This document shows, piece after piece, positions 1-64,000 of a DNA stretch of 64,000 nucleotides. This DNA comes from Thermothelomyces thermophilus ATCC 42464. Its lineage: Eukaryota > Ascomycota > Sordariomycetes > Sordariales > Chaetomiaceae. A program made the position numbers and the translations under genes. Under the pieces are notes generated by a model. It was not told the origin of the DNA. It searched no databases and saw only the letters and a program-made list of their open reading frames with translations. Location: NCBI RefSeq assembly GCF_000226095.1, contig NC_016475.1, positions 1 through 64,000 on the forward strand, read 5' to 3'. Numbering within the stretch: position 1 is the first letter of the stretch; every line of letters begins with the position of its first letter.

Positions 1-170
1 CCCTAACCCTAACCCTAACCCTAACCCTAACCCTAACCCTAACCCTAACCCTAACCCTAACCCTAACCCTAACCCTAACCCTAACCCTAACCCTAACCCT
101 AACCCTAACCCTAACCCTAACCCTAACCCTAACCCTAACCCTAATCGTAATCCTAACCCTAACCCATAAC
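1..170. repeat. Telomere, C-strand (CCCTAA)n
   Basis: Twenty-four uninterrupted CCCTAA units fill 1-144. They are followed by a short degenerate stretch with variant units and a last canonical unit up to about 170. The C-rich strand reads inward from base 1, so base 1 is the physical chromosome end and the left side of the window is telomeric. TTAGGG is the usual telomere repeat of filamentous ascomycetes. The right end of the window has no such repeat. Confidence 0.98.
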
Positions 171-699
171 GAAAAACTTTAGTACTATGATCGCGTAGGG
201 ATTGCTATAAACGATATAATTAACTTAAACGGCTTAGCGTCTAAGCAAGTAACGCCTTGGTCTTAGTAATCTCCCTTGAAACCTTCTCTTGCTCTGACAA
301 ATTTAAAAGGACTAAGATAGTTAGTAACCTAAGACTGCGAAGGAAAATAATGAGAAACCTATAGGCATTTATAACGTTTAGATTACTATACTTCTTACCT
401 ATACAAATATAGTTTTGACACTTATTTAAACCCTCTATTATTATATAACGCTTTCGCGGCTTTATATTCTAATAATGCTTATAAGGTATAGTGACTTTAT
501 AACCCTCTTACTTAATCTTAATTATAATAGTATATTGTTTACGTTTAAGATTGTAACGATTCCTAGAAATACGATTAGCTATAGCGAAAGAAAGTTAGCA
601 AAAGAAGAACGTTACCTACTAGGGAAAAGGGGGTATTAGTAGTATTTAAAACAAGTTATAGGAAGCTTTCGGGTCAAAAGCCCTAAAGAGGGGGCATTA
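171..699 (+). mobile_element. Gypsy-type element, internal 3' remnant (fossil)
   Basis: This is very TA-rich, RIP-type sequence with no usable reading frame. Its last 60 bases or so resemble, on the opposite strand, the bases next to the left LTR of the Gypsy element at 35924-43514 (shared blocks around a ctttcg...aaagccct motif). It therefore looks like the internal end of a related element lying in + orientation, with everything 5' of it lost where the telomere begins. It is heavily broken, and most of 171-600 is assigned only by position. Confidence 0.5.
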
Positions 700-1151
700 T
701 ATCACAAGCCAACCATATACTATAACCTAGTAGGGTGTAGTAGGCTAAATGAGCCACTAATCAAGAAGGGCACGAAGTAAGGCTAACACAGGATCACTAG
801 GGAGCATAGGCTACTATAGGCAAATAATTACCAAAAGGGAAAGATAGCAGAGGATAGCTAGCTACTAAAGGCGATCTAAGGATAGGATAGAAGGGGACTA
901 TAAGCGATCAATAGAAGTATATATACATATAAATAGTTACTCGTTATAGTAGACTCTGGGAGTTTACTAGTGATAGTAACCTATAATTACAGTACTTATA
1001 CTAAGCATTACTAATTACCATGAGAGACAACTCTAGTGTTGTTATAAACCCTTTGGCTTTACCGAATCCCTTAGACGACCTGCTTGCTTGTCCCGCTTAA
1101 TCTACCTTCGTCTGAACCCTTTTAGAAGAAGTCTGAGTTAGGTTCGTTATA
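700..1151 (+). mobile_element. Gypsy-type LTR (third copy of the family)
   Basis: The sequence from about 910 to 1151 is clearly the reverse complement of the first 240 bases of the LTRs at 35924 and 43067; shared blocks include gtcgtctaagggattcgg read on the minus strand. The left part is more diverged. The inferred length of about 452 bp agrees with the 448 bp of the other two copies. The orientation makes it the 3' LTR of a +-strand element whose body was cut off by the telomere. Differences from the other copies look mostly like C-to-T and G-to-A transitions, as expected of RIP. It is a fossil. Confidence 0.75.
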
Positions 1152-3119
1152 TATATAGATACTAGGTATATATCTTCTATAAGGATAGAGAAGCTAGGAA
1201 GTATATAAAGGACTTTAAGGTACTATTATATAGGCTAACAAGGTATCTTATAGAATATTATATATTTAATATCTATTATATTTAGATACCTAGGCTCGAT
1301 AGGGTCATTATAACTTATAATGTTTACTTTAGTAAGAAGACTTTCCACTGCCTAGGCAAAGAGCGGCCGATAGAGTCGTCGCTAGTAGTAACGAGCTAGG
1401 AAGTTAATTAATTCGATCTTAGTAAAGATTCCTAGGATACTAACTTTCTCTAGGAAGCGTTATAATAGACCTAATAACTAGTGGAAGACTCTATTATAGT
1501 AGCTTAGCTACCTCTATTATAAGAGAGTCTGGTAATAGACTAACCTCTCTAATAAGGTTGAGACTTAGGGGTAAGGGAGCTCTCCGACACGTAGCCTATA
1601 AACAAGTAATTAGTTCTAGAGACTCCTATAGTAGAGACGTAAGTAATAGATAAACTTACCAAATGGATAGAGAGCTTTAAAGGACTCTTAACCCCTAAAT
1701 ATACACCTAAGCCCTTAGTAACTTGCCTTATGCCAGCTAGTAAAGGGGATATCTACTAGGAAGTAAGAAGATTTAAATTAGGGCCTTCCTAGTCGCTAGC
1801 TAGCTAACTAGACGCTAGGGAGAGCAAGGGAGCCGTTAAATCTAATAGAGGAATACCTTTTATAGAAGAATCTAATATATATGATAAGTAGATAGAAGAG
1901 CTAGAAGCTAGGGATAGTACTACTAATATATTATACCTAGCTAGGCTAGAGGAATAGAGTGTTAAGCGAAGTCCGGATCAGCTAATATATCCTCTAAAAG
2001 GTAGAAGCAAAGGAGAAGCTATTTAATAACCTCCTATAAGGAGAGGCAGAGGTAGGAAGAGGGCTTATAAGCCTAGGGACCCTATCCGGTTAAGTAAAAG
2101 GCTATAAAATAAAGAGAAGGTCAATTACTATTACTCCTTTATCTATATAATTAAGGAACTCCAGTAATAGTTCTATAAGACTTATCTATCTAATTAATAG
2201 GAAGCTTACTTAGAGGACTGGAATATAAGAACAGTATATATAGTATTTATTACTACTATATAATAGAAGGATATTATATACCTTAGAGTAGCCCTAAATA
2301 AGCTATATTAATATATTAATAATCTTACTTATATTCCTACTAACTAGCAAGACCTATATAACTACCTATTAAGATAATAATTCAAAGATATAGCTTATAA
2401 GGAGATATATAACTTAGAAAGCAAAGGAATATAGAAGATTATACTATACAAGTAGGCAAAAGCGCGACCTATCCTATTAAAATAGGTCTTTATATATAAG
2501 TTTAATAAGGACGGTTTCTTAAAGAAGTGTAAGGCAAGGATCTATATACAAGGAGATCTATAAGATATTAGCTCGGTAGAAAGTACATATATAGCTACTC
2601 TAGTAGTATAATCGTTCTATATAATGATAGCAATCGCTATATACTTTGACTTAGATATTAAGCAGTTCGATATAGCGTAAGCGTTCCTTAACACTAAACG
2701 ACTAGAAGACGATCCCGTCGTCTGCGAACTACCAGAAGGATTTAAGCAGCCAGGGAAATACGTAGAGTTGCGAAGAGCTCTGTACGGCTTAAGAGACTCG
2801 CTACTCTTGTGGTATAAGGAGTTCTATAAAACGCTGTCAGATCTAGGTATAGAACCATCGGGCGAAGAGAAGTGCCTCTTCCTAAGCTACAATAAACGTG
2901 TCATCCTGATCTTCTATGTCGATAACTTCTTGGTCTTCTTCTATAGAAGTAACGCTATAGCGGCCAAGCGGGTGATGGAAGGAATCAAAGCTCGATATGA
3001 TGTCTACAAGCAGGGTGATGTCAGTTAGTTCCTTGGCATTAGGGTGATTCGAGACCGACCTACGTGTAAGATATAGTTAGTCTATGACTAATATATTAGA
3101 AAGGTGGCGAGAAGGGGTG
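1152..3119 (+). mobile_element. Copia (Ty1-type) retrotransposon fragment, fossil
   Basis: This is a RIP-damaged pol segment on the + strand. Around 1260-1380 the sequence resembles the end of a Copia integrase/linker region. Around 2440-3030 it resembles the Copia reverse transcriptase, including the typical ALYGLR...LWYKEF block near 2775-2825 and a YVD-type catalytic region near 2920. The best-preserved stretch is 2768-3028. Gag, protease, most of the integrase and the RNase H end are not recognisable, so the copy is both truncated and broken in very many places. The abundant TA dinucleotides point to old RIP rather than a recent insertion. Confidence 0.8.
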
Positions 3120-3306
3120 TGTCAGAAGCTGTGGAGCTTCTAAGAGTATTAGCTACATATGTGCTATAGTGTATAAGGCGTTGTTACTAATGTATTGGCT
3201 AGTTCCTTTGTCTATAAATATCAGTCGTTTTGTCTCCTTTGTAGATAGTTTAACAAGGTACTCTTTTCCTTTGTACAGCCACCTACTATAGACACTGCTT
3301 TCAACG
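3120..3306. repeat. Short Copia-type LTR
   Basis: A sequence of about 187 bp starts with TGTCAGAAGC and ends with GCTTTCAACG. The ends form an imperfect inverted repeat of the kind that bounds fungal Copia LTRs (TGTTG...CAACA class). It follows the Copia pol fragment directly and is much less TA-rich than that fragment. Immediately to its right the truncated transporter gene begins. It could be the 3' LTR of the fragment at 1152-3119 or a separate solo LTR. Confidence 0.55.
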
Positions 3307-5022
3307 CTCCCAGAAGCTTATCACTGCGTTCGGCACTGGATCAGTCCAACATCAACACGGCCTACGTGTCCGGCATGGAGGAGGAGCTTAACATCCGGGG
3401 CAACGAGTACTCCTTGTTTGGCACCTTCTATAACATCGGCTACCTGATCTTCGAGATTCCCTCCATGATGATCATCTCACGTCCCAAGCTGACGCGCTGG
3501 TACCTGCCGACAATGGAGACGGCCTGGGCCGTCTTGACCTTTGCGCAATGCCGGCTCTCGAGCGTCCCGCAGATCTTTGGCCTCCGCTTCCTCCTGGGTG
3601 TGCTTGAGACACCGGCGGCCACGGGATCCATGTATTTACTGTCGAGCTGGTACCGGACGGACGAGCTCTTTAAGCGGGCCGGCGTGTGGTACATCTCTTC
3701 CAATGCCGGGTCCATGTTTGGCGCCTACCTGCAGGCGGCCGCCCACACCAACTTGGACGGCGTCGGCGGCATGTCAGGCTGGCGCTGGCTGTTCATCATT
3801 GACGGTGTCATATCCTTACCTATCGCCCTGGCCGGCTACTTTCTGTTTCCTGGACTCCCGACGAGTCCTCGCATCTGGTGGCTGACAGAGCGCGAGCAAA
3901 AACTGGCGCAGGCGCGCATGCGGGCCGACCGTGTCAGGGAGAGCACCAAGATCGGCAAGCGTATGCTGAAGCGGGTCTTTGGGCACTGGCACTTCTACAT
4001 CGCTGTCCTGACTTATATTCTGTAAGTATTAATAGCTACTAACCTGATCCATGGCACTCACCCTAGGTTGATCATGTGGGAACTGTTTGTCATCTCCGTT
4101 TACTGACCTGCCGCCGCGTCTCCCCCACGGCCTAATTAATTAATAGATTTCAATGCACCACGTACGTCTCCGGGCAAATGACGCTCTGGCTCAAAGATGA
4201 GGACTACTCTGTCGAGCAGATCAATGTCTATTCGACCGGAGTTCAAGGGACCGCAATCGCCATTGGCATCATCGCCACGAACCTCGTTATGGTTTACCCC
4301 ATCTGGGTCATCCTCTCCATCATTTCAGGCACGCTGCTATTTTGCAACGTTTGCCTCCTTGTATGGAATATCCCGCTTGGCCTGCACTGTAAGAGAGAGC
4401 CCTAAATCCTTCCTCGTGTTTGGCTGGACTGGTTGAGCAGGGCGCGCTAATTCACTCTCTGCTGCCCAAGTTACTGTCTACTACCTGCTTGGCTCAACAT
4501 CCGCTGTGACCCCCATCCTCTTCCCATGGGTGAACGTCATTATGAAGAATGACAACGAGGCCAGAGCCTTCACTACGGGCGCAATGGTGAGCTTATCATA
4601 TTACCTTGAAAAAGAGTCCCCCGTTTGCAACGACGTGCCTAACAGCAGCCGTGTCTCAGATGACCTTTGGCTGGATCTTTTTCTCCTTCTACCCTATTAC
4701 CGTGTTTCCCAGGCTAGAAGGTAAGCCAGCACCACGTTCTCTCCTCCGTCAATTATCTGGGACCTCCAGCACGGCTGACTCTTTTGTTTTTCCCGTCATC
4801 GTAGCGCCGAGATGGCGGAAGGGCTATACCGTCAATACGGTGTTTACCTGCTGCTACTGGGCGCTCCTTATCGTTGGGCAGCTACTATGGCACCGTGACC
4901 GGAAGAAGAGAAAATACGTGACCCAAGGCAGTGATGAAGCAGAGAAACTTCGCTTGGAGGACAAGGAAAAGAACGCTGCAAGCACACAGCATGTCGAGAG
5001 AACGCTGGGTGCAACCAATTAG
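3307..5022 (+). pseudogene. 5'-truncated MFS anion:cation symporter (Dal5/allantoate permease type)
   Basis: Exons are <3307-4021, 4147-4388, 4471-4586, 4660-4720 and 4805-5022, all joined in phase at good splice sites. The recognisable protein begins at [14 protein letters not shown], the conserved end of the first membrane helix in the ACS family of the major facilitator superfamily (Dal5, Liz1, Seo1, Tna1 relatives). The remainder runs to a normal charged C-terminus. The family is usually about 500 residues; here roughly the first 50-70 residues are missing, with no in-frame ATG upstream. The frame stays open only back to about 3249, inside the LTR. The gene is cut where the Copia LTR abuts it at about 3306. 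Downstream exons are intact and not RIP-damaged, so the loss may be fairly recent. The substrate (allantoate, nicotinate, pantothenate or other organic anion) cannot be told. Confidence 0.8.
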
Positions 5023-5469
5023 TGGTAAGCGAAGAGGTGGATTTCGGTATTTTAAGATTAATACTCTCTCCAATAATTACTATATCAGCTCTGTTAGCAC
5101 GAGATTGCCCGTTCAAAAACGCTTTCCCTTCTTCCTTACGCTTCAACTTATGGTACCTACCCTAATAAATGCACGGCACTTTTGCTTAGCGCCAAGGCAG
5201 GGGCAACCCCAAAACAACAGTGACGTCATCCGCTCAACGGCCAGGGACACCCTGTCGGAACCCAAAACGGAGAACCGGTTCCCGTTAGGGAACCATAGTT
5301 AGGATAGTAGGTTATAAGGGCACTCTGGCCCACACCCCCCGAGTCTGCGGCCACCAAAATCACCTGGAGAGCGGCTGTGACCATGTGTAGGTAACTACGG
5401 AAATTCCAGTCAAAAATTCACCCAAATTCCCACGACAAAGGGCCTTAGCCATAGGTCATCTAAACAGCC
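5023..5469. other. Intergenic, upstream of MCU
   Basis: No gene is seen here. The stretch holds the 3' flank of the transporter remnant and the presumed promoter of the uniporter gene, including a CRE-like palindrome at 5221. Confidence 0.6.
5221..5228. promoter_or_regulatory. CRE/ATF-like palindrome TGACGTCA
   Basis: A perfect TGACGTCA lies about 240 bp upstream of the MCU start codon. Fungal bZIP factors of the ATF/CREB class bind this motif. Function here is inferred from sequence and position only. Confidence 0.4.
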
Positions 5470-7161
5470 ATGAACCATGTATCTGGCCGACTGCGATCCC
5501 AGCTGATACGGGGCTCAACGTGCTGCTCGCTCGCCGCGCGCTTCCAACGCCAATTCCCTATCACGTGTCGCCCGTTGCGCCCCCGAGTATTCGCGAGACA
5601 GCTACAGAGGTTTGCTCCCCGAGCAGCACCCAGCCAGACCGATCCCGAGGCCAAAGCCAAGAAACTCGACCAGAAAGTCCTGGACGAGCAAGAACAGGAA
5701 GTGCGGGTGAGGCAGAATCAAGTCAAACGGCCGTGGCATAGAGAGGGAGCGGACGACCCGCCAACGGTAGGGGTTGAAAAAGAAGCCGCACCTGTCAGAG
5801 AAGGTTGGTACAGACTGTTACTTTTGTAGTACCCTTTCCAAGCTCGGCTATACAGGAGCATGCCAGCCTGACAGGACTCCGGCTCTTAGGCAGACTCTTG
5901 ACGACCCCGACACGGCTCTTGAAGCTCATCCTCCCGCTGTCCACCACGGTGGAGAAAGACCGCGACAACAACAGCAAGCACGATTATGGACGATCCATCT
6001 CGCCCAACGACACGATACGGCCGCTCGCGCTGCTGGTGCACCCTCAACAGCCACTGTCGTACGTCGAGCGCCTGATCCAAGCCGAACTTCCACCCGTGAT
6101 AGAAGACGGCAAGGAAAAGATACCCAGCGTGTATTTCCGCACCGAAGACACCGAGCACGGCGACAACAAGCCGACGACACGAACCGAGGCAAGACGGAGG
6201 GACGAAGAGAGCGCGTCGCGGACCGCGGGCCCAACCCACGTCGAGTCGTACTCGGGCCTCGGCCATGAGGGGCCGAAGAGGCAGGGGTCGGACAAGAACT
6301 GGGTCCGCTGGAGCAACAGCACCGAACTGGGCGACTTTATCCGCGATGCCGCGCGGGGCCGCGAGTTTGCCATCGAGATTGAAGGGTACAATGTTGAGAT
6401 GCGCGTCAGCGTGCCCTCCTTCAGCGACCGCACCTACTACATGCGTGCCCAGCTCCGCAAGCTGAGCCGCCAAATCGACGAACAATCCCAGATCAAGCGG
6501 GAGTGCGACATGCTCGCCTACAATCGCGCAAACCTTTTAGCGAAAGGAGGCTTCGCTCTGCTCAGCGGGTGGTGGGGTGTTGTCTATTATGTTACTTTCC
6601 ATACCGAGTTTGGCTGGTAGGTTGCTCGGGAGCCAGTAATGCCTCGCTGTCTTCTTCTTCTCTATTTCTCTTTCCTTTCCATTATGTAGGCTGACACGCT
6701 TCGCCAGGGACCTCGTTGAACCCGTCACGTATCTCGCCGGCCTGTCGACCATCATGGGCGGTTACCTGTGGTTCTTGTACATCAGCAAGGATCTGAGCTA
6801 CAAGGCGGCCATGAACGTGACAGTCTCGCGCCGCCAAAATGCCCTCTACGAAGCTCGCGGGTTTGACCACAAGAGATGGGAACAGCTGGTCCAAGAGGCA
6901 AACGCGCTGCGTCGCGAGATTAAGGTGATTGCGGTCGAGTACGACGTCGACTGGGACGAAGCGAAAGAGGTCGGCGACGACGTCAAAGAGGTCTTGAGCG
7001 AGGAGCGTAGCAAGGCAGGGCACCGAGTGCGGTCCTCGGAGAAGGAGAGGGACGAGGAGTTCACGGAGCAAGAGAGGAAGAAAAAAAGACGAAGAGTTCA
7101 CAAAAGAGGTCAGGCAGAAGGCAGAGCCAGCGTTGTCGCGTGGAGCACAGTCAGGCCGTGA
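5470..7161 (+). CDS. mcu: Mitochondrial calcium uniporter (MCU family)
   Basis: Exons are 5470-5766, 5856-6616 and 6708-7161, giving 503 residues. The product forms the pore that carries Ca2+ across the inner mitochondrial membrane. The N-terminus is rich in Arg and Ser with no acidic residues over some 45 positions, as in a mitochondrial targeting peptide. A matrix domain follows, then a coiled coil (about 290-315), a first membrane helix (about 323-350), the selectivity-filter motif WDLVEP (about 353-358, split by the second intron) and a second helix (about 360-380). A C-terminal coiled coil and a very basic, charged tail end the protein. The WDxxEP motif with two flanking helices is diagnostic of the family, and the length fits fungal members. 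The first intron could be placed slightly differently, but 5767-5855 keeps phase. Confidence 0.92.
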
Positions 7162-7913
7162 CAGCAGAAAAATAGGGAGTTATGTATAAGCGACCTGCCA
7201 TCTTAGCGACTGCTTCGATACCATTATAAGTTCCGTCCATAGACTCGCCGGGATTAGGATCGTCAAACACTGCATTCTGAGGTTGAAAATTGAGGGAAAG
7301 AAATCTCTGCTTCGCAACTTCCTCGGAAATCGTCCTCGCGTCACCTCTCCACATCTCGCGTCGCCAAGCCCGAGCCCCGCGCGGGCGCTTCTCCGATGCT
7401 CCTTCCGCAGCGGTTCCACTAAGCCCTACTAACAGCAGGGTACATCCGTACAGAACACCGTACTCCCAATAGCGTGACCCTGGTGGGGTTTTAGGACCTA
7501 TAACCGCTCTTTTTGTCGTGCTGGTGCCGGAATGACGAAAGCTGTCGCAAAGAAACCGCTCGAGAGCCTGCAGCCGCAGGAGCAATTTGTCCGCTAACAG
7601 CGATTGCACAGAACCACATCGCCGTGATTCCTCGTCGCCACAGCTGTCGGTCAGGAAGCTAGCCGGTTTCTGTCGCCCGTCGCTCGCCGCTCGTAGTCCC
7701 GGCTCAGCCCGATTCAATACTACTTGCGCACGCGAAACCGAGAATGGGGCATCGGACTAGGAGGGGACAGGCGCTGTGTGCCCCGCCTTCTCCGTGCGAT
7801 ACAAACAAGGCAGAGCGGACAATACCCCGCGAATCTCGCGAAGCTTAAAAGTGCTCGAATTCAAGGGTCCCGCCCAACCCAGACCTCGACCTTCCATACA
7901 CGCCACCACGTCA

Positions 7914-9542
7914 ATGGGACCCGATATCATTCATCTGCCCGATGGGCAGCACTTCCACGTGACGCCCGTCTTTGCGGGTCTCTTCTTTAAATCGGCTGAG
8001 CTCAACACGCCCCACAACCCCTTCCCGATCGGATGGACCATCGTGATCCATACCGAGGATGACACCGGCGACGTGGAGGATGCGCCCAGCACCGTCCCGG
8101 GGTCGGGGGGTGCCGCAGGGGGGCCTGCCTCGGAGAAGAGAACGCACCTCCATTCGTTCAAGAGACCAACGCTGCAGAACGACAGCCTTCTCATATCATC
8201 CATCTCGAACCCGTCCACCTCCGACTTCCGGCCGCCCGCAAGCCCCACGCGACAGATCGCCCTGATGCTCTGGGTCACGCTCTACTGGTACTTTCACCAG
8301 CCGCCGCCGCCCACCACCGTGCAGACGGACGCTTCCAAGCTGACCCCGGACGCGGGCAAGCCGCGGGGAGAGTGGATTGTGCGCATCAGGAGAGACGGCA
8401 TGCTGCGTGGACGGAACTTGCTGCCGAAACTGGAACACATGGGCCTGATCGCAAGCTTGGACTCGACCGTCGGTACAGAAGTCGGGGACACGGGTGACAA
8501 CTGGTCAGACATGTTTGTCACGCAAAGGATGTTCTGGCAGATACCGGGGCGCCTGTTCCTCTTCACTCTCCAGCCCGTCGGCAAGTCCACCCGGTCCTGC
8601 CCGGGTTCGCATGCTCCGAGCGATCCAGGCTCGCCGATGTCGGGTGAGTACTCGTCGGTCCATCCCCAGCGCGCCATCGCCGAGGCAGGCGATCTTCCCG
8701 GGGCATCGCCGCCCACCTCTCTCCCCGGCGCCCCCCCGGTGCCCATCAGCCCCTTCTTCAGCGCGTCACACCTCCCGACCTACTACCCGCCCCCGCCGCT
8801 GCACTACGTTATCACCGAACACGTACGCCACCCTCTCCGCCCGAAGCCGCCCCAAATGGGCGAGGTCTTTTACACGCGCTTCATCCCATCCGTGGGCCAA
8901 TACCTCTCCTTCCGCGTAGCATCCCTCTCGCCCCGGCCGGTGCCGTACATGGGCCCCGTTGGACACCGGCCGCCTGTGCATTCGCACCTCGTGTCCATGA
9001 CCGATTCGGCCCTGCTAGAGTCCTGGCACGCCAACCCGCGCGTCTCCAACTTCTGGGGCAAGTATTCGCCCGACATGTTGACCAATGCCCTCAAGAGCCG
9101 CCACAGCTTCCCCGCGATCGGCCTGTGGGACGGCGTGCCGTTCGGCTATTTCGAGATCTACTGGGTGAAGGAGGACTTGCTAGGGCGGTATGCCGGGTCC
9201 GTCGTCGATGACTGGGATCGAGGGTGCCACGTACTGGTCGGGGAGGAATGGGCAAGGGGGAGGGTACAGAGCTGGCTGACCAGCCTGGTGCATTGGATGT
9301 TCTGTGCCGATTATCGGACCATGAACATATGTTTGGAGCCGCGGGTCGATAACGTCAGGTAAGTCGAGGATAATTAAATTGTTCCGCTGGCGGAAAAACA
9401 AACGTAGAGCTAACTATACAAAAGGTTTATCCAGCATCTGCAGAACGCTGGGTTCACAAAGGAGAAGGAGATTACGTTTCCTCATAAGCAGGCGTGGTTT
9501 GGGAGGCTAAGAAGAGAAAGCTGGGAAGGGCCAGCCCTGTAA
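7914..9542 (+). CDS. Siderophore N-acyltransferase, SidF/SidL type
   Basis: Exons are 7914-9358 and 9425-9542, giving 520 residues. The N-terminus (IIHLPDGQHF...GLFFKS) and the C-terminal GNAT-fold region (from about residue 360, HSHLVSMTDSALLESWHANP to the end) match the fungal enzymes related to IucB/MbtK. These put an acyl group on N5-hydroxyornithine during hydroxamate siderophore assembly. A Ser/Pro-rich insert (about 230-300) separates the halves. An upstream in-frame ATG exists at 7776, but family resemblance starts at 7914. The C-terminus (GPAL) has no peroxisomal SKL-type signal, which favours a cytosolic SidL-like acetyltransferase of ferricrocin synthesis over SidF; that choice is inference. 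It has no siderophore neighbours in this window. The 7162-7913 interval upstream shows no recognisable gene. Confidence 0.85.
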
Positions 9543-9996
9543 TAGCTTCTACGGTCAAATTGGCAAAGCTGACAGCTAAGGCGAGTTGAACTGAAGACAA
9601 TCATTTGATTGCGCCTAATGGAATGTTAAAACACTCAACTGGCCCAGGCAGCGGATTGAGAATCGTGAAACCCATTATTCATTATCAACATCCATGACGG
9701 CCTGGCGAGTTTGAGAATATTAATATGCCGACGTGTGCAAAACTCTGCCTTCATTCCGTTGGCTTCGGGGTCGAGAAAATCATTACTGGGAGAGTGAGGC
9801 TCTGCCTCCCAGAGCAGAAATAATTACCTAGATCCAAAAGCATAAACCCTCGACGGACTGCCAAAACGCCGACAGGTGAATAATTTATATCCACAAAATA
9901 ATAACGTAGCGGTCTAGGAATGTCGTCATGACGGCAGTCATCCTAATTATATCATGCATGTTCTTCAATAGGCCAACTACGGAAGCAGCGCATTTG
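9543..9996. other. Intergenic between convergent genes
   Basis: The 3' ends of the siderophore acyltransferase (+) and the 2EXR gene (-) face each other here. The stretch is AT-richer than its surroundings and no gene is seen. Confidence 0.6.
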
Positions 9997-11940
9997 TCAA
10001 TATTCATCGTCCTCCTGGTCTTCATCTTCCTCCTCGAGATCATATTCATCATGCGGGCCGCCGTCTCCGGAGGCCTCTTCGCCCTCTTCATCATCTTGAA
10101 AATCCGCATAATAAACTCGTCGATCGTGGTTATCCTCGCTCATCTCCTTCGAACTGGAGTCGTCGTCCGAGGATGACGGCGCGATTGGTTTCAGTTTCCG
10201 GTGCAATTGTAGCTTCTCGGCGAGGGAGCGCGGTCTGGAGAGGGTAGCTTCGTTGTCAGGTTCCTCGTCGTCATCCTCCGAGCTGGAGGTACCGGACCGA
10301 TCATTCCTACTGTTTTGACCCTGGCCAACATCACTGTCAGCTTCGTCGTCTTCGTCGTCGTCCTCCTTGTCCTCCTCATCGCTGGGGGCAACCGCGCGGG
10401 TTCGACGATTCTGTCGCTTTCTTGGCCTCGCGTCTTCCTCGTCGCTACTAGACAGCACGACTGAGCTGTGTCGAGCACCATGCATGCGTACTCTCTTCTG
10501 AGGAATGGGTGCCTCAGAATCCTCCTCCGAATCGGAATCCACCACACGTGCTCTTGAACGCTTGAGTCTTCTTGCGCGAGGGCCCGCCAAATCTGATTCT
10601 TGCGCCGAGTCTTCTGATTCCCGAAGAGTATCAGATGATTGCTCGGGGCTGGAAAACCGGGCCATGTCCTCGCTCTCGCCTCCTGCGAGATCAATCGCCC
10701 CTTGCCCGACAACATCTCTGTCCTGGTCGCTGTAATCATCATGCAGAACATCCGATTCCTCACCATCGGAGGTCTGATCGTCTTCGCTGATATCGAAGTC
10801 GTCGATTCCTTCGCTTTCATAATCATCCAGTTCGTCGTCGTCGTCGTCGTCGTCGTCGTCCGGGCCCTCGGATGACTCCCACTCCAGCGTCCCTTCACCA
10901 TCCCATGCTTGTAGATCATCGAATCGACGCCGGTCAGAGTCCCACAAGAACTGCACCATCGGCCAGATGGGCGTGCCGTTGAATTCCACCCCCTTGATGT
11001 GAAGCGGGTCATCCCGCATCAGAAGATCATTCGCCAACCCGTCCAAGGGCACTTCAGCCTCGGCGAAATTTACGTGGTTTTCAATATCGGGCCAGCAATA
11101 CAGATGTTGTCCGTCCTCGCCGAGGCCCGGCTCCTCCTCGAACGTAGTGACGTAGTAGCGCTTGACCTTATCAGAGGTGCACCAACGCAGATTGCGCGGG
11201 TCGTGCTCGCCAGGGCTGACGAGGTAGTAAACCGCCCTCAGATTCTTGAAAGCCTCAAAGAGCACCGAGGGTCGACTACCCAGATCGCTGAGCACGGCGG
11301 GATCCACGGCCAAATGGCGGATATGCTCGCTGAAGCCCCGAAGCCGGGGCATCACCTCGAAATCCAACATCGCCACCTCTAGAGAACCGAGAAAAACAAC
11401 ATCGTTTGCGGAATTGAACCTGATGACGCCACGTCTCCCAAAGGATATGGTGTCCGGTAGGGCCTTCAGCGCGAGTTCGCGGGTCTCGCGATGGATGGCC
11501 AGCAGGGAGCGGACCGGACGTGTTTGCTGTTCCAGGAACGGGCCCTCCACGACTACCATCTTCTCAAATCCATCTCTCCGGTAACGGGTATGGGCCTCGA
11601 ACCAATACACGCGTGACTTGACAGCGATGTCTGGGCAGAAAAATTGCCAGATACGATGGCGGAGCTCAAAAGGAAGGCTTCGAAACTGGGGGAAGAAGAA
11701 ATCGTCTGCCCACGTGTCGAGACCAACGTTGTCATCCCAAATGCTGCTCTGTTCAGATCCGGACGTCTCATCATCCGAGCCGGCGGCCTCTAGGTCAAAA
11801 AATTGGCTGGATTTCGCGGCCTCGTCTTTGTCGCATGGCTCGCCGTCCGAGTCTTGATCCAGTTCCTCCGAAACGGATTCGTCAGTTTCGGACGGCGCAG
11901 CCAAATAGCCCAACTGGTCTGACTCCTCGGAGCTCGACAT
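9997..11940 (-). CDS. 2EXR-domain protein with long acidic, serine-rich tail
   Basis: A single exon encodes 647 residues from the ATG at 11940. Residues about 82-230 carry the fungal 2EXR pattern: FPQFRSLPFELRHRIW, then a second segment with a Phe-rich EGPF...RPVRSLLAIHRETRELALK and N-S-A-N-D-V-V-F. This domain is widespread in Pezizomycotina and of unknown biochemical role. From about residue 330 the protein is disordered and very acidic, with a run of nine Asp and repeated SSDEED, SDSEED and SSDDD clusters, mixed with short basic RRLKRSR and PRKRQNRR patches that look like nuclear signals. The tail resembles nuclear, possibly casein-kinase-2 phosphorylated, chromatin-linked proteins. An upstream in-frame ATG at 12234 would add 98 residues, but that extension has no family resemblance and MSSSEESDQ looks like a natural start. 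Confidence 0.8.
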   Translation of the reverse strand: MSSSEESDQLGYLAAPSETDESVSEELDQDSDGEPCDKDEAAKSSQFFDLEAAGSDDETSGSEQSSIWDDNVGLDTWADDFFFPQFRSLPFELRHRIWQFFCPDIAVKSRVYWFEAHTRYRRDGFEKMVVVEGPFLEQQTRPVRSLLAIHRETRELALKALPDTISFGRRGVIRFNSANDVVFLGSLEVAMLDFEVMPRLRGFSEHIRHLAVDPAVLSDLGSRPSVLFEAFKNLRAVYYLVSPGEHDPRNLRWCTSDKVKRYYVTTFEEEPGLGEDGQHLYCWPDIENHVNFAEAEVPLDGLANDLLMRDDPLHIKGVEFNGTPIWPMVQFLWDSDRRRFDDLQAWDGEGTLEWESSEGPDDDDDDDDDELDDYESEGIDDFDISEDDQTSDGEESDVLHDDYSDQDRDVVGQGAIDLAGGESEDMARFSSPEQSSDTLRESEDSAQESDLAGPRARRLKRSRARVVDSDSEEDSEAPIPQKRVRMHGARHSSVVLSSSDEEDARPRKRQNRRTRAVAPSDEEDKEDDDEDDEADSDVGQGQNSRNDRSGTSSSEDDDEEPDNEATLSRPRSLAEKLQLHRKLKPIAPSSSDDDSSSKEMSEDNHDRRVYYADFQDDEEGEEASGDGGPHDEYDLEEEDEDQEDDEY

Positions 11941-13298
11941 GCTAGCTGTTGGGCTTCGGGTTGGGCCAGTCGAGCTGTGATGGGGCGGATACAATCTTGG
12001 CACCGTTGTCAGTCGCGGTCTGGGGGACGTTGACGCGGCTGCTTTTTTTTTTTGACATTGTGGAGATGGATACATGAGAATGTCACGAAAAAGAGTGGGG
12101 CTAGTTGCCTCCTGCCTTGCATGACGTGCTGCAATCGCGCCTTGGAATTGGAAAAGTCCCCACGCACTGCAGATCAGGGCAGCCCAAACCTCAAAATGCT
12201 TCCTCATTCTGGGTACCTTATCCCAAGGCACCACGTACAGTACCTATCGAATGCACATGCATAAGATACCTAGGTACTCCGTAGCTATTTACGAAGAATT
12301 TATACCGGTCAAGCACTGGGGAAGACGAGGCGAAGCAACCAATATCGGTAATTACGGATTACATAACGCTAAGTGGAAAACATGACCCGAGCCGGTTTCG
12401 CGAGACAACACGACTTGAAGATTCCCAGACTCAACAGCAGCTGCCTTACCGAGGCTTTAGATCACAGATAATGCACATAGTACATACGTGGCTATATAAT
12501 CCGTACGTATGGACATACATATACATGCCCTCATGAGCTAAGTGAACCAGGAATCTGTACCGGTACCGTACCTGAAATTACCGGGCTGCCTAAATACCAG
12601 TGATTATAATAACGACAATCCTGTCGCATGACAAAGGGGATGCAACTGATTGAGATAATGTGCTATGTCCGATCTTCGAGGTCACTTGAGCAAGACGATT
12701 TGTGTCACTGCATGCGATCGACAATGAAGTTGTTATCACGCAGCCGCCAACAAGCCACTGACTGCGCTTGGAGCCGGAGTGACAGTTTTCAGAAACGCGG
12801 GACTCGATCGTCAACAGCCGGGAAATCTGCGCAATTCCCGGTCCGAGGGGACCGTTTATTGTATTTTACTCTGTACTATGTAGGTCCCGTATGCATGCAT
12901 CTCTAAGTGGTGGGGCCGGTCACTCCCTTGGAGGCGACGGACAACGTTTCCCTCCGATCCCCGCTAACGCCTGTTTGAGGCCGGAGATATAACCGTGGAT
13001 ATGCGGGGTAGTGTAAAGGCCTCAAACAAGATACTACGTACAGATTACAAGCCGCCGGAAATGTTTCCGGTGGACAGCTATTTATGTACGACGCCGTAAG
13101 GTTCGGCAGAAAATATATTACCTGGCACGTGTAGGCAGGTATTCTGAAGCATATAATACTTGGAGGGGTGCGTCCGAGATTGGTCCAAGAAATGTTGAAT
13201 TGTAATTAATTAAAGCACGCCTCAGGTCCATTTTCGGGCAGCCCGCTTGGCTTTGAGATTTGCCCCCCTTCGAGGTGTCGACATCTGACTCCAGCACA
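11941..13298. other. Intergenic, divergent promoter region
   Basis: This lies between the 2EXR gene (-) and the dehydrogenase gene (+). A T10 run lies near 12044-12053, just upstream of the 2EXR start. Many short TACGT/GTACGT words occur around 12480-12560 and 13030-13100. No gene or RNA is recognised. Confidence 0.55.
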
Positions 13299-14543
13299 AT
13301 GACTTCCCATCCCGAGTTCGGTGAACGAACACCTGGCTCTGAAGTGGCCAAAGTGTTCGCCGACCAAATTCGGGGGAAAACCAGTGAGTCGAGCGAGCGC
13401 CTCCTTCACCAAGAAGCAAAGAGCCGTTAGAGCGCTGCTGACTACTTTGGCATTCAGTCTTGGTGACCGGCGTTAGTCCCAAGAGCATCGGCGCCTCCAC
13501 CGTCCTGAACCTGGCGTCCCAGAGCCCGGGTCTTCTTATTCTTGCGTCACGTACCAAAAGTCGGATTCAAGAGGTCGCTGACCAGATAACGACAAAGTAT
13601 CCTGGCGTGCGGGTGGAGACTGTCCTCGTGGATTTGGGCTCACAAGAATCCATCCGTCGAGCGGCTGCAGACGTGGCGGCCTTGACTGACAAGCTCGACA
13701 TCCTGATCAACAACGCCGGAAGGGTTGTCACCTCTCGCCAAGCGACTCAGGAGGGTATCGAACAGCAGTTCGGTACCAACCATATCGGCCCGTTCCTCCT
13801 GACCAACCTTCTGCTGCCCCTGCTACGGAAGGCGGCAGAGACTAACCCTCCGGGCGCGACTCGCATTGTGAACCTCTCGAGTGCTGGTCACAGGCTGTCT
13901 CCCGTCCGCTTCTCCGATTACAACCTCGAAGGCAAACCTGTCCCGCCTGAGGAAGATCATGTCAAGCCCCTTCCAGGCGCCTTTGCAAACTGCACTCCTG
14001 ACGGTTACAAGCCCATCGTCGCATACGCGCAGTCGAAATCGGCAAACATCCTGTTTACCATCTCCCTACAAAGGCATCTGGCCAACCATGGCATCGCCTC
14101 TTATGCCGTCCACCCCGGCTGTAGGTTATCCTTGTTGTTGTTTCACCCTGTTTATTTATGCACAATGCCCTGATCCGTGTTACTTTCAGCTATCGTCACC
14201 GAGCTCAGCCGAGAGCAAGACGACGAACTCAACGCCGAATTCCACAAGCTGATAAAGTACTGGAAAACCCCTGATGAGGGGAGCTCAACCACACTTGTTG
14301 CCGCGCTGGACCCAGCTCTGAATGGTAAGAGGCATCCCTCGTCCCGAGAAAACAACAACCCGACTGCTGTTCCTTAATAATAATAATAATAAACTCACGC
14401 CTTTCACAGAGGTCAAAGGTTTCTATCTTTCTGACTGTCAGTATACTGAGCCCTCGGCACATGCCAAGGACGCCGCCGCTGCAGACCGCCTGTGGAAGTT
14501 GAGTGAAGAGCTGGTCGGGGAGAAGTTTTCCATAGGGGGTTGA
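13299..14543 (+). CDS. Short-chain dehydrogenase/reductase (retinol dehydrogenase/WWOX-like)
   Basis: Exons are 13299-13383, 13458-14120, 14190-14324 and 14410-14543, giving 338 residues; all junctions keep phase. The Rossmann fold begins near residue 30 with TGVSPKSIG, a variant of the TGxxxGIG cofactor motif. It continues with NNAG (about 117-120), a Ser in NLSSAGH and the catalytic YAQSK (Y-x-x-x-K). The order and length fit the light-chain-oxidoreductase group of classical SDRs that use NAD(P). The substrate cannot be assigned. The altered glycine motif (Pro-Lys in place of Gly-rich positions) is seen in several fungal members. The gene converges on the transporter gene to its right. Confidence 0.85.
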
Positions 14544-15142
14544 GGGAAATGGCATCACTCTCGGTATTGGTTCATACCGATCAAATGCATGAATCCCGGG
14601 AGACTAAGGTACCTTACCATTTCATACACAGGGGAGGGGGGTTGCCTAAGGTGGCGTGCTATGTTAGCATCGTGAAGCAAGACGCCAACGCCCAGGAGAT
14701 GAGCAGATGTTATTGATTGATCAGACAAGGCTCAGGTCGACAAGCATGTTCGTTCTGAGATCAGCGGTAGCCGATATCAGAGTCGAAGGTCGAAGGTCTG
14801 AACACTCTCAGATGCAGTACCATGGCTATTATGATAACAATCAGTTTATCCATCTCACATCGATGGCGGTGCCTAGTAATGTTACCCAATTCATCGATTC
14901 AGAACTCCTTGATCTTCACTGCCCTAAAGATACACCAGCTCATGTGTTAATGCTGAAATAAGACTAACTCGTCAAACTTTATTTTGGTCTCGCGATTTTG
15001 TTGCCGGAGAAACCAAGGGAACACCAAAAAACCGTAATTCGTCGCGTTGAGACATGTATTTAACGGGAAAAAAAGGGAAAGGGGGGGAGGGGGGTTGTGG
15101 CCCTGCTCTACGAGAGTCGACCCACCAATTCCACGCGTTCGT
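14544..15142. other. Intergenic between convergent genes
   Basis: 3' flanks of the dehydrogenase (+) and the glucose transporter (-). A purine-rich stretch lies near 15066-15095. No gene is seen. Confidence 0.6.
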
Positions 15143-17142
15143 TCACGCGTCGTTTCCCGAGGCTGGCATCGGTTCATTGCTCGTGGCTGTCATTATTCCA
15201 TCTCTCGCACCCGGCTCTGTGCTGTTCGTCTGCGCTTTGTCTCCATCCTCGGAGTCGCTGATCGAATCCCGAAGTTCATGTGTGATCATGGCTTTACGGT
15301 CATTGTATGTCTTCCACGCTGGTGTCCCTATATACTTGATCGCTGTGATTGATGATCAAGGGTCAGAACTCATCCTCTCCATATACCAACTGGCCACCTG
15401 CGGAAGGAAACAGAAGGTCAACTCACCACCTGGTCGTTTATCGTCAAATATCTGCTCAATCTCCTCGAGCGTCTTGTTGGCTGTCTCCGGGAAGAAGAAA
15501 AACACGTGAAGAAACATGACGGCGCAGAAAACGGCAAAGATGACATATGTTTTCCACGTGATGTTCTCGAACGCCGGCGGGACGAAGTAAGCGAGCGCAA
15601 AGTTAAAGGTCCAATTTGCCGATGTGGCTAGGGCAACGGCCTTGCCTCGGAGACGGAGAGGGAAGAGCTCGGGAGGGTAGGTCCACGATACGGGGCCCCA
15701 TGTTGGCGCAAAGCTGGCAACGAAGAGGCAGGTTGCCGCAATGATGACCCGCGCGGCGGGACCACTCACAACCATCGACTCGGAAGCTGAAGCAAACTCT
15801 CCAGGCTCTGCGTCGCGAGCATAAACTCCGAACATGATGGCAGTGATGGTGAGCCACAGGCACATCAGGGCGGCTCCGATAAGAAGGGGCGGGCGGCGGC
15901 CCCAGCGATCCATCCACACGAGGGCGGGCACGGTCATCACAACGTTGATAATGAAGCTGACGCTGCTCGGGATCAAAACTTCATTGGTACCGGCATTGGA
16001 TAGTCCTGCCATGGTAAAGACGTATGTGATGTAGTACATCTAATACGGCCGGTCAGTCGGTTCAAGGTGGGATGCCAGAGCAAGTAATTAATAAGCTGGA
16101 GAGAAAGGGGAAGCTGACCATCACATTCATGCCCGTGAGTTGGGACCAGATTTGTGTAAAGACGCCGATCAAGGTCCGGTTCATCATGCTGGGTGTAAAG
16201 AGTTCGAGCCAACTGGCGTCAGCGTGCTTGTGTTCCTGGCTGACGGTGGCTTTGATGTCCTGGAGTTCCCTCTGGACGAACTGAGAATTGGCGTTGCCGC
16301 CGCCGTGTAGCTGAGCAAGGACGTCCTTGGCCTCCATCTCGCGGCCCTTCTTGAAAAGCCATCGAGGAGACTCGGGTTCAAAGCTGAGGCCGACGCAGAG
16401 GCAGATGGCAGGAAGCATCTGGAGGCCCCAGGGGATGCGGAAGGCCCCTGCGCCATCAACGTAAGAGCATCCAAAGCAGATGAAGTACATGATGAGAATG
16501 CCCCAGGTGATGGCCCACTGCTGCATGGCGACAAGTCGACCGCGCAGCGTCGGTGGGGCGATCTCGGTGATGTAGACGGGCACCTGGGCGGAGCAGATGC
16601 CAACAGCGAAGCCGTTGATGAAACGGCCAACCGCGAGCATGGGGAGATTGACCGAGGCGCAGGTCACGACAGACCCGGCAATCCTGTAAGTCCGGATGAG
16701 CTCCTGTGTGCTGAATCTCTCAAATTGTCAGGCAGATTCGCTACTACTCACCAGAAGACCGAGCCGATCATGATGGTCTTCTTCCGGCCGCACCGGTCTG
16801 ACAACCAGCCCGAGACAAGAGCGCCAATCAAAGAACCCCCGGGCATGGCAGCAGTGACGCCTCCCTGTGTATCCGACGTGGGGCCCAGGCAGCGGCCCTC
16901 CTTGTCGAAGCCGCGCTGGTTGAACTGACACAGGTACGGCTGTGTTGAGATGATGGCCGACATTGAAGACATGTCAAAGCCAAACAAAGCGCCCCCTTTA
17001 TAAATTCCAATCATTAATTAGCGCCAAATAATACACACTTCGACAACGGATCCTGGCCGGTGTTTTGCTGCAGACGGGTGAGGGTCAACTTACCAAGGAC
17101 GGCGAGGGCCGATATGCGGTAGATTCTCCCATTGCCGGACAT
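15143..17142 (-). CDS. MFS high-affinity glucose transporter-like (HGT1 group)
   Basis: Exons on the minus strand are 17142-17094, 16995-16752, 16683-16119, 16039-15427 and 15342-15143, giving 556 residues in phase throughout. The N-terminus (RIYRISALAVLGGALFGFD, then SSMSAII) is that of the yeast Hgt1 and Neurospora HGT-type glucose transporters. Sugar-porter hallmarks follow: SDRCGRK between helices 2 and 3, GRFINGFAVG, PESPRWL, DRWGRR, PPELFPLRLRGKA and PETANKTLEEIE near the end. Twelve membrane helices are expected, in the plasma membrane. The C-terminal 65 residues are hydrophilic and end in a Ser/Glu-rich tail. The role is sugar uptake by proton symport; preference among glucose, xylose and other hexoses cannot be read from sequence. 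Confidence 0.88.
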
Positions 17143-18740
17143 GGTGACCTAGTAGATTACGATGCTAGAGAAGAAGAAAAGGTCCTGGACACACGAGGAG
17201 ACAAAGGTGGATAGGAATGTGACAACTGACAGATAGGATAGCCCAGGGTAAAAGAGAGCACGGCAGTATAGCGAGAGCCAAAGACTTTAAGGCGGGTGGA
17301 CCGTGTTAAATAATAGTAAAGCCGGCAAAGAGACCTGAACGGCGCAGAGAAGGATAGGGGCTACCTTGCCTTCACACAGCAGGCAAGTCTGAGGTACCTA
17401 GCCAAGGTAAAGACCTGCATGATCCCTTAACGCGAGCTGACTGGCTTGCAGGCGAAGGGCAGCTAGTTTGGGTTAACATCGTGAATGCGGTCTGTTCGCG
17501 TCAGAATGCGCAGTGTACTGGTTCATGCCCGACTCCATCGCTACGGAAGGCAGGCGGCAAGGAGTAGTGATCTGCCGATTCTAGCAATCTGCGTCCATAT
17601 TTCGAGGCCACCTGACTGATGACCGCGTCACTTCTGTCGCTTTTGCTGGCTCGTGTCTGTATGGCAATGGGGCAGCCGCATCAGTTTCGCCTCAAACTGC
17701 ATGCATGCCGGCCCTCCCCGGACATAAAACGACGTCCTCGCATACCACCGCAGACCGCCACCCTCTGTTTTCCCCAGATGTCTATGCAAATCGCGAGCGG
17801 GGTGACAGGGAGGTTCGAGTTCAATCGTTGGTACCGAGTATCCCTCAACTGAATCTTCGAGCTCACGAGAAGCAGGATTCTTGGGGAAGATCGGGAACAT
17901 AATTTGCGTTGTAGAGCTGCTGATCAGCAAATATATCTGGTCGAGGAGGACTCCATTGGCACGTTTGGTCCGTGATCCGGGATCGTAGGAATGCAGGCCA
18001 TGGAGACGTTCGGTTGAAATAGAGTTGAAAGAAAGGCGAAACGAAGGAAGAAAGCATATATGCACTGAAAGTAAAGTGAACCATAGAACGAGCAGAGAAT
18101 TGCGGCCGGGTCCTGGATAAGATCACCTTGCAACCTCGGAACATGATTCTGCTGGTGATGGTATGAGCCTTTGCCTGTACGTACTATCTGCCTGCCTTAA
18201 GCCATACCTTACATGTGCATAACAGCGCCTAAGGTACTGAAACTTATCAGCCGTGTGTACTCCGCAATGCTATACGTGACAGGAAAAATCATTCGTTCCT
18301 TGCTCAAGAACCATAGATTGACGCTGAGACATGTCCTTAAGCATCAGAAGCACACGTAGTGAGAAGATGAGATGCTTAGAAAAGATGCCTGCAGAGAATT
18401 AGTCCTCTCAGAGCTTTAAAAATAGGCGTCTAGTGTGCCAGCAGGTATGTATGTACTTGCAGGGAGGGCAAGTGGGCGAATGAGCGGCTGAGAGCTCTTG
18501 CCATTCTCCGCGCGCGCGTTTTCTCTACGCAGATCCACTCGACGTAAATTGGTCACGTGTTTTCGTTCCTCGACGCGTCACCTTACTTTTTTGCGCTAGG
18601 GCCAGCGCATTGCGAGGTGCCTTGCCGAACCTCCACACGAGTACCTTCATGGGCACGAAAAGCTCTCCCTTCTACTCGGGAAAAACGGAAAGTTGCTGCC
18701 CATTGCTGTTGCTTGATAACTGCCAGACATCACGCCCATC
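17143..18740. other. Intergenic, divergent promoters of transporter and PNKP
   Basis: 1.6 kb without a recognisable gene between the transporter (-) and the PNKP gene (+). Short open frames here have no family resemblance. Near the right end there are a CACGTG and an ACGCGT element (listed separately). Confidence 0.55.
18554..18578. promoter_or_regulatory. CACGTG E-box and ACGCGT (MluI cell-cycle box)
   Basis: CACGTG at 18554-18559 and ACGCGT at 18573-18578 lie about 165-185 bp upstream of the PNKP start. ACGCGT is the binding core of the MBF (Swi6/Mbp1) factor that drives S-phase and DNA-repair genes in fungi. The link is inferred from motif and position. Confidence 0.4.
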
Positions 18741-20517
18741 ATGGTGCCTCCGAATGACACTCGATCACCTCCCTCGGGAACCAAACGGCCCGCGCCCGAC
18801 AACGATCGCACCATCTCCCCACCCCCACTGAAACGGAAAGCACAGGTTGCTATCTCGAGTAGGAACATTATCTCTGCAGCGTTGAATTGCAGGCACATCT
18901 TAGTGCAGACAAGACTGACGATCTTTTTGCGACAGAATCTGCCGTCACTAATTTCTTCACGCCAACCTCGCAAAAGGCCAAGGACCGCACAGCATGGTTC
19001 GAGAGGAGACCCGACGATGACTCGCCTGCAACGTTACTTGTTGCCAAACACGTTCCCGAAAGCGCGGCTCCCAATGGGCTCAATACAGCGGTAAAGCGAC
19101 CAAAGATAGCGGCGTTTGACCTCGTACGCACACAGAGATTCCTCCGTCGAGCTCCGGACGTCCCTTGAGCTCACTGGGCCGTAGGATTCCACTCTCATCA
19201 CAACCGCTTCGGGCAAGCGGCATTCTGACGATCCGGCTGACTGGAAGTGGTGGCATCACTCGGTTCCCGGACGGCTTCGGCAGCTGTACAATGACGAGGG
19301 GTATGTCGCCTGTCGACCGCGCCGACCGCCAACGCCTGCTGACGATCTCAGGTATCGAGTCGTCGTTTTTACGAACCAGGGCGGGCTGGCGTTGCACCCG
19401 GACCCGAAGGCAAAGGCCCCAAAGAGCGCAAAGAACCGCGTTCCCGCGTTTAAACAGAAATGCAATGCCGTCCTGGATCAGCTGAATATCCCAATCACCC
19501 TCTACGCAGCGACAGGGAAGGACATCTACCGCAAGCCTCGACCAGGGATGTTTTCCGAGATGAAAGATGACTACGATCTAACCGATTCCGACATTGATCG
19601 CGAGAATAGCGTGTTTGTCGGTGACGCCGGTGGTCGCATCGCCGACGCGAAAGGAGCCAGCGCCGCAGCCAAGGATTTCAGTTGTTCAGACCGAAACTTT
19701 GCCCATAATATCGGTTTCAAGTACCAAACACCAGAAGAATTCTTCCTCGGGGAGGAACCCCGCGACTTCGCTCGGGATTTTGACCTCAGCAACTTTCCCT
19801 TTTCCGAAGAGGGCCAAGATGGCGAGGAGCACGTAGAGAAGACAAACGATAAGGACATCGTCCTCTTTGTCGGCCCGCCAGGGGCTGGCAAGAGCACGTT
19901 CTATTGGAAGTACCTCAAGCCGTTAGGTTATGAGAGAGTCAACCAGGATATCCTGAAGAGGCACGTTTGCCTACTACGAGAGCCGCCCCGTCAGCAGATC
20001 TAACCGTGCGTAGTAAGGACAAATGCTTCAAAGCCGCTGCCGAATTCCTCCAGGAAGGCGATTCTGTTGTCGTGGGTACGTTCTCTTGTTCGACTCACCC
20101 CAGTGCTGCACTCTTCCGCTGACCTGTTGCGGGCAGACAACACAAATCCCGATGTCGACACCCGGTCGCAATGGATCGCTCTGGCGCGAAAACACGGGGT
20201 ACCCATTCGATGCTTCTGGTTTAGGACGCCGCTGCAGTTGTGCGAGCACAACGCCACCGTGCGATCCATGAACAAAAAGGTACTGTACACGGGCCTGATA
20301 TCGTATCTGGCTTACGCAATCCAACCAACACTAACCCCGTCGTCAACAGCTCAATCCCGAATCCCGCCAGGCGCTTCCAAGAATCGCCTTCAACGGCTTC
20401 ACTTCTCGCTTCAAGGAGCCCAAAATCGAGGAGGGTTTCCAGGACATTGTCCCTGTGGACTTCAAGTTCAGAGGCACAAAGGAAGAGTACGATATTTGGG
20501 GGCAGTATTGGATTTAG
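18741..20517 (+). CDS. pnk1: Polynucleotide 5'-kinase/3'-phosphatase (PNKP/Pnk1)
   Basis: Exons are 18741-18845, 18893-19123, 19185-19300, 19352-19964, 20018-20075, 20137-20279 and 20350-20517, giving 477 residues. The enzyme restores 3'-OH and 5'-phosphate ends at DNA breaks in the nucleus. An N-terminal Pro/Arg/Lys-rich stretch resembles a nuclear signal. A HAD phosphatase domain follows with FDLDST (catalytic Asp pair, split by the second intron), VVVFTNQGG, KPRPGM and FVGDAGGR. The kinase domain has the Walker A motif GPPGAGKST, then RVNQD and DNTNPD. The protein ends FKFRGTKEEYDIWGQYWI, typical of the family. It has no FHA domain, as in other fungal forms. Introns are very short (47-87 nt). 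The acceptor of the fourth intron (gtaag/GAC) is the least certain junction. Confidence 0.9.
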
Positions 20518-23035
20518 CGAGAAGCACCGGCACTCAAGAGGGTGCGCATCCATTGACAATTCTCCCTTTTACCGGGTGGAGCTGCTGTTGTTCTTGCAAG
20601 CTCTACCCGTTCGTCGAAGATTGCGAGGGGAATCCGTCACGAGCAAGGAATTCCAAGGAGTTCCACGATGCGGCCAGCTTCGGTTTCGGCTCACGACGGT
20701 AAATCCTTCCCCGCAGGCATCCCAGTGTAGCTTGCCTGAGCTCACTATCGGCGGCATCCGCCGAGACCTATGGCTTCTCCCCGCTGGGAAGCCTGGCGCG
20801 GCGATTTGTGACTTGCAGCGCCCGGTCAAAACGTCTAAGTGTAAATTCCGGAGGTTCGCACTCGTTGCTTTGGACTCGTCCATGTCATCTTGTCTTTGGC
20901 GCAACGGCCACGCGGGTTTCACTGTTTTTAAGTACTGCACATACTTTCCTCTACCCAGGTATGTACTGTACGAAATACATTCACGGCATGGGATCAGCAG
21001 GTCCACGGGGCCGGCATTCTCTTGAGACCCGAGGGTGTGGACAATGGGAATCCCATCGATCGTGGGCCTAGACCTCGTGATAGGGTAGGATCTAGTCTTG
21101 ACTGGAGTAGCGCGGGCGTCTCACATGTTGTACGTACGCATTACTATCAAGCGAATGCAGTGACACCTTGCAGGTTGGTGCGCAAGATAACGATGATTAG
21201 CACCTGAAAGAATAGCGAATAACGCCGGTCAGCGCTGATTGTGAGGGAATTAATAGATGTGGATTGGTTAAGCACGATGGTACAGAGGAATTTAACTGAA
21301 AGTACATATGTACAATCATGCATACATACAAGCATAGGGAAACCATTTCTTATCACTATCTTGTTACACTGCAGTGTCACAGCGCTTGGTGTTGGCGACA
21401 TGGTAATATATATGTATGTGTTCCAGGAGTTCGGAACCTCGGTGGCAGATCATCCGGCACCAGTGCGTCCCTTGGCACCCCTGAAGAATATGAATAGGGG
21501 ATACCCAGCCGTTTCGTCAACACTTTTCTCCTTCGGCACGTTGTCCTTTATGAAGGTATGTATATACGCTGTGGACTTGAACGCACACGGATATGCTCGA
21601 TGCACGCGATATCAAGAGAACTGGGAGCAGAGCAGGGGCCGGCCTAACCCAACCCCTGCAAGCGGCCGACGTCGACCTTCCAACACTGGGGGACTCCGAA
21701 GCTGTTACAATATCCGCTTCCGCTTTCTATTCCGGGTCTGCAAATCCGGGGTTGAGAACCCCAGATCATCGTCCAGTGCTCTATCGCACACACGTGGCTG
21801 GGGCCGCTAATATTCCGTATTCTGTCCTCTCGCCGTTTGTCGTTAGTGTAATCGTGAGAGAAGGCAGTGGCGGTTTCTCGGCATTTGCGGGGTGCATAAA
21901 GCCCCACAATACCCAGAACTTCTAGAAATGGAAGGTGGGATGTCCTACTGAGGATCTTCCAAGTTTTTTTTGGACTGGGGAGCGAAGACAAAAAAATATC
22001 GAGGTCATATTTTGAGAACGCGGCCGTCGTCTGCTCCAAACATCCATGGAACGGTGATATCTTGGACGACTTCGTTTCCCTGTTTCGCCATGGCGCTGTG
22101 AACTGTCATGGTGTCTTCCTTTATCTGTCGGACATGCCCGGTTGATACTACCTTACATGAGATATGGGAACGTATGTACAAAAGAAGAAGGTAACATCGA
22201 AAGAGGCTCTTGGTGGAGCCAACCACGTTCAACCAACAGCGGCGATCCTCGGTGGCCAACTCGGGACACCCACACCCACTGAGCTGAATTCCACCGTTCG
22301 GCTGCGGTCCTGCCTTTGCCAACCACGATTGGTCAATGGCCTGCGGGTTACCTGCCTTGCAATGGGTTAGAAGCCCCGTTGCCAGCGTTTGGCCAACCCG
22401 TTCCCGGCAGCCACGCCCCGCCACGAAGGACCGCATAGGCCCGGCCGGCGGGGCTCCCGACGCTAATCTGCACACTGAGATCCGCCGAGGTGCCCAGTCG
22501 CTCCGAACAAAAATCCTTTCTTATCATGACCGCACGCACGCGGCCGTGTGTGGCAGCTGGCGCGTCCAGATTTTTTTTTTTTCAGTCTGTTGGTTCCTTT
22601 TTTGGAGGATGTGTCTCCTGTTTACTTGACATCTCCCCTTCGCTTCTCGCCCGACCTTTCCCATACCCCACAGGCTCGCTAAGCTCTGCCATGTTCCTGG
22701 CTCTGATAATGTTGCCTACCCTGTCGGCTTGTTGAAGCTTATCGGTTTGATATCAAGCTTACACTGCGCTAGATACATGCCTTGACCGTCTCGACATTCT
22801 GTCTCCCCAGGCGCGGTATTAAATCGTTCAACACGCCCGCCCCATAGCACGTTGCTCCCGTCCGCGAGCTGGTGCTGGGTTCTGATTTGGGACTACTGCT
22901 GCTTCTGCTGCTACCTGCAGAGACCCCGCCTCCTTCGCCGTCAATTTATTTCCGGCTGGCGTTCAGTTTTTGTCTCGTCCCCTCAATTTAACAACAAGGG
23001 GTTTTTACATCGGCAAAGTCACACATATCCCAGTC
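20518..23035. other. Gene-poor interval
   Basis: 2.5 kb with no recognisable gene or RNA. There is an eleven-base T run near 22570. Several open frames of 80-190 codons occur but lack family resemblance, credible starts and coding character. The right third is the presumed promoter and 5' leader of the nucleoside transporter. Confidence 0.5.
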
Positions 23036-25043
23036 ATGACTTCCTCGGACGGACAGCGGCCCCCGGCCCTGGGCCATGACGCGATCGAGCCCAGCGATCC
23101 GGCACCGCCCCAGTACGCACTGTCTAAGCAGAACAGCTCCGGTACGGACGAGAAGAAGGGCTCGGTGCCGGTCGAGCAATATGGCGTCGATGCCGAGAAG
23201 CAGAGCGAGTCGGTCGGCTCACTCGACGCCAGACCCAACCCCGAGCGCCAGACGAGGCCCATTGTTGCGCTCTGGCAACGGCATTGGAAGAAGGTGGCCC
23301 AGCTGGTCACCTTCATGGTCTTCACCGCGTCCGTTTCCCCTCCCTCCTTCTCTTCTCGCTCCCTCTTCCTAGGCATCTGTCCGGTGCCGCTCGCTTGTGG
23401 AACACGGAGCTGATGGCACTCGGCCGCTGCAGATGGTGGATCTACGGCCTCGTCTTCCATCGCCACACCAAAGGCAAGGGCTGGCTGATTCCGTCCCTCA
23501 TTTACATCGCCATCCTCGTGCGCCTCATCACCTTGCACATCCCCTCCAAGCTGTTCCTGCGCCCTGTGCGCTTCGTCTGGCTCAACACCGTCGTCCGCGT
23601 CTATGACCTCATCCCCGACAAGCTGCACCAGCCGCTCGCCGGCCTCGGCACTTTTGCCGTCTTCCTCGTTGGCAGCTTTGTTCCCGAGGAGACGGGAGAC
23701 AACACCAGGGCAAACCGAGCCATCTCCATCTTTGGCTTCCTCGTGATGCTCGCCGTGCTCACCGTCACCTCGCGCAACTGGCGCATCATCCCCTGGCACA
23801 CCGTCATCGGCGGCATGTTGACCCAGTTCATCATGGCCGTCTTTGTCCTGCGCACCAAAGCCGGCTACGACATCTTCAAGTTCATCTCAGACATGGCTCG
23901 CCAGCTTCTTGGCTTCGCCGCCGACGGTTTGTCCTTCTTGACCGACGACGACTTTGCCCACAGGTCCTGGTTCTTGACAGGCGTCGTGCCGGCCATCATC
24001 TTCTTCATTGCTCTCGTCCAGATGCTCTACTACCTCGGGTTCCTGCAGTGGTTCATCGCCAAGTTCGCCGTCTTCTTCTTCTGGAGTCTCAAGGTGTCGG
24101 GCGCCGAGGCGGTCGTCGCTGCCGCCACGCCGTTTATCGGCCAGGGCGAGTCGGCCATGCTCATCCGCCCCTTCATGGACCATTTGACCATGGCCGAGAT
24201 CCACCAGATCATGACGTGCGGCTTCGCCACCATCGCCGGCTCCGTCCTCGTCGCCTACATCGGCATGGGCCTGAACGCCCAGGCCCTCGTCTCGAGCTGC
24301 ATCATGTCGATTCCCGCAACCCTGGCCGTGTCCAAGATGCGCTATCCCGAGACGGAGACACCCTTGACGGCCGGCAAGGTCGAGGTGCCCAAGAACGAGG
24401 ACGAGGAACACACCGTCAATGCGCTGCACGCCTTCACCAACGGCTCCTGGTTCGGTCTCAAGATCGGTGCCACCATTGTCGCCTGCTTGCTCACCATCAT
24501 CGCCTTTGTCGGCTTGATCAATGGCCTGCTGGGCTGGTGGGGCGGGTACTGGGGTCTCGGCACCGGCGACAAGCCCACGCTGTCTCTGGAGCTCATCCTC
24601 GGTTACATTCTCTATCCGGTTGCCTGGCTGCTGGGCGTGCCAAAGAACAATCTCCGCCAGGTTGGTGAGCTCATCGGCAAGAAGATCATCATCAACGAGT
24701 ACGCCGCCTTCAATGCCCTCGTGTCGGATAAGCGTTACATGGAGATGGCGCCTCGTTCCAAGCTGATTGCTACCTACGCCTGCTGTGTAAGTTGAACCCC
24801 TCACCATCCATTTTCCGCGGACCTCACGAGGCGCGTTAGTCGCTAACACAATTATCAAACAAACAACAGGGCTTCGGAAACATTGGCTCGCTCGGAATCC
24901 AGATCGGTATCCTGTCACAAATCTCGCCCAAACGCGCCGGTGATGTCGTCAGAGTCTCCATCTCGGCATTTCTCTGCGGTGTTCTGTCTACCTTGACCTC
25001 AGCCAGCATTGCTGGTATGTTGTTTAACGATACGATGCTCTAA
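23036..25043 (+). CDS. Concentrative nucleoside transporter (CNT family)
   Basis: Exons are 23036-23328, 23433-24786 and 24870-25043, giving 606 residues. The protein should import nucleosides driven by a Na+ or H+ gradient at the plasma membrane. A hydrophilic N-terminal region of about 85 residues precedes a string of membrane helices. The family core shows TPFIGQGESAML, MTCGFATIAGSV, the CNT signature G-x-K-x-x-x-NEYAAFNAL and the C-terminal GFGNIGSLGIQIG. Length and order match fungal and animal CNTs. Many ascomycetes lack CNT genes or have one copy, so loss and retention vary. The first intron is placed so that GCA-TGG-TGG is read across the junction. Confidence 0.92.
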
Positions 25044-25888
25044 GGACGGAAGAAGGGGAAACCGGCGTTCGATACACAACCTTTTACTTCAGTTCATTTA
25101 CTCCCAAGAGGGGGGGAGGGTTCGATCAACCTGATAAGCAGCATCAAGAGTGTCTTGAGTTTCGTTCTTCAGCGCATTGTGAGCCATGATTCGAGGAGTA
25201 AAGTCTTTCAGAGGGGGGACAAGCATTCACTCATCACCTTTCTGAGGAGAGAACTGCTTTGCTATATTCAGGATTAATACCAAATGACGATACCCAGATC
25301 GGCAATTCGCCATGATCCGAGGTCGCAAACATGACCCCTCCGCGAAGGTCAAACTGAATGTTCATCCGAAGATTATGGCGCGACGGTTTTGCTTGTACCG
25401 ACGGCGGTCATGTCTCGCGCCTGTTGGTTGTCTCCTAGGTTCCACGGTCCTCTCCGCAGCGCCGAGCCGAGCAGCAGGTTTGAATGGAATCTTGAGCGGA
25501 GAACGGCACCTGGTTACCGTTTTTGAACAAGCCTGCAAGCCAATTCTCATACTCAACGAACCGGAATCAAAGGAGCAACGCGGCCGAGGCCGTTAATTAG
25601 GGTTACAGACATCTGGTCTCCAACGAGACGACTAGGGGGCTGAATCGGTATAATGCGATGAATCTCCGGGCAGCTTGGATAGCGTCGGCGGGCAGCGACG
25701 TCTTTGGGGACCTGCGAAGCGCCAAGTTGGATTCACACACTCTCCAGCCATAGACGATAAATCGGGCATTTCAGAATCTTGCGGTTCTTCCTCGTAACCA
25801 AGGATCAGCCCTCACAGGCTGACTCCATGCTTGCGCTGATTAATACCGGTAATACCTGTAAATAAACAAGTCAAGCGTCTCGGGTTTC
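25044..25888. other. Intergenic between convergent genes
   Basis: 3' flanks of the nucleoside transporter (+) and the endo-arabinanase (-). No gene is recognised; an open frame at 25312-25596 has no resemblance to a family. Confidence 0.55.
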
Positions 25889-27048
25889 TCAGACAACCGG
25901 CCAACCGCTTGAAAAGTCGATGCGATTCCAACCAAACTTCTTCTGGCCGTCCGCATAGCCAATGCGAGTATCAACATAATGGTAGTACAAGACCTGGGAA
26001 GGAAGAGCGTTAGCAAGAGATGGGTTCAAGCAGGGTGATGCTTGATGCTCGATCCCCGATGCTGAATGCTAGGCCCGTACGGGAGAAAGGACGGGGAACT
26101 AACCGGTCCGTGTTCGGGGTCCTGGTAGACACCTTGGCCGCCGGGGCCGTACACCCAGTCGTGAGACGGGAGCACCAGAGTTCCACCGCCCGAGCGGCAC
26201 GACTTGCCGTCCCTGTCCTCGAAGGGGCCGGTGGGCGAGGTCGACCTGCACACCATGATCCTGTACTCCTGTCCGGCGGGCGGCCTGTTCTGGTCGTAGC
26301 CGCAGCACGTGCCCTTGGAGAAGAAAAGGTAGTAGTAGTCGCCGTACTTGAAGACGGTCGGGCCTTCCATGGCCGGGTCGTTGGGATCAAAGGCGACCTG
26401 GTACACGTTGCCGTTCGTCTTGGTGGGCGTCATGCGGACGCGATGGATGCCGTTCCAGAAGCTGCCAAACGTGAGGAAGTAGTTGCTGGTCCCCGGCTCG
26501 TTGATCAGGTTGCCGTCGATGGCGTTGTACGCCGAGCCCGTGCTGGAGGTGACACCGGTAGACCCGAGGTCGGTCCAGGTGCCGGCGTCCAGGCTCGATG
26601 AGCGGGCTATGCCGATGGCCGAGTTCTGGACGCCGAAGGTGCTGACGGAGTAGTACAGGTAGTACTGGTCTCCGACCTGTGCAACATCGGGGGCCTGGCG
26701 AGCTCGTCGTCAACATCATCATCACCCATAAATAAATTACATCCAGGCTGCGGGCCGTGAACGCCTTGTTCTTCTTACCCAGAGGTCCTGGTTCCCGTCC
26801 AAGTTGATGGAGGACCCGGCCGGCAAGGCGGCGCCCCTATAGGTCCACGGGCCGGTCAGGCTCGGCGCCGTGTGAATGGCGATCTTGCCACCAGTCGAGA
26901 AGCGGAAGTACGTCCCATCTGCGCGGCGGATGATTGACGGGTCGTGGGAGTTGTTGCAGACTCCAGTACATTCGCCCGGGAGCGCATAGGCAGAAACGAG
27001 GGCCGGGAACAGAAGAGCCACCGTCCCCAGAAGGCCGGATCTCTTCAT
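25889..27048 (-). CDS. Endo-1,5-alpha-L-arabinanase, GH43
   Basis: Exons on the minus strand are 27048-26779, 26694-26104 and 25993-25889, giving 321 residues, the exact usual length of Aspergillus AbnA-type enzymes. A signal peptide (about 1-20, ending VSA) leads to secretion. The five-bladed propeller has the three GH43 catalytic acids in expected contexts: base D36 in NSHDPSII, pKa modulator D150 in NAIDGN and acid E200 in AMEGPTVF. Also typical are [19 protein letters not shown] across the first intron and the C-terminal GWPVV. It should cut internal alpha-1,5 bonds of arabinan side chains of pectin. It shares a divergent promoter with the second GH43 gene at 27964. Confidence 0.93.
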
Positions 27049-27963
27049 CGTTGGTAGAGCAAGGTAAGGTAATTAGCCAAAGCTGGCAAGGTGAGAATGA
27101 CCGAACACGACGGACAGCCGCCTGAAGTTTGCAGCAGCAGTTAGACAGAAACCCGCCGACGAGGCCCGGAGGTTGTCGGGAGATAATCAATAATAATTAT
27201 TTAAGGTCGCTAAATAAACGGTTTCTGAAACCACGCTACTTTTAGCGAGACGGCCCTTGACGATACTACTAACTATGGGTCGTGACGCGTTGCCAAGCTC
27301 CGGGCACACGGGAAATCGAGGTTGCGACTTGTCGTGAGGGTGTGTATGAGTGATTAGGTAACCTCCTTTTTTTGAGTATTATTATTATTTCCTCCAACGG
27401 TAGGATAGTAACCCATGTGTGTGGAAGGAACCTACCTCTTGGCAGTTTTTCCATCCACTTGATCTGAGTAATATTAATAGCTGCTGGAATCCTTCGCTTT
27501 ACCAACTCCCGCAGACTGTTGCATCGTTCCCTCGTGGCCAGTTCGCGCAACGGGAATCAACGGAGAACCCGGGGAATAATACCCCATGCGCCTAGCCAGA
27601 GCCGCGATGCGCGCCAATAGACATGCACGTTTCAGCGTGTCAGAACGGGAGTTCGGCGGTTTTGTTTCCGCAAGTGACACTGCCCCCGATCGGAATCCAC
27701 TTCGATCAACGAGAGAGTTTTTCCGACGTGCATACATGCTACTACATGGTACGAGCACGAGGAAAGCTATGTTACAAGTTGTAGTCTGTAAGCCGAGGTC
27801 TTATAGCCATGTAGCTCACAAGATGTGTCAAGGGAGCGCCTAATAGTTCTGTAATTAATAAACCCTCACCCGGGTGCTCCAGCTTGAATGAAATACTACT
27901 GCGTTCCTACTCTATCCTTGGTAACCCTCATCTATGCCAAATTCTGTCTTTAACTAGCACAAG
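27049..27963. promoter_or_regulatory. Divergent promoter of the two GH43 genes
   Basis: 915 bp separate the two start codons. It contains TTAGCC at 27073-27078 and CTAGCC at 27592-27597, reverse complements of the GGCTAR core bound by XlnR/XYR1-type activators. CCGGGG at 27569-27574 fits the SYGGRG core of the carbon-catabolite repressor CreA/CRE1. Motifs this short occur by chance, so control by these factors is a suggestion supported mainly by the enzymes on either side. Confidence 0.4.
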
Positions 27964-29232
27964 ATGAAGGGTGTTTCCATCGCAGGGGCCTTCTCGGGCC
28001 TCCTTAGCTTGGCCTCAGCTGCCTCTTTCTCGAATCCTCTCAAACCCTTCAACGGGTCAGATCCTCATATGACCTACTATGATGGGTACTATTATCTGAT
28101 GACGACAACATGGACCGACCTGCAGATAACCCGAGCCAAGACCTTAGAGGGCCTCAAAAACGGAGAGACCAGGGTGGTTTGGACTGACTCGGATCCCTCC
28201 CGCTGCTGCAATGTCTGGGCACCCGAGCTTCACAAGATTGACAACAAGTAAGTGGTCACCATCAGCCCCAGCATGGTTATTAATTAAACTCTCTTTATCA
28301 ATGATAGGAGGAGGTTGGGCTAAAAGAAAACATCAATAGGTGGTACATCTACTACACAGCTGGAAACAACCAGAACCTAGATGGCCAGCGGTCTCATGTC
28401 CTAGAAGGTTAGTGAAAGAGCAGCTGCCTGCTATTTTGAGCAATTAGGTCTGGTAGGTTCTCGAGGAGACTGACTTATATACACAAATCTAGGTGGTTCT
28501 GACCCGTGGGGCCAGTACTCCTATGCCGGACAGCTCACCCAAGACTGGGGCATCGACGGTACGATTCTCCGCGTCCAGAACCAGAACTACTTTGTTTGGT
28601 CCTGCTTCTCGGACGGTATCCAGTCCCTCTGCATTGCGCCTTTGCAGTCACCGACTTCGATTGGCTCTCCCCGAGTGCTCTCGCAACCGCTCCTGGACTG
28701 GGAACGGGTCGACACTCCGGTTAATGAGGGGCCGGCACCGCTCTACCATGATGGAAAAATCTTCCTCGCCTATAGTGCCAGTTTCTGCTGGACACCTAGC
28801 TACCAACTCGGCCTCCTTACTTACAACGGGGGGGATCCGACTGCAGCCAGCAGCTGGACAAAGACGGGGCCCTTCTTCAGCTCGGCAAATGGAAACTACG
28901 GTCCGGGACACAATTCGTGAGTACCTCCAATAGAGCTCGAGCATTTCCCCATCATTACCGCCGCCCCTGATCGTGAGTCACGGGGTGTGTGCTGCACGCT
29001 GCCTGGCAGTAGGCGCTGTACACATACTGACCTGATCGGACCCAGGTTTGTCAATAGCCCGGACGGCACCGAGATCTGGAACATCTACCATGCGACCTCC
29101 ATCTCAACTGGTAATTGTGATGGCAACAGGTACACCGCGGCCAAGAAGGTGACCTGGAATTTGGATGGCTCTCCCAACTTTGGCAGCCCCGATCCCCTAG
29201 GCGTTGTCACTCCTGGGCCCTCGGGGGAGTAA
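27964..29232 (+). CDS. Secreted GH43 arabinan enzyme (likely exo-arabinofuranosidase, subfamily 26 type)
   Basis: Exons are 27964-28247, 28340-28407, 28493-28916 and 29046-29232, giving 320 residues. A signal peptide (about 1-20, ending ASA) is followed by a single GH43 propeller. The likely catalytic base is D33 in NGSDPHMTYYDGYYYL. VWAPELH is the usual GH43 second-blade motif, QDWGIDGTI carries the pKa Asp and NEGPAP the acid Glu. The pattern TTTWTDLQITRA...L is what I recall from subfamily 26 enzymes that release arabinose from 1,5-arabino-oligosaccharides; that subfamily call is inference. Head-to-head placement with an endo-arabinanase suggests the pair acts together on arabinan. Confidence 0.85.
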
Positions 29233-29945
29233 CGGTCTCCGGTGGTCCTAGTTATAATAATAACTTCCGCAGTTTTTAGCACGGACACTGTAACTTCATT
29301 CGCCTTGTTGGTAATTATGTGTCACCGTGTGGAAGGCAGATCATGAAGGTACCCAGCCTATGAACCGTCGACGATGCGTGCATTTCCATCAAGAAGAGGA
29401 AGGACCTGGGAAAGACACAATGTACGCTATAGCTGATGATGTCCATTATGGACCACCAACTTCGCAGCTGTTTCTGCCATGATATGGTGAACCATTGCGG
29501 GAAATAAAGGCAGAATAACCTGAAACAGATGGGGGTTCAGTGCGCAAGAGGTATGTAGCTCTTTTGAGGTCAGCAACTTGCAGAGAGCTGTGCAGCGGCC
29601 ATTCCGCAACGTAATTATCCTTTGTTGTAGTAATTAGTGACTACAAACCTCGCTGCAGAACCTGCTCAAACTGAGAGTTGAAAGCCCAATTAAAGAAGTG
29701 CTTTTGAAGAAACTGAGACCAGGCGCTCTTTCCATTGGCTCATGGTCGCTCATTGTTGCAAGCCCGTCTTCACCGGTCAGGTTGACGTCACTTACTTATT
29801 ATTACCCTTGCCCAAGATCCTCCAGCTCCTTCCCTGAAGCCACGCAATGCCACCGAAAGTAACCTGAGCCCTGCAAGCAGAAGCAGGAAGATCTCTTCAA
29901 CCCATTTCCGGATAATAAAATAAACGCCAAACGCCAAACAACAAG
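29233..29945. other. Intergenic
   Basis: 3' flank of the GH43 gene and presumed promoter of the hemerythrin-like gene. No gene is seen. Confidence 0.55.
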
Positions 29946-30562
29946 ATGCCTCAAATCTCCGAAGCAGTCAAGCGCGACCACGGGCTCATCCAGCGCGCGT
30001 ACCGCCGCCTCCGAAATGCCGATCCTGAAAGCCGTAACCCCAGCGAGTTCATGTGGGTTTTGAACCGGTATCTCATGGTGGAGGACCTTGTTGTGTCTCC
30101 CATCCTTGACAACCATGTCGCCCGCGGCGGCGAGAGGCATCGACGGCTATCGGATGACTACGACAGCGTAAGTCTACCACGCACTCCTTTAGAGGAAGCC
30201 TACTCGGTGGTGGGTAATGATGCCGCGCCTAACCCGTGAAAATATTTCCAAAGATGAATGCAAAGCTGCGGCATATGCGGCGATTTGACCCTTCCGACCC
30301 CAGCTTCGAATCGGCACTGAGGGCCGTCTGGGTTGACCTCGAGCCTCACATCAGGGAGGAAGCGTCCGGAGATTTGGACTCGCTCGAGGAAAACCTTTCT
30401 AGGTCGGAGTCCGAGGCTCTAGGGAAGAAGTACGACGATATCAAGGACCTTTTGCAGCGGCCCTACGGGAAGAACGGCGTGCCCGACGAGAGGACCCTGT
30501 CCGCCATCTTGGAGATGCCGCGACAAGAGCTGATGGTCAAGATTGGCATTAACGTGGCTTGA
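29946..30562 (+). CDS. Hemerythrin-like HHE-domain protein
   Basis: Exons are 29946-30167 and 30254-30562, giving 176 residues. A four-helix bundle is predicted with metal-ligand candidates in the expected order: H in KRDHGLI (about residue 12), a Glu in MVEDLVVSPIL, H in GERHRRLSDDYD and H in LEPHIREEA. This is the HHE cation-binding pattern found in many small fungal cytosolic proteins that probably bind a di-iron centre. Biological roles in fungi are mostly unproven (iron, oxygen or nitric-oxide handling). The intron acceptor is followed by MNAKLRHM, which reads smoothly from the first exon. Confidence 0.85.
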
Positions 30563-31072
30563 AGGACTCAAGGGGGTTTCATCTCTTTTCAAGGCTCTTG
30601 AGAAGCAACGACGGTATTCTTCTGCGGCGTCGCTTTCCCGCTTTTCGTGTCGGGAGTGGGTAGCTGGATCGGTTAAAGAGTACGAGGATGTGAAGAAAAA
30701 AGCAGTTTTCGTGGTTCACGACATGTTGTGTCAGTCGTGTAATTATTAGGTCCTCCTGTCTGGCTCTCGACGATGGATGGAAATAAGAATCCGGGCCGTT
30801 GGCGATCCATCACTGCCAGATCTGCCCCACCTCCACTGGCACCAAATAATTACCGTTCATTCAATTGCCTTAGATGGCGTGACGCACTAACTTAAGCTCG
30901 AGTGCCCCTGTTTCTCCGCAGGACACCACCACTCCGGTGAATCGGCTGAATCACTGCTGCGATATATCAAACCCGCCGGAGCCGAGGAGGAGAGTCGGAG
31001 GTGATCTCCTCGAGGTGCGACTTAGGGAAGCCATCCTCGCCCTCTCTCCAGTTGTGAAGTTACTGCCTCGCC
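30563..31072. other. Intergenic
   Basis: 510 bp between two genes on the same strand. No gene is seen; it is the presumed promoter of the dehydratase. Confidence 0.6.
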
Positions 31073-33163
31073 ATGGCATCCGGGCAGGATCAAGACCGCC
31101 CCTCTTTCGCATCGGGGACAAACCCCGACTACGACTTGACTACGCCAATCGACCCTCACGGAGTCGGTCTGCGACAGAAGCTGACCTCGTATGGCGACGC
31201 CCATTTCTCGCTTTTCATGCGCAAGCTCTTCATCAAGGCCATGGGCTACAGCGAGGATGCCCTTTGTCGACCAATCGTGGGCGTCATCAACACGTACTCA
31301 AGCTTCAACCCCTGCCATGCCAACATCCCCCAGCTCATCGATGCAGTGAAACGGGGCGTCCAGTTGAATGGGGGGCTTGCCATCGACTTCCCGACCATAA
31401 GCCTGCACGAGTCCTTTGCTGCTCCTACGAGCATGTACTTGAGGAACCTGATGAGCATGGACACCGAGGAGATGATCCAGGCTCAGCCGGTCGACTCGGT
31501 CGTCTTGATAGGGGGTGAGGCACGCCCCCGTTTCCTCATCGAGACTCGCGCCGTGTCCACGCAGTTCAACCTCAACGGACTATTAATCATTCTGACCGGA
31601 GTCTGATATTAGGCTGTGATAAGACGACGCCAGCCCAACTCATGGGCGGCATCTCGGCGAACAAGCCCATCATCCATCTCGTGACTGGTCCCATGATGCC
31701 AGGGAGTTTCCGCGGTGCGAGGGTTGGGGCCTGCACGGATTGCCGCAACAACTGGGCCAAGTTCCGAGCCGGCGCCATGGATATCGAGGACATATCGGCC
31801 CTCAACGAAGAGCTGGCACCGACGGTGAGTAATTAACCTTACCACCTCGCGCTTCAGCCCCAACACAACTCGGGCCTTTTAAGAAGTTTCTGACCGCATA
31901 ATTACAGGCCGGCACCTGCGGCGTCATGGGCACAGCAAGCACCATGGCCTGTCTCCTTGTCGCGCTCGGCATGATGCCCATCCAGGGGGCTACGGCACCT
32001 GCTGTCTCCTCGGCCCGGCTCCGCATAGCCGAGTCCACGGGCGCCCACGCAGTCCAGCTAGCCAAGACGGGCCTCCGACCGCAGACCATCCTGACCAGGG
32101 AGTCATTTCTGAATGCCATCACCGTCCTCCAGGCGGTCGGCGGCTCCACCAACGCTGTGGTCCATCTGACGGCCATCGTCAACAGGCACCCGGCCCTCGC
32201 GGGCACCATCACCCCGGCCACCATCGACGCCGTCGGCCGTCAGACACCCCTCCTGGTGGACCTCAAGCCCAGCGGCGACAACTACATGACCGACTTCCAC
32301 AACGCCGGCGGCATGCCCGCCCTCCTGCACCAGCTCAAGCCGCTGCTCCACCTCGGCGCCCTGACCGTGACCGGGCGCACCCTCGGCGAGGAGCTCGAGC
32401 GCGTGGCCTTCCGGCCGCTCCTCCCGCCCGACAGCCCGGCCAACTGCATCCGCCCGCTCGGCGACCCGCTCTACCCGTCCTCCGCCCTCGTCGTCTTCCA
32501 GAGGGGCAACCTCGCGCCCGGGGGCGCGGCCGTGATCAAGGCGAGCGCGTCCAAGGACCGGCGGCTGCTCCGGCACCGCGGCCGGGCGGTGGTGTTCGAC
32601 GGGCCGGCCGACCTGGCGGCGCGCATCGACGACCCGGACCTCGACGTCGACCGCGACAGCGTGCTGGTCCTCCGGGGCGTCGGCCCCGTCGGCCGTCGCC
32701 ACCCGGGCATGCCCGAGGCCGGGCTGATCCCGATCCCGCGCAAGCTGGCCGCGCAGGGGGTGCAGGACATGCTGCGCATCTCGGACGGGCGCATGAGCGG
32801 CACCGCGGGCGGCACCATCGTCCTGCACGTCTCCCCCGAGGGGGCCGACCCGGGCTCGGTGCTCGGGGTCGTGCGCGACGGGGACGTGGTGTTTTGCGAC
32901 GTCGAGGAGAGGACGCTGAGCCTCGAGGTGGACGACGACGAGATCCGGGCCAGGATCGAGCAGAGGAGGCGGGACATGGCTGCCGCGGCCAAGGCCGGCA
33001 AGGAGGAGGAGGAGGAGGAGGAGGAGGAGGAGCAGCCGTGGGCCGCCCGCGAGCATGTCAGAGGGTACCGCGGCCTGTACATGCGCGAGGTGAACCAAGC
33101 CGAGCACGGCGCCGACTTTGGCTTCCTCACCGCTCGCGGTCCTCATCAAAACGAACAGGCGCA

Positions 33164-33170
<7 letters not shown>
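31073..33170 (+). CDS. IlvD/Edd-family Fe-S dehydratase, sugar-acid (aldonate) type
   Basis: Exons are 31073-31514, 31613-31824 and 31908-33170, giving 638 residues. Cluster cysteines are C81 (FNPCHANI), C149 (GGCDKTTPA) and C222 (AGTCGVM). Their spacing of 68 and 73 equals what I recall for Rhizobium L-arabinonate dehydratase and differs from dihydroxyacid dehydratase (73 and 73). The C-terminal block reads PGMPEAGLIPIPRKL and SDGRMSGTAGGTIVLHVSPE, the MSGT form of aldonate enzymes rather than the SGG form of branched-chain amino acid synthesis. It should dehydrate a sugar acid to a 2-keto-3-deoxy acid using a [2Fe-2S] cluster and Mg2+. No mitochondrial signal is evident. A run of Glu residues (GAG repeat, 33001-33033) lies in a loop before the final RGYRGLY block. 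Dihydroxyacid dehydratase remains the alternative. Confidence 0.85.

Positions 33171-33206
<36 letters not shown>
33165..33206. repeat. (GAT)n microsatellite
   Basis: About 13 GAT units start exactly at the stop codon of the dehydratase gene and continue into its 3' flank, shortly after a GAG run inside the coding region. Confidence 0.9.
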
Positions 33207-34586
33207 CGGCGCGATGTGATTAGGCAGGTTAGTTAGTTAAATATGGTACTGGAATAGAACGGTGAGCGGCCAAAGAGATCATAATTACATGGCCTTCTGT
33301 TGTTGGTGGGAACCATCCTCTCAAGGTCACGAGACCGAGGAAGGTCTCAGTCGAGCTTCCGAAATGGAAACTTGGCTTTCTTTGGATGTCATCTCTGAAT
33401 GCTATCCAGGAGGAACGAATACCTACCTGCACTCTCGTACAGTTGAGAATCTGATAGTAGTCACCGTATCTCTCTCATCATTCCAGGAGAGTACCTAATG
33501 AGGCATTCCACACCCCGTTCATGGCAATAGCCCATCGACTCAACCCCCGCCAACCCCCCCCCCCCCCGCCGGCCCCCCGCCCCCCTTTTGATTCCCGACA
33601 CTGGTATATTGCAAAAAAGGTAGGAGTGGCTCTCTCACGGCAATAGATTAGTCTAGACAATACTAATATACAAAAATTTAGAAACCACGGCCTCAAGAGC
33701 GAAAAGAGGATTGTTAGCTAGGAAGCTTAAGAAAGTCTCAATAGCATGCCATGTCCTCCCACACCACCGAGGGTCCTCGTTCCGATGATGTTGGGCGTAG
33801 CCATCACCAAAATTGTATATCACAGGTTAGTAATATTGGAATGTCTAATCCTCCTTGATTCTATCATTTGGTTCATGTTCTATTAATTTGTACACGGGAC
33901 GCCTACGTTATCCCGGACTGGGTGGCAGCATCTTGGCTCGTCTATTGAGAGTTGAAGCGAGTTGACCCTACGGGGTCCCGGAAGGCCAAAATCCAACTCA
34001 CAATGCCGTGCCTTGTGAGGAGGCGCCCTACGGTTCCGTTTTCCTCCTGCCCCGCGACAAGCGCCAGAGAGGAGAAATTGGCAGTGCGTAGGAGACAAGA
34101 GGTGACAAGACGGACGCCAACTCAAAGGCACCTCTGTTAACCGTCCAGCTCCAAGGGATCCGAAAATTTTCTGCTGCCGCCACTCTGCTGATGTAACATC
34201 GGGGGAGTCTTTGAATACGATTTGGTTATGTGACTCTCGATACGGCCCTCTTTGCGTGAGAGATTTTTTTTGGGCCCGCCTAAATTCACGGGATGGCGAT
34301 GCCGCAGATACATCCATGTACAATACCTGGGCGATGACCGAAAGAAAGAAGCGGGGGAGCCACCACCTCCTCGTCAGCCATAATAGCGCGCTGGCGCCGT
34401 TTGGCAGTTCGAGCACGGAGTCTTCAACGTCAGCGCTGTGGAGGGGGGGCGGTTCCGTGGGTTCCGCAGCGCGACTCAGCGAATCCGGGTCCGTGGCAAC
34501 CCTCCTTAAGAGCGGGCTAATGCAAGGGACGAGAATTGATTCCCAGATGGAAGCGGGAGCAAAAAATGGCACCTTGTGCCTGACCG
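33207..34586. other. Intergenic with C14 tract
   Basis: No gene is recognised. 33541-33590 is extremely C-rich with a run of 14 C at 33554-33567, which makes the minus strand prone to G-quadruplex formation. A minus-strand open frame at 33883-34572 shows no family resemblance. The DNA transposon begins at 34587. Confidence 0.55.
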
Positions 34587-34685
34587 ACTACCTGGTGGTT
34601 AGTTGCTGACTAATTAGTTCAGGACTACCACCTGTCTCCCGACAGGTGGGGCCAAAACCCCCGGACATGCCAATATAGCCGGACA
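34587..34685 (+). repeat. Left 99-bp terminal inverted repeat
   Basis: It starts ACTACCTGGTGG and ends near GCCGGACA. It includes a perfect 9-bp hairpin (CCACCTGTC, loop TCCC, GACAGGTGG) about 41 bases in, which is also present in the right copy. Confidence 0.9.
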
Positions 34686-35918
34686 GGTATACGTCCAAAT
34701 CCGCGTCCAATTTTACCAGCCAACTCCCTATATTCGAAGATACAACCACTGCCATAAGCCTAATTAAACCTACTCTCCTATATACAATACCTCTAACTAA
34801 CCAAATCTAGGAACCGGCTAGTATACGGGCCGCTAAATGGCTCCTTGCCGCTTAAGCTCGCTACCAAACTAGCCATTTACCCTATAGAAAGTAACCTAGT
34901 ATTTGGTATACGGCTTAGCTATTTAAGACTAGAAAGACCTAGGTTAGCCGGCACTTAAAGTCTTTAAAGGATATTAGACTTCTAGCTACTAGTAGTAACG
35001 CGGTTAGAAGACCTTAGTCACTTTAAAACGATAAAGATTCGGCCCTCGAAGGATATATATATTAGCTTATCGAATCTGGTTTTCTTGCTACTAAAGATCT
35101 TCTCTAAGATACTACTAACCGTTTACAGGCACGTTACGATCCTCCCTACCCTCCTATTAATAAGTACTATTAGTCACGTTAGAAATAGGATTATCTATGG
35201 TTTTAGCTGATATTCTTTAAACTAGTCAAAGTAAACTAACTCTCGGCCGAATAATAGGTAGAAGAACTAGAGATATTCTTTAATAAGCTCGAGGATACTA
35301 TTAAAAGCTTTAAAATTACTATATCTAGCTATTAGAATGTAGATAAAACTAGATATGTACTTATAATATCAAATAGGCGGTTTAAGATCTTAATAGTTAA
35401 AATAGATAAGAAGAAAAAGGTTAGTTCCCTTCTTTAGATATTAATATGGAATACTTATTATGGTATTTCATTAGCTAGAGATTCTAGACCTTTATAACTA
35501 AAAGTTAATAAATATAATTAGTACTAGAAACGCTATTAGCGATATTATCCTAGTATTCTATATCTTTAAATGGTAGCTATTAGAAGATTAGGATATTAAT
35601 AGTCTTGATAAGAAGATTTAATTCTATAAGTTAAAGATAGCGTTTAATAATACTAAGATTATAATAGATTAGATATAACATTTTAATAAATACTCGTTTA
35701 CTATCTATACTAAGTTCTAGTAATGTAGTATAAGCTTTAAGGAATGGTTTAGTTATAACTATTATAACTTTAGTCCTACTCTTAGTATATACTTTATTAA
35801 CCTAGATAACGTTACCTCTAAAGATTTGATCTATATATCTATACTATTAGAAGAATATATATACTAACTACTTATCCTAGACAGCTTTATAGGATATTAT
35901 AACCTTAAGCTTTATAAA

Positions 35919-35923
35919 TACTA
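35919..35923. repeat. Target-site duplication TACTA, left copy
   Basis: TACTA directly precedes the left LTR, and the same five bases follow the right LTR at 43515-43519. Five-base duplication is normal for Gypsy integrases. Confidence 0.9.
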
Positions 35924-36371
35924 TGTGACGAACCCAGCTCAGACTTCTTCTAAAAGGGTCTAGACAGAGGTAGGTTGGGCGGAACAAGCAGGCAGGTCGT
36001 CTAAGGGATTCGGTGAAGCTAAAGGGTTTATAACAACACTTAGAGTTGTCTCTCACAGTAATCAACAATGCTTGGTATAAGTACTGTGATTGTGATTGTT
36101 ACCACTGGTGAACTCCCAGAGTCCATCATAACGAGTGACTGGCTAGCTATATATATATAATAGTCTGTCCTTCTTTAATAGTTATCACTAGTATTACTTC
36201 TCCTTTCACTTCGTGATTCTACGTTATTGACGGTGACATGTTATTATCACTAGTGAAGACCTTAGTCTTGGCGGTGATAATCTTCTGATTGGTCTGTCGA
36301 GTGATTGGCTGTCGGAATGTCCTGTGTCCTAGCTATAGCCTGCCAGGCTGCCTATATGCTTATTTATGACA
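35924..36371 (-). repeat. Gypsy LTR, left (3' LTR of the element)
   Basis: 448 bp from TGTGACGAACC to TTTATGACA. It is colinear with the right LTR over its whole length; differences are mostly transitions. Confidence 0.93.
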
Positions 36372-36479
36372 TGATGCCCTTCCTTTAAGGCTTTCGACCT
36401 AAAAGCCCTCTTAGGTCGTTTCAAATAGCGCTAATAACCCTTCGCTTGTAAGTACTATATTCTCCCTATTTCTGCATCG

Positions 36480-36713
36480 TGGTCGCCATGCTGATAAAAT
36501 GCCGATAGAGAAACGGAAGTCGTACTCTGTACGTTACTGTACTTCCCTTGCTCAGAACATCGCTAAGAATGGTTTTGTCGTTATGCCTTGCTCTTAGTGC
36601 GCGTCGCAAGGCCTTGTCTGTAAAATGATTACGCGTATAAAGCGTTACAAGGCCTATATTTGTCGAGGTTGTTCTTACGATGGCTCTAGCATCCTGCTTT
36701 CTTCCTGTAAGCC

Positions 36714-36745
<32 letters not shown>

Positions 36746-37140
36746 CTGTGATTCCTAATGTTTGTTCTAGTAGATCGTATTCTTTAGGAGCAGCGTCGTA
36801 TCAAAGATGCTAAACGTCGTGCCGAACTTGAGCTAGATAAATCCTAACGCTGTCTAGAAGAAGCCTAGCATAAGTTATCTAAAAAGCTTATATAGCTCTA
36901 GCGTCTTCGTTAGTAGAAGGAGTTTTTGGTGGAGAAAGGTACCGATATAGTGGCGCGTAGTCTGTCGACCTTAGACGAGTTAGAGGAGGTTAAGCAGCAA
37001 GAGACGCCTGCTATGCCCTCGTCATAGATTAATGATGCCGTCGATGCTGTCAACTAGGGTGCTATCTTTGGTTCTATCCTAGGTTTTCCTTTAGTCGATC
37101 TAGGTTCTGCTGGTAGAACTGTTCTAGTTTCTTAGGGTAG
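36480..37140 (+). mobile_element. Antisense accessory region of the Gypsy element (fossil)
   Basis: Between the integrase end and the left LTR, on the strand opposite pol, there is a coding-like stretch. It has a Cys-rich, zinc-binding-like part near 36580-36690, followed by a charged, coiled-coil-like part near 36780-37020. Several fungal Gypsy elements appear to carry an extra reading frame in this place. The region is broken and its former function is unknown. Confidence 0.5.
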
Positions 37141-40100
37141 TTCAAATTCTTGACTAGTTCCTATAAGTTGTCTTCTGGTCTGAAATCAAGCCATTTGACC
37201 AGGTACTATAGTTCCCTGTTAATAATACGTGAATCTAGAATTTCTTTGACGTCCTATTCTTCCTCTTCGTCCTCTGCTTCGATGTGCGTAGCAACCTTGG
37301 CGTTCTTTGGTGCTGGTTCGAGAAGTGAAATATGAAAAACATCTGTCTGTAGGCGTATAGATGACGGTAACGATAGTCGGTAGTTAGATGTCGAAATTCG
37401 TTCTTTGATAATAAAGGGTCTGACCTTCTTGAAGTCTAGCTTCGCGCTTGGTCGTTTGGTTTGCAGGTTTCGTATAATTAGGTAGACTTTGTCTCCCCTC
37501 TCTAGGCGAGGTCCCTTGAGCCTGTATTTGTCGTAGTAGTTCTTTATTCTAGTTCTGACAAACTTGAGTTCCTTTTTGAGCTTCTTATATAGTGTATATA
37601 TCTGTTTTACTTTGACTACTGCTCTTGGCACTGTGACCTCTGGTCCTTGCCTAAGGTCTGCTTTATATCTATAGTTCGCGAAGAACGGTGTAACTTTGGT
37701 CGTTTCCGTTAGCGTCGTATTATAAGCGAGTTATGCTATTGGCAATAGTATAACCTAGTCGTTTTGCTAGTAATTGATGTAAGAACGGAGATATTACTCG
37801 ACAACTTAGTTTAGTCGCTCTGTTTGTCTGTCGGTCTACGGGTGATATACTATTGACAGCTTACTATTAACGCCTAATCGTTATATTAATGCTTGCTAGA
37901 ACTTCGATACAAACTTGGTGTCTCTATCGGTAATCTATTCTTGCGGCCAAGCATGCACTGATATAACTTGCCGATAGATTACGTCTACTAACTGTTCCGC
38001 TGTCTAGGACTCCTTGTAGGGAAAGAAGTATACCTATTTAGTTAGGCGATCTACTATAGTAAGAATACTATCGTAGGTCACTCCTATAGCTATGTCCTTA
38101 GATTCTAGTAGCTTCGTAATAAAGTCTATTATAACTAAACTCTATAGTTTGTCAGCTATTAGTAGTGGCTGAAGTAGCCTATACGGCTTATGTCGTGCCG
38201 TCTTGCTTCGATTGTAAATGTCGTAGTTCCGTATGACTTCCTTAACTCGTACTGTTAACTATAGAAAGTCGTAATGTTTCTTGACTTGTACGACAGTCTT
38301 CGTGACTCCTTTATATCTTCCGAGTTTCGACTTGTAGAGTTCTCGAATCATTCGTAGCTGTTGATCCCTGTCGTGGATGTATGCTTTGCCTCGGTACTAG
38401 AGTTTCCTATCTTTTTCTTCCACTCCGTCAGGTACCACTGGTCCGGGTGCTGCTTGATACTATGCCTCGTTGATCCTTTCCTCTCGAAAGATTGTATAGC
38501 ATTCTAGGAACGAGTCAAGTAGATCATCTTCTATAGGTATCTACGTTTCGTAATATAGCGTTCCGTCTGTTCGTTCCTTGAATAACGGTAGTATTGTTCC
38601 CGTTTGTCCTTTCGTATGATCCGTTCGTCGACTTAAAATGTCTACTTGTACGTTTTCTTTACCCTTCTTGTAGTAGATCTCGAAGTTAAATTCCGCGAGG
38701 AATTTTGCCTATCGTATTTGTCGTCCGTTGAGTTCCTTTGTCGTCGTGAAGTATCGTAAATTCTTGTGATCTATATACACTTGTACTAGTTTAATTGTGC
38801 CACTGAGGTATAGTCGCCATTCCTTAAAAGCTTCGACAATCGTAAGTAGTTCCTTGTTATAAATCGGATAATTGAGACGTGGTCTATCGAGCTTCTTTAA
38901 AAAGAAGGCTATAGGATGTAGCTTCCCTTGTTCGTCTTATTGTCCTAATTGTCCTCTGATGGCGTAGTCTGAAGCGTCCGTTTCTACCTCGAATAGCTTC
39001 TTAGGGTCTGGTAGTACTAGTACTAGATCTTTAATAATAGCGTTACGGATCTATATAAATGCTTGCTTGTATTACTCTTCCTATTGGAATTTAGTATTCT
39101 TCTTGGTAAGCTCGTGCAAAGGTCGTATGATCGCTCTAAAGTTCCTAATGAACATTCGGTAGAAGTTCGTAAATCCGATGAAGCTTCGTACTTCCGTGAC
39201 TGACGTCGGTCGTAGCCAATTCTTGATGGCTTTAACCTTTGAAGGTTCTATCTGGATTTGTCCTAGGGATATTTCGTATCCTAAAAAGACTATCTTCCTG
39301 ACATGGAATTTGCTCTTTTCCTTGTTAACTGATAGCTTGTACGTGTATAGCGCGTCTAGTACTGCTATTACATGCTTCCGGTGTTTGTCTATTGTCTTGG
39401 AGAAGATGAGTATATCGTCGAGATAATATATCGCAAATTTGTCAAGAAAGGGTCAGATAGCTTGATCAATCAGGGCTTGGAACGTTGCTGGCGCGTTCGT
39501 AAGTCCGAATAGCATGACGAGGTACTTATAGTGGCCATAGGGTATCCTAAAGGCCGTTTTCCACTCGTCGCCTTCTTTGATCTGTATATAGTTGTAGGCC
39601 AATGGTAAGTTAAGATACATAAAATATTAGGCTCCTACTAACTAATCTCAGAGCTGTGAGATTAGCGGTAACAGGTATTGGTTTTTCACGGTCTGTTTGT
39701 TAAGTTACCAATAGTCAACGTATAACTGTAGCTTTCTGTCTTTCTTAGGTATAAATAGGATCAGGTAGCCTACTAGCGATGTCGATAGGCAGATATATCC
39801 TCTTCGAAGGTTCTCCTTTAAATATCGCTTAAGTTCTTCGTTCTATGTCTAGCTCGTATAGTAAATCTTGAAGAACTTTAGTTATGCTCCTTCCTTGAGC
39901 TTAATCTCGTGATCCTATGGGCCGTGTTCTGGTAATCCTTCTAGATGCTTTGGTTCGAATGTTAGGTGTCCCTCGTACTCCTTCGGTACTTCCCTAGTCT
40001 TGCCTCGTTTCTCGGTTTTCTAATAGTATACGAACTTGGTTCCGTCTATAGCGATGCTAGCGATTTCTCCTGTCTTAACCTACTACTCTAATTACAGTGC

Positions 40101-43066
40101 TCCGTATTCGTCAACGGAGAGAACAGCTATCAGCGATTTAGCTCGTTCCTCCTGTCGTGATATTGATGTCGTTATGCCGCCTCTTCTAGAGTCCGTAGTG
40201 GTCTGTCTGCCACTGTCCGTCTCTTGCGGTGGATCTGTAGGATATGCCTTTCCTTGAGTATCGTCTGCTCGCGATCCTTGCGCGCTCCCTATCTCGCTAG
40301 TTGAATACGACTCCGTTCGGGGTTGTAGGTAGCTACTATTCTTCTAGCTGATGTCCGGGTTATAGTCTTTATACCATGGTAACCCTAATATCATATCTTT
40401 GTCGTTACCTATGTCTACGATGCTAAATACGACTGCTATAGTCTTTCCTGCCATAGTAATGTCGATCGGTTTGGTCTCCTTATATATCTATTACATTAGA
40501 AATGGCCCTTTGACTATATTATACTTCCACTTCATTCTCTAGGGTATTCGTAGCTAATTTACAAGTGTCGGCGAAATCAGATTTATCTCTGCTCTACTAT
40601 CTACTAGTACGAGCATTTCGTACTATTTCTACTATGCTATTATCTATAATCGCTTGTCTTGCCGCCGTCGTCCAAAGATTGTAGCGATTTCCTATATTTC
40701 TGCCAGGAGGTCTCGATATAGTGGTCTCTTACGCTAGTTCCTCCTGTACTATGCTATTACTTGCCGCTATATAGGCGTTAATGGTTTCCAGGCCCCTCGA
40801 AGGGCCTTAACCCGTTTCCTAGGTTAGTACTAACCTCTTTAGTTATTTGGCTGATAGCGGCTTCGTCGATCATGCTTATTTCCGTGAGCTATTAAGTGCT
40901 TACGGCTTCCTACTATTAGGTTTGTTCTGCTTTCCGTCGTGCGTGCTATAGCTTCGTCTAAAGCTCCCGAATTCGCAATTTCTTTTTGTCCGCGTGATAG
41001 AGGCAATCGTTGCTCTAGCACGAATCCTATATGTCTTGTCCGGTTCTGTAGTACCTAGGCTAGGCTCGTTTTAGAACTATCGTAATGCTTTCTAGGTCGC
41101 GGGCTTCGATCTTCCAGAGCAATTCGGCCGCTCTGTTTCCTGTATCGTAGACCTATTCCACAGGGCGTAAGCTTCTGTCCTCATTTCCTTGTCGGGTCGG
41201 CCAGTGATTGTTTTCGAATTTGTCGCGGAAGTGGTATCGGCATTCGTGTGCTATACACTGGAACTAGGGCACTTGCGTATATGCTTTGTGTCGAGGGTAT
41301 AGTCGCGTGGCGTTGCCTAGGAGGTATTGGAATTCTTTCCCGAATCCTTCCCACTGTACGTAGACCGTAGGTACTCTAGTGCTAATATAGGAGTATTTCT
41401 TCTAGTAGCTTTCCTACGTACGCTCGTCTTTTCTGCGGTTCGCGCGTATGAACTGGTATTCTAGGTTCCGTATATCGTTACTAAGTTATTAGCTGTTAAG
41501 ATACTTAGTATAGCTATCGGGCCTATTATATATTATAGGCTGTTCTCCTTTGATGGTTTCTACAATACGTCGGAGTTCCCTCATTTTGTCCCTTATTCTA
41601 TCGCTTTGTTAGGCAAGTCAAATCAAGCGCCCGTCCCGTTCGTGTAGTTCTATATTAAGCTAAAAAACTTTATTACGGTACTATTCGATTCGTTCCTAGA
41701 GGAATAGAATATTAGGTCTAGGTCTTTCGATTCCTTAGGTATCGGTTGTCTACGATCTATCCCGCCTCTATATAACTATGAAACCTTACTGCCTTAAGGC
41801 TAGGAGAATCGAAACTAGTAGTATATATTCTCCTGCCATGTCCTATTTAGCAAGACCTGTCTCTGGGTCTATAGTGACCAATTCGGAGTACGGTGCTTGT
41901 TTGTCTTTACCGTTACCGTTATATCCGAGACTGTCCGTATTACTGTCCTTGTCTTCGTAGCTCGTAGCCGCTACTTCGATGACGTCTTTGGTGGTTTCGT
42001 CGATAGTCGTAATTTCCTTTCTAGGGGTTGGTTTCTATTCTTTCTTTAGGCTTCGGCATTCTTGCTTGTAGTGCCCTTTCTTTCCGTAGTTATAGTAGGT
42101 AACATTAGACTTGTCTTTGGCCGTCTTCTTCTAGTCCTGCTTCTACGCTGTATTTATATCTATAGCTCCGGGGTGCGTCCTGTACGAGGTACTAACGTAC
42201 GCTCGCTTTTTCTTATCATTAGCCTTAACCGTGGTTCCGTTCATTTGACCTCGTTTCTGCTACTCTCGTGTGTAGAGTCAATCATTGATCCTAATGGCCT
42301 ACGTAATATATTTATCTAGAGTCTTAGGCTAATCGTACTTATATAGCTCGTCCTTGACCTTTTCCTTCAGGCCATTATAAAACAATTGTATTAATGCCTT
42401 ATTATTAAGCTAAGACTTGAGTATGTCCTGTCTGAATTATACGGTGTAGGAGGCTACTGACTTGGTCTATCGGAGATTGGCGAGTCTTTCTTACGTATGA
42501 ATCTTCTCGTCTTTATTGCTAAAAACTTTCCGAAGCTCTTCTTCGAAACGGTCGTAAGATCAGAAGACTGCCTATATAAACGCGTCTCGGTCGTCTTTGT
42601 CTTCCTCAGTGAGATAGTCATTCCACGTCGGCTCGAACTATCTGAGTGCCTTGCCCTCTAGTCTTGTGGCTACGTAAAGGACTTTGGCTTTTTCGTCTAG
42701 AAACTTGTTATCATTAAGCTGGAAGTAGGATCAGAGATTTGTTAAGAATCCTATAAGATCCTCCTTAGTTCCTCTGTATTTGCTAGGTAGTTCGATCTTG
42801 ATACGCTTCGCTTTGGCGCCCTCAAGTGCCTCGATTTTGGTGTAGGCCTCGTTGACTAACTTCTGCAAGTACTTTTCGCGGTTCTCGAGTTCCTTGATTC
42901 GAGCTTAAGCAGCCTTATCTCTCTAGTCTAACTCCTAGATCCGCTGCTAGAGTTGACCAAGCTAGGCGAGCAGTTGTTTGGCCGTGACGTCGGTAGCCAT
43001 GTCGGTGTCGAGGTCAAAGTCACCTCCGTTCTGAACTATAATAGAATAAAGGGAGTAGTAATAACG

Positions 43067-43514
43067 TGTAACAAACCTAGCTTAGACTTCTTCTAAAAGG
43101 GTCTAGGCAGAGATAGGTTAGGTAGAACAAGTAGGCAGGTCGTCTAAGGGATTCGGTGAAGCTAAAGGGTTTATAATAACACTTAGAGTTGTCTCTTATA
43201 GTAATTAACAATGCTTGGTATAAGTACTATGATTGTGATTGTTACCACTGGCGAACTCCTAGAGTCTACTATAACGAGTGACTAGCTAGCTATATATATA
43301 TAATGGTCTGTCTTTCTTCAATAGTTATTACTAGTATTACTTCTCCTTTCACTTCGTGATTCTGCGTTGTCGACGGTGATATGTTATTATCACCAGTGAA
43401 GACCTTAGTCTTGGCGGTGATAATCTTCTGATTGGTCCGTCGAGTGATTGGCTGTCGGAATGTCCCGTGTCCTAGCTGCAGCCTGCCAGGCCGCCCATGT
43501 GCTTATTCGTGACA
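43067..43514 (-). repeat. Gypsy LTR, right (5' LTR of the element)
   Basis: 448 bp from TGTAACAAACC to TTCGTGACA, pairing with 35924-36371. TACTA follows directly. Confidence 0.93.
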
Positions 43515-45007
43515 TACTACCTCTTATTTGACATTATTATTATCTTCCTCCCTCCCTATTTAATATACTTTATCTAGCTAATGGATATAGGAGTCTTTTA
43601 CTATCTTAAGGAAGTATATTAACGACATCTCCGGCAGGTAGTTCGAAATGGCGATCTTACATTTACCTAGGCAGACTTTGTTAAAGGATTCTAGGAAATC
43701 TAGAATACTAGTTTCAAACGCCGAAATATTATAATAGAATTCGAAAAGACTAGTCTTTTTCTACTAAACCGATATATTATAATGGACTAGATCAGGGAGA
43801 AAGTATTATCTAGTATAAGTATTAGATATCCTATAATAATTCCTAATAATAAGCGATAAGTATATATAAAAAAAGGTATTAACTATATTTAAGAGTAATA
43901 TCTTAAGCTTTTTAGTTTACTAATATAAGAACACTTTTAAGATATTACATTAATAATTAATAAGGGTTAGCTAATATATAAATATCTAAATAACTTTACT
44001 AAGGATAAGAGAGCCTATCTAGCTATATTATCTACTAAGAAAATATAAGGCTAACTTATTAAGCTAATAAGAGAGGTTATAATAAATATAACCATCTAGT
44101 AGATTTAATAGTTTTAGAAAATCTAAGCTTAGAAGAATGTTAAGGTAATTTAAAATACTAGCTAAAAAGCTACCTATATTACTATTAAGTAGATTAAATA
44201 AGAGTATAAGGAGGAATACAAAGTCTAGAAAAGGCGCCTAGAAAACAAGATTCCTAGTACTAATAGGTATCACCTTTATATAGTAACCTTTACCAAATTC
44301 TTGGAAAAGACCAACAAGAACAACTATCTTCCTCTTAATAATAAAGACCCTCTCTAGGTTCTACTAAAGAAACATTAGCTACTAGCATTTTTCGACTTTA
44401 GAGATAAAAAAGAAGTCCTAATCCCCTAGTTAGCTAAGAAGCCGTTATCAGAAGTTAAACTCCTATCCTTTAAACATCCTAAGATATGGATTAGTAATAT
44501 AACTATAATGTTAATTAACGATAGCGACAATGATAGATTTGACTTTATGGATAGTAGAGATAGGTAGGAAGAGGATGTCAAGTTACTATCTCTATCTAGG
44601 GGTAAGAAGGAGTCTCTATATATAGCCATTATTAAGGATATTAGGAGGTTTAGGAAGCGATATACCTATAAGTCTATAGTAATAATACTAGAGATAGAAG
44701 ACAATAGCTATTACTAGGAGGCTAAAAGAAAAGGTACTATTATAATTAGGAGTATTAAGAGTAATAGGGATAGGGGGTATAATATAGAGGGAGAGGGAAA
44801 CAAAGGTAAGTTATATAACCTATTATTCGACTAGTTATAACTAGGTAGAATTAAATTTTACTATGTTTTTAAGCTTTTTAGAGCCTAGTTTATAATTGAA
44901 CTATTTATAGCTATTTAAGGCTATTATTATAAGGGTAATTAAACTTAAATTAAACTTGATAGTACCTTTTGTAAAGACGCGAATGTATAGGAAATTTGGT
45001 AGTGATA

Positions 45008-45106
45008 TGTCTGGCTATATTGGCATGTCCGGGGGTTTTGGCCCCACCTGTCGGGAGACAGGTGGTAGTCCTAAACTAATTAGTCAGCAACTAACCACCG
45101 GGTAGT
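45008..45106 (-). repeat. Right 99-bp terminal inverted repeat
   Basis: Reverse complement of 34587-34685 with about three transition-type mismatches. It contains the same internal hairpin. Confidence 0.9.
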
Positions 45107-48100
45107 TACCGCCGAACTACCACCACATGGCGGCACGCTAACGGTTCAGACGGCTTGGCAGGCACCAGTCGGGACACACGTAGTCGACAGGGAACTCGAG
45201 AGAGTTGAGGCTGCTCGACTGCTTCCGTTGGCAGTCGAAAAAGAGTGTGCTGCGCGGCGGTGACGGGCTTGGGCGCCAGCTCCAGTCGGGTCCGCTCTTA
45301 TGGCAATCGGGCTCCAAATTTGTCGCTCGACTGCCCCATTGTTATCACATTGGTGCCAAAGTGACGAGGCAATTAGGAGATCGTTGCAGGAGGCGTGCCA
45401 TCGTTTTGCAAATTGGTGTGGCGAATCGGCAACGGAATCGCTCCTTGGCGAGCACCAAGTCAGCAAGCTGTGTGCTCTCATAAACTGTGGATGGCCTTTC
45501 GCGTCCCTCGCGTGTAATCTCACACTGGGAAACCACGAGCTGGTGCCAGGCTGTCAGAACGGCTTGAGTGCTATGCTCTCTCAGCTTCCGCCGAGATACA
45601 ATGACCAGTTACGCAATACAGCATTTCGTGCCAGGGCTCCATGAACCAGTGTCCTGCATTATGCCGAACAAGTGGAGGCGAGGGCATGCGAACCAATGCC
45701 GATGCAGACATAGATAGTGTCCTCGTCGGCAAGCACTTTCGTTTCTCGTGATACCTACCGACCTACTTGCCCTACTGGGTACATACTGCGTATAGCGTTC
45801 GAAATGGCGCAACCCTCGGCCTGCATATCTCCCAGAGCTGGCGGACGCGTCAGTCCCAGGTCGAAGGTCGCCTCTTAATCACGGCCCTGCGGCTCTGAGA
45901 GGAGACGCCGGACAGATGGTGACTGCACGCGTGAAAACGAACAGAGCGGACCAGAGGGGAGCGGTAGTAGTATACTTCAGGTGTGCGGTACAAAGGACTC
46001 TCGCATGGACAAGACTTTGTCCAGTGTGTGCATAGCACATACGGATCACATACACAGTACATATCGAGCGAGGGCAGGGTACCTCAGTACATACACACAA
46101 AATGTACGAAGTACGGAGGTACACGCCTCGGGTTTCTGCAGTATTCCATCCACTCAAAGGTACTCCGTAACCGTACTATGTAAAGTACATACCAGAGTAG
46201 TGTACATACCAGAGTACATACACTACATGTGGGATGTGGAGAACCGGCTGGAGTCCGAGGGCATCGTGTTGGTAACCCAGGGCCTGTACGGAGTTAGTGT
46301 AGTGTATCCGTATTCCGCACCTGAATGTCAGGAGTGGGGCCAGGAAAAGCCTTCGCGGCCCACTCGAAATTGTTCGGCGAATCACGGCCATGCGGCGGGA
46401 TCAATGGGATCTAACTACGGGCCGGCTTGGGGACGAAAATGGAACTTCCCGAGGGAATACACTACTACACAGTAGTGTACCGGCAGATCCATCACGGTGT
46501 AGTGTTCTGGAAGCGCACGGAAAAAGATCTGTTGTGGTGGCATGCGGCGATTGAGCAGACCAAGGGTACACTAGTGTACACTAGACCCGACGGCTGCTTA
46601 TCATCGGCGGACGGTGAGGAGAAGCGAGATCCTCCCCCCAGCCTCAACCTGACCCACAGCGCTATTCCTGGCCAGACTGCCTCTTCCCCAGTTCCGACCT
46701 CGCCCAGTTCGCCCGTCGCTGTTCACTAACAATAAGCCGACAGGCTGGCTTCGTTTTTTTCTCTCGCCTAGGCCGCTTCGGCGTCTGGCGGTGGGGTCGC
46801 CGGCTGCGTGGGCCTCATGCCAGCTGTCCTTCGAGAACAGGGTACATACCATTCCGAGGCAATGAGGAGAGGAAGCGCGATGCGGAAAGGAAGAGGCGTA
46901 GGGGGGCATGGAAAGAGGCGGAAACCAACTGCAAAAACCAGCGAGGCCTGGTTGTATGAAGTGGTTCGAACCCGAGGCCCTCCAGGTTTGCCATCTCGCA
47001 GCACTCCGAAGAAAGTACTGTTTGCCTGGCTCCATCGACTGTGATTCCCGTCCCGGAACGTGCCGCCCACGTGCCGGCTACAAGTTGATGGTTGAGGCAA
47101 GCAGCGACTAAGATTCACTTGGTGAATAGTCGCAGTGTCTTCCTGAGTCGCGGTTGCAGGACACGTGCTTCAGGTTGCTCTCCGAGCCATGATTGGCCAA
47201 TGCCAACATCGAGAGTGTCATGCGTCTCAACATGTTCGTTATTTTTCTTTTTTTTTCTTTTTTCTTTTTTCTTTTTTCTTTTTTTTTCGGTGCTTCTTTA
47301 GGCTCGGTTTCGGGAAATCGGGCCCTTAGGCGCACGAGCCAGCGAGGCGTATGCCCACCGACTACTCAATTCTTGCAGTCAAGGAGTTGGAGTGGTTCGT
47401 CATCTCTCCAACTTCTTCATTGGTGCCATGGGTGGGTTGTGAGCGAGGTGGTACATACCTTGTTCGTCGGGCGGGAGTGCTCTCATGCTGCCGCTGCCCT
47501 GGGGTTCAGGCAGCGATGGATTCAACCCGAAGGTTTGGCCAACAGTTTGATCCACAGGTTCGCCAGGTGACTGAGGGACAGAATCTCTGACCCCACCCTT
47601 GAAGCGGAGTGCCTCCACTACCGCCAATGTTCGACCCAGAAACAGAAAGCCACCGAGCGTCTGCGGGCCAACCCGCTGCGAACACAGCATCAACCACCAG
47701 TGAAAATTGGGTGAAAATGGCCGAAAACTACATAGTACAGCGCAGGTTTCCCTCACGCAGGCACATGGCACCTACACAGTATTCTTCAGTTCTAACCATT
47801 TCCTGCACCCCGGAATGAGTTCGAGGCGCAATCTCCGTTCCCGCGCACGCCTGCTCTCGTCATCATGAGAGGCGTGAAAGGCGGTGACCGGGCAACAGGT
47901 ATTGAATGATGTTTAATGGTCGATGGATGATGAAAGTTGGGACGAGGGGTTCGCCTGGGCTCTTACCTCAATTTCCCCCCCCCCTTTCACATCTTCCCTC
48001 TTGCAAGCCGGCTAAAAGTGGCAATGGGCGGCAGCCCCTGCTCACCCATATAATCCGAGCTTTTGCTCGCAGTTTGCGCATCGCCGGTTCCGTCAGCCAG

Positions 48101-49378
48101 CAAGCTTGGAAGGAGCGGGTTGACACGAGATCTTGGTCATTGGTCCACGCACGCGTCGGTGGGGAGTTGCCAGCCATGCCAGTTTAGCGGTACCTGGGAT
48201 AATGATTGGGTGCCGAAGGCTCCGGCTCCGGCGCTCCCAGGTCCCCTCGCAGCAGAGGCCAGCCTCTGGCCCACAGGGCCACCTAGCCGCCCCTCCACTA
48301 CTACTCCGTATACTATCAGACAACCGAACTTGCCAGACCCCACGCCCACTGAGCAAGTCGATGCGTACCGCGTACGGGATCACAGTACAGTGCCCGATTA
48401 CACGTGGTGCCAGTGGCAGCACCACCGACACCTGGTGCTCCAACCTTCGAGCGCCCACGTACCGCAATATTCCCGTGCATCGCTGTGTCGTGCCCTCTGA
48501 CAATCGACCTGCCTTCAATTCCCCCAACAGGACGCGCCCATCAAGAGGAGAAGACGAGGCAGGACCCTTATGGCTTCCCGCTGCCCGACCTCCCGCAGTT
48601 TGGAGATTCCCAAGGGCTCATTCGTTCGTGCCGCGCTCTCGACACACAAAGTGCCGACGACCTACTAAGACACAGAGTTAAGGTACCTCCTCCCACCCGT
48701 ACCGTACATACGACTCGCGGCCAGTAATCGAACGGGCCCTGAAGTGGGGGGACTGGCCGGAGTCTATATCATGATCAAGAGAAGTCGCGCGCGGAGCTCG
48801 AGGCCGTACGCACAGTAAGAACTCGTCCTGTCAACTTTTGCACCTTGCGAGTGTAATCCGGATACTACTTGTATTCTCTATCCGCCAGTGGCGTCTTCTC
48901 GGCGCCTATTCATACACTTAACACTCCACGCACGCGAGAGCGTTCGGTTTGGAAAGCCGCCAGCTTCGTCATTTTGCGGAACCATCGCCCAACCAAGCTC
49001 TTCAACTGCCGCCGTCCCCACCGCTGCCTGGCGTGCCGCCACTACACTATTTTGGGCCGGGTCTGGGCTTTCTGACGGGCCCACAAAAAGCCTTTCCATC
49101 GCACTGCGCCCTTAACCCAATTCGTCCACCTTTGGCGGTCGGTGCCGCACCATCCACCGGTTCGCGTTGGAGCTTGGAAGGGGGCATTTCCTCTTTCAGT
49201 GCTTGCATCTGATCCAAACAACAAATTGTCCGCGCCCTCCCTCCACCACCTTGCGTTCCCTCCGCTCCTCCCCCAGATTTTCCCGCTTCCCCAGCATCCT
49301 TCGCGAGACACCACACGACGTTTTCCAGCCTGATTTCGCAAGCTCATCGCGCGCCTCACTCATGCTTGCGAAGCGCCC
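45107..49378. other. Gene-poor interval
   Basis: 4.3 kb of non-RIP DNA with no gene I can recognise. It holds a cluster of AGTACATAC-like words at 46040-46225 and a long (T6C)-type pyrimidine tract at 47242-47287. Open frames of 100-165 codons on both strands overlap one another, without coding character or family resemblance. The last few hundred bases are probably the promoter and leader of the gene at 49379. Confidence 0.5.
47242..47287 (+). repeat. Pyrimidine tract (T6-9 C)n
   Basis: Tandem T-runs each separated by a single C, about 46 bp in total. Confidence 0.9.
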
Positions 49379-51136
49379 ATGTCGTCTGGGTTGAAGCCAT
49401 TGCTGCTTCCGCGGCTCGTGGAAGAGAAGAGAAAGCTGGAAGAGCAGGACGACGGTGAACGTGAACCCGCGTCTTTGTACTACTACACCCACGACTCGCC
49501 CTCGTCCGACCTTACGCCGCCATCGCCCGCCACCTCGACATTCTCCCGCGGCCATCATTACAGGTTATCGGGCTCCAACTCGTCACTCGAACTGATCTCA
49601 CCGCCATGCACCGACACTCCGGCGTCGCCTACACAATCGCTGCACGCCACCAGGCCCAGCAGGTCACAACTTCCCGACGTCGAGGAAGAGCCACTGGAGA
49701 GAGAAGAGGACGAGCCGGCAACGCCGCCCAAGCACTCGGATCGTGATTTCGGGTTCCTCAACTATTGCTTGTGTAAGTGACCAATTTTGCTACTGCTGCT
49801 GCTGCTGTTGCTGTTGCTGCGGCCCCCAGCCCGCGTCAATGCTCGTTGCTGACACCCGAGGCCAGGTGATTCCCCTTGCTCCCACAATGGCGAGGCCACG
49901 CAAAGCACGCCTTACCCTTACATGGTCGCCGACTTGGACTACGACCTCGGCTTCCTCAGTGACGGCGATTTCAACGCCAGCCCCAGGCAGAAGAAGCGAC
50001 GTCACGGTTCCGAGTCTGGCTTCTCGAGTTGGAGTGCCAGACTGGGCTCGCGACTGCCCAGCTTGCCCCGCTGGCGGTCCTCGTCAATATCCAGGCGCCA
50101 CGACCTGACCTTCGCGCCCGGCTCCGACCCTTCCCTAGCGGACTCGCGCCCGAGCTTCTCCCTGGCGGCATCGAGCCGATCCTCGTCGATTTCACGCCGA
50201 GCGCGGGCTACAGACCGCGCCCAAGAGTCGGTCCCCGGCACGCCTGCCCTCTCGTTCTACGAAAGCGCCGAGAGCGTCGATTTAGCCTCGCCACGCGAAA
50301 ACCTGCCAGCCACCTTGGGCAGAGAGGTAGAGCGCGACCGGGTCAACGCCACCACTCCGCTCTTGCCGCCTCTTGTCATCGAAAAGGCTCCCAGTCACCA
50401 CACCCGGCCCCCGTCTTTGCAGACATCACCACTCCAGTCCCCTTCGATGATGTCCGCGCCAGTCCCCGACTTGTCCTCAGCAGCCAAATCCTTCACAACG
50501 CCACCGTTGAGCAGCAAGACGTCCGTTTCCTCCCTGCACCGCGGCACCATCTCGGGTGCTTTTAGCGACTCGCCGTCACCGATCCCCTGCTTATTCGATC
50601 ATCGGGACTCGTGGTCTGATCGTCTCGGCCATGCAAACTTCATTATCGAGCCGAGGCCGTACGTGCCCGACACGGCCGATCTCGCTACCCACCAGGCCTT
50701 CCGCGCCGATTGGGACCTGGCCCGGAAGAACTACGCCAAGCACCTTGCGCGGATTGGCGAGCACTATGGCTCCACGTCCAAGACCTACGCCTTGACGGCG
50801 GCCAAGTGGGCAGAGATTGAGCAGGAGTGGCAGCGGGACGAGGATGATCTCTTGGAACGTCTAGGCCGACAGTGCAAGGACAACCCCTCGGTGGTCTCAC
50901 AACTACGCCGCACAGCCGAGGAAAGGGTCCCCACCTCTATCCCGCTCATGCTTAGCGACGACGGCAAATTTCCCGAGCTGGGCGATGTTGAGATCATTGG
51001 GCCCATGATGCGCGAGACCACCATGGCTCGCGACGGAGCATCGGATGAGAAGCGAAGCGGGGCTTCGGGCTGGCTCAAGAACCTTGCCGAAAAGGTTCGG
51101 CTGCGAAATGATCGACCCAAAAGCAAAACCCAATGA
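49379..51136 (+). CDS. Ser/Pro-rich conserved hypothetical protein
   Basis: Exons are 49379-49772 and 49866-51136, giving 554 residues. I do not recognise a named family. The first 300 residues are low in hydrophobic residues, with many Ser, Pro and Arg clusters (SSSISRR occurs twice) and acidic patches (VEEEPLEREEDEP). The more ordered C-terminal part (about 320-460) has aromatic and helical character: DHRDSWSDRLGHANFIIEPRPYVP, then a long helix-like stretch RADWDLARKNYAKHLARIGEHYG and EIEQEWQRDEDDLLERLGRQ. The tail KNLAEKVRLRNDRPKSK is basic. No signal peptide or membrane segment is seen. The intron (49773-49865) contains a CTG/TTG repeat just after the donor. Coding character, splice phase and length support a real gene. 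Confidence 0.8.
49790..49825. repeat. (CTG/TTG)n repeat inside intron
   Basis: About ten CTG or TTG units directly downstream of the 5' splice site of the gene at 49379. Confidence 0.85.
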
Positions 51137-53828
51137 ATTCCGTCCGCGATAACGAAACGATCCTTATGGCCTCCTGGATAGAGACGACTGGATGTCGGCA
51201 ACGATCTAATGAAGATAACGGAACATTCTAATTAGAGGAGAAACGCTCCGTTGTTGTCCACTTTTTTGTTTTTGGCCAGTCTTCTCATTCTCCGTTCTAT
51301 ATTTTTTTTTTTTTTTTTTCACTTTTACACTACGTCTTGTTCTCGCGTCTCAAGCAAGATACCCAATTGGTTGTTGTCATTCCTTTTTTTTTGGCCGGAC
51401 AAGCGAATGTGATTCTACTTCTGTTCCTTACATGAGCCTCTTAGCATCCTACCTTGCGGCTGAGGCGAGCAAGCTCGCTCAATGTACCTTACTATCTACT
51501 CTTAGTTCCTAACGACTAGTGGCCAGACGCTGTACATAGAACAAAAGCAGGTATCAAAAGGGTTGGTGCGTGATTCGGTGGCGCATTTGTGCGAGTGGGA
51601 AAACACCAAGTTTACGGGAGAAGGACGGGGCATGACACGGTTAGGCACGCAAGAGTCGATCCAACGTCTCCCTGAACAGCCAGGTGTGCTTCGGCCTTGG
51701 ATTGCTTTTTTCATTAACTCTGCCTCTGGAAGCCATCTACTAGTAATGGGGTGATTCTCTAGGGACGTTTGCGTTCCAGGTGCAGGATTTGTGCGTCTGT
51801 TTCTGCGCCGTTGGACATGGGCGGGCAGGCTGGTTTCGAGCATGGTCTGGGGAGAAGAGGGGGGAAGGGGGGGAATACTCTAACGGATTCGGCCGTACGA
51901 TTGCGCCTCGAGCTCAGGAGGCGCAACGCTTTGCTTGCGTGACGGCAGCTGCGATCGCACCAGAGCTCTACGCTAGTGGTGGTGCGGGGTCTGGCGCTGT
52001 GTGCATGAAGATGAAGAACATAATGTCTTGAGAATCACATCACAAGAATTCGAGAGATGGATTTGGTTAGGGAACCCAATCGCGATCTCATTGCGCGAAA
52101 ATAACCTGAGACATACCCCGCCAGATCGACTGGATCTCAACCTCTTTCACGATGAGACACGACGGGGACACGGCCCAAGCATCTCGCAATCTGTCCATGT
52201 CACCTCCTCTCTGTTCCCCGCGGGGCATGCATCGTACATACATACGGAGGATTACACCACGCACACCGCCGGTGGTTTCTGCTGGCAGCTAAAACACGTG
52301 GCGTCCAACGGAGGACGCGTTCTGTTTGCGTGCCATCACGGCTCACCACAGGCCTTCCTACCTGTAGCGTCGCCCTCTCTCTTCCTCTTGGGAGGGAGGG
52401 AGGAAAAGATTTGAAGACATCGATCGGTTGGCGGGGCTGTGTAAGGTTAATTACCAACATTGTGTCTCAACCATGGGGGAGGTGGTAAATAAGAAGGAAA
52501 TCAAACTCAAAATGCCAATGCCAGATGACGGAGCCTCGGTTAGGAGGCTATTGCTAAGAGAGCCGATGGATTGCCCCAACGAGCCTCGAATTGCTAAAAA
52601 AAAAAAAAAAAAAAAAAAGCATCGGCATGGCCATTCTCCCGAATGGAAAACGCCATCTGCGGTCCGATACGGTCGGGGGGGGGGGGGGGGGGGGTGTCCG
52701 CATCAAGCCCCCTTCGTTACCTAAGTATGGCACCGCCAGGTCATCTAGACCTGCACCCTCCCGCGTTAGGGAGACCGAAGGGCGTATATAGCTCCTGCTC
52801 CGAACCAGGTCTGGACAAGGGCCCCCATTCAAAATCGGCTCAAAGCCCTCCAGAGAGATCCTCGTCTGATAGGGCGACCTTGGGTTGGGACAATGCATTC
52901 ATCTGTGGTACCACGGGTATCTGCATCCGACAGCGGGTTCATCGCCGAGGGAGCATACGGTTAGGGTTTGCGGTTCACCTTGATGGAAGTGACACTAGGC
53001 AAGCGAATAAAATGGGTAAGACGAAGGACAAGAGGCTAAATATAAGCAAGGAACAAGTATAAACACATAATGTCGAAAAACAAAAGCGACGCCGCAATTA
53101 CCCGCCAGCAATTGCACCTTAAGTATGGGTATTCTGACACATAAGAACCGTGGCTAAGCAGGTTTTAGCTATTAGATCAAGTTGCGTAGTGAAACCGTTG
53201 GCTACTTAACTACGCATCATCTTAGCACCCAACTTTGAAAGTTTTCAAGTACTGTTGTTGCTCGTATAGTGTAACCTCGGAAACTATATGAGCTATTTAT
53301 ACCTCGTACTTTTTCACTACCTCAATAGACACCAACCATCACGAATGGATTGCCCACTGGTCTTGGGGCGTCCAAGCGCCAAGGAAGAGCGTCACCGGCC
53401 CCCTTCTTACGTCTTATGAACCTAGGTCTGTATGATGTAATGCTGTCGAGGGGCTTGCCTGCTTCCGGCGTTCAACGAGTCATGTGGCGTTCTCGGGACG
53501 AACTCCCGCTACCGTTTCTGCTTTTTGGATTGCTATCTCGCCGGGCCGGGAGAAATGGGGACAACGAGATGAGGAGATCGATGAGGTAATTCAGCGGTTA
53601 TCGTCGAGTCGGAGCGGGGGGAACAATGCGACGGGCGCGCGAGGGCTTGAAAAAGAAGGCCACTGAAGGTCTGCCTCACCCTCCAAAGATCATAATTAGA
53701 TGATAATATTCTTGGGAGTTAATTATCCCACGAGCCGTGATCGACCAGCGAAGGGAGAGCCTTCCACTCCCAGAAATCGATAATAAATATTCAGAAACTC
53801 TCAACACACAGCATAATTAGTCCAAAAC
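51137..53828. other. Gene-poor interval with homopolymers
   Basis: 2.7 kb without a recognisable gene. It includes T18 at 51302-51319, A23 at 52596-52618 and G20 at 52675-52694. Open frames here are short and unlike known proteins. Confidence 0.5.
52596..52694. repeat. Poly(A)23 and poly(G)20 pair
   Basis: A run of 23 A (52596-52618), then 56 mixed bases, then a run of 20 G (52675-52694). Confidence 0.95.
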
Positions 53829-54741
53829 ATGGGTGCAGCTTCGCGGGTAGCCCTTGTTATTCTGCGCATTTGGCAGCTCATTTGCGCCGTCATCGTGCTC
53901 GGAATCCTCGCTCGCTTCGTGCACTTCGTCGTCGACGCGGGCATGACAAGGGACGGCCGAATCATCTACGGTCTCGTCGTCGCCTCTCTGAGCATCCTCT
54001 TCGCCATCTTATGCATTGCCCCGTTTATGTACTCGTTTCTGGCGTTCCCTGCCGACTTTGCCTTCTTCGTCATGTGGCTGATCCTCTTCTGTCTCCTGAT
54101 CACGGTGAGTGGCCGTCAACCCACGGAACCCCTATTAATACCCCTCACAAATTGTGTGCATGTGCAACTCCGGGGCCATAATAACGAGTTTCATACGCGA
54201 TTAGCGGACCGGTACCCACACATGCAGCTCCCCCTGGTTTACCAACTATTGGGGCTTCTACTGGGGCGGATGGTGGTTGAGAAGGCCTTTCTTGGGCCGA
54301 CCCGGGGCGTTCATCCGTTCCGGGTGCAGTTCCTGGCGGACTGTTCTGGCGTTCTCGTTCATGGTCATGGTCAGCTTTCTAGTCACCACATTCTTGGTAC
54401 GTCCGCCCCTCCATTCTCGGGTGATAGGCCCTCTTGTCTAACCGTCATGACCGGCAGGGAGCCTACGTTGTGTCTCGGCACTGGACCAAAGAAAGAAAGG
54501 GCCGCCGGGTTGGCAACACGGAGTAAGTACTGCACGCATATCTAACATTGACCAGCACCCGGATCACAACCTGTCGCTCACATATCGCTCACAATTCTGT
54601 TCTAGCATGAGAAACAACCCCCCTACCTCGCAGATTGGCGAACCTGCGTACACCGGCGGCGCGGCTGGCGGCGGCTGGGGAGCCGCTCCGAGACCTGCTC
54701 CGGCCGCGTACACGACCGCACAGACAGGCACCTACGCATAG
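53829..54741 (+). CDS. MARVEL-domain four-helix membrane protein
   Basis: Exons are 53829-54104, 54205-54396, 54458-54522 and 54606-54741, giving 222 residues. There are four predicted membrane helices: about 8-30, 45-67, 73-92 and one after the loop, around 135-158. The loop between helices 3 and 4 has THTCSSPW, NYWGFYWGGWW and GCSSWRT. This Cys pair and Trp/Tyr-rich loop is typical of small fungal MARVEL proteins of the plasma membrane or vesicles. A short cytosolic tail follows with RHWTKERKGRR and then a Gly/Ala/Pro-rich end. The role is unknown for most members; links to membrane microdomains are known only for relatives such as Nce102. Confidence 0.85.
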
Positions 54742-55998
54742 GCATATGACAAACTGGAGCAAGAGGGAGCGGCGGATGTGTACATGGAGGAACGGCGCAT
54801 GATGGGGGTCTCTTCTTTCCTTCTTTTGTATCCTTCATCGTGGGGTAAGATGGAATGAGGAGGATACCGACAATGTTCACGCCGCAGCACCCAAAAGTTG
54901 GTTCGAAGTATAGGTAATGATGTCTAACTCAGGTACAGTGCCAGGCGAGTTGAGTTGCGGCGACTGGGTCTTGAAAATCGCCTCGATATAATAAGGGGAA
55001 CAAGGTGTATTTCTGATAATGAACGCTAATTAATACGTATCACCTTCGGCATTGCTATTTAAGTAGAACCTCTAACACGACTATCGACATGATCTTGCTT
55101 GCAGTATCCTACCGCTTCATCATTTCAACAACATCCTCATACCCAGCCTACAGTGGGATGATACCGCCAGAGTGGCCAAGAAATAAATCTGCTTTATGAC
55201 TAGCCGTCTTCGACTCGTTTCACATATAGCGGCGGGAGCTCCGCTTTCACAACTATAAGTCGGGTTGAACGTGGGATAGGAGTGTGGTGTTACAGCTAAT
55301 TAAAGCATGGAAATCATCACTTGTGAGCACGACTTAATTTACAGATTGGTGTGGGAAGAACCGGGGCGACAATAGAGGCAAAACGCCTAGACTACGAAGT
55401 ATAAAGCATTTGGAATATATGGGAGTCTTCTCGTGGCATCAACAACTTCAACCCCCCCACATCACCAAATAATGGCGTTTCGGCACGTAGCGAAGTGGGA
55501 TCTTTTAATGTTCATTTCCTAAACTGTTAAAAAAAAAGCTGACATTTCCCGGCCAGCCATCCCAACATGAGGGTATGCGCCATGTAATGCATCTCCGTTG
55601 CCCAATCCCACATACAAGTTACATCGAGCCAGAGCATCAGACGCCTGCGCCAACCAGTCCGGAATACAACAAAAGAATCGCCGCGTTTGCCACAATCCGG
55701 CTTAAGCCAGTGCTCTAGGGATGTGCGGCACCCTGCCGCCTGTGCGCCTCTGCGCCTCTGCGCCCCTGCTCATCTCATATGCGTCCCGTCATCACGCCGC
55801 TGCCGCTGCCATGCGTGATGCCAGCCCAGGCGCGCGTGTCTTGTGTGGGTCATTGGTATCGTAAATGCTGACGCCCGTCCAGAATCCGCGAAGATCCTCC
55901 TGCACTTGAGGGAGTAACCTCGCGAAATCGAAACCCACCCGACCGCCAAAATATTGCTGTTGAAGACCTAAGTTGTATCGATTTGACGTGAAATTAGC
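54742..55998. other. Intergenic between convergent genes
   Basis: 1.26 kb between the MARVEL gene (+) and KGD4 (-). It is AT-rich in parts and no gene is seen. Confidence 0.55.
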
Positions 55999-56478
55999 TC
56001 AAGCGAAGAGCGTAGCGCCGCCCGTCTCGATGGCCTCGATCTCGGCAGCGCTCAGAGGCTGACGGCGGAAGCGTGCCGGGAGTTCATTGCGGTCGAAGAA
56101 GACGCCCTCGGGAGGGTTAACAGGCCCCAGCTGAGAACCACGAGCTCCGCCGATGCCCACATCCGCCTTGATGGTCTTGCGCAGGGGACCGAACTGCTGA
56201 GCGTGGTCACGGTAGACACTGAAGGAGGAGTGGGAGGAGCCGCTGGTGAAGGAGGCCGGGAGCGACTGAGTCGGAGATGCAGGATGAGGCTTGGGAGTGT
56301 GGTCGATGGATGCTGCCCAAGAAGTTTCATGTCAGTGACCTAGGCGTCAGGTTTGGATATATGACACCCCGTCGGATACGCCGGACATACCGGGAATCGT
56401 GCGCTTTCCAATGAACTTAATAGAAGGAGTGCGTTCGGCGTGCGCAGCTGCCTGGCGAAGAATCCTGGTGGCGAACAT
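55999..56478 (-). CDS. KGD4: KGD4/YMR-31 (MRPS36-like) alpha-ketoglutarate dehydrogenase subunit
   Basis: Exons on the minus strand are 56478-56391 and 56312-55999, giving 133 residues. The N-terminus (MFATRILRQAAAHAERTP, then IKFIGKRTIP) is a mitochondrial presequence leading into the family core. DHTPKPHPASPTQSLP and VYRDHAQQFGPLRKTI are the conserved blocks of yeast Kgd4/Ymr31 and Neurospora YMR-31. Once classed as a small-subunit ribosomal protein (MRPS36), it is now known to tether the E3 component in the 2-oxoglutarate dehydrogenase complex of the matrix. The gene is short and spliced, with the largest overlapping open frame in a different reading frame, so it is easily missed. Confidence 0.9.
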
Positions 56479-57878
56479 GGTTGTGGTTTGTCTGGATGGG
56501 TTGCGAGTGCGAAAGGGCGGAAGTCCGAAGGGGCTGGGTTGGAAGCGGCAGTATCGGAGGCGTGGGGGGATGGGCTTTCGGGATATTTTTTCTTCTCTCT
56601 ACTTCTCTTCGTCTTCTTTTCTCCTCGCGACGATTGCTGTCCTAGGCGAGTTTGGGCGCAGTGGGCAGGACTGGTGGCAATTGACAAGAGCGGCTGAATA
56701 GGACAGGTCGAGGGAGGAGAAAGAACTGGCGGGCGGGTTGCTGAGTTCAGAACCAAATGTCTGAATTGAGGTTGAGGTCGGGGGCTTTTCACATTTCACA
56801 TTTCACAAGCTCCGAGTCGGTCGGTAGCAACTGGAAAAACCACCAGGAGCCAAGCAATGGGCCGCCCAATTACAGCGCCGGGATCTCCTTTGAGCCCCGA
56901 AGGCCGGAGTCCACTCGTGCGACTCGAGGCAAGGACCACGCCACCAGGGCAGGGCACCCACTACTTAGTGTCCCCGCGCTCCCCACCTTACGATCGCACA
57001 GACATTCCTCGGAGGGAAGGCAGAAGGAACAAAGACGATAGAAGGGCATTCGCGTTTCGGTGCACGGAGTATGCACTCTTTACATTTTCAGAAACGTGCA
57101 TCCAACGAGCAGAGTTGCGTCGTGGTTACGCTGAAATGGTTGCAGCTACGTTTTGTCCGGTTGCTCCCCTCACCTCTCAGTTGTCTCATTTCACACCCCC
57201 CACCCCGTAAACCGCCGACCCGATTCTTCCCGCCATGGCACTTCAGCAGCAGCCGATCAGCCGGTTTGTTGAGGACTTGGTTAGCAATGAGGGGCGAGCC
57301 AACTTCGCTGCCCGTTTCGACTTGCCTTTGGTGTAACATACGACAAAAAGGTATTTCAACGATCTATGATATTTCATCATAGAATCATGTACTCGGTTCC
57401 CTGCAAGTTCGAGTTTGCCATGTGCGCATAAACATGCATTCCCGCGGCCAGATCCATAACGTGACCCACCCTTATCTCTGCTGTCCCCCGCGGTTGTCAT
57501 TATGTTGACTGCATTCGTCTTCCCCGCGCCTCGGGATTGGTTCATCAGCTGCATGGCGCCATTTTGGGGAACCTGGTTGAGTTAGGCAGCGAAGCCACCT
57601 TCCCCCCCTCCTCTGGCCCTTGGTATCCGTAACCGTCATGAATTCCCCATGCAAAATCTCTGGCGTTGCATGACTACGGTTGCTGACTCAGCTGGCTCGA
57701 CCTAACACTCGCCCGATGTTTTGCCGGACGAGATCCCGTTCGCGTTCCCGGGCCGGGGCCGCCTCCGTAACGACTCTTGTGTTTATTGATTCCCTAGCGT
57801 CTCTACTCTGAGAACCGACTAACAGGCATCACCAAGGACCTACTAGTACCTGCTAACAAAGTACAAACGGATACTTCA
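56479..57878. other. Intergenic, divergent promoters
   Basis: 1.4 kb between KGD4 (-) and the APH-like gene (+). No gene is recognised; a minus-strand open frame at 56340-56792 is partly antisense to or upstream of KGD4 and Pro/Ser-biased without family resemblance. Confidence 0.55.
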
Positions 57879-58688
57879 ATGCCTCCTCCTAATTTTCTGC
57901 ACGAAAATAGAGAACCCGGCTGCTGGGCTGTTCTTGCCGATCGGAAATTCTTCTCCCTGCCAAAGCTGTTCGTCAAGCGGACCCTACGGAGGCACGAGTG
58001 GTCGGACCTCGGCGATAACTACATCTTGACGCCTTCTGCTGCCCTGCCCCAGCGGTTCCGAACCGACGTCGCCGTCCAGCAGTATCTACGCGAACGGACT
58101 AATATACCTCTGCCCGCATTCGCGTCGACGTTTGAGGACGACGGCGCCATGTATCTAGTAATGGAGTTTGTGCAAGGCGTCCGCATGGACGAGCTGTCTG
58201 AGGACGACCAAAAGGTCGTCGAGAAGGAGCTGCTGCTGCACGTGGAGACGCTCAAGTCGCTACGATCCGACACCCCCGGCGTGCCAGGCGAGCCGCTCAT
58301 GATTGCGCCGCAGCGCGTCTGTGACTTTCATTGGAAGTATCACAGTGCCTGGCGGCCGCGTAGCGGTATCAAGGGCGACTTTGTCTTCTGCCACAACGAC
58401 TTGGGCCAGTATAACGTGCTCGTCGACCCCAAGACGCTCAAGATCACGGCCATCATCGACTGGGAGTTTGGCGGCTTCTGGCCCGAGTGGTTCGAGAGGC
58501 CGTTTTGGTCGCGGCGGGGTAACAGTTATGCACTTGAGGGGGAGGAGGACGACACGCAACGTTGCCGCGAGTGGCTGATGGCTAACTGCGAGGAGGTTGA
58601 GCTACCACACCTGCCTACCCTTCACGATAAGCTTAACTCGATGCCGGGGGCCCCTAAAAACTCGGGCGACAAGCCATCGGGAGGCTAG
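57879..58688 (+). CDS. APH-fold small-molecule kinase-like protein
   Basis: A single exon encodes 269 residues. The C-lobe has the phosphotransferase motifs FCHNDLGQYNVLVD (H-x-D...N, about residues 168-181) and IIDWEFGGF (metal-binding Asp, about 191-199), which define the aminoglycoside phosphotransferase/choline kinase-like family. An N-lobe lysine candidate lies in KLFVKRTLRR, and the hinge in YLVMEFVQGVRMDEL. Fungi carry large, lineage-expanded sets of such proteins whose substrates are unknown; resistance to aminoglycosides should not be assumed. The length is short for the family (often 280-400), but both catalytic motifs are present. Confidence 0.87.
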   Translation: MPPPNFLHENREPGCWAVLADRKFFSLPKLFVKRTLRRHEWSDLGDNYILTPSAALPQRFRTDVAVQQYLRERTNIPLPAFASTFEDDGAMYLVMEFVQGVRMDELSEDDQKVVEKELLLHVETLKSLRSDTPGVPGEPLMIAPQRVCDFHWKYHSAWRPRSGIKGDFVFCHNDLGQYNVLVDPKTLKITAIIDWEFGGFWPEWFERPFWSRRGNSYALEGEEDDTQRCREWLMANCEEVELPHLPTLHDKLNSMPGAPKNSGDKPSGG

Positions 58689-60564
58689 TAGGAGGCTGTA
58701 CGGATTAGAGAGTATCAGATAAGGACCCCCAACACCTAATTTTTACAGGGGGGCGGCCTACAGAGGTACCAGGGCCTAACAAAGGCCCAGAGCTCCCTAC
58801 TAGTACAGGCTCGTACGGGGGCTATTAGCCTCCGTGACTTCCTTTTCCGGGCTAAGGTCCCGGGGGGTTAGTACCCCCTACTATACCTGGGAAACAGTTG
58901 AGTACCTAGTTATATAGTGCCCGAACCTACCAAGAGACCGAACCTGGGAACCTAGGGAAATATAGTCGTAAAGAGACCTAGACCTCGTTTTACGGGGCCT
59001 GGGGGCTTGAAACTGACGGCTCGGCTCCCTGTTGTGCATGCAGTGCGTGTCAGGACGGCTGTCTGTAGCATCACATGCCGGAGGCCTGGGGGGCCGGCCC
59101 TGTCCGTTGCCGAGGTGAAAGGTCGACAATGAGGAAAGATGTAGCGGCTCTCAGGTATCTCGATCAAAAAAGCCATTCGTACTAGTTCGGTAGAACTAGA
59201 TGATAGCTCACCAGTCAGAGCAAGCGAGGGCTTTTGAGCCACCATCAAGCATGTGAATCAACAGTTGTTCGTCGTTGACTGTTGAGGGGAATCATTGAAC
59301 CGATGAGCAAGTCCATCGAGTGTAATTAGTTAATGAAAAGGGTTCTGATTCGACCCCTAAAAGCCTCAGAATGCCCGCGCGTCGGGCGTGAGGGCCTAGT
59401 CGAGGAGTTAACCAACAAGTCAAGCCAGCCAGCAGTAGTTTTGAAGAGCTGTGCTTATTATTCAAGAGGGGCGGAACATCTGGATGCACTTGTTGTGTAG
59501 CTCCTCGACATAACACATCTCCAAGTGTTCCGTACCTCAAATTCCCTGTGCATAGATGTTTCCTGTTCAAAAGACTTTATTCGATAATCATTTCGCGACC
59601 ACAGAACCAAGACGATGGGCATGTGTCCTCCGGCTCTTCAAGACCAGATCAGAATGCCGAAAACATGTTAATATGCGGTCTATTAAGGTCTGAAAGCTAC
59701 CGCAACCTTCGTGGGCCACACTAGCCTCAGGGTCCCGTTTTACATCCGGAGGATGTAGACGCTTCGATAAACACAAAGTTCGTGGGTCCACAAGTAGAGC
59801 AATACAATGAGAGCTAACTAAGTGTCTAGCTATAGATCAGTGATGCAGGATCAGAGAGTTGAAAACATGTAGAGAGGCGGGGAGGAGAGGCCAAAGGAGC
59901 TCAGCAAGCAGCAACCATGCTACATCCGAACATTCCGTCAGGGTCACTTCCATTGGAAGATGGCGTACGCGCCGGGCACTACGCATAAGCCAGAAACCAG
60001 GTATGAGGTATCATGAGAAGTATTCTCGCATATGTAGAACTGAGAAAGCCAATTAGCTTTCTGTAGAGCTTATCGCTTCTATACTACTGCTGCGTCTCTC
60101 TCTCTCTCTCGTTTTTTTATTTTTTATGTCATTTTCCTTGCTTGTTAGCTTGGTCGTGATAACTGCTGTAGTTATACTTTTGTTCCTGTGTTCTACTCTT
60201 TTCTCTTCCTACTCGTCTCCATTCTTTCCTTTTTAATCTGTGTGGTCCATAAATGGGCTATCATTTCTTGCAATATGTGGTGCTGATAATGATTCGTGAT
60301 GCTGTGAAAGGCGGCGAGCCAAACTCGGTTGACAGGTGGCGGTCAGTTGCAGCCGTTGACAAATCGACACTGCCTTTACGAATTACGGAATACTGATTAG
60401 TACTTGGCCCACCGACTTAAATTCTGGCAGCAACCTTTCGCAACAAGGTCAGAACGAGTCGCCCAATAGTGCAATTGGATCTTCTCGATGCAATTCTGGT
60501 CGGTCGCAAAGGAGAAACAGCGCAGGGAAACAGCACAAGCAAGGCACGAGAGGAGAGGACAAGC
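58689..60564. other. Intergenic with a possible RIP relic
   Basis: 1.9 kb without a recognisable gene. 58690-58980 is rich in CTA/TAG words, like lightly RIP-damaged repeat DNA. A (CT)n stretch lies near 60094-60110. The right end holds the heme lyase promoter. Confidence 0.5.
60463..60478. promoter_or_regulatory. Paired CCAAT boxes upstream of heme lyase
   Basis: CCAAT at 60463-60467 and its reverse complement ATTGG at 60474-60478 lie about 90-100 bp before the heme lyase start. The HAP/CBC complex binds CCAAT and regulates respiratory and heme genes in fungi; the link here is inference. Confidence 0.35.
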
Positions 60565-61449
60565 ATGAAGGGCTTCTTCGGTTCCAATCCGGCGCGAGAG
60601 GGGGACGGGGAGGCGGCCAAGTGCCCCGTCGACCACAAAACGCGCGAGCTGTGGTTGCAGCAAGCGCAGCAAGCGCGCGCCGCGAATTCGCCAGCAGTTT
60701 CGGCATCGCCGAACCCGCAGTCGACGGAGAGAGTAGCCGCGCCGCCGGCACCGCAGGCCGCTTCTTCCTGGTCGTCATGGTTCCGGCTCCCTTCCTTCGG
60801 CCAACAGCAAAAATCCCAGGACGCTCCGGCGACGCAGACATCAACACCACCACCACCGCCACCACGACGGCGCGACGAGTTGCAGCTTGACGAGACGCGC
60901 GAGATCTCGAGCATCCCGCGGTCCTCGAACCCGGGCCCCGCCGCGTGCCCCGCCAACCACGAACAAGAGACGGGGGCGTCGACGACGGGCAACTGGGTGT
61001 ACCCGTCCGAGAAGCAGTTCTTCGAAGCCATGAAGCGCAAGGGCCACCAGGCGGCGGCGGAGGACATGAAGACGGTGGTGCCCATCCACAACGCGGTCAA
61101 CGAGCGGGCCTGGGCCGAGATCCTCAAGTGGGAGGCGCCGTACGTGCAGCCGGCGGTCAAGGGCGGGTGCGGCGGCCCGAGGCTGCATAGCTTCGCGGGC
61201 CTGGGCAGCGCGACCATGAGCCCCCGGGCCAGGATCAACACGCTGCTGGGTTACACGGCGCCGTTTGACCGGCACGACTGGGTCGTGGACCGCTGCGGCA
61301 CCAAGGTGGAATACGTGATTGACTTTTACGCGGGGCGGAATGACGGGGCCGGCAAAGGGAAGCTCAACTTCTACCTGGATGTCAGGCCGAAGCTCAATAC
61401 GTGGGAGGGCATCAAGATGCGGGCCCTGCGGGCTGTTGGACTATCATGA
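60565..61449 (+). CDS. CYC3: Cytochrome c heme lyase (holocytochrome c synthase)
   Basis: A single exon encodes 294 residues. The enzyme attaches heme to apocytochrome c in the mitochondrial intermembrane space. Two Cys-Pro heme-regulatory motifs are present, KCPVDH (C20) and ACPANH (C128), separated by a low-complexity Pro/Ser/Gln region. The catalytic core follows: NWVYPSEKQFFEAMKRKG, VPIHNAVNERAW (with the heme-ligand His near residue 175), LKWEAPY, SPRARI, FDRHDWVVDRCG, YVIDFY and LDVRP. An upstream in-frame ATG at 60469 would add 32 residues; the start at 60565 (MKGFFGSNPA) is preferred because the family begins close to the first CP motif. Fungi have separate lyases for cytochromes c and c1; the two CP motifs and overall core favour the c enzyme, though c1 lyase is the alternative. 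Confidence 0.9.
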   Translation: MKGFFGSNPAREGDGEAAKCPVDHKTRELWLQQAQQARAANSPAVSASPNPQSTERVAAPPAPQAASSWSSWFRLPSFGQQQKSQDAPATQTSTPPPPPPRRRDELQLDETREISSIPRSSNPGPAACPANHEQETGASTTGNWVYPSEKQFFEAMKRKGHQAAAEDMKTVVPIHNAVNERAWAEILKWEAPYVQPAVKGGCGGPRLHSFAGLGSATMSPRARINTLLGYTAPFDRHDWVVDRCGTKVEYVIDFYAGRNDGAGKGKLNFYLDVRPKLNTWEGIKMRALRAVGLS

Positions 61450-62058
61450 CGAGGTTGGCTTAGGGAGAAAAACCCGGTAGAAATACCGATGGGTCGCCGG
61501 GGTGTACGGATACTGTTTGATGGCATATATGTACAATACCACTCAACCTGTTGTCGGTTTTTTTTCTGTATACAAGTAGGTGATGGCGTTAGGAGGGGGA
61601 GCAGGCAAGGGGGGTTCAATAAAATAGAGAGGGTTTGGGACACTGAAGGCGAGCAGCGTGGAAGCATCGACCATCGACCATCGACCATCGAGTGTTGAGT
61701 CGTCGCCGAACAAAGGCGGACGCATATTAGGTTACGTCCATCACTCCCCTTCTTCTTGGTATCACAAAGAAAAATAAAGTATATACAAAGTGCCGCAATC
61801 ACATCCTCAAAGAAAACATAATACTTCATCCGTGGCCCGATAAACCTAACAATAGAAATCCGCGATTGGCAGGGAAAGCTCTTGTTCAAAAACCACACAC
61901 ATTTGCTCATGTATCATTGGCGTCATCTAATCATGCTTAGCCTCTAAAAGGCCGTTGTGGCGTATTGGGTCTTTCTCGGACAGATGGGGTCCTGGCGATT
62001 GCGTCATTAGCTTAGTTTACCCCAGTCCTTGTTACTGATACAGCCGTAGGTTCGGGGT
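61450..62058. other. Intergenic between convergent genes
   Basis: 3' flanks of the heme lyase (+) and RUS (-) genes, with a short tandem ATCGACC repeat near 61667-61690. No gene is seen. Confidence 0.6.
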
Positions 62059-63557
62059 TTAAGGGCCGAAATGGAGGAGGACTTGGGGGAAGGGGGGGGG
62101 GCGCGGCTTGCCTTTCCTTCCATCGCCCACTCGCACCCTGACTGGTAGTCTCGTCTCCAAGGCGTTAACCTCGAGATCCCAACCGGCAGCGGTCATGGCT
62201 GCGAATATGGTCTGCTTCTGCTCATCCGACACGTAACCCAGGGGCATCTCGTTCTCGTAGTGGCTATGCAGGCCATCCTTAAGCGCCGAATCGAAGTGGT
62301 ATGCGTGGTTGACGGCGTCGAACCAGGCCGAGAGCGGGTGCTTCGTCCCCTCCTTCAGAGCGATCCGGATGTAGAAATGACCGCCGCGATGCCATATCCC
62401 CATGAAGTACGTGCTCGTCTCAAAGTCGTACCGGTGGTAGCCCCTCGGATTCCAGGACATGAGGTCTCCGTAGGTTCCGAAATCGCAGAAGCCGGTGTAG
62501 TCATTGGTCTTGCTGGACATGTTGCCCCTCCCGTTGCCCAGGATGCTCTCCCTCTGGGCCACCTGCTCCGGCGTGAGCACCACCCCGTGGTCCAGCCACT
62601 CGCGGAAGACGATGGTGGCGCGCTGGCGGTTTAGCGAGCGCATCTTGACGGAGCGCACGGCGCGGTAGTTCATGGTGAGATGGACGCCGGCCAGGATCAC
62701 CATCAGCATCCAGACGACCTGCTTGTCCTCGACCATCCGGACCACCAGAGAGCCGACCAGCATGCCCAGCAGGCTGACGACCGTCTCCTGGGATGCCTCC
62801 TTGGCATTGAGCTCGGCCAGGTTGCCCGTCAGGGCGAAGTGGGCCGACAGGCTGGCCTTGCTGGCGTTGGCGGCGACGCCGCACAGCGAGCGGAGCACGC
62901 CGGCCGAGACGATGACGCCGAGCTTGGGCAGGTACGGCAGGGCCGGGGTGAGCAGGTCGAGGAACTGGGCGCTGTCGTTGAAGATGTCGGCCAGGAAGCG
63001 GTAGAACTTGCACTCGGGCTCGATGGCCTGGCCCATGCGGTGGGCGAAGAGGATGGTGGCGATGCGCGAGATGGTGTCGCCCGTGATCTTGAGGATCAGC
63101 GCGCCCGTGGGCGAGGACGACGAGTCGCCCACGCCGAGGCCCTCGAGCACGGCCCGGTTGGCGAGCAGCGACGTGATGGACGAGGCAAACGCCTGCAGCG
63201 AATCGAAGGTCTGGTAGGCGAGGTAGTCGCCCGTCACGGTGTGCGGGTATCCGGCTGGGAGGAAGGCGTAGAGGATTGCCTTGAGGAGGGGCACTTCGGT
63301 TTTCTCCTGCGCGCCCGAGAGCGAATCGTCAGCGGGGCGTGCGCGCGATCGAATGAGCGTTTCAAAAATGCAATTGTTGTTGCCGTCAGGGAAACAGGGA
63401 GCTTGGGTTGGCCGTGTAGACCATGCCGAGGCCAGGCGGCTTTTGTGGGAGATGGAAGTTTCGCACTCACGGACTTGAGCTTCTCCTTCTCCCCGCTGTC
63501 AGTGTACGTGCAGAGCACCTCGCCCGCCGAGTCGATGTCGTAGAAGCTCCGGCTCAT
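62059..63557 (-). CDS. RUS family (DUF647, root UV-B sensitive-like) protein
   Basis: Exons on the minus strand are 63557-63471 and 63306-62059, giving 444 residues. The family core is clear: LPAGYPHTVTGDYLAYQTFDSLQAFASS, GDTISRIATILFAH, CKFYRFLADIFNDSAQFLDLLTP, AGVLRSLCGVAANASKASLSAHFA, NLAELNAKEASQETVVSLLGML and HLTMNYRAVRSV. Several hydrophobic segments (about 40-60, 150-175, 205-245) suggest membrane association. Plant RUS1/RUS2 act in UV-B sensing and vitamin B6-related pathways; the fungal role is unknown. The last 150 residues are less conserved and hydrophilic. The first exon encodes 29 residues (MSRSFYDIDSAGE...) and the 164-nt intron is the longest in the window. Confidence 0.88.
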
Positions 63558-64000
63558 GGCGGCGGTTGTCGCATTCTCTCGTCTTTCAAGAAGAAGGAAA
63601 AAATAAAAAGAAACAGAAAAAATAAAAAGAATGAACGATAAAATGCTGGGAGGGATGGAAAGGGCTGAAGCGGGCGAGCAAGTTCGGGTCTTGGGGTTGG
63701 TGGCTTCTTCAGGCAATGAGCGACGGGCCGAGACCTTCCCACAGGTTTGGCCGGTTAGCAGTTCCCGTCACTTGCAGCAGGGCCAAGCAGCAGGTGCGGC
63801 GGTGGCCAGAATTGGAGCTTTGGCGCGTGCAGTTCGCGTGCCTGAAGGGGCATCCCGTCAGCGATTGATTCCCCTGAAGCTCGGGCTTCTGACGTAACGT
63901 TGGGGCTTATCGACCATTATCAGGTTCTGGCCCTAGGCCCATCCGGGGGCTGCCAAGCCTGGGGGATCAACCCTGCCGACGCTATTACTCCGCACTGAGA
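63558..64000. other. Upstream region of RUS gene to window end
   Basis: An A-rich stretch at 63595-63650 is followed by GC-rich DNA. No gene is recognised before the window ends. Confidence 0.5.

Follow-up and report, generated by a model that had tools for sequence, protein, structure and literature searches.

The window analysed here is the whole stretch of 64,000 nucleotides; the four-gene locus within it lies on chromosome 4 of Thermothelomyces (Myceliophthora) thermophila, 26-33 kb from the telomere. Gene models and family matches, from which gene structures and families are read directly, place all four genes where the original prediction had them. The features are as follows.

25889..27048, minus strand: MYCTH_103032 (gene A), endo-1,5-alpha-L-arabinanase-type gene, 321 aa; exons 27048-26779, 26694-26104 and 25993-25889 (gene model, GH43 match, PDB matches, published coordinates).
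27049..27963, unstranded: divergent promoter common to both GH43 genes, 915 bp (gene models, motif counts).
27073 and 27592, minus strand: GGCTAR sites in the shared promoter (motif scan).
27964..29232, plus strand: MYCTH_2305738 (gene B), secreted GH43 gene, 320 aa; exons 27964-28247, 28340-28407, 28493-28916 and 29046-29232 (gene model, GH43 match, PDB 3akf, published coordinates).
29946..30562, plus strand: hemerythrin (HHE) domain protein gene, 176 aa; exons 29946-30167 and 30254-30562 (gene model, PF01814).
31073..33170, plus strand: IlvD/Edd dehydratase gene, VGACTDCR clade, similar in type to fungal ILV3 group 2; 638 aa; exons 31073-31514, 31613-31824 and 31908-33170 (gene model, profiles, tree).

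We agree with the earlier assignment of the first two genes to a secreted endo-arabinanase and a secreted exo-type GH43 enzyme, the activities being deduced from homology. The MYCTH_103032 product has a signal-peptide-like N-terminus and scores 127 bits with the Pfam GH43 profile against a cut-off of 32.2; its top solved matches are the endo-arabinanases PDB 6b7k and 1uv4, and it falls below the cut-off of the bacterial AbnA equivalog (168 vs 480). The MYCTH_2305738 product lies over the Pfam cut-off for GH43 with 168.4 bits, and its best solved match is the alpha-L-arabinofuranosidase 3akf (E 1.2e-55), which we take to be exo-1,5-acting; further solved matches are named beta-xylosidase, arabinofuranosidase or GH43. 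The first enzyme would cut linear 1,5-arabinan and the second would release arabinose. If 11-15 GH43 genes are placed at random among the roughly 9,110 that we assume for this genome, about 0.01-0.02 adjacent pairs are expected by chance, the GH43 count resting on 15 matched pieces that we took as about 11 genes. Both arabinan genes are already described in print, and our placement agrees with the published coordinates of 4:25889-27048 for MYCTH_103032 and 4:27829-29545 for MYCTH_2305738 (PMC4061905).

The gap between the divergent genes, 915 bp, is indeed the shared promoter of 0.9 kb that had been described. The GGCTAR and SYGGRG cores noted there are also present, but the meaning attached to them does not hold, because their counts are not above those of shuffled sequence: two GGCTAR sites against a mean of 1.04 (at least two in 29.5% of 1000 dinucleotide shuffles) and four SYGGRG sites against a mean of 3.19 (at least four in 39.5%). 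When compared with 157 stretches of 915 bp from the window, which overlap one another, are mostly coding and in a few cases overlap the promoter itself, two GGCTAR sites are reached by 6%, a mild excess, and four SYGGRG sites by 67%. No GGCTAR site is found in the 510 bp before the dehydratase gene. As the counts match the shuffles, we reject co-regulation as argued from these motifs. Arabinanolytic genes of M. thermophila are reported to depend on the regulator MtAra-1, in a text that does not name MYCTH_103032 or MYCTH_2305738 (PMC10040116); no site motif for MtAra-1 is given in the main text of that paper, and none was found in a limited literature search. The dehydratase may be co-induced or co-regulated with the adjoining arabinanases.

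The hemerythrin-like protein exceeds its family cut-off (PF01814, 34.2 bits vs 25.3), and, as had been remarked before, its gene has no visible tie to the other three.

The dehydratase gene starts 1.84 kb past gene B, in keeping with the distance of less than 2 kb given originally, and is intact, the spliced frame being open across its three exons. The protein matches PF00920 (330 bits) and PF24877 (165 bits) and exceeds the cut-off of PRK06131 (703 vs 539). It falls short of edd (141 vs 708), of the ilvD model TIGR00110 (375 vs 618 bits) and of the L-arabinonate dehydratase model PRK13016 of NCBIfam (554.6 vs 882 bits); the last is also missed by three bacterial relatives, at 627-705 bits, two of them as partial sequences. 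The genome holds at least three IlvD/Edd genes: a dihydroxy-acid dehydratase (DHAD) on C2, which passes the ilvD equivalog cut-off (771 vs 618), a DHAD-like paralogue on C3 and the chromosome 4 gene, the only one of sugar-acid type among those found.

In a tree of 32 rows the dehydratase falls within a clade of 19 rows (100/98); the four annotated L-arabinonate dehydratases (100/100) and the five DHADs (98/94) form groups of their own. The fork uniting the 19-row clade with the four araD rows is weak (88/61), and the dehydratase, the sole fungal row in its clade, sits on a long branch (1.08). It is 54-59% identical to the bacterial proteins of the clade, 40-42% to the four annotated L-arabinonate dehydratases and 29-34% to DHADs. 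It thereby represents the fungi in an IlvD/Edd clade that proteobacteria also have.

The motifs, together with the position in the tree, bear out the claim of an aldonate-type enzyme. In an alignment with 8ej0 inspected by eye, the protein carries GCDKTT, the active-site Glu, Thr and Gly, and SGTA, at the positions defined for the sugar acid dehydratase subfamily (SADHT) in PMC9314677; its third-cysteine motif is GTCG, vs GHCM/NT in SADHT. We compared it further with 87 close bacterial relatives, namely 80 genome loci (the best 80 of at least 553 confirmed among at least 596 matches listed, mostly Burkholderiales) and seven plasmid loci from the best matches. VGACTDCR occurs in 86 of the 87 and MSGTA in all, and all have GCDKTV instead of GCDKTT. 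VGACTDCR is lacking in the three best solved structures that were aligned, from 18 matches listed. A C-terminal histidine is described as fully conserved in SADHT in PMC11316719; the fungal protein ends in AQG, and none of the 87 relatives and none of the four annotated araD proteins ends in histidine. Since even the latter lack it, this feature discriminates poorly and we dropped it as a test of substrate class. The available text of PMC8262921 and PMC4761134 contains nothing on this gene.

The bacterial relatives stand mostly beside genes for carboxylate uptake and hydroxyacids. Within four genes of the relative, among the best 80 of at least 553 loci, a TctC uptake receptor is found at 39, a LysR gene at 29, GntR/FCD at 22 and DHDPS at 13; ten of the 18 commonest neighbour clusters were named, from one representative each, and the eight unnamed ones include two, of 13 and 12 loci, that are mostly Polynucleobacter. 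At one of six annotated plasmid loci the context is sugar-like: downstream of a homologue with 54% identity come genes for an SDR, a sugar ABC transporter and an aldehyde dehydrogenase. In a more distant relative (48%) the operon also encodes a Gfo/Idh/MocA oxidoreductase together with an SMP-30 lactonase.

In our opinion, the four genes are very likely a divergent arabinanase pair, already known, and two neighbours whose functions, on present evidence, are unlinked, within a gene island close to the telomere. Of the shared function proposed originally, the arabinan half stands, with its divergent GH43 pair and a regulon in print, and the tie to the dehydratase is not supported; as we found none between the dehydratase and arabinose use, the grouping looks ordinary. 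The dehydratase would be a [2Fe-2S]/Mg2+ enzyme, probably cytosolic, that dehydrates a 2,3-dihydroxy acid, of the 2R,3S configuration used by studied relatives, to a 2-keto-3-deoxy acid. Clade membership by itself does not fix its substrate; the natural one is most likely not L-arabinonate but another hydroxy or sugar acid, whose pathway is not encoded alongside.

A broader reading, which we hold to be unlikely, is that of a cytosolic fungal dehydratase of ancient bacterial origin that burns sugar or hydroxy acids, for example LPMO/cellobiose dehydrogenase aldonates, via a non-phosphorylating branch; no named gene for such a branch was seen in M. thermophila. Cellobiose dehydrogenase is present in this fungus, and as a special case of our preferred explanation the dehydratase would use extracellular aldonic acids from LPMO and cellobiose dehydrogenase, such as gluconate, with no relation to arabinan. 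The nearest solved structure, 8ej0, is indeed a gluconate-preferring sugar acid dehydratase (preference from PMC9314677, PDB code from PMC11316719), M. thermophila is reported to have 24 LPMO genes (PMC6745793), and gluconate dehydratase figures as a step for six other fungi in an orthology-based model (PMC9781776). However, 8ej0 does not have the VGACTDCR motif and our analysis found no gene tie to aldonic acid use, so that we regard this special case as quite improbable.

The oxidative branch that the original prediction hinted at would have arabinan cut outside the cell, L-arabinose oxidised to L-arabinonate, and the dehydratase yield 2-keto-3-deoxy-L-arabinonate. In its favour are the sugar-acid motifs, the identity to the annotated L-arabinonate dehydratases, the sugar-type operons around the two bacterial relatives described above, and, from family searches, four DHDPS-family loci and apparently one SMP-30 gene in the genome. 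Pfam searches of the genome gave one enolase-type match and three HpcH/HpaI matches. Against it stand the missed PRK13016 cut-off and the separate clade; moreover, none of the 80 bacterial loci (best 80 of at least 553) has, within five genes, a homologue of the Phaeobacter lactonase or of either of two Gfo/Idh/MocA queries. D-galactonate matches L-arabinonate at C2-C4. It is a substrate of a studied L-arabinonate dehydratase (PMC11316719), yet in strains engineered to make D-galactonate the compound accumulates and growth on galactose ceases (PMC8113861), a result to be read with the caveat that MtAra-1 also governs galactose use (PMC10040116). Loss of MtAra-1 lowers the genes of the reductive pathway and abolishes growth on L-arabinose (PMC10040116). 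Given this growth phenotype, the D-galactonate accumulation, the missed model and the clade, we consider the oxidative branch very unlikely, and the dehydratase carries little weight as support for it. Searches of the genome with the sugar dehydrogenase and lactonase of the Phaeobacter operon gave no match, which shows little, since they lacked a positive control and the lactonase query missed the SMP-30 gene. A scan of 20 frames from the window and of the gene products showed neither a lactonase nor a Gfo/Idh/MocA sugar dehydrogenase. There is, 12 kb to the left of the arabinanase gene, an SDR of unassigned substrate, so the window may still hold a sugar dehydrogenase.

That the protein is a spare dihydroxy-acid dehydratase for valine and isoleucine synthesis, as its superfamily and its 29-34% identity to DHADs might suggest, has hardly any probability in view of the canonical enzyme on C2 and the paralogue on C3, its low ilvD score, and GCDKTT in place of the GCDKNM of branched-chain enzymes (motif rule in PMC9314677).

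If the dehydratase does act on a sugar acid, a step of fungal sugar-acid metabolism that is so far poorly assigned would gain its gene, and the VGACTDCR clade would gain a substrate.

The arabinan pair has a likely counterpart in Abn1 and Abn4 of M. thermophila C1 (Kuhnel et al., as cited in PMC4061905), likewise an endo-arabinanase and a GH43 arabinofuranosidase, whose 36 and 33 kDa in that source are close to the sizes predicted for the MYCTH_103032 and MYCTH_2305738 products; we infer that Abn1 is MYCTH_103032 and Abn4 is MYCTH_2305738.

The L-arabinonate dehydratase of Rhizobium leguminosarum (PDB 5j83/5j84, 9evv; E 9e-117 to 5j83) has the superfamily and active-site positions in common with the fungal dehydratase, but its GSGT is GACT in the latter, and annotated araD proteins form a separate clade. 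The sugar acid dehydratase of Paralcaligenes ureilyticus (8ej0), nearest by sequence among solved structures (E 1.9e-124), reads GSGTDVW where the fungal protein reads GACTDCR. Fungal ILV3 group 2 (AfIlv3C, AfIlv3D) clusters with alpha/beta-proteobacteria in a study of 2012 (PMC3445565), whose tree includes no M. thermophila protein; an ancient lateral transfer has been suggested in print for this fungal group. Like the dehydratase, these are IlvD/Edd proteins of filamentous fungi with proteobacterial affinity and distinct from DHAD, and because the bacterial neighbours are similar (Bordetella, rhizobia, Methylobacterium), the dehydratase is probably their ortholog.

Genes A and B are an ordinary arabinanase pair that has been described before. 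Nothing in the analysis links the nearby dehydratase to this pair, and the idea of an oxidative L-arabinonate branch finds no support. The four gene models were spliced manually at GT-AG sites, and Pfam and PDB searches back the name of each product. The top structure matches of gene A are the endo-arabinanases 6b7k and 1uv4, and gene B matches the alpha-L-arabinofuranosidase 3akf. Contig 4 (genome of 38,744,216 bases, 7 contigs) begins with the window, a 64-kb stretch that opens with CCCTAA telomere repeats (1-150); since it starts at a chromosome end, the four-gene stretch lies 26-33 kb from the telomere.

Genes of the window, with coordinates and strand
5778-7158, plus, mitochondrial calcium uniporter (MCU), close to the telomere
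7761-9359, plus, Acetyltransf_8 (GNAT) domain
13442-14170, plus, short-chain dehydrogenase (SDR)
15359-16727, minus, sugar-transporter family (Sugar_tr), about 9 kb from the arabinanase
23128-24792, plus, concentrative nucleoside transporter (PF07662/PF01773), adjoining the endo-arabinanase
25889-27048, minus, gene A, endo-arabinanase type, 321 aa
27964-29232, plus, gene B, GH43, 320 aa
29946-30562, plus, hemerythrin-domain protein, 176 aa
31073-33170, plus, IlvD/Edd dehydratase, 638 aa, two introns (98 and 83 bases)

The Acetyltransf_8 type is frequent in siderophore synthesis. Positions 34001-46000 form an AT-rich block (GC 0.39-0.44, TA/AT 1.40-1.46) that is poor in CA+TG and includes a fragment of a reverse transcriptase (39084-39452); it probably represents retroelements that underwent repeat-induced point mutation.

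PMC4061905 tabulates MYCTH_103032 (GH43, endo-1,5-arabinosidase) at 4:25889-27048, a span identical to that predicted for gene A, and MYCTH_2305738 (GH43) at 4:27829-29545. Further GH43 places that we found in the genome agree with this table, and among the papers searched in full text that one alone contains the two locus names. It also lists products of 36 and 33 kDa for abn1 and abn4, which by family and size are probably genes A and B. According to PMC6745793, abn1 is induced by L-arabinose and does not depend on MtXyr1, and abn4 depends on MtXyr1; if the assignment is right, genes A and B respond differently to this regulator. Deletion of MtAra-1 is reported to lower the arabinanolytic enzyme genes together on arabinan, in a text that does not name genes A and B (PMC10040116). 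In Neurospora, deletion of xr, ard-1 or xyk-1 gives poorer growth on L-arabinose (PMC13158570).

The shared 0.9-kb promoter with motif cores stands as a description: the gap is 915 bp and holds two GGCTAR and four SYGGRG. The counts do not go beyond chance, being matched by 29.5% and 39.5%, respectively, of 1000 dinucleotide shuffles. At least two GGCTAR occur in 6%, and at least four SYGGRG in 67%, of 157 overlapping 915-bp window stretches, which are mainly coding and a few of which overlap the promoter itself. GGCTAR is at best slightly over-represented in the gap; the 510 bp upstream of the dehydratase have none.

An oxidative L-arabinonate branch is unlikely. The dehydratase falls below the cut-off of the L-arabinonate dehydratase model (554.6 vs 882), its clade is separate, and galactonate accumulated in engineered strains. 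PMC8113861 reports that M. thermophila given a galactose dehydrogenase built up galactonate and lost growth on galactose, and that adding an A. niger galactonate dehydratase led to a build-up of 2-keto-3-deoxygalactonate. D-galactonate is also a substrate of the studied L-arabinonate dehydratase (PMC11316719), and MtAra-1 controls galactose use as well as arabinose use (PMC10040116). Were the dehydratase an L-arabinonate enzyme of the MtAra-1 regulon, and expressed under those conditions, it should have relieved the block. This argument is indirect, and the build-up is compatible with slow turnover.

The genome has at least three IlvD/Edd genes: a clear DHAD (ilvD equivalog 771 bits, cut-off 618), a second, DHAD-like paralogue with 5' introns (C3:377263-381099), which may compare with the duplicated fungal DHADs, and the window dehydratase. 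The last passes the broad PRK06131 model only (703, cut-off 539) and stays below the ilvD, edd and YjhG/YagF cut-offs. In a 32-row tree it belongs, on a long branch of its own (1.08), to a 19-row clade (100/98) with otherwise bacterial members; four annotated L-arabinonate dehydratases and the DHADs lie outside. By the positions given in PMC9314677, it retains the catalytic residues of sugar acid dehydratases, and its third-cysteine motif and C-terminus are unlike theirs. Ten consecutive GAG codons (33003-33032) give a poly-glutamate insert close to the C-terminus, and the stop codon heads a (GAT)n microsatellite (33166-33205), so this tail may differ among strains.

Bacterial neighbourhoods were taken within four genes of the best 80 of at least 553 genome relatives; 10 of the 18 most frequent neighbour clusters were named, each after a single representative. 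Among these 80, a TctC-type uptake receptor lies near 39, LysR near 29, GntR/FCD near 22, DHDPS near 13, a hydroxyacyl-CoA-type dehydrogenase near 11 and an enolase-type dehydratase near 9. Six of seven plasmid loci are annotated, and of these four carry TctC or a tripartite transporter and three a DHDPS-family gene. Such neighbours are consistent with the import and degradation of hydroxy acids or sugar acids. A rival reading, in which the enzyme would act on aldonic acids made outside the cell (gluconate, for example) and be unrelated to arabinan, is a special case of the best explanation, an arabinanase pair with probably unlinked neighbours. Two loci speak against a purely acid-based reading: on an Agrobacterium plasmid an SDR, a sugar ABC transporter and an aldehyde dehydrogenase follow the relative, and in Phaeobacter a relative (48% identity) lies together with a Gfo/Idh/MocA oxidoreductase and a lactonase. 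Homologues of the Phaeobacter lactonase and of two Gfo/Idh/MocA queries occurred within five genes in none of the best 80 of at least 553.

The motif VGACTDCR marks the clade, being present in 86 of 87 close bacterial relatives (the best 80 of at least 553 plus 7 plasmid loci). Across the clade it places two additional cysteines next to an active-site threonine; structure 8ej0 has GSGTDVW at this site. Fungal ILV3 proteins showed a similar division in a 2012 study (PMC3445565): 'group 2' groups with alpha- and beta-proteobacteria, and neither of its two A. fumigatus members is predicted to be mitochondrial. The dehydratase clade resembles that group in its split and, like it, has bacterial neighbours in the tree.
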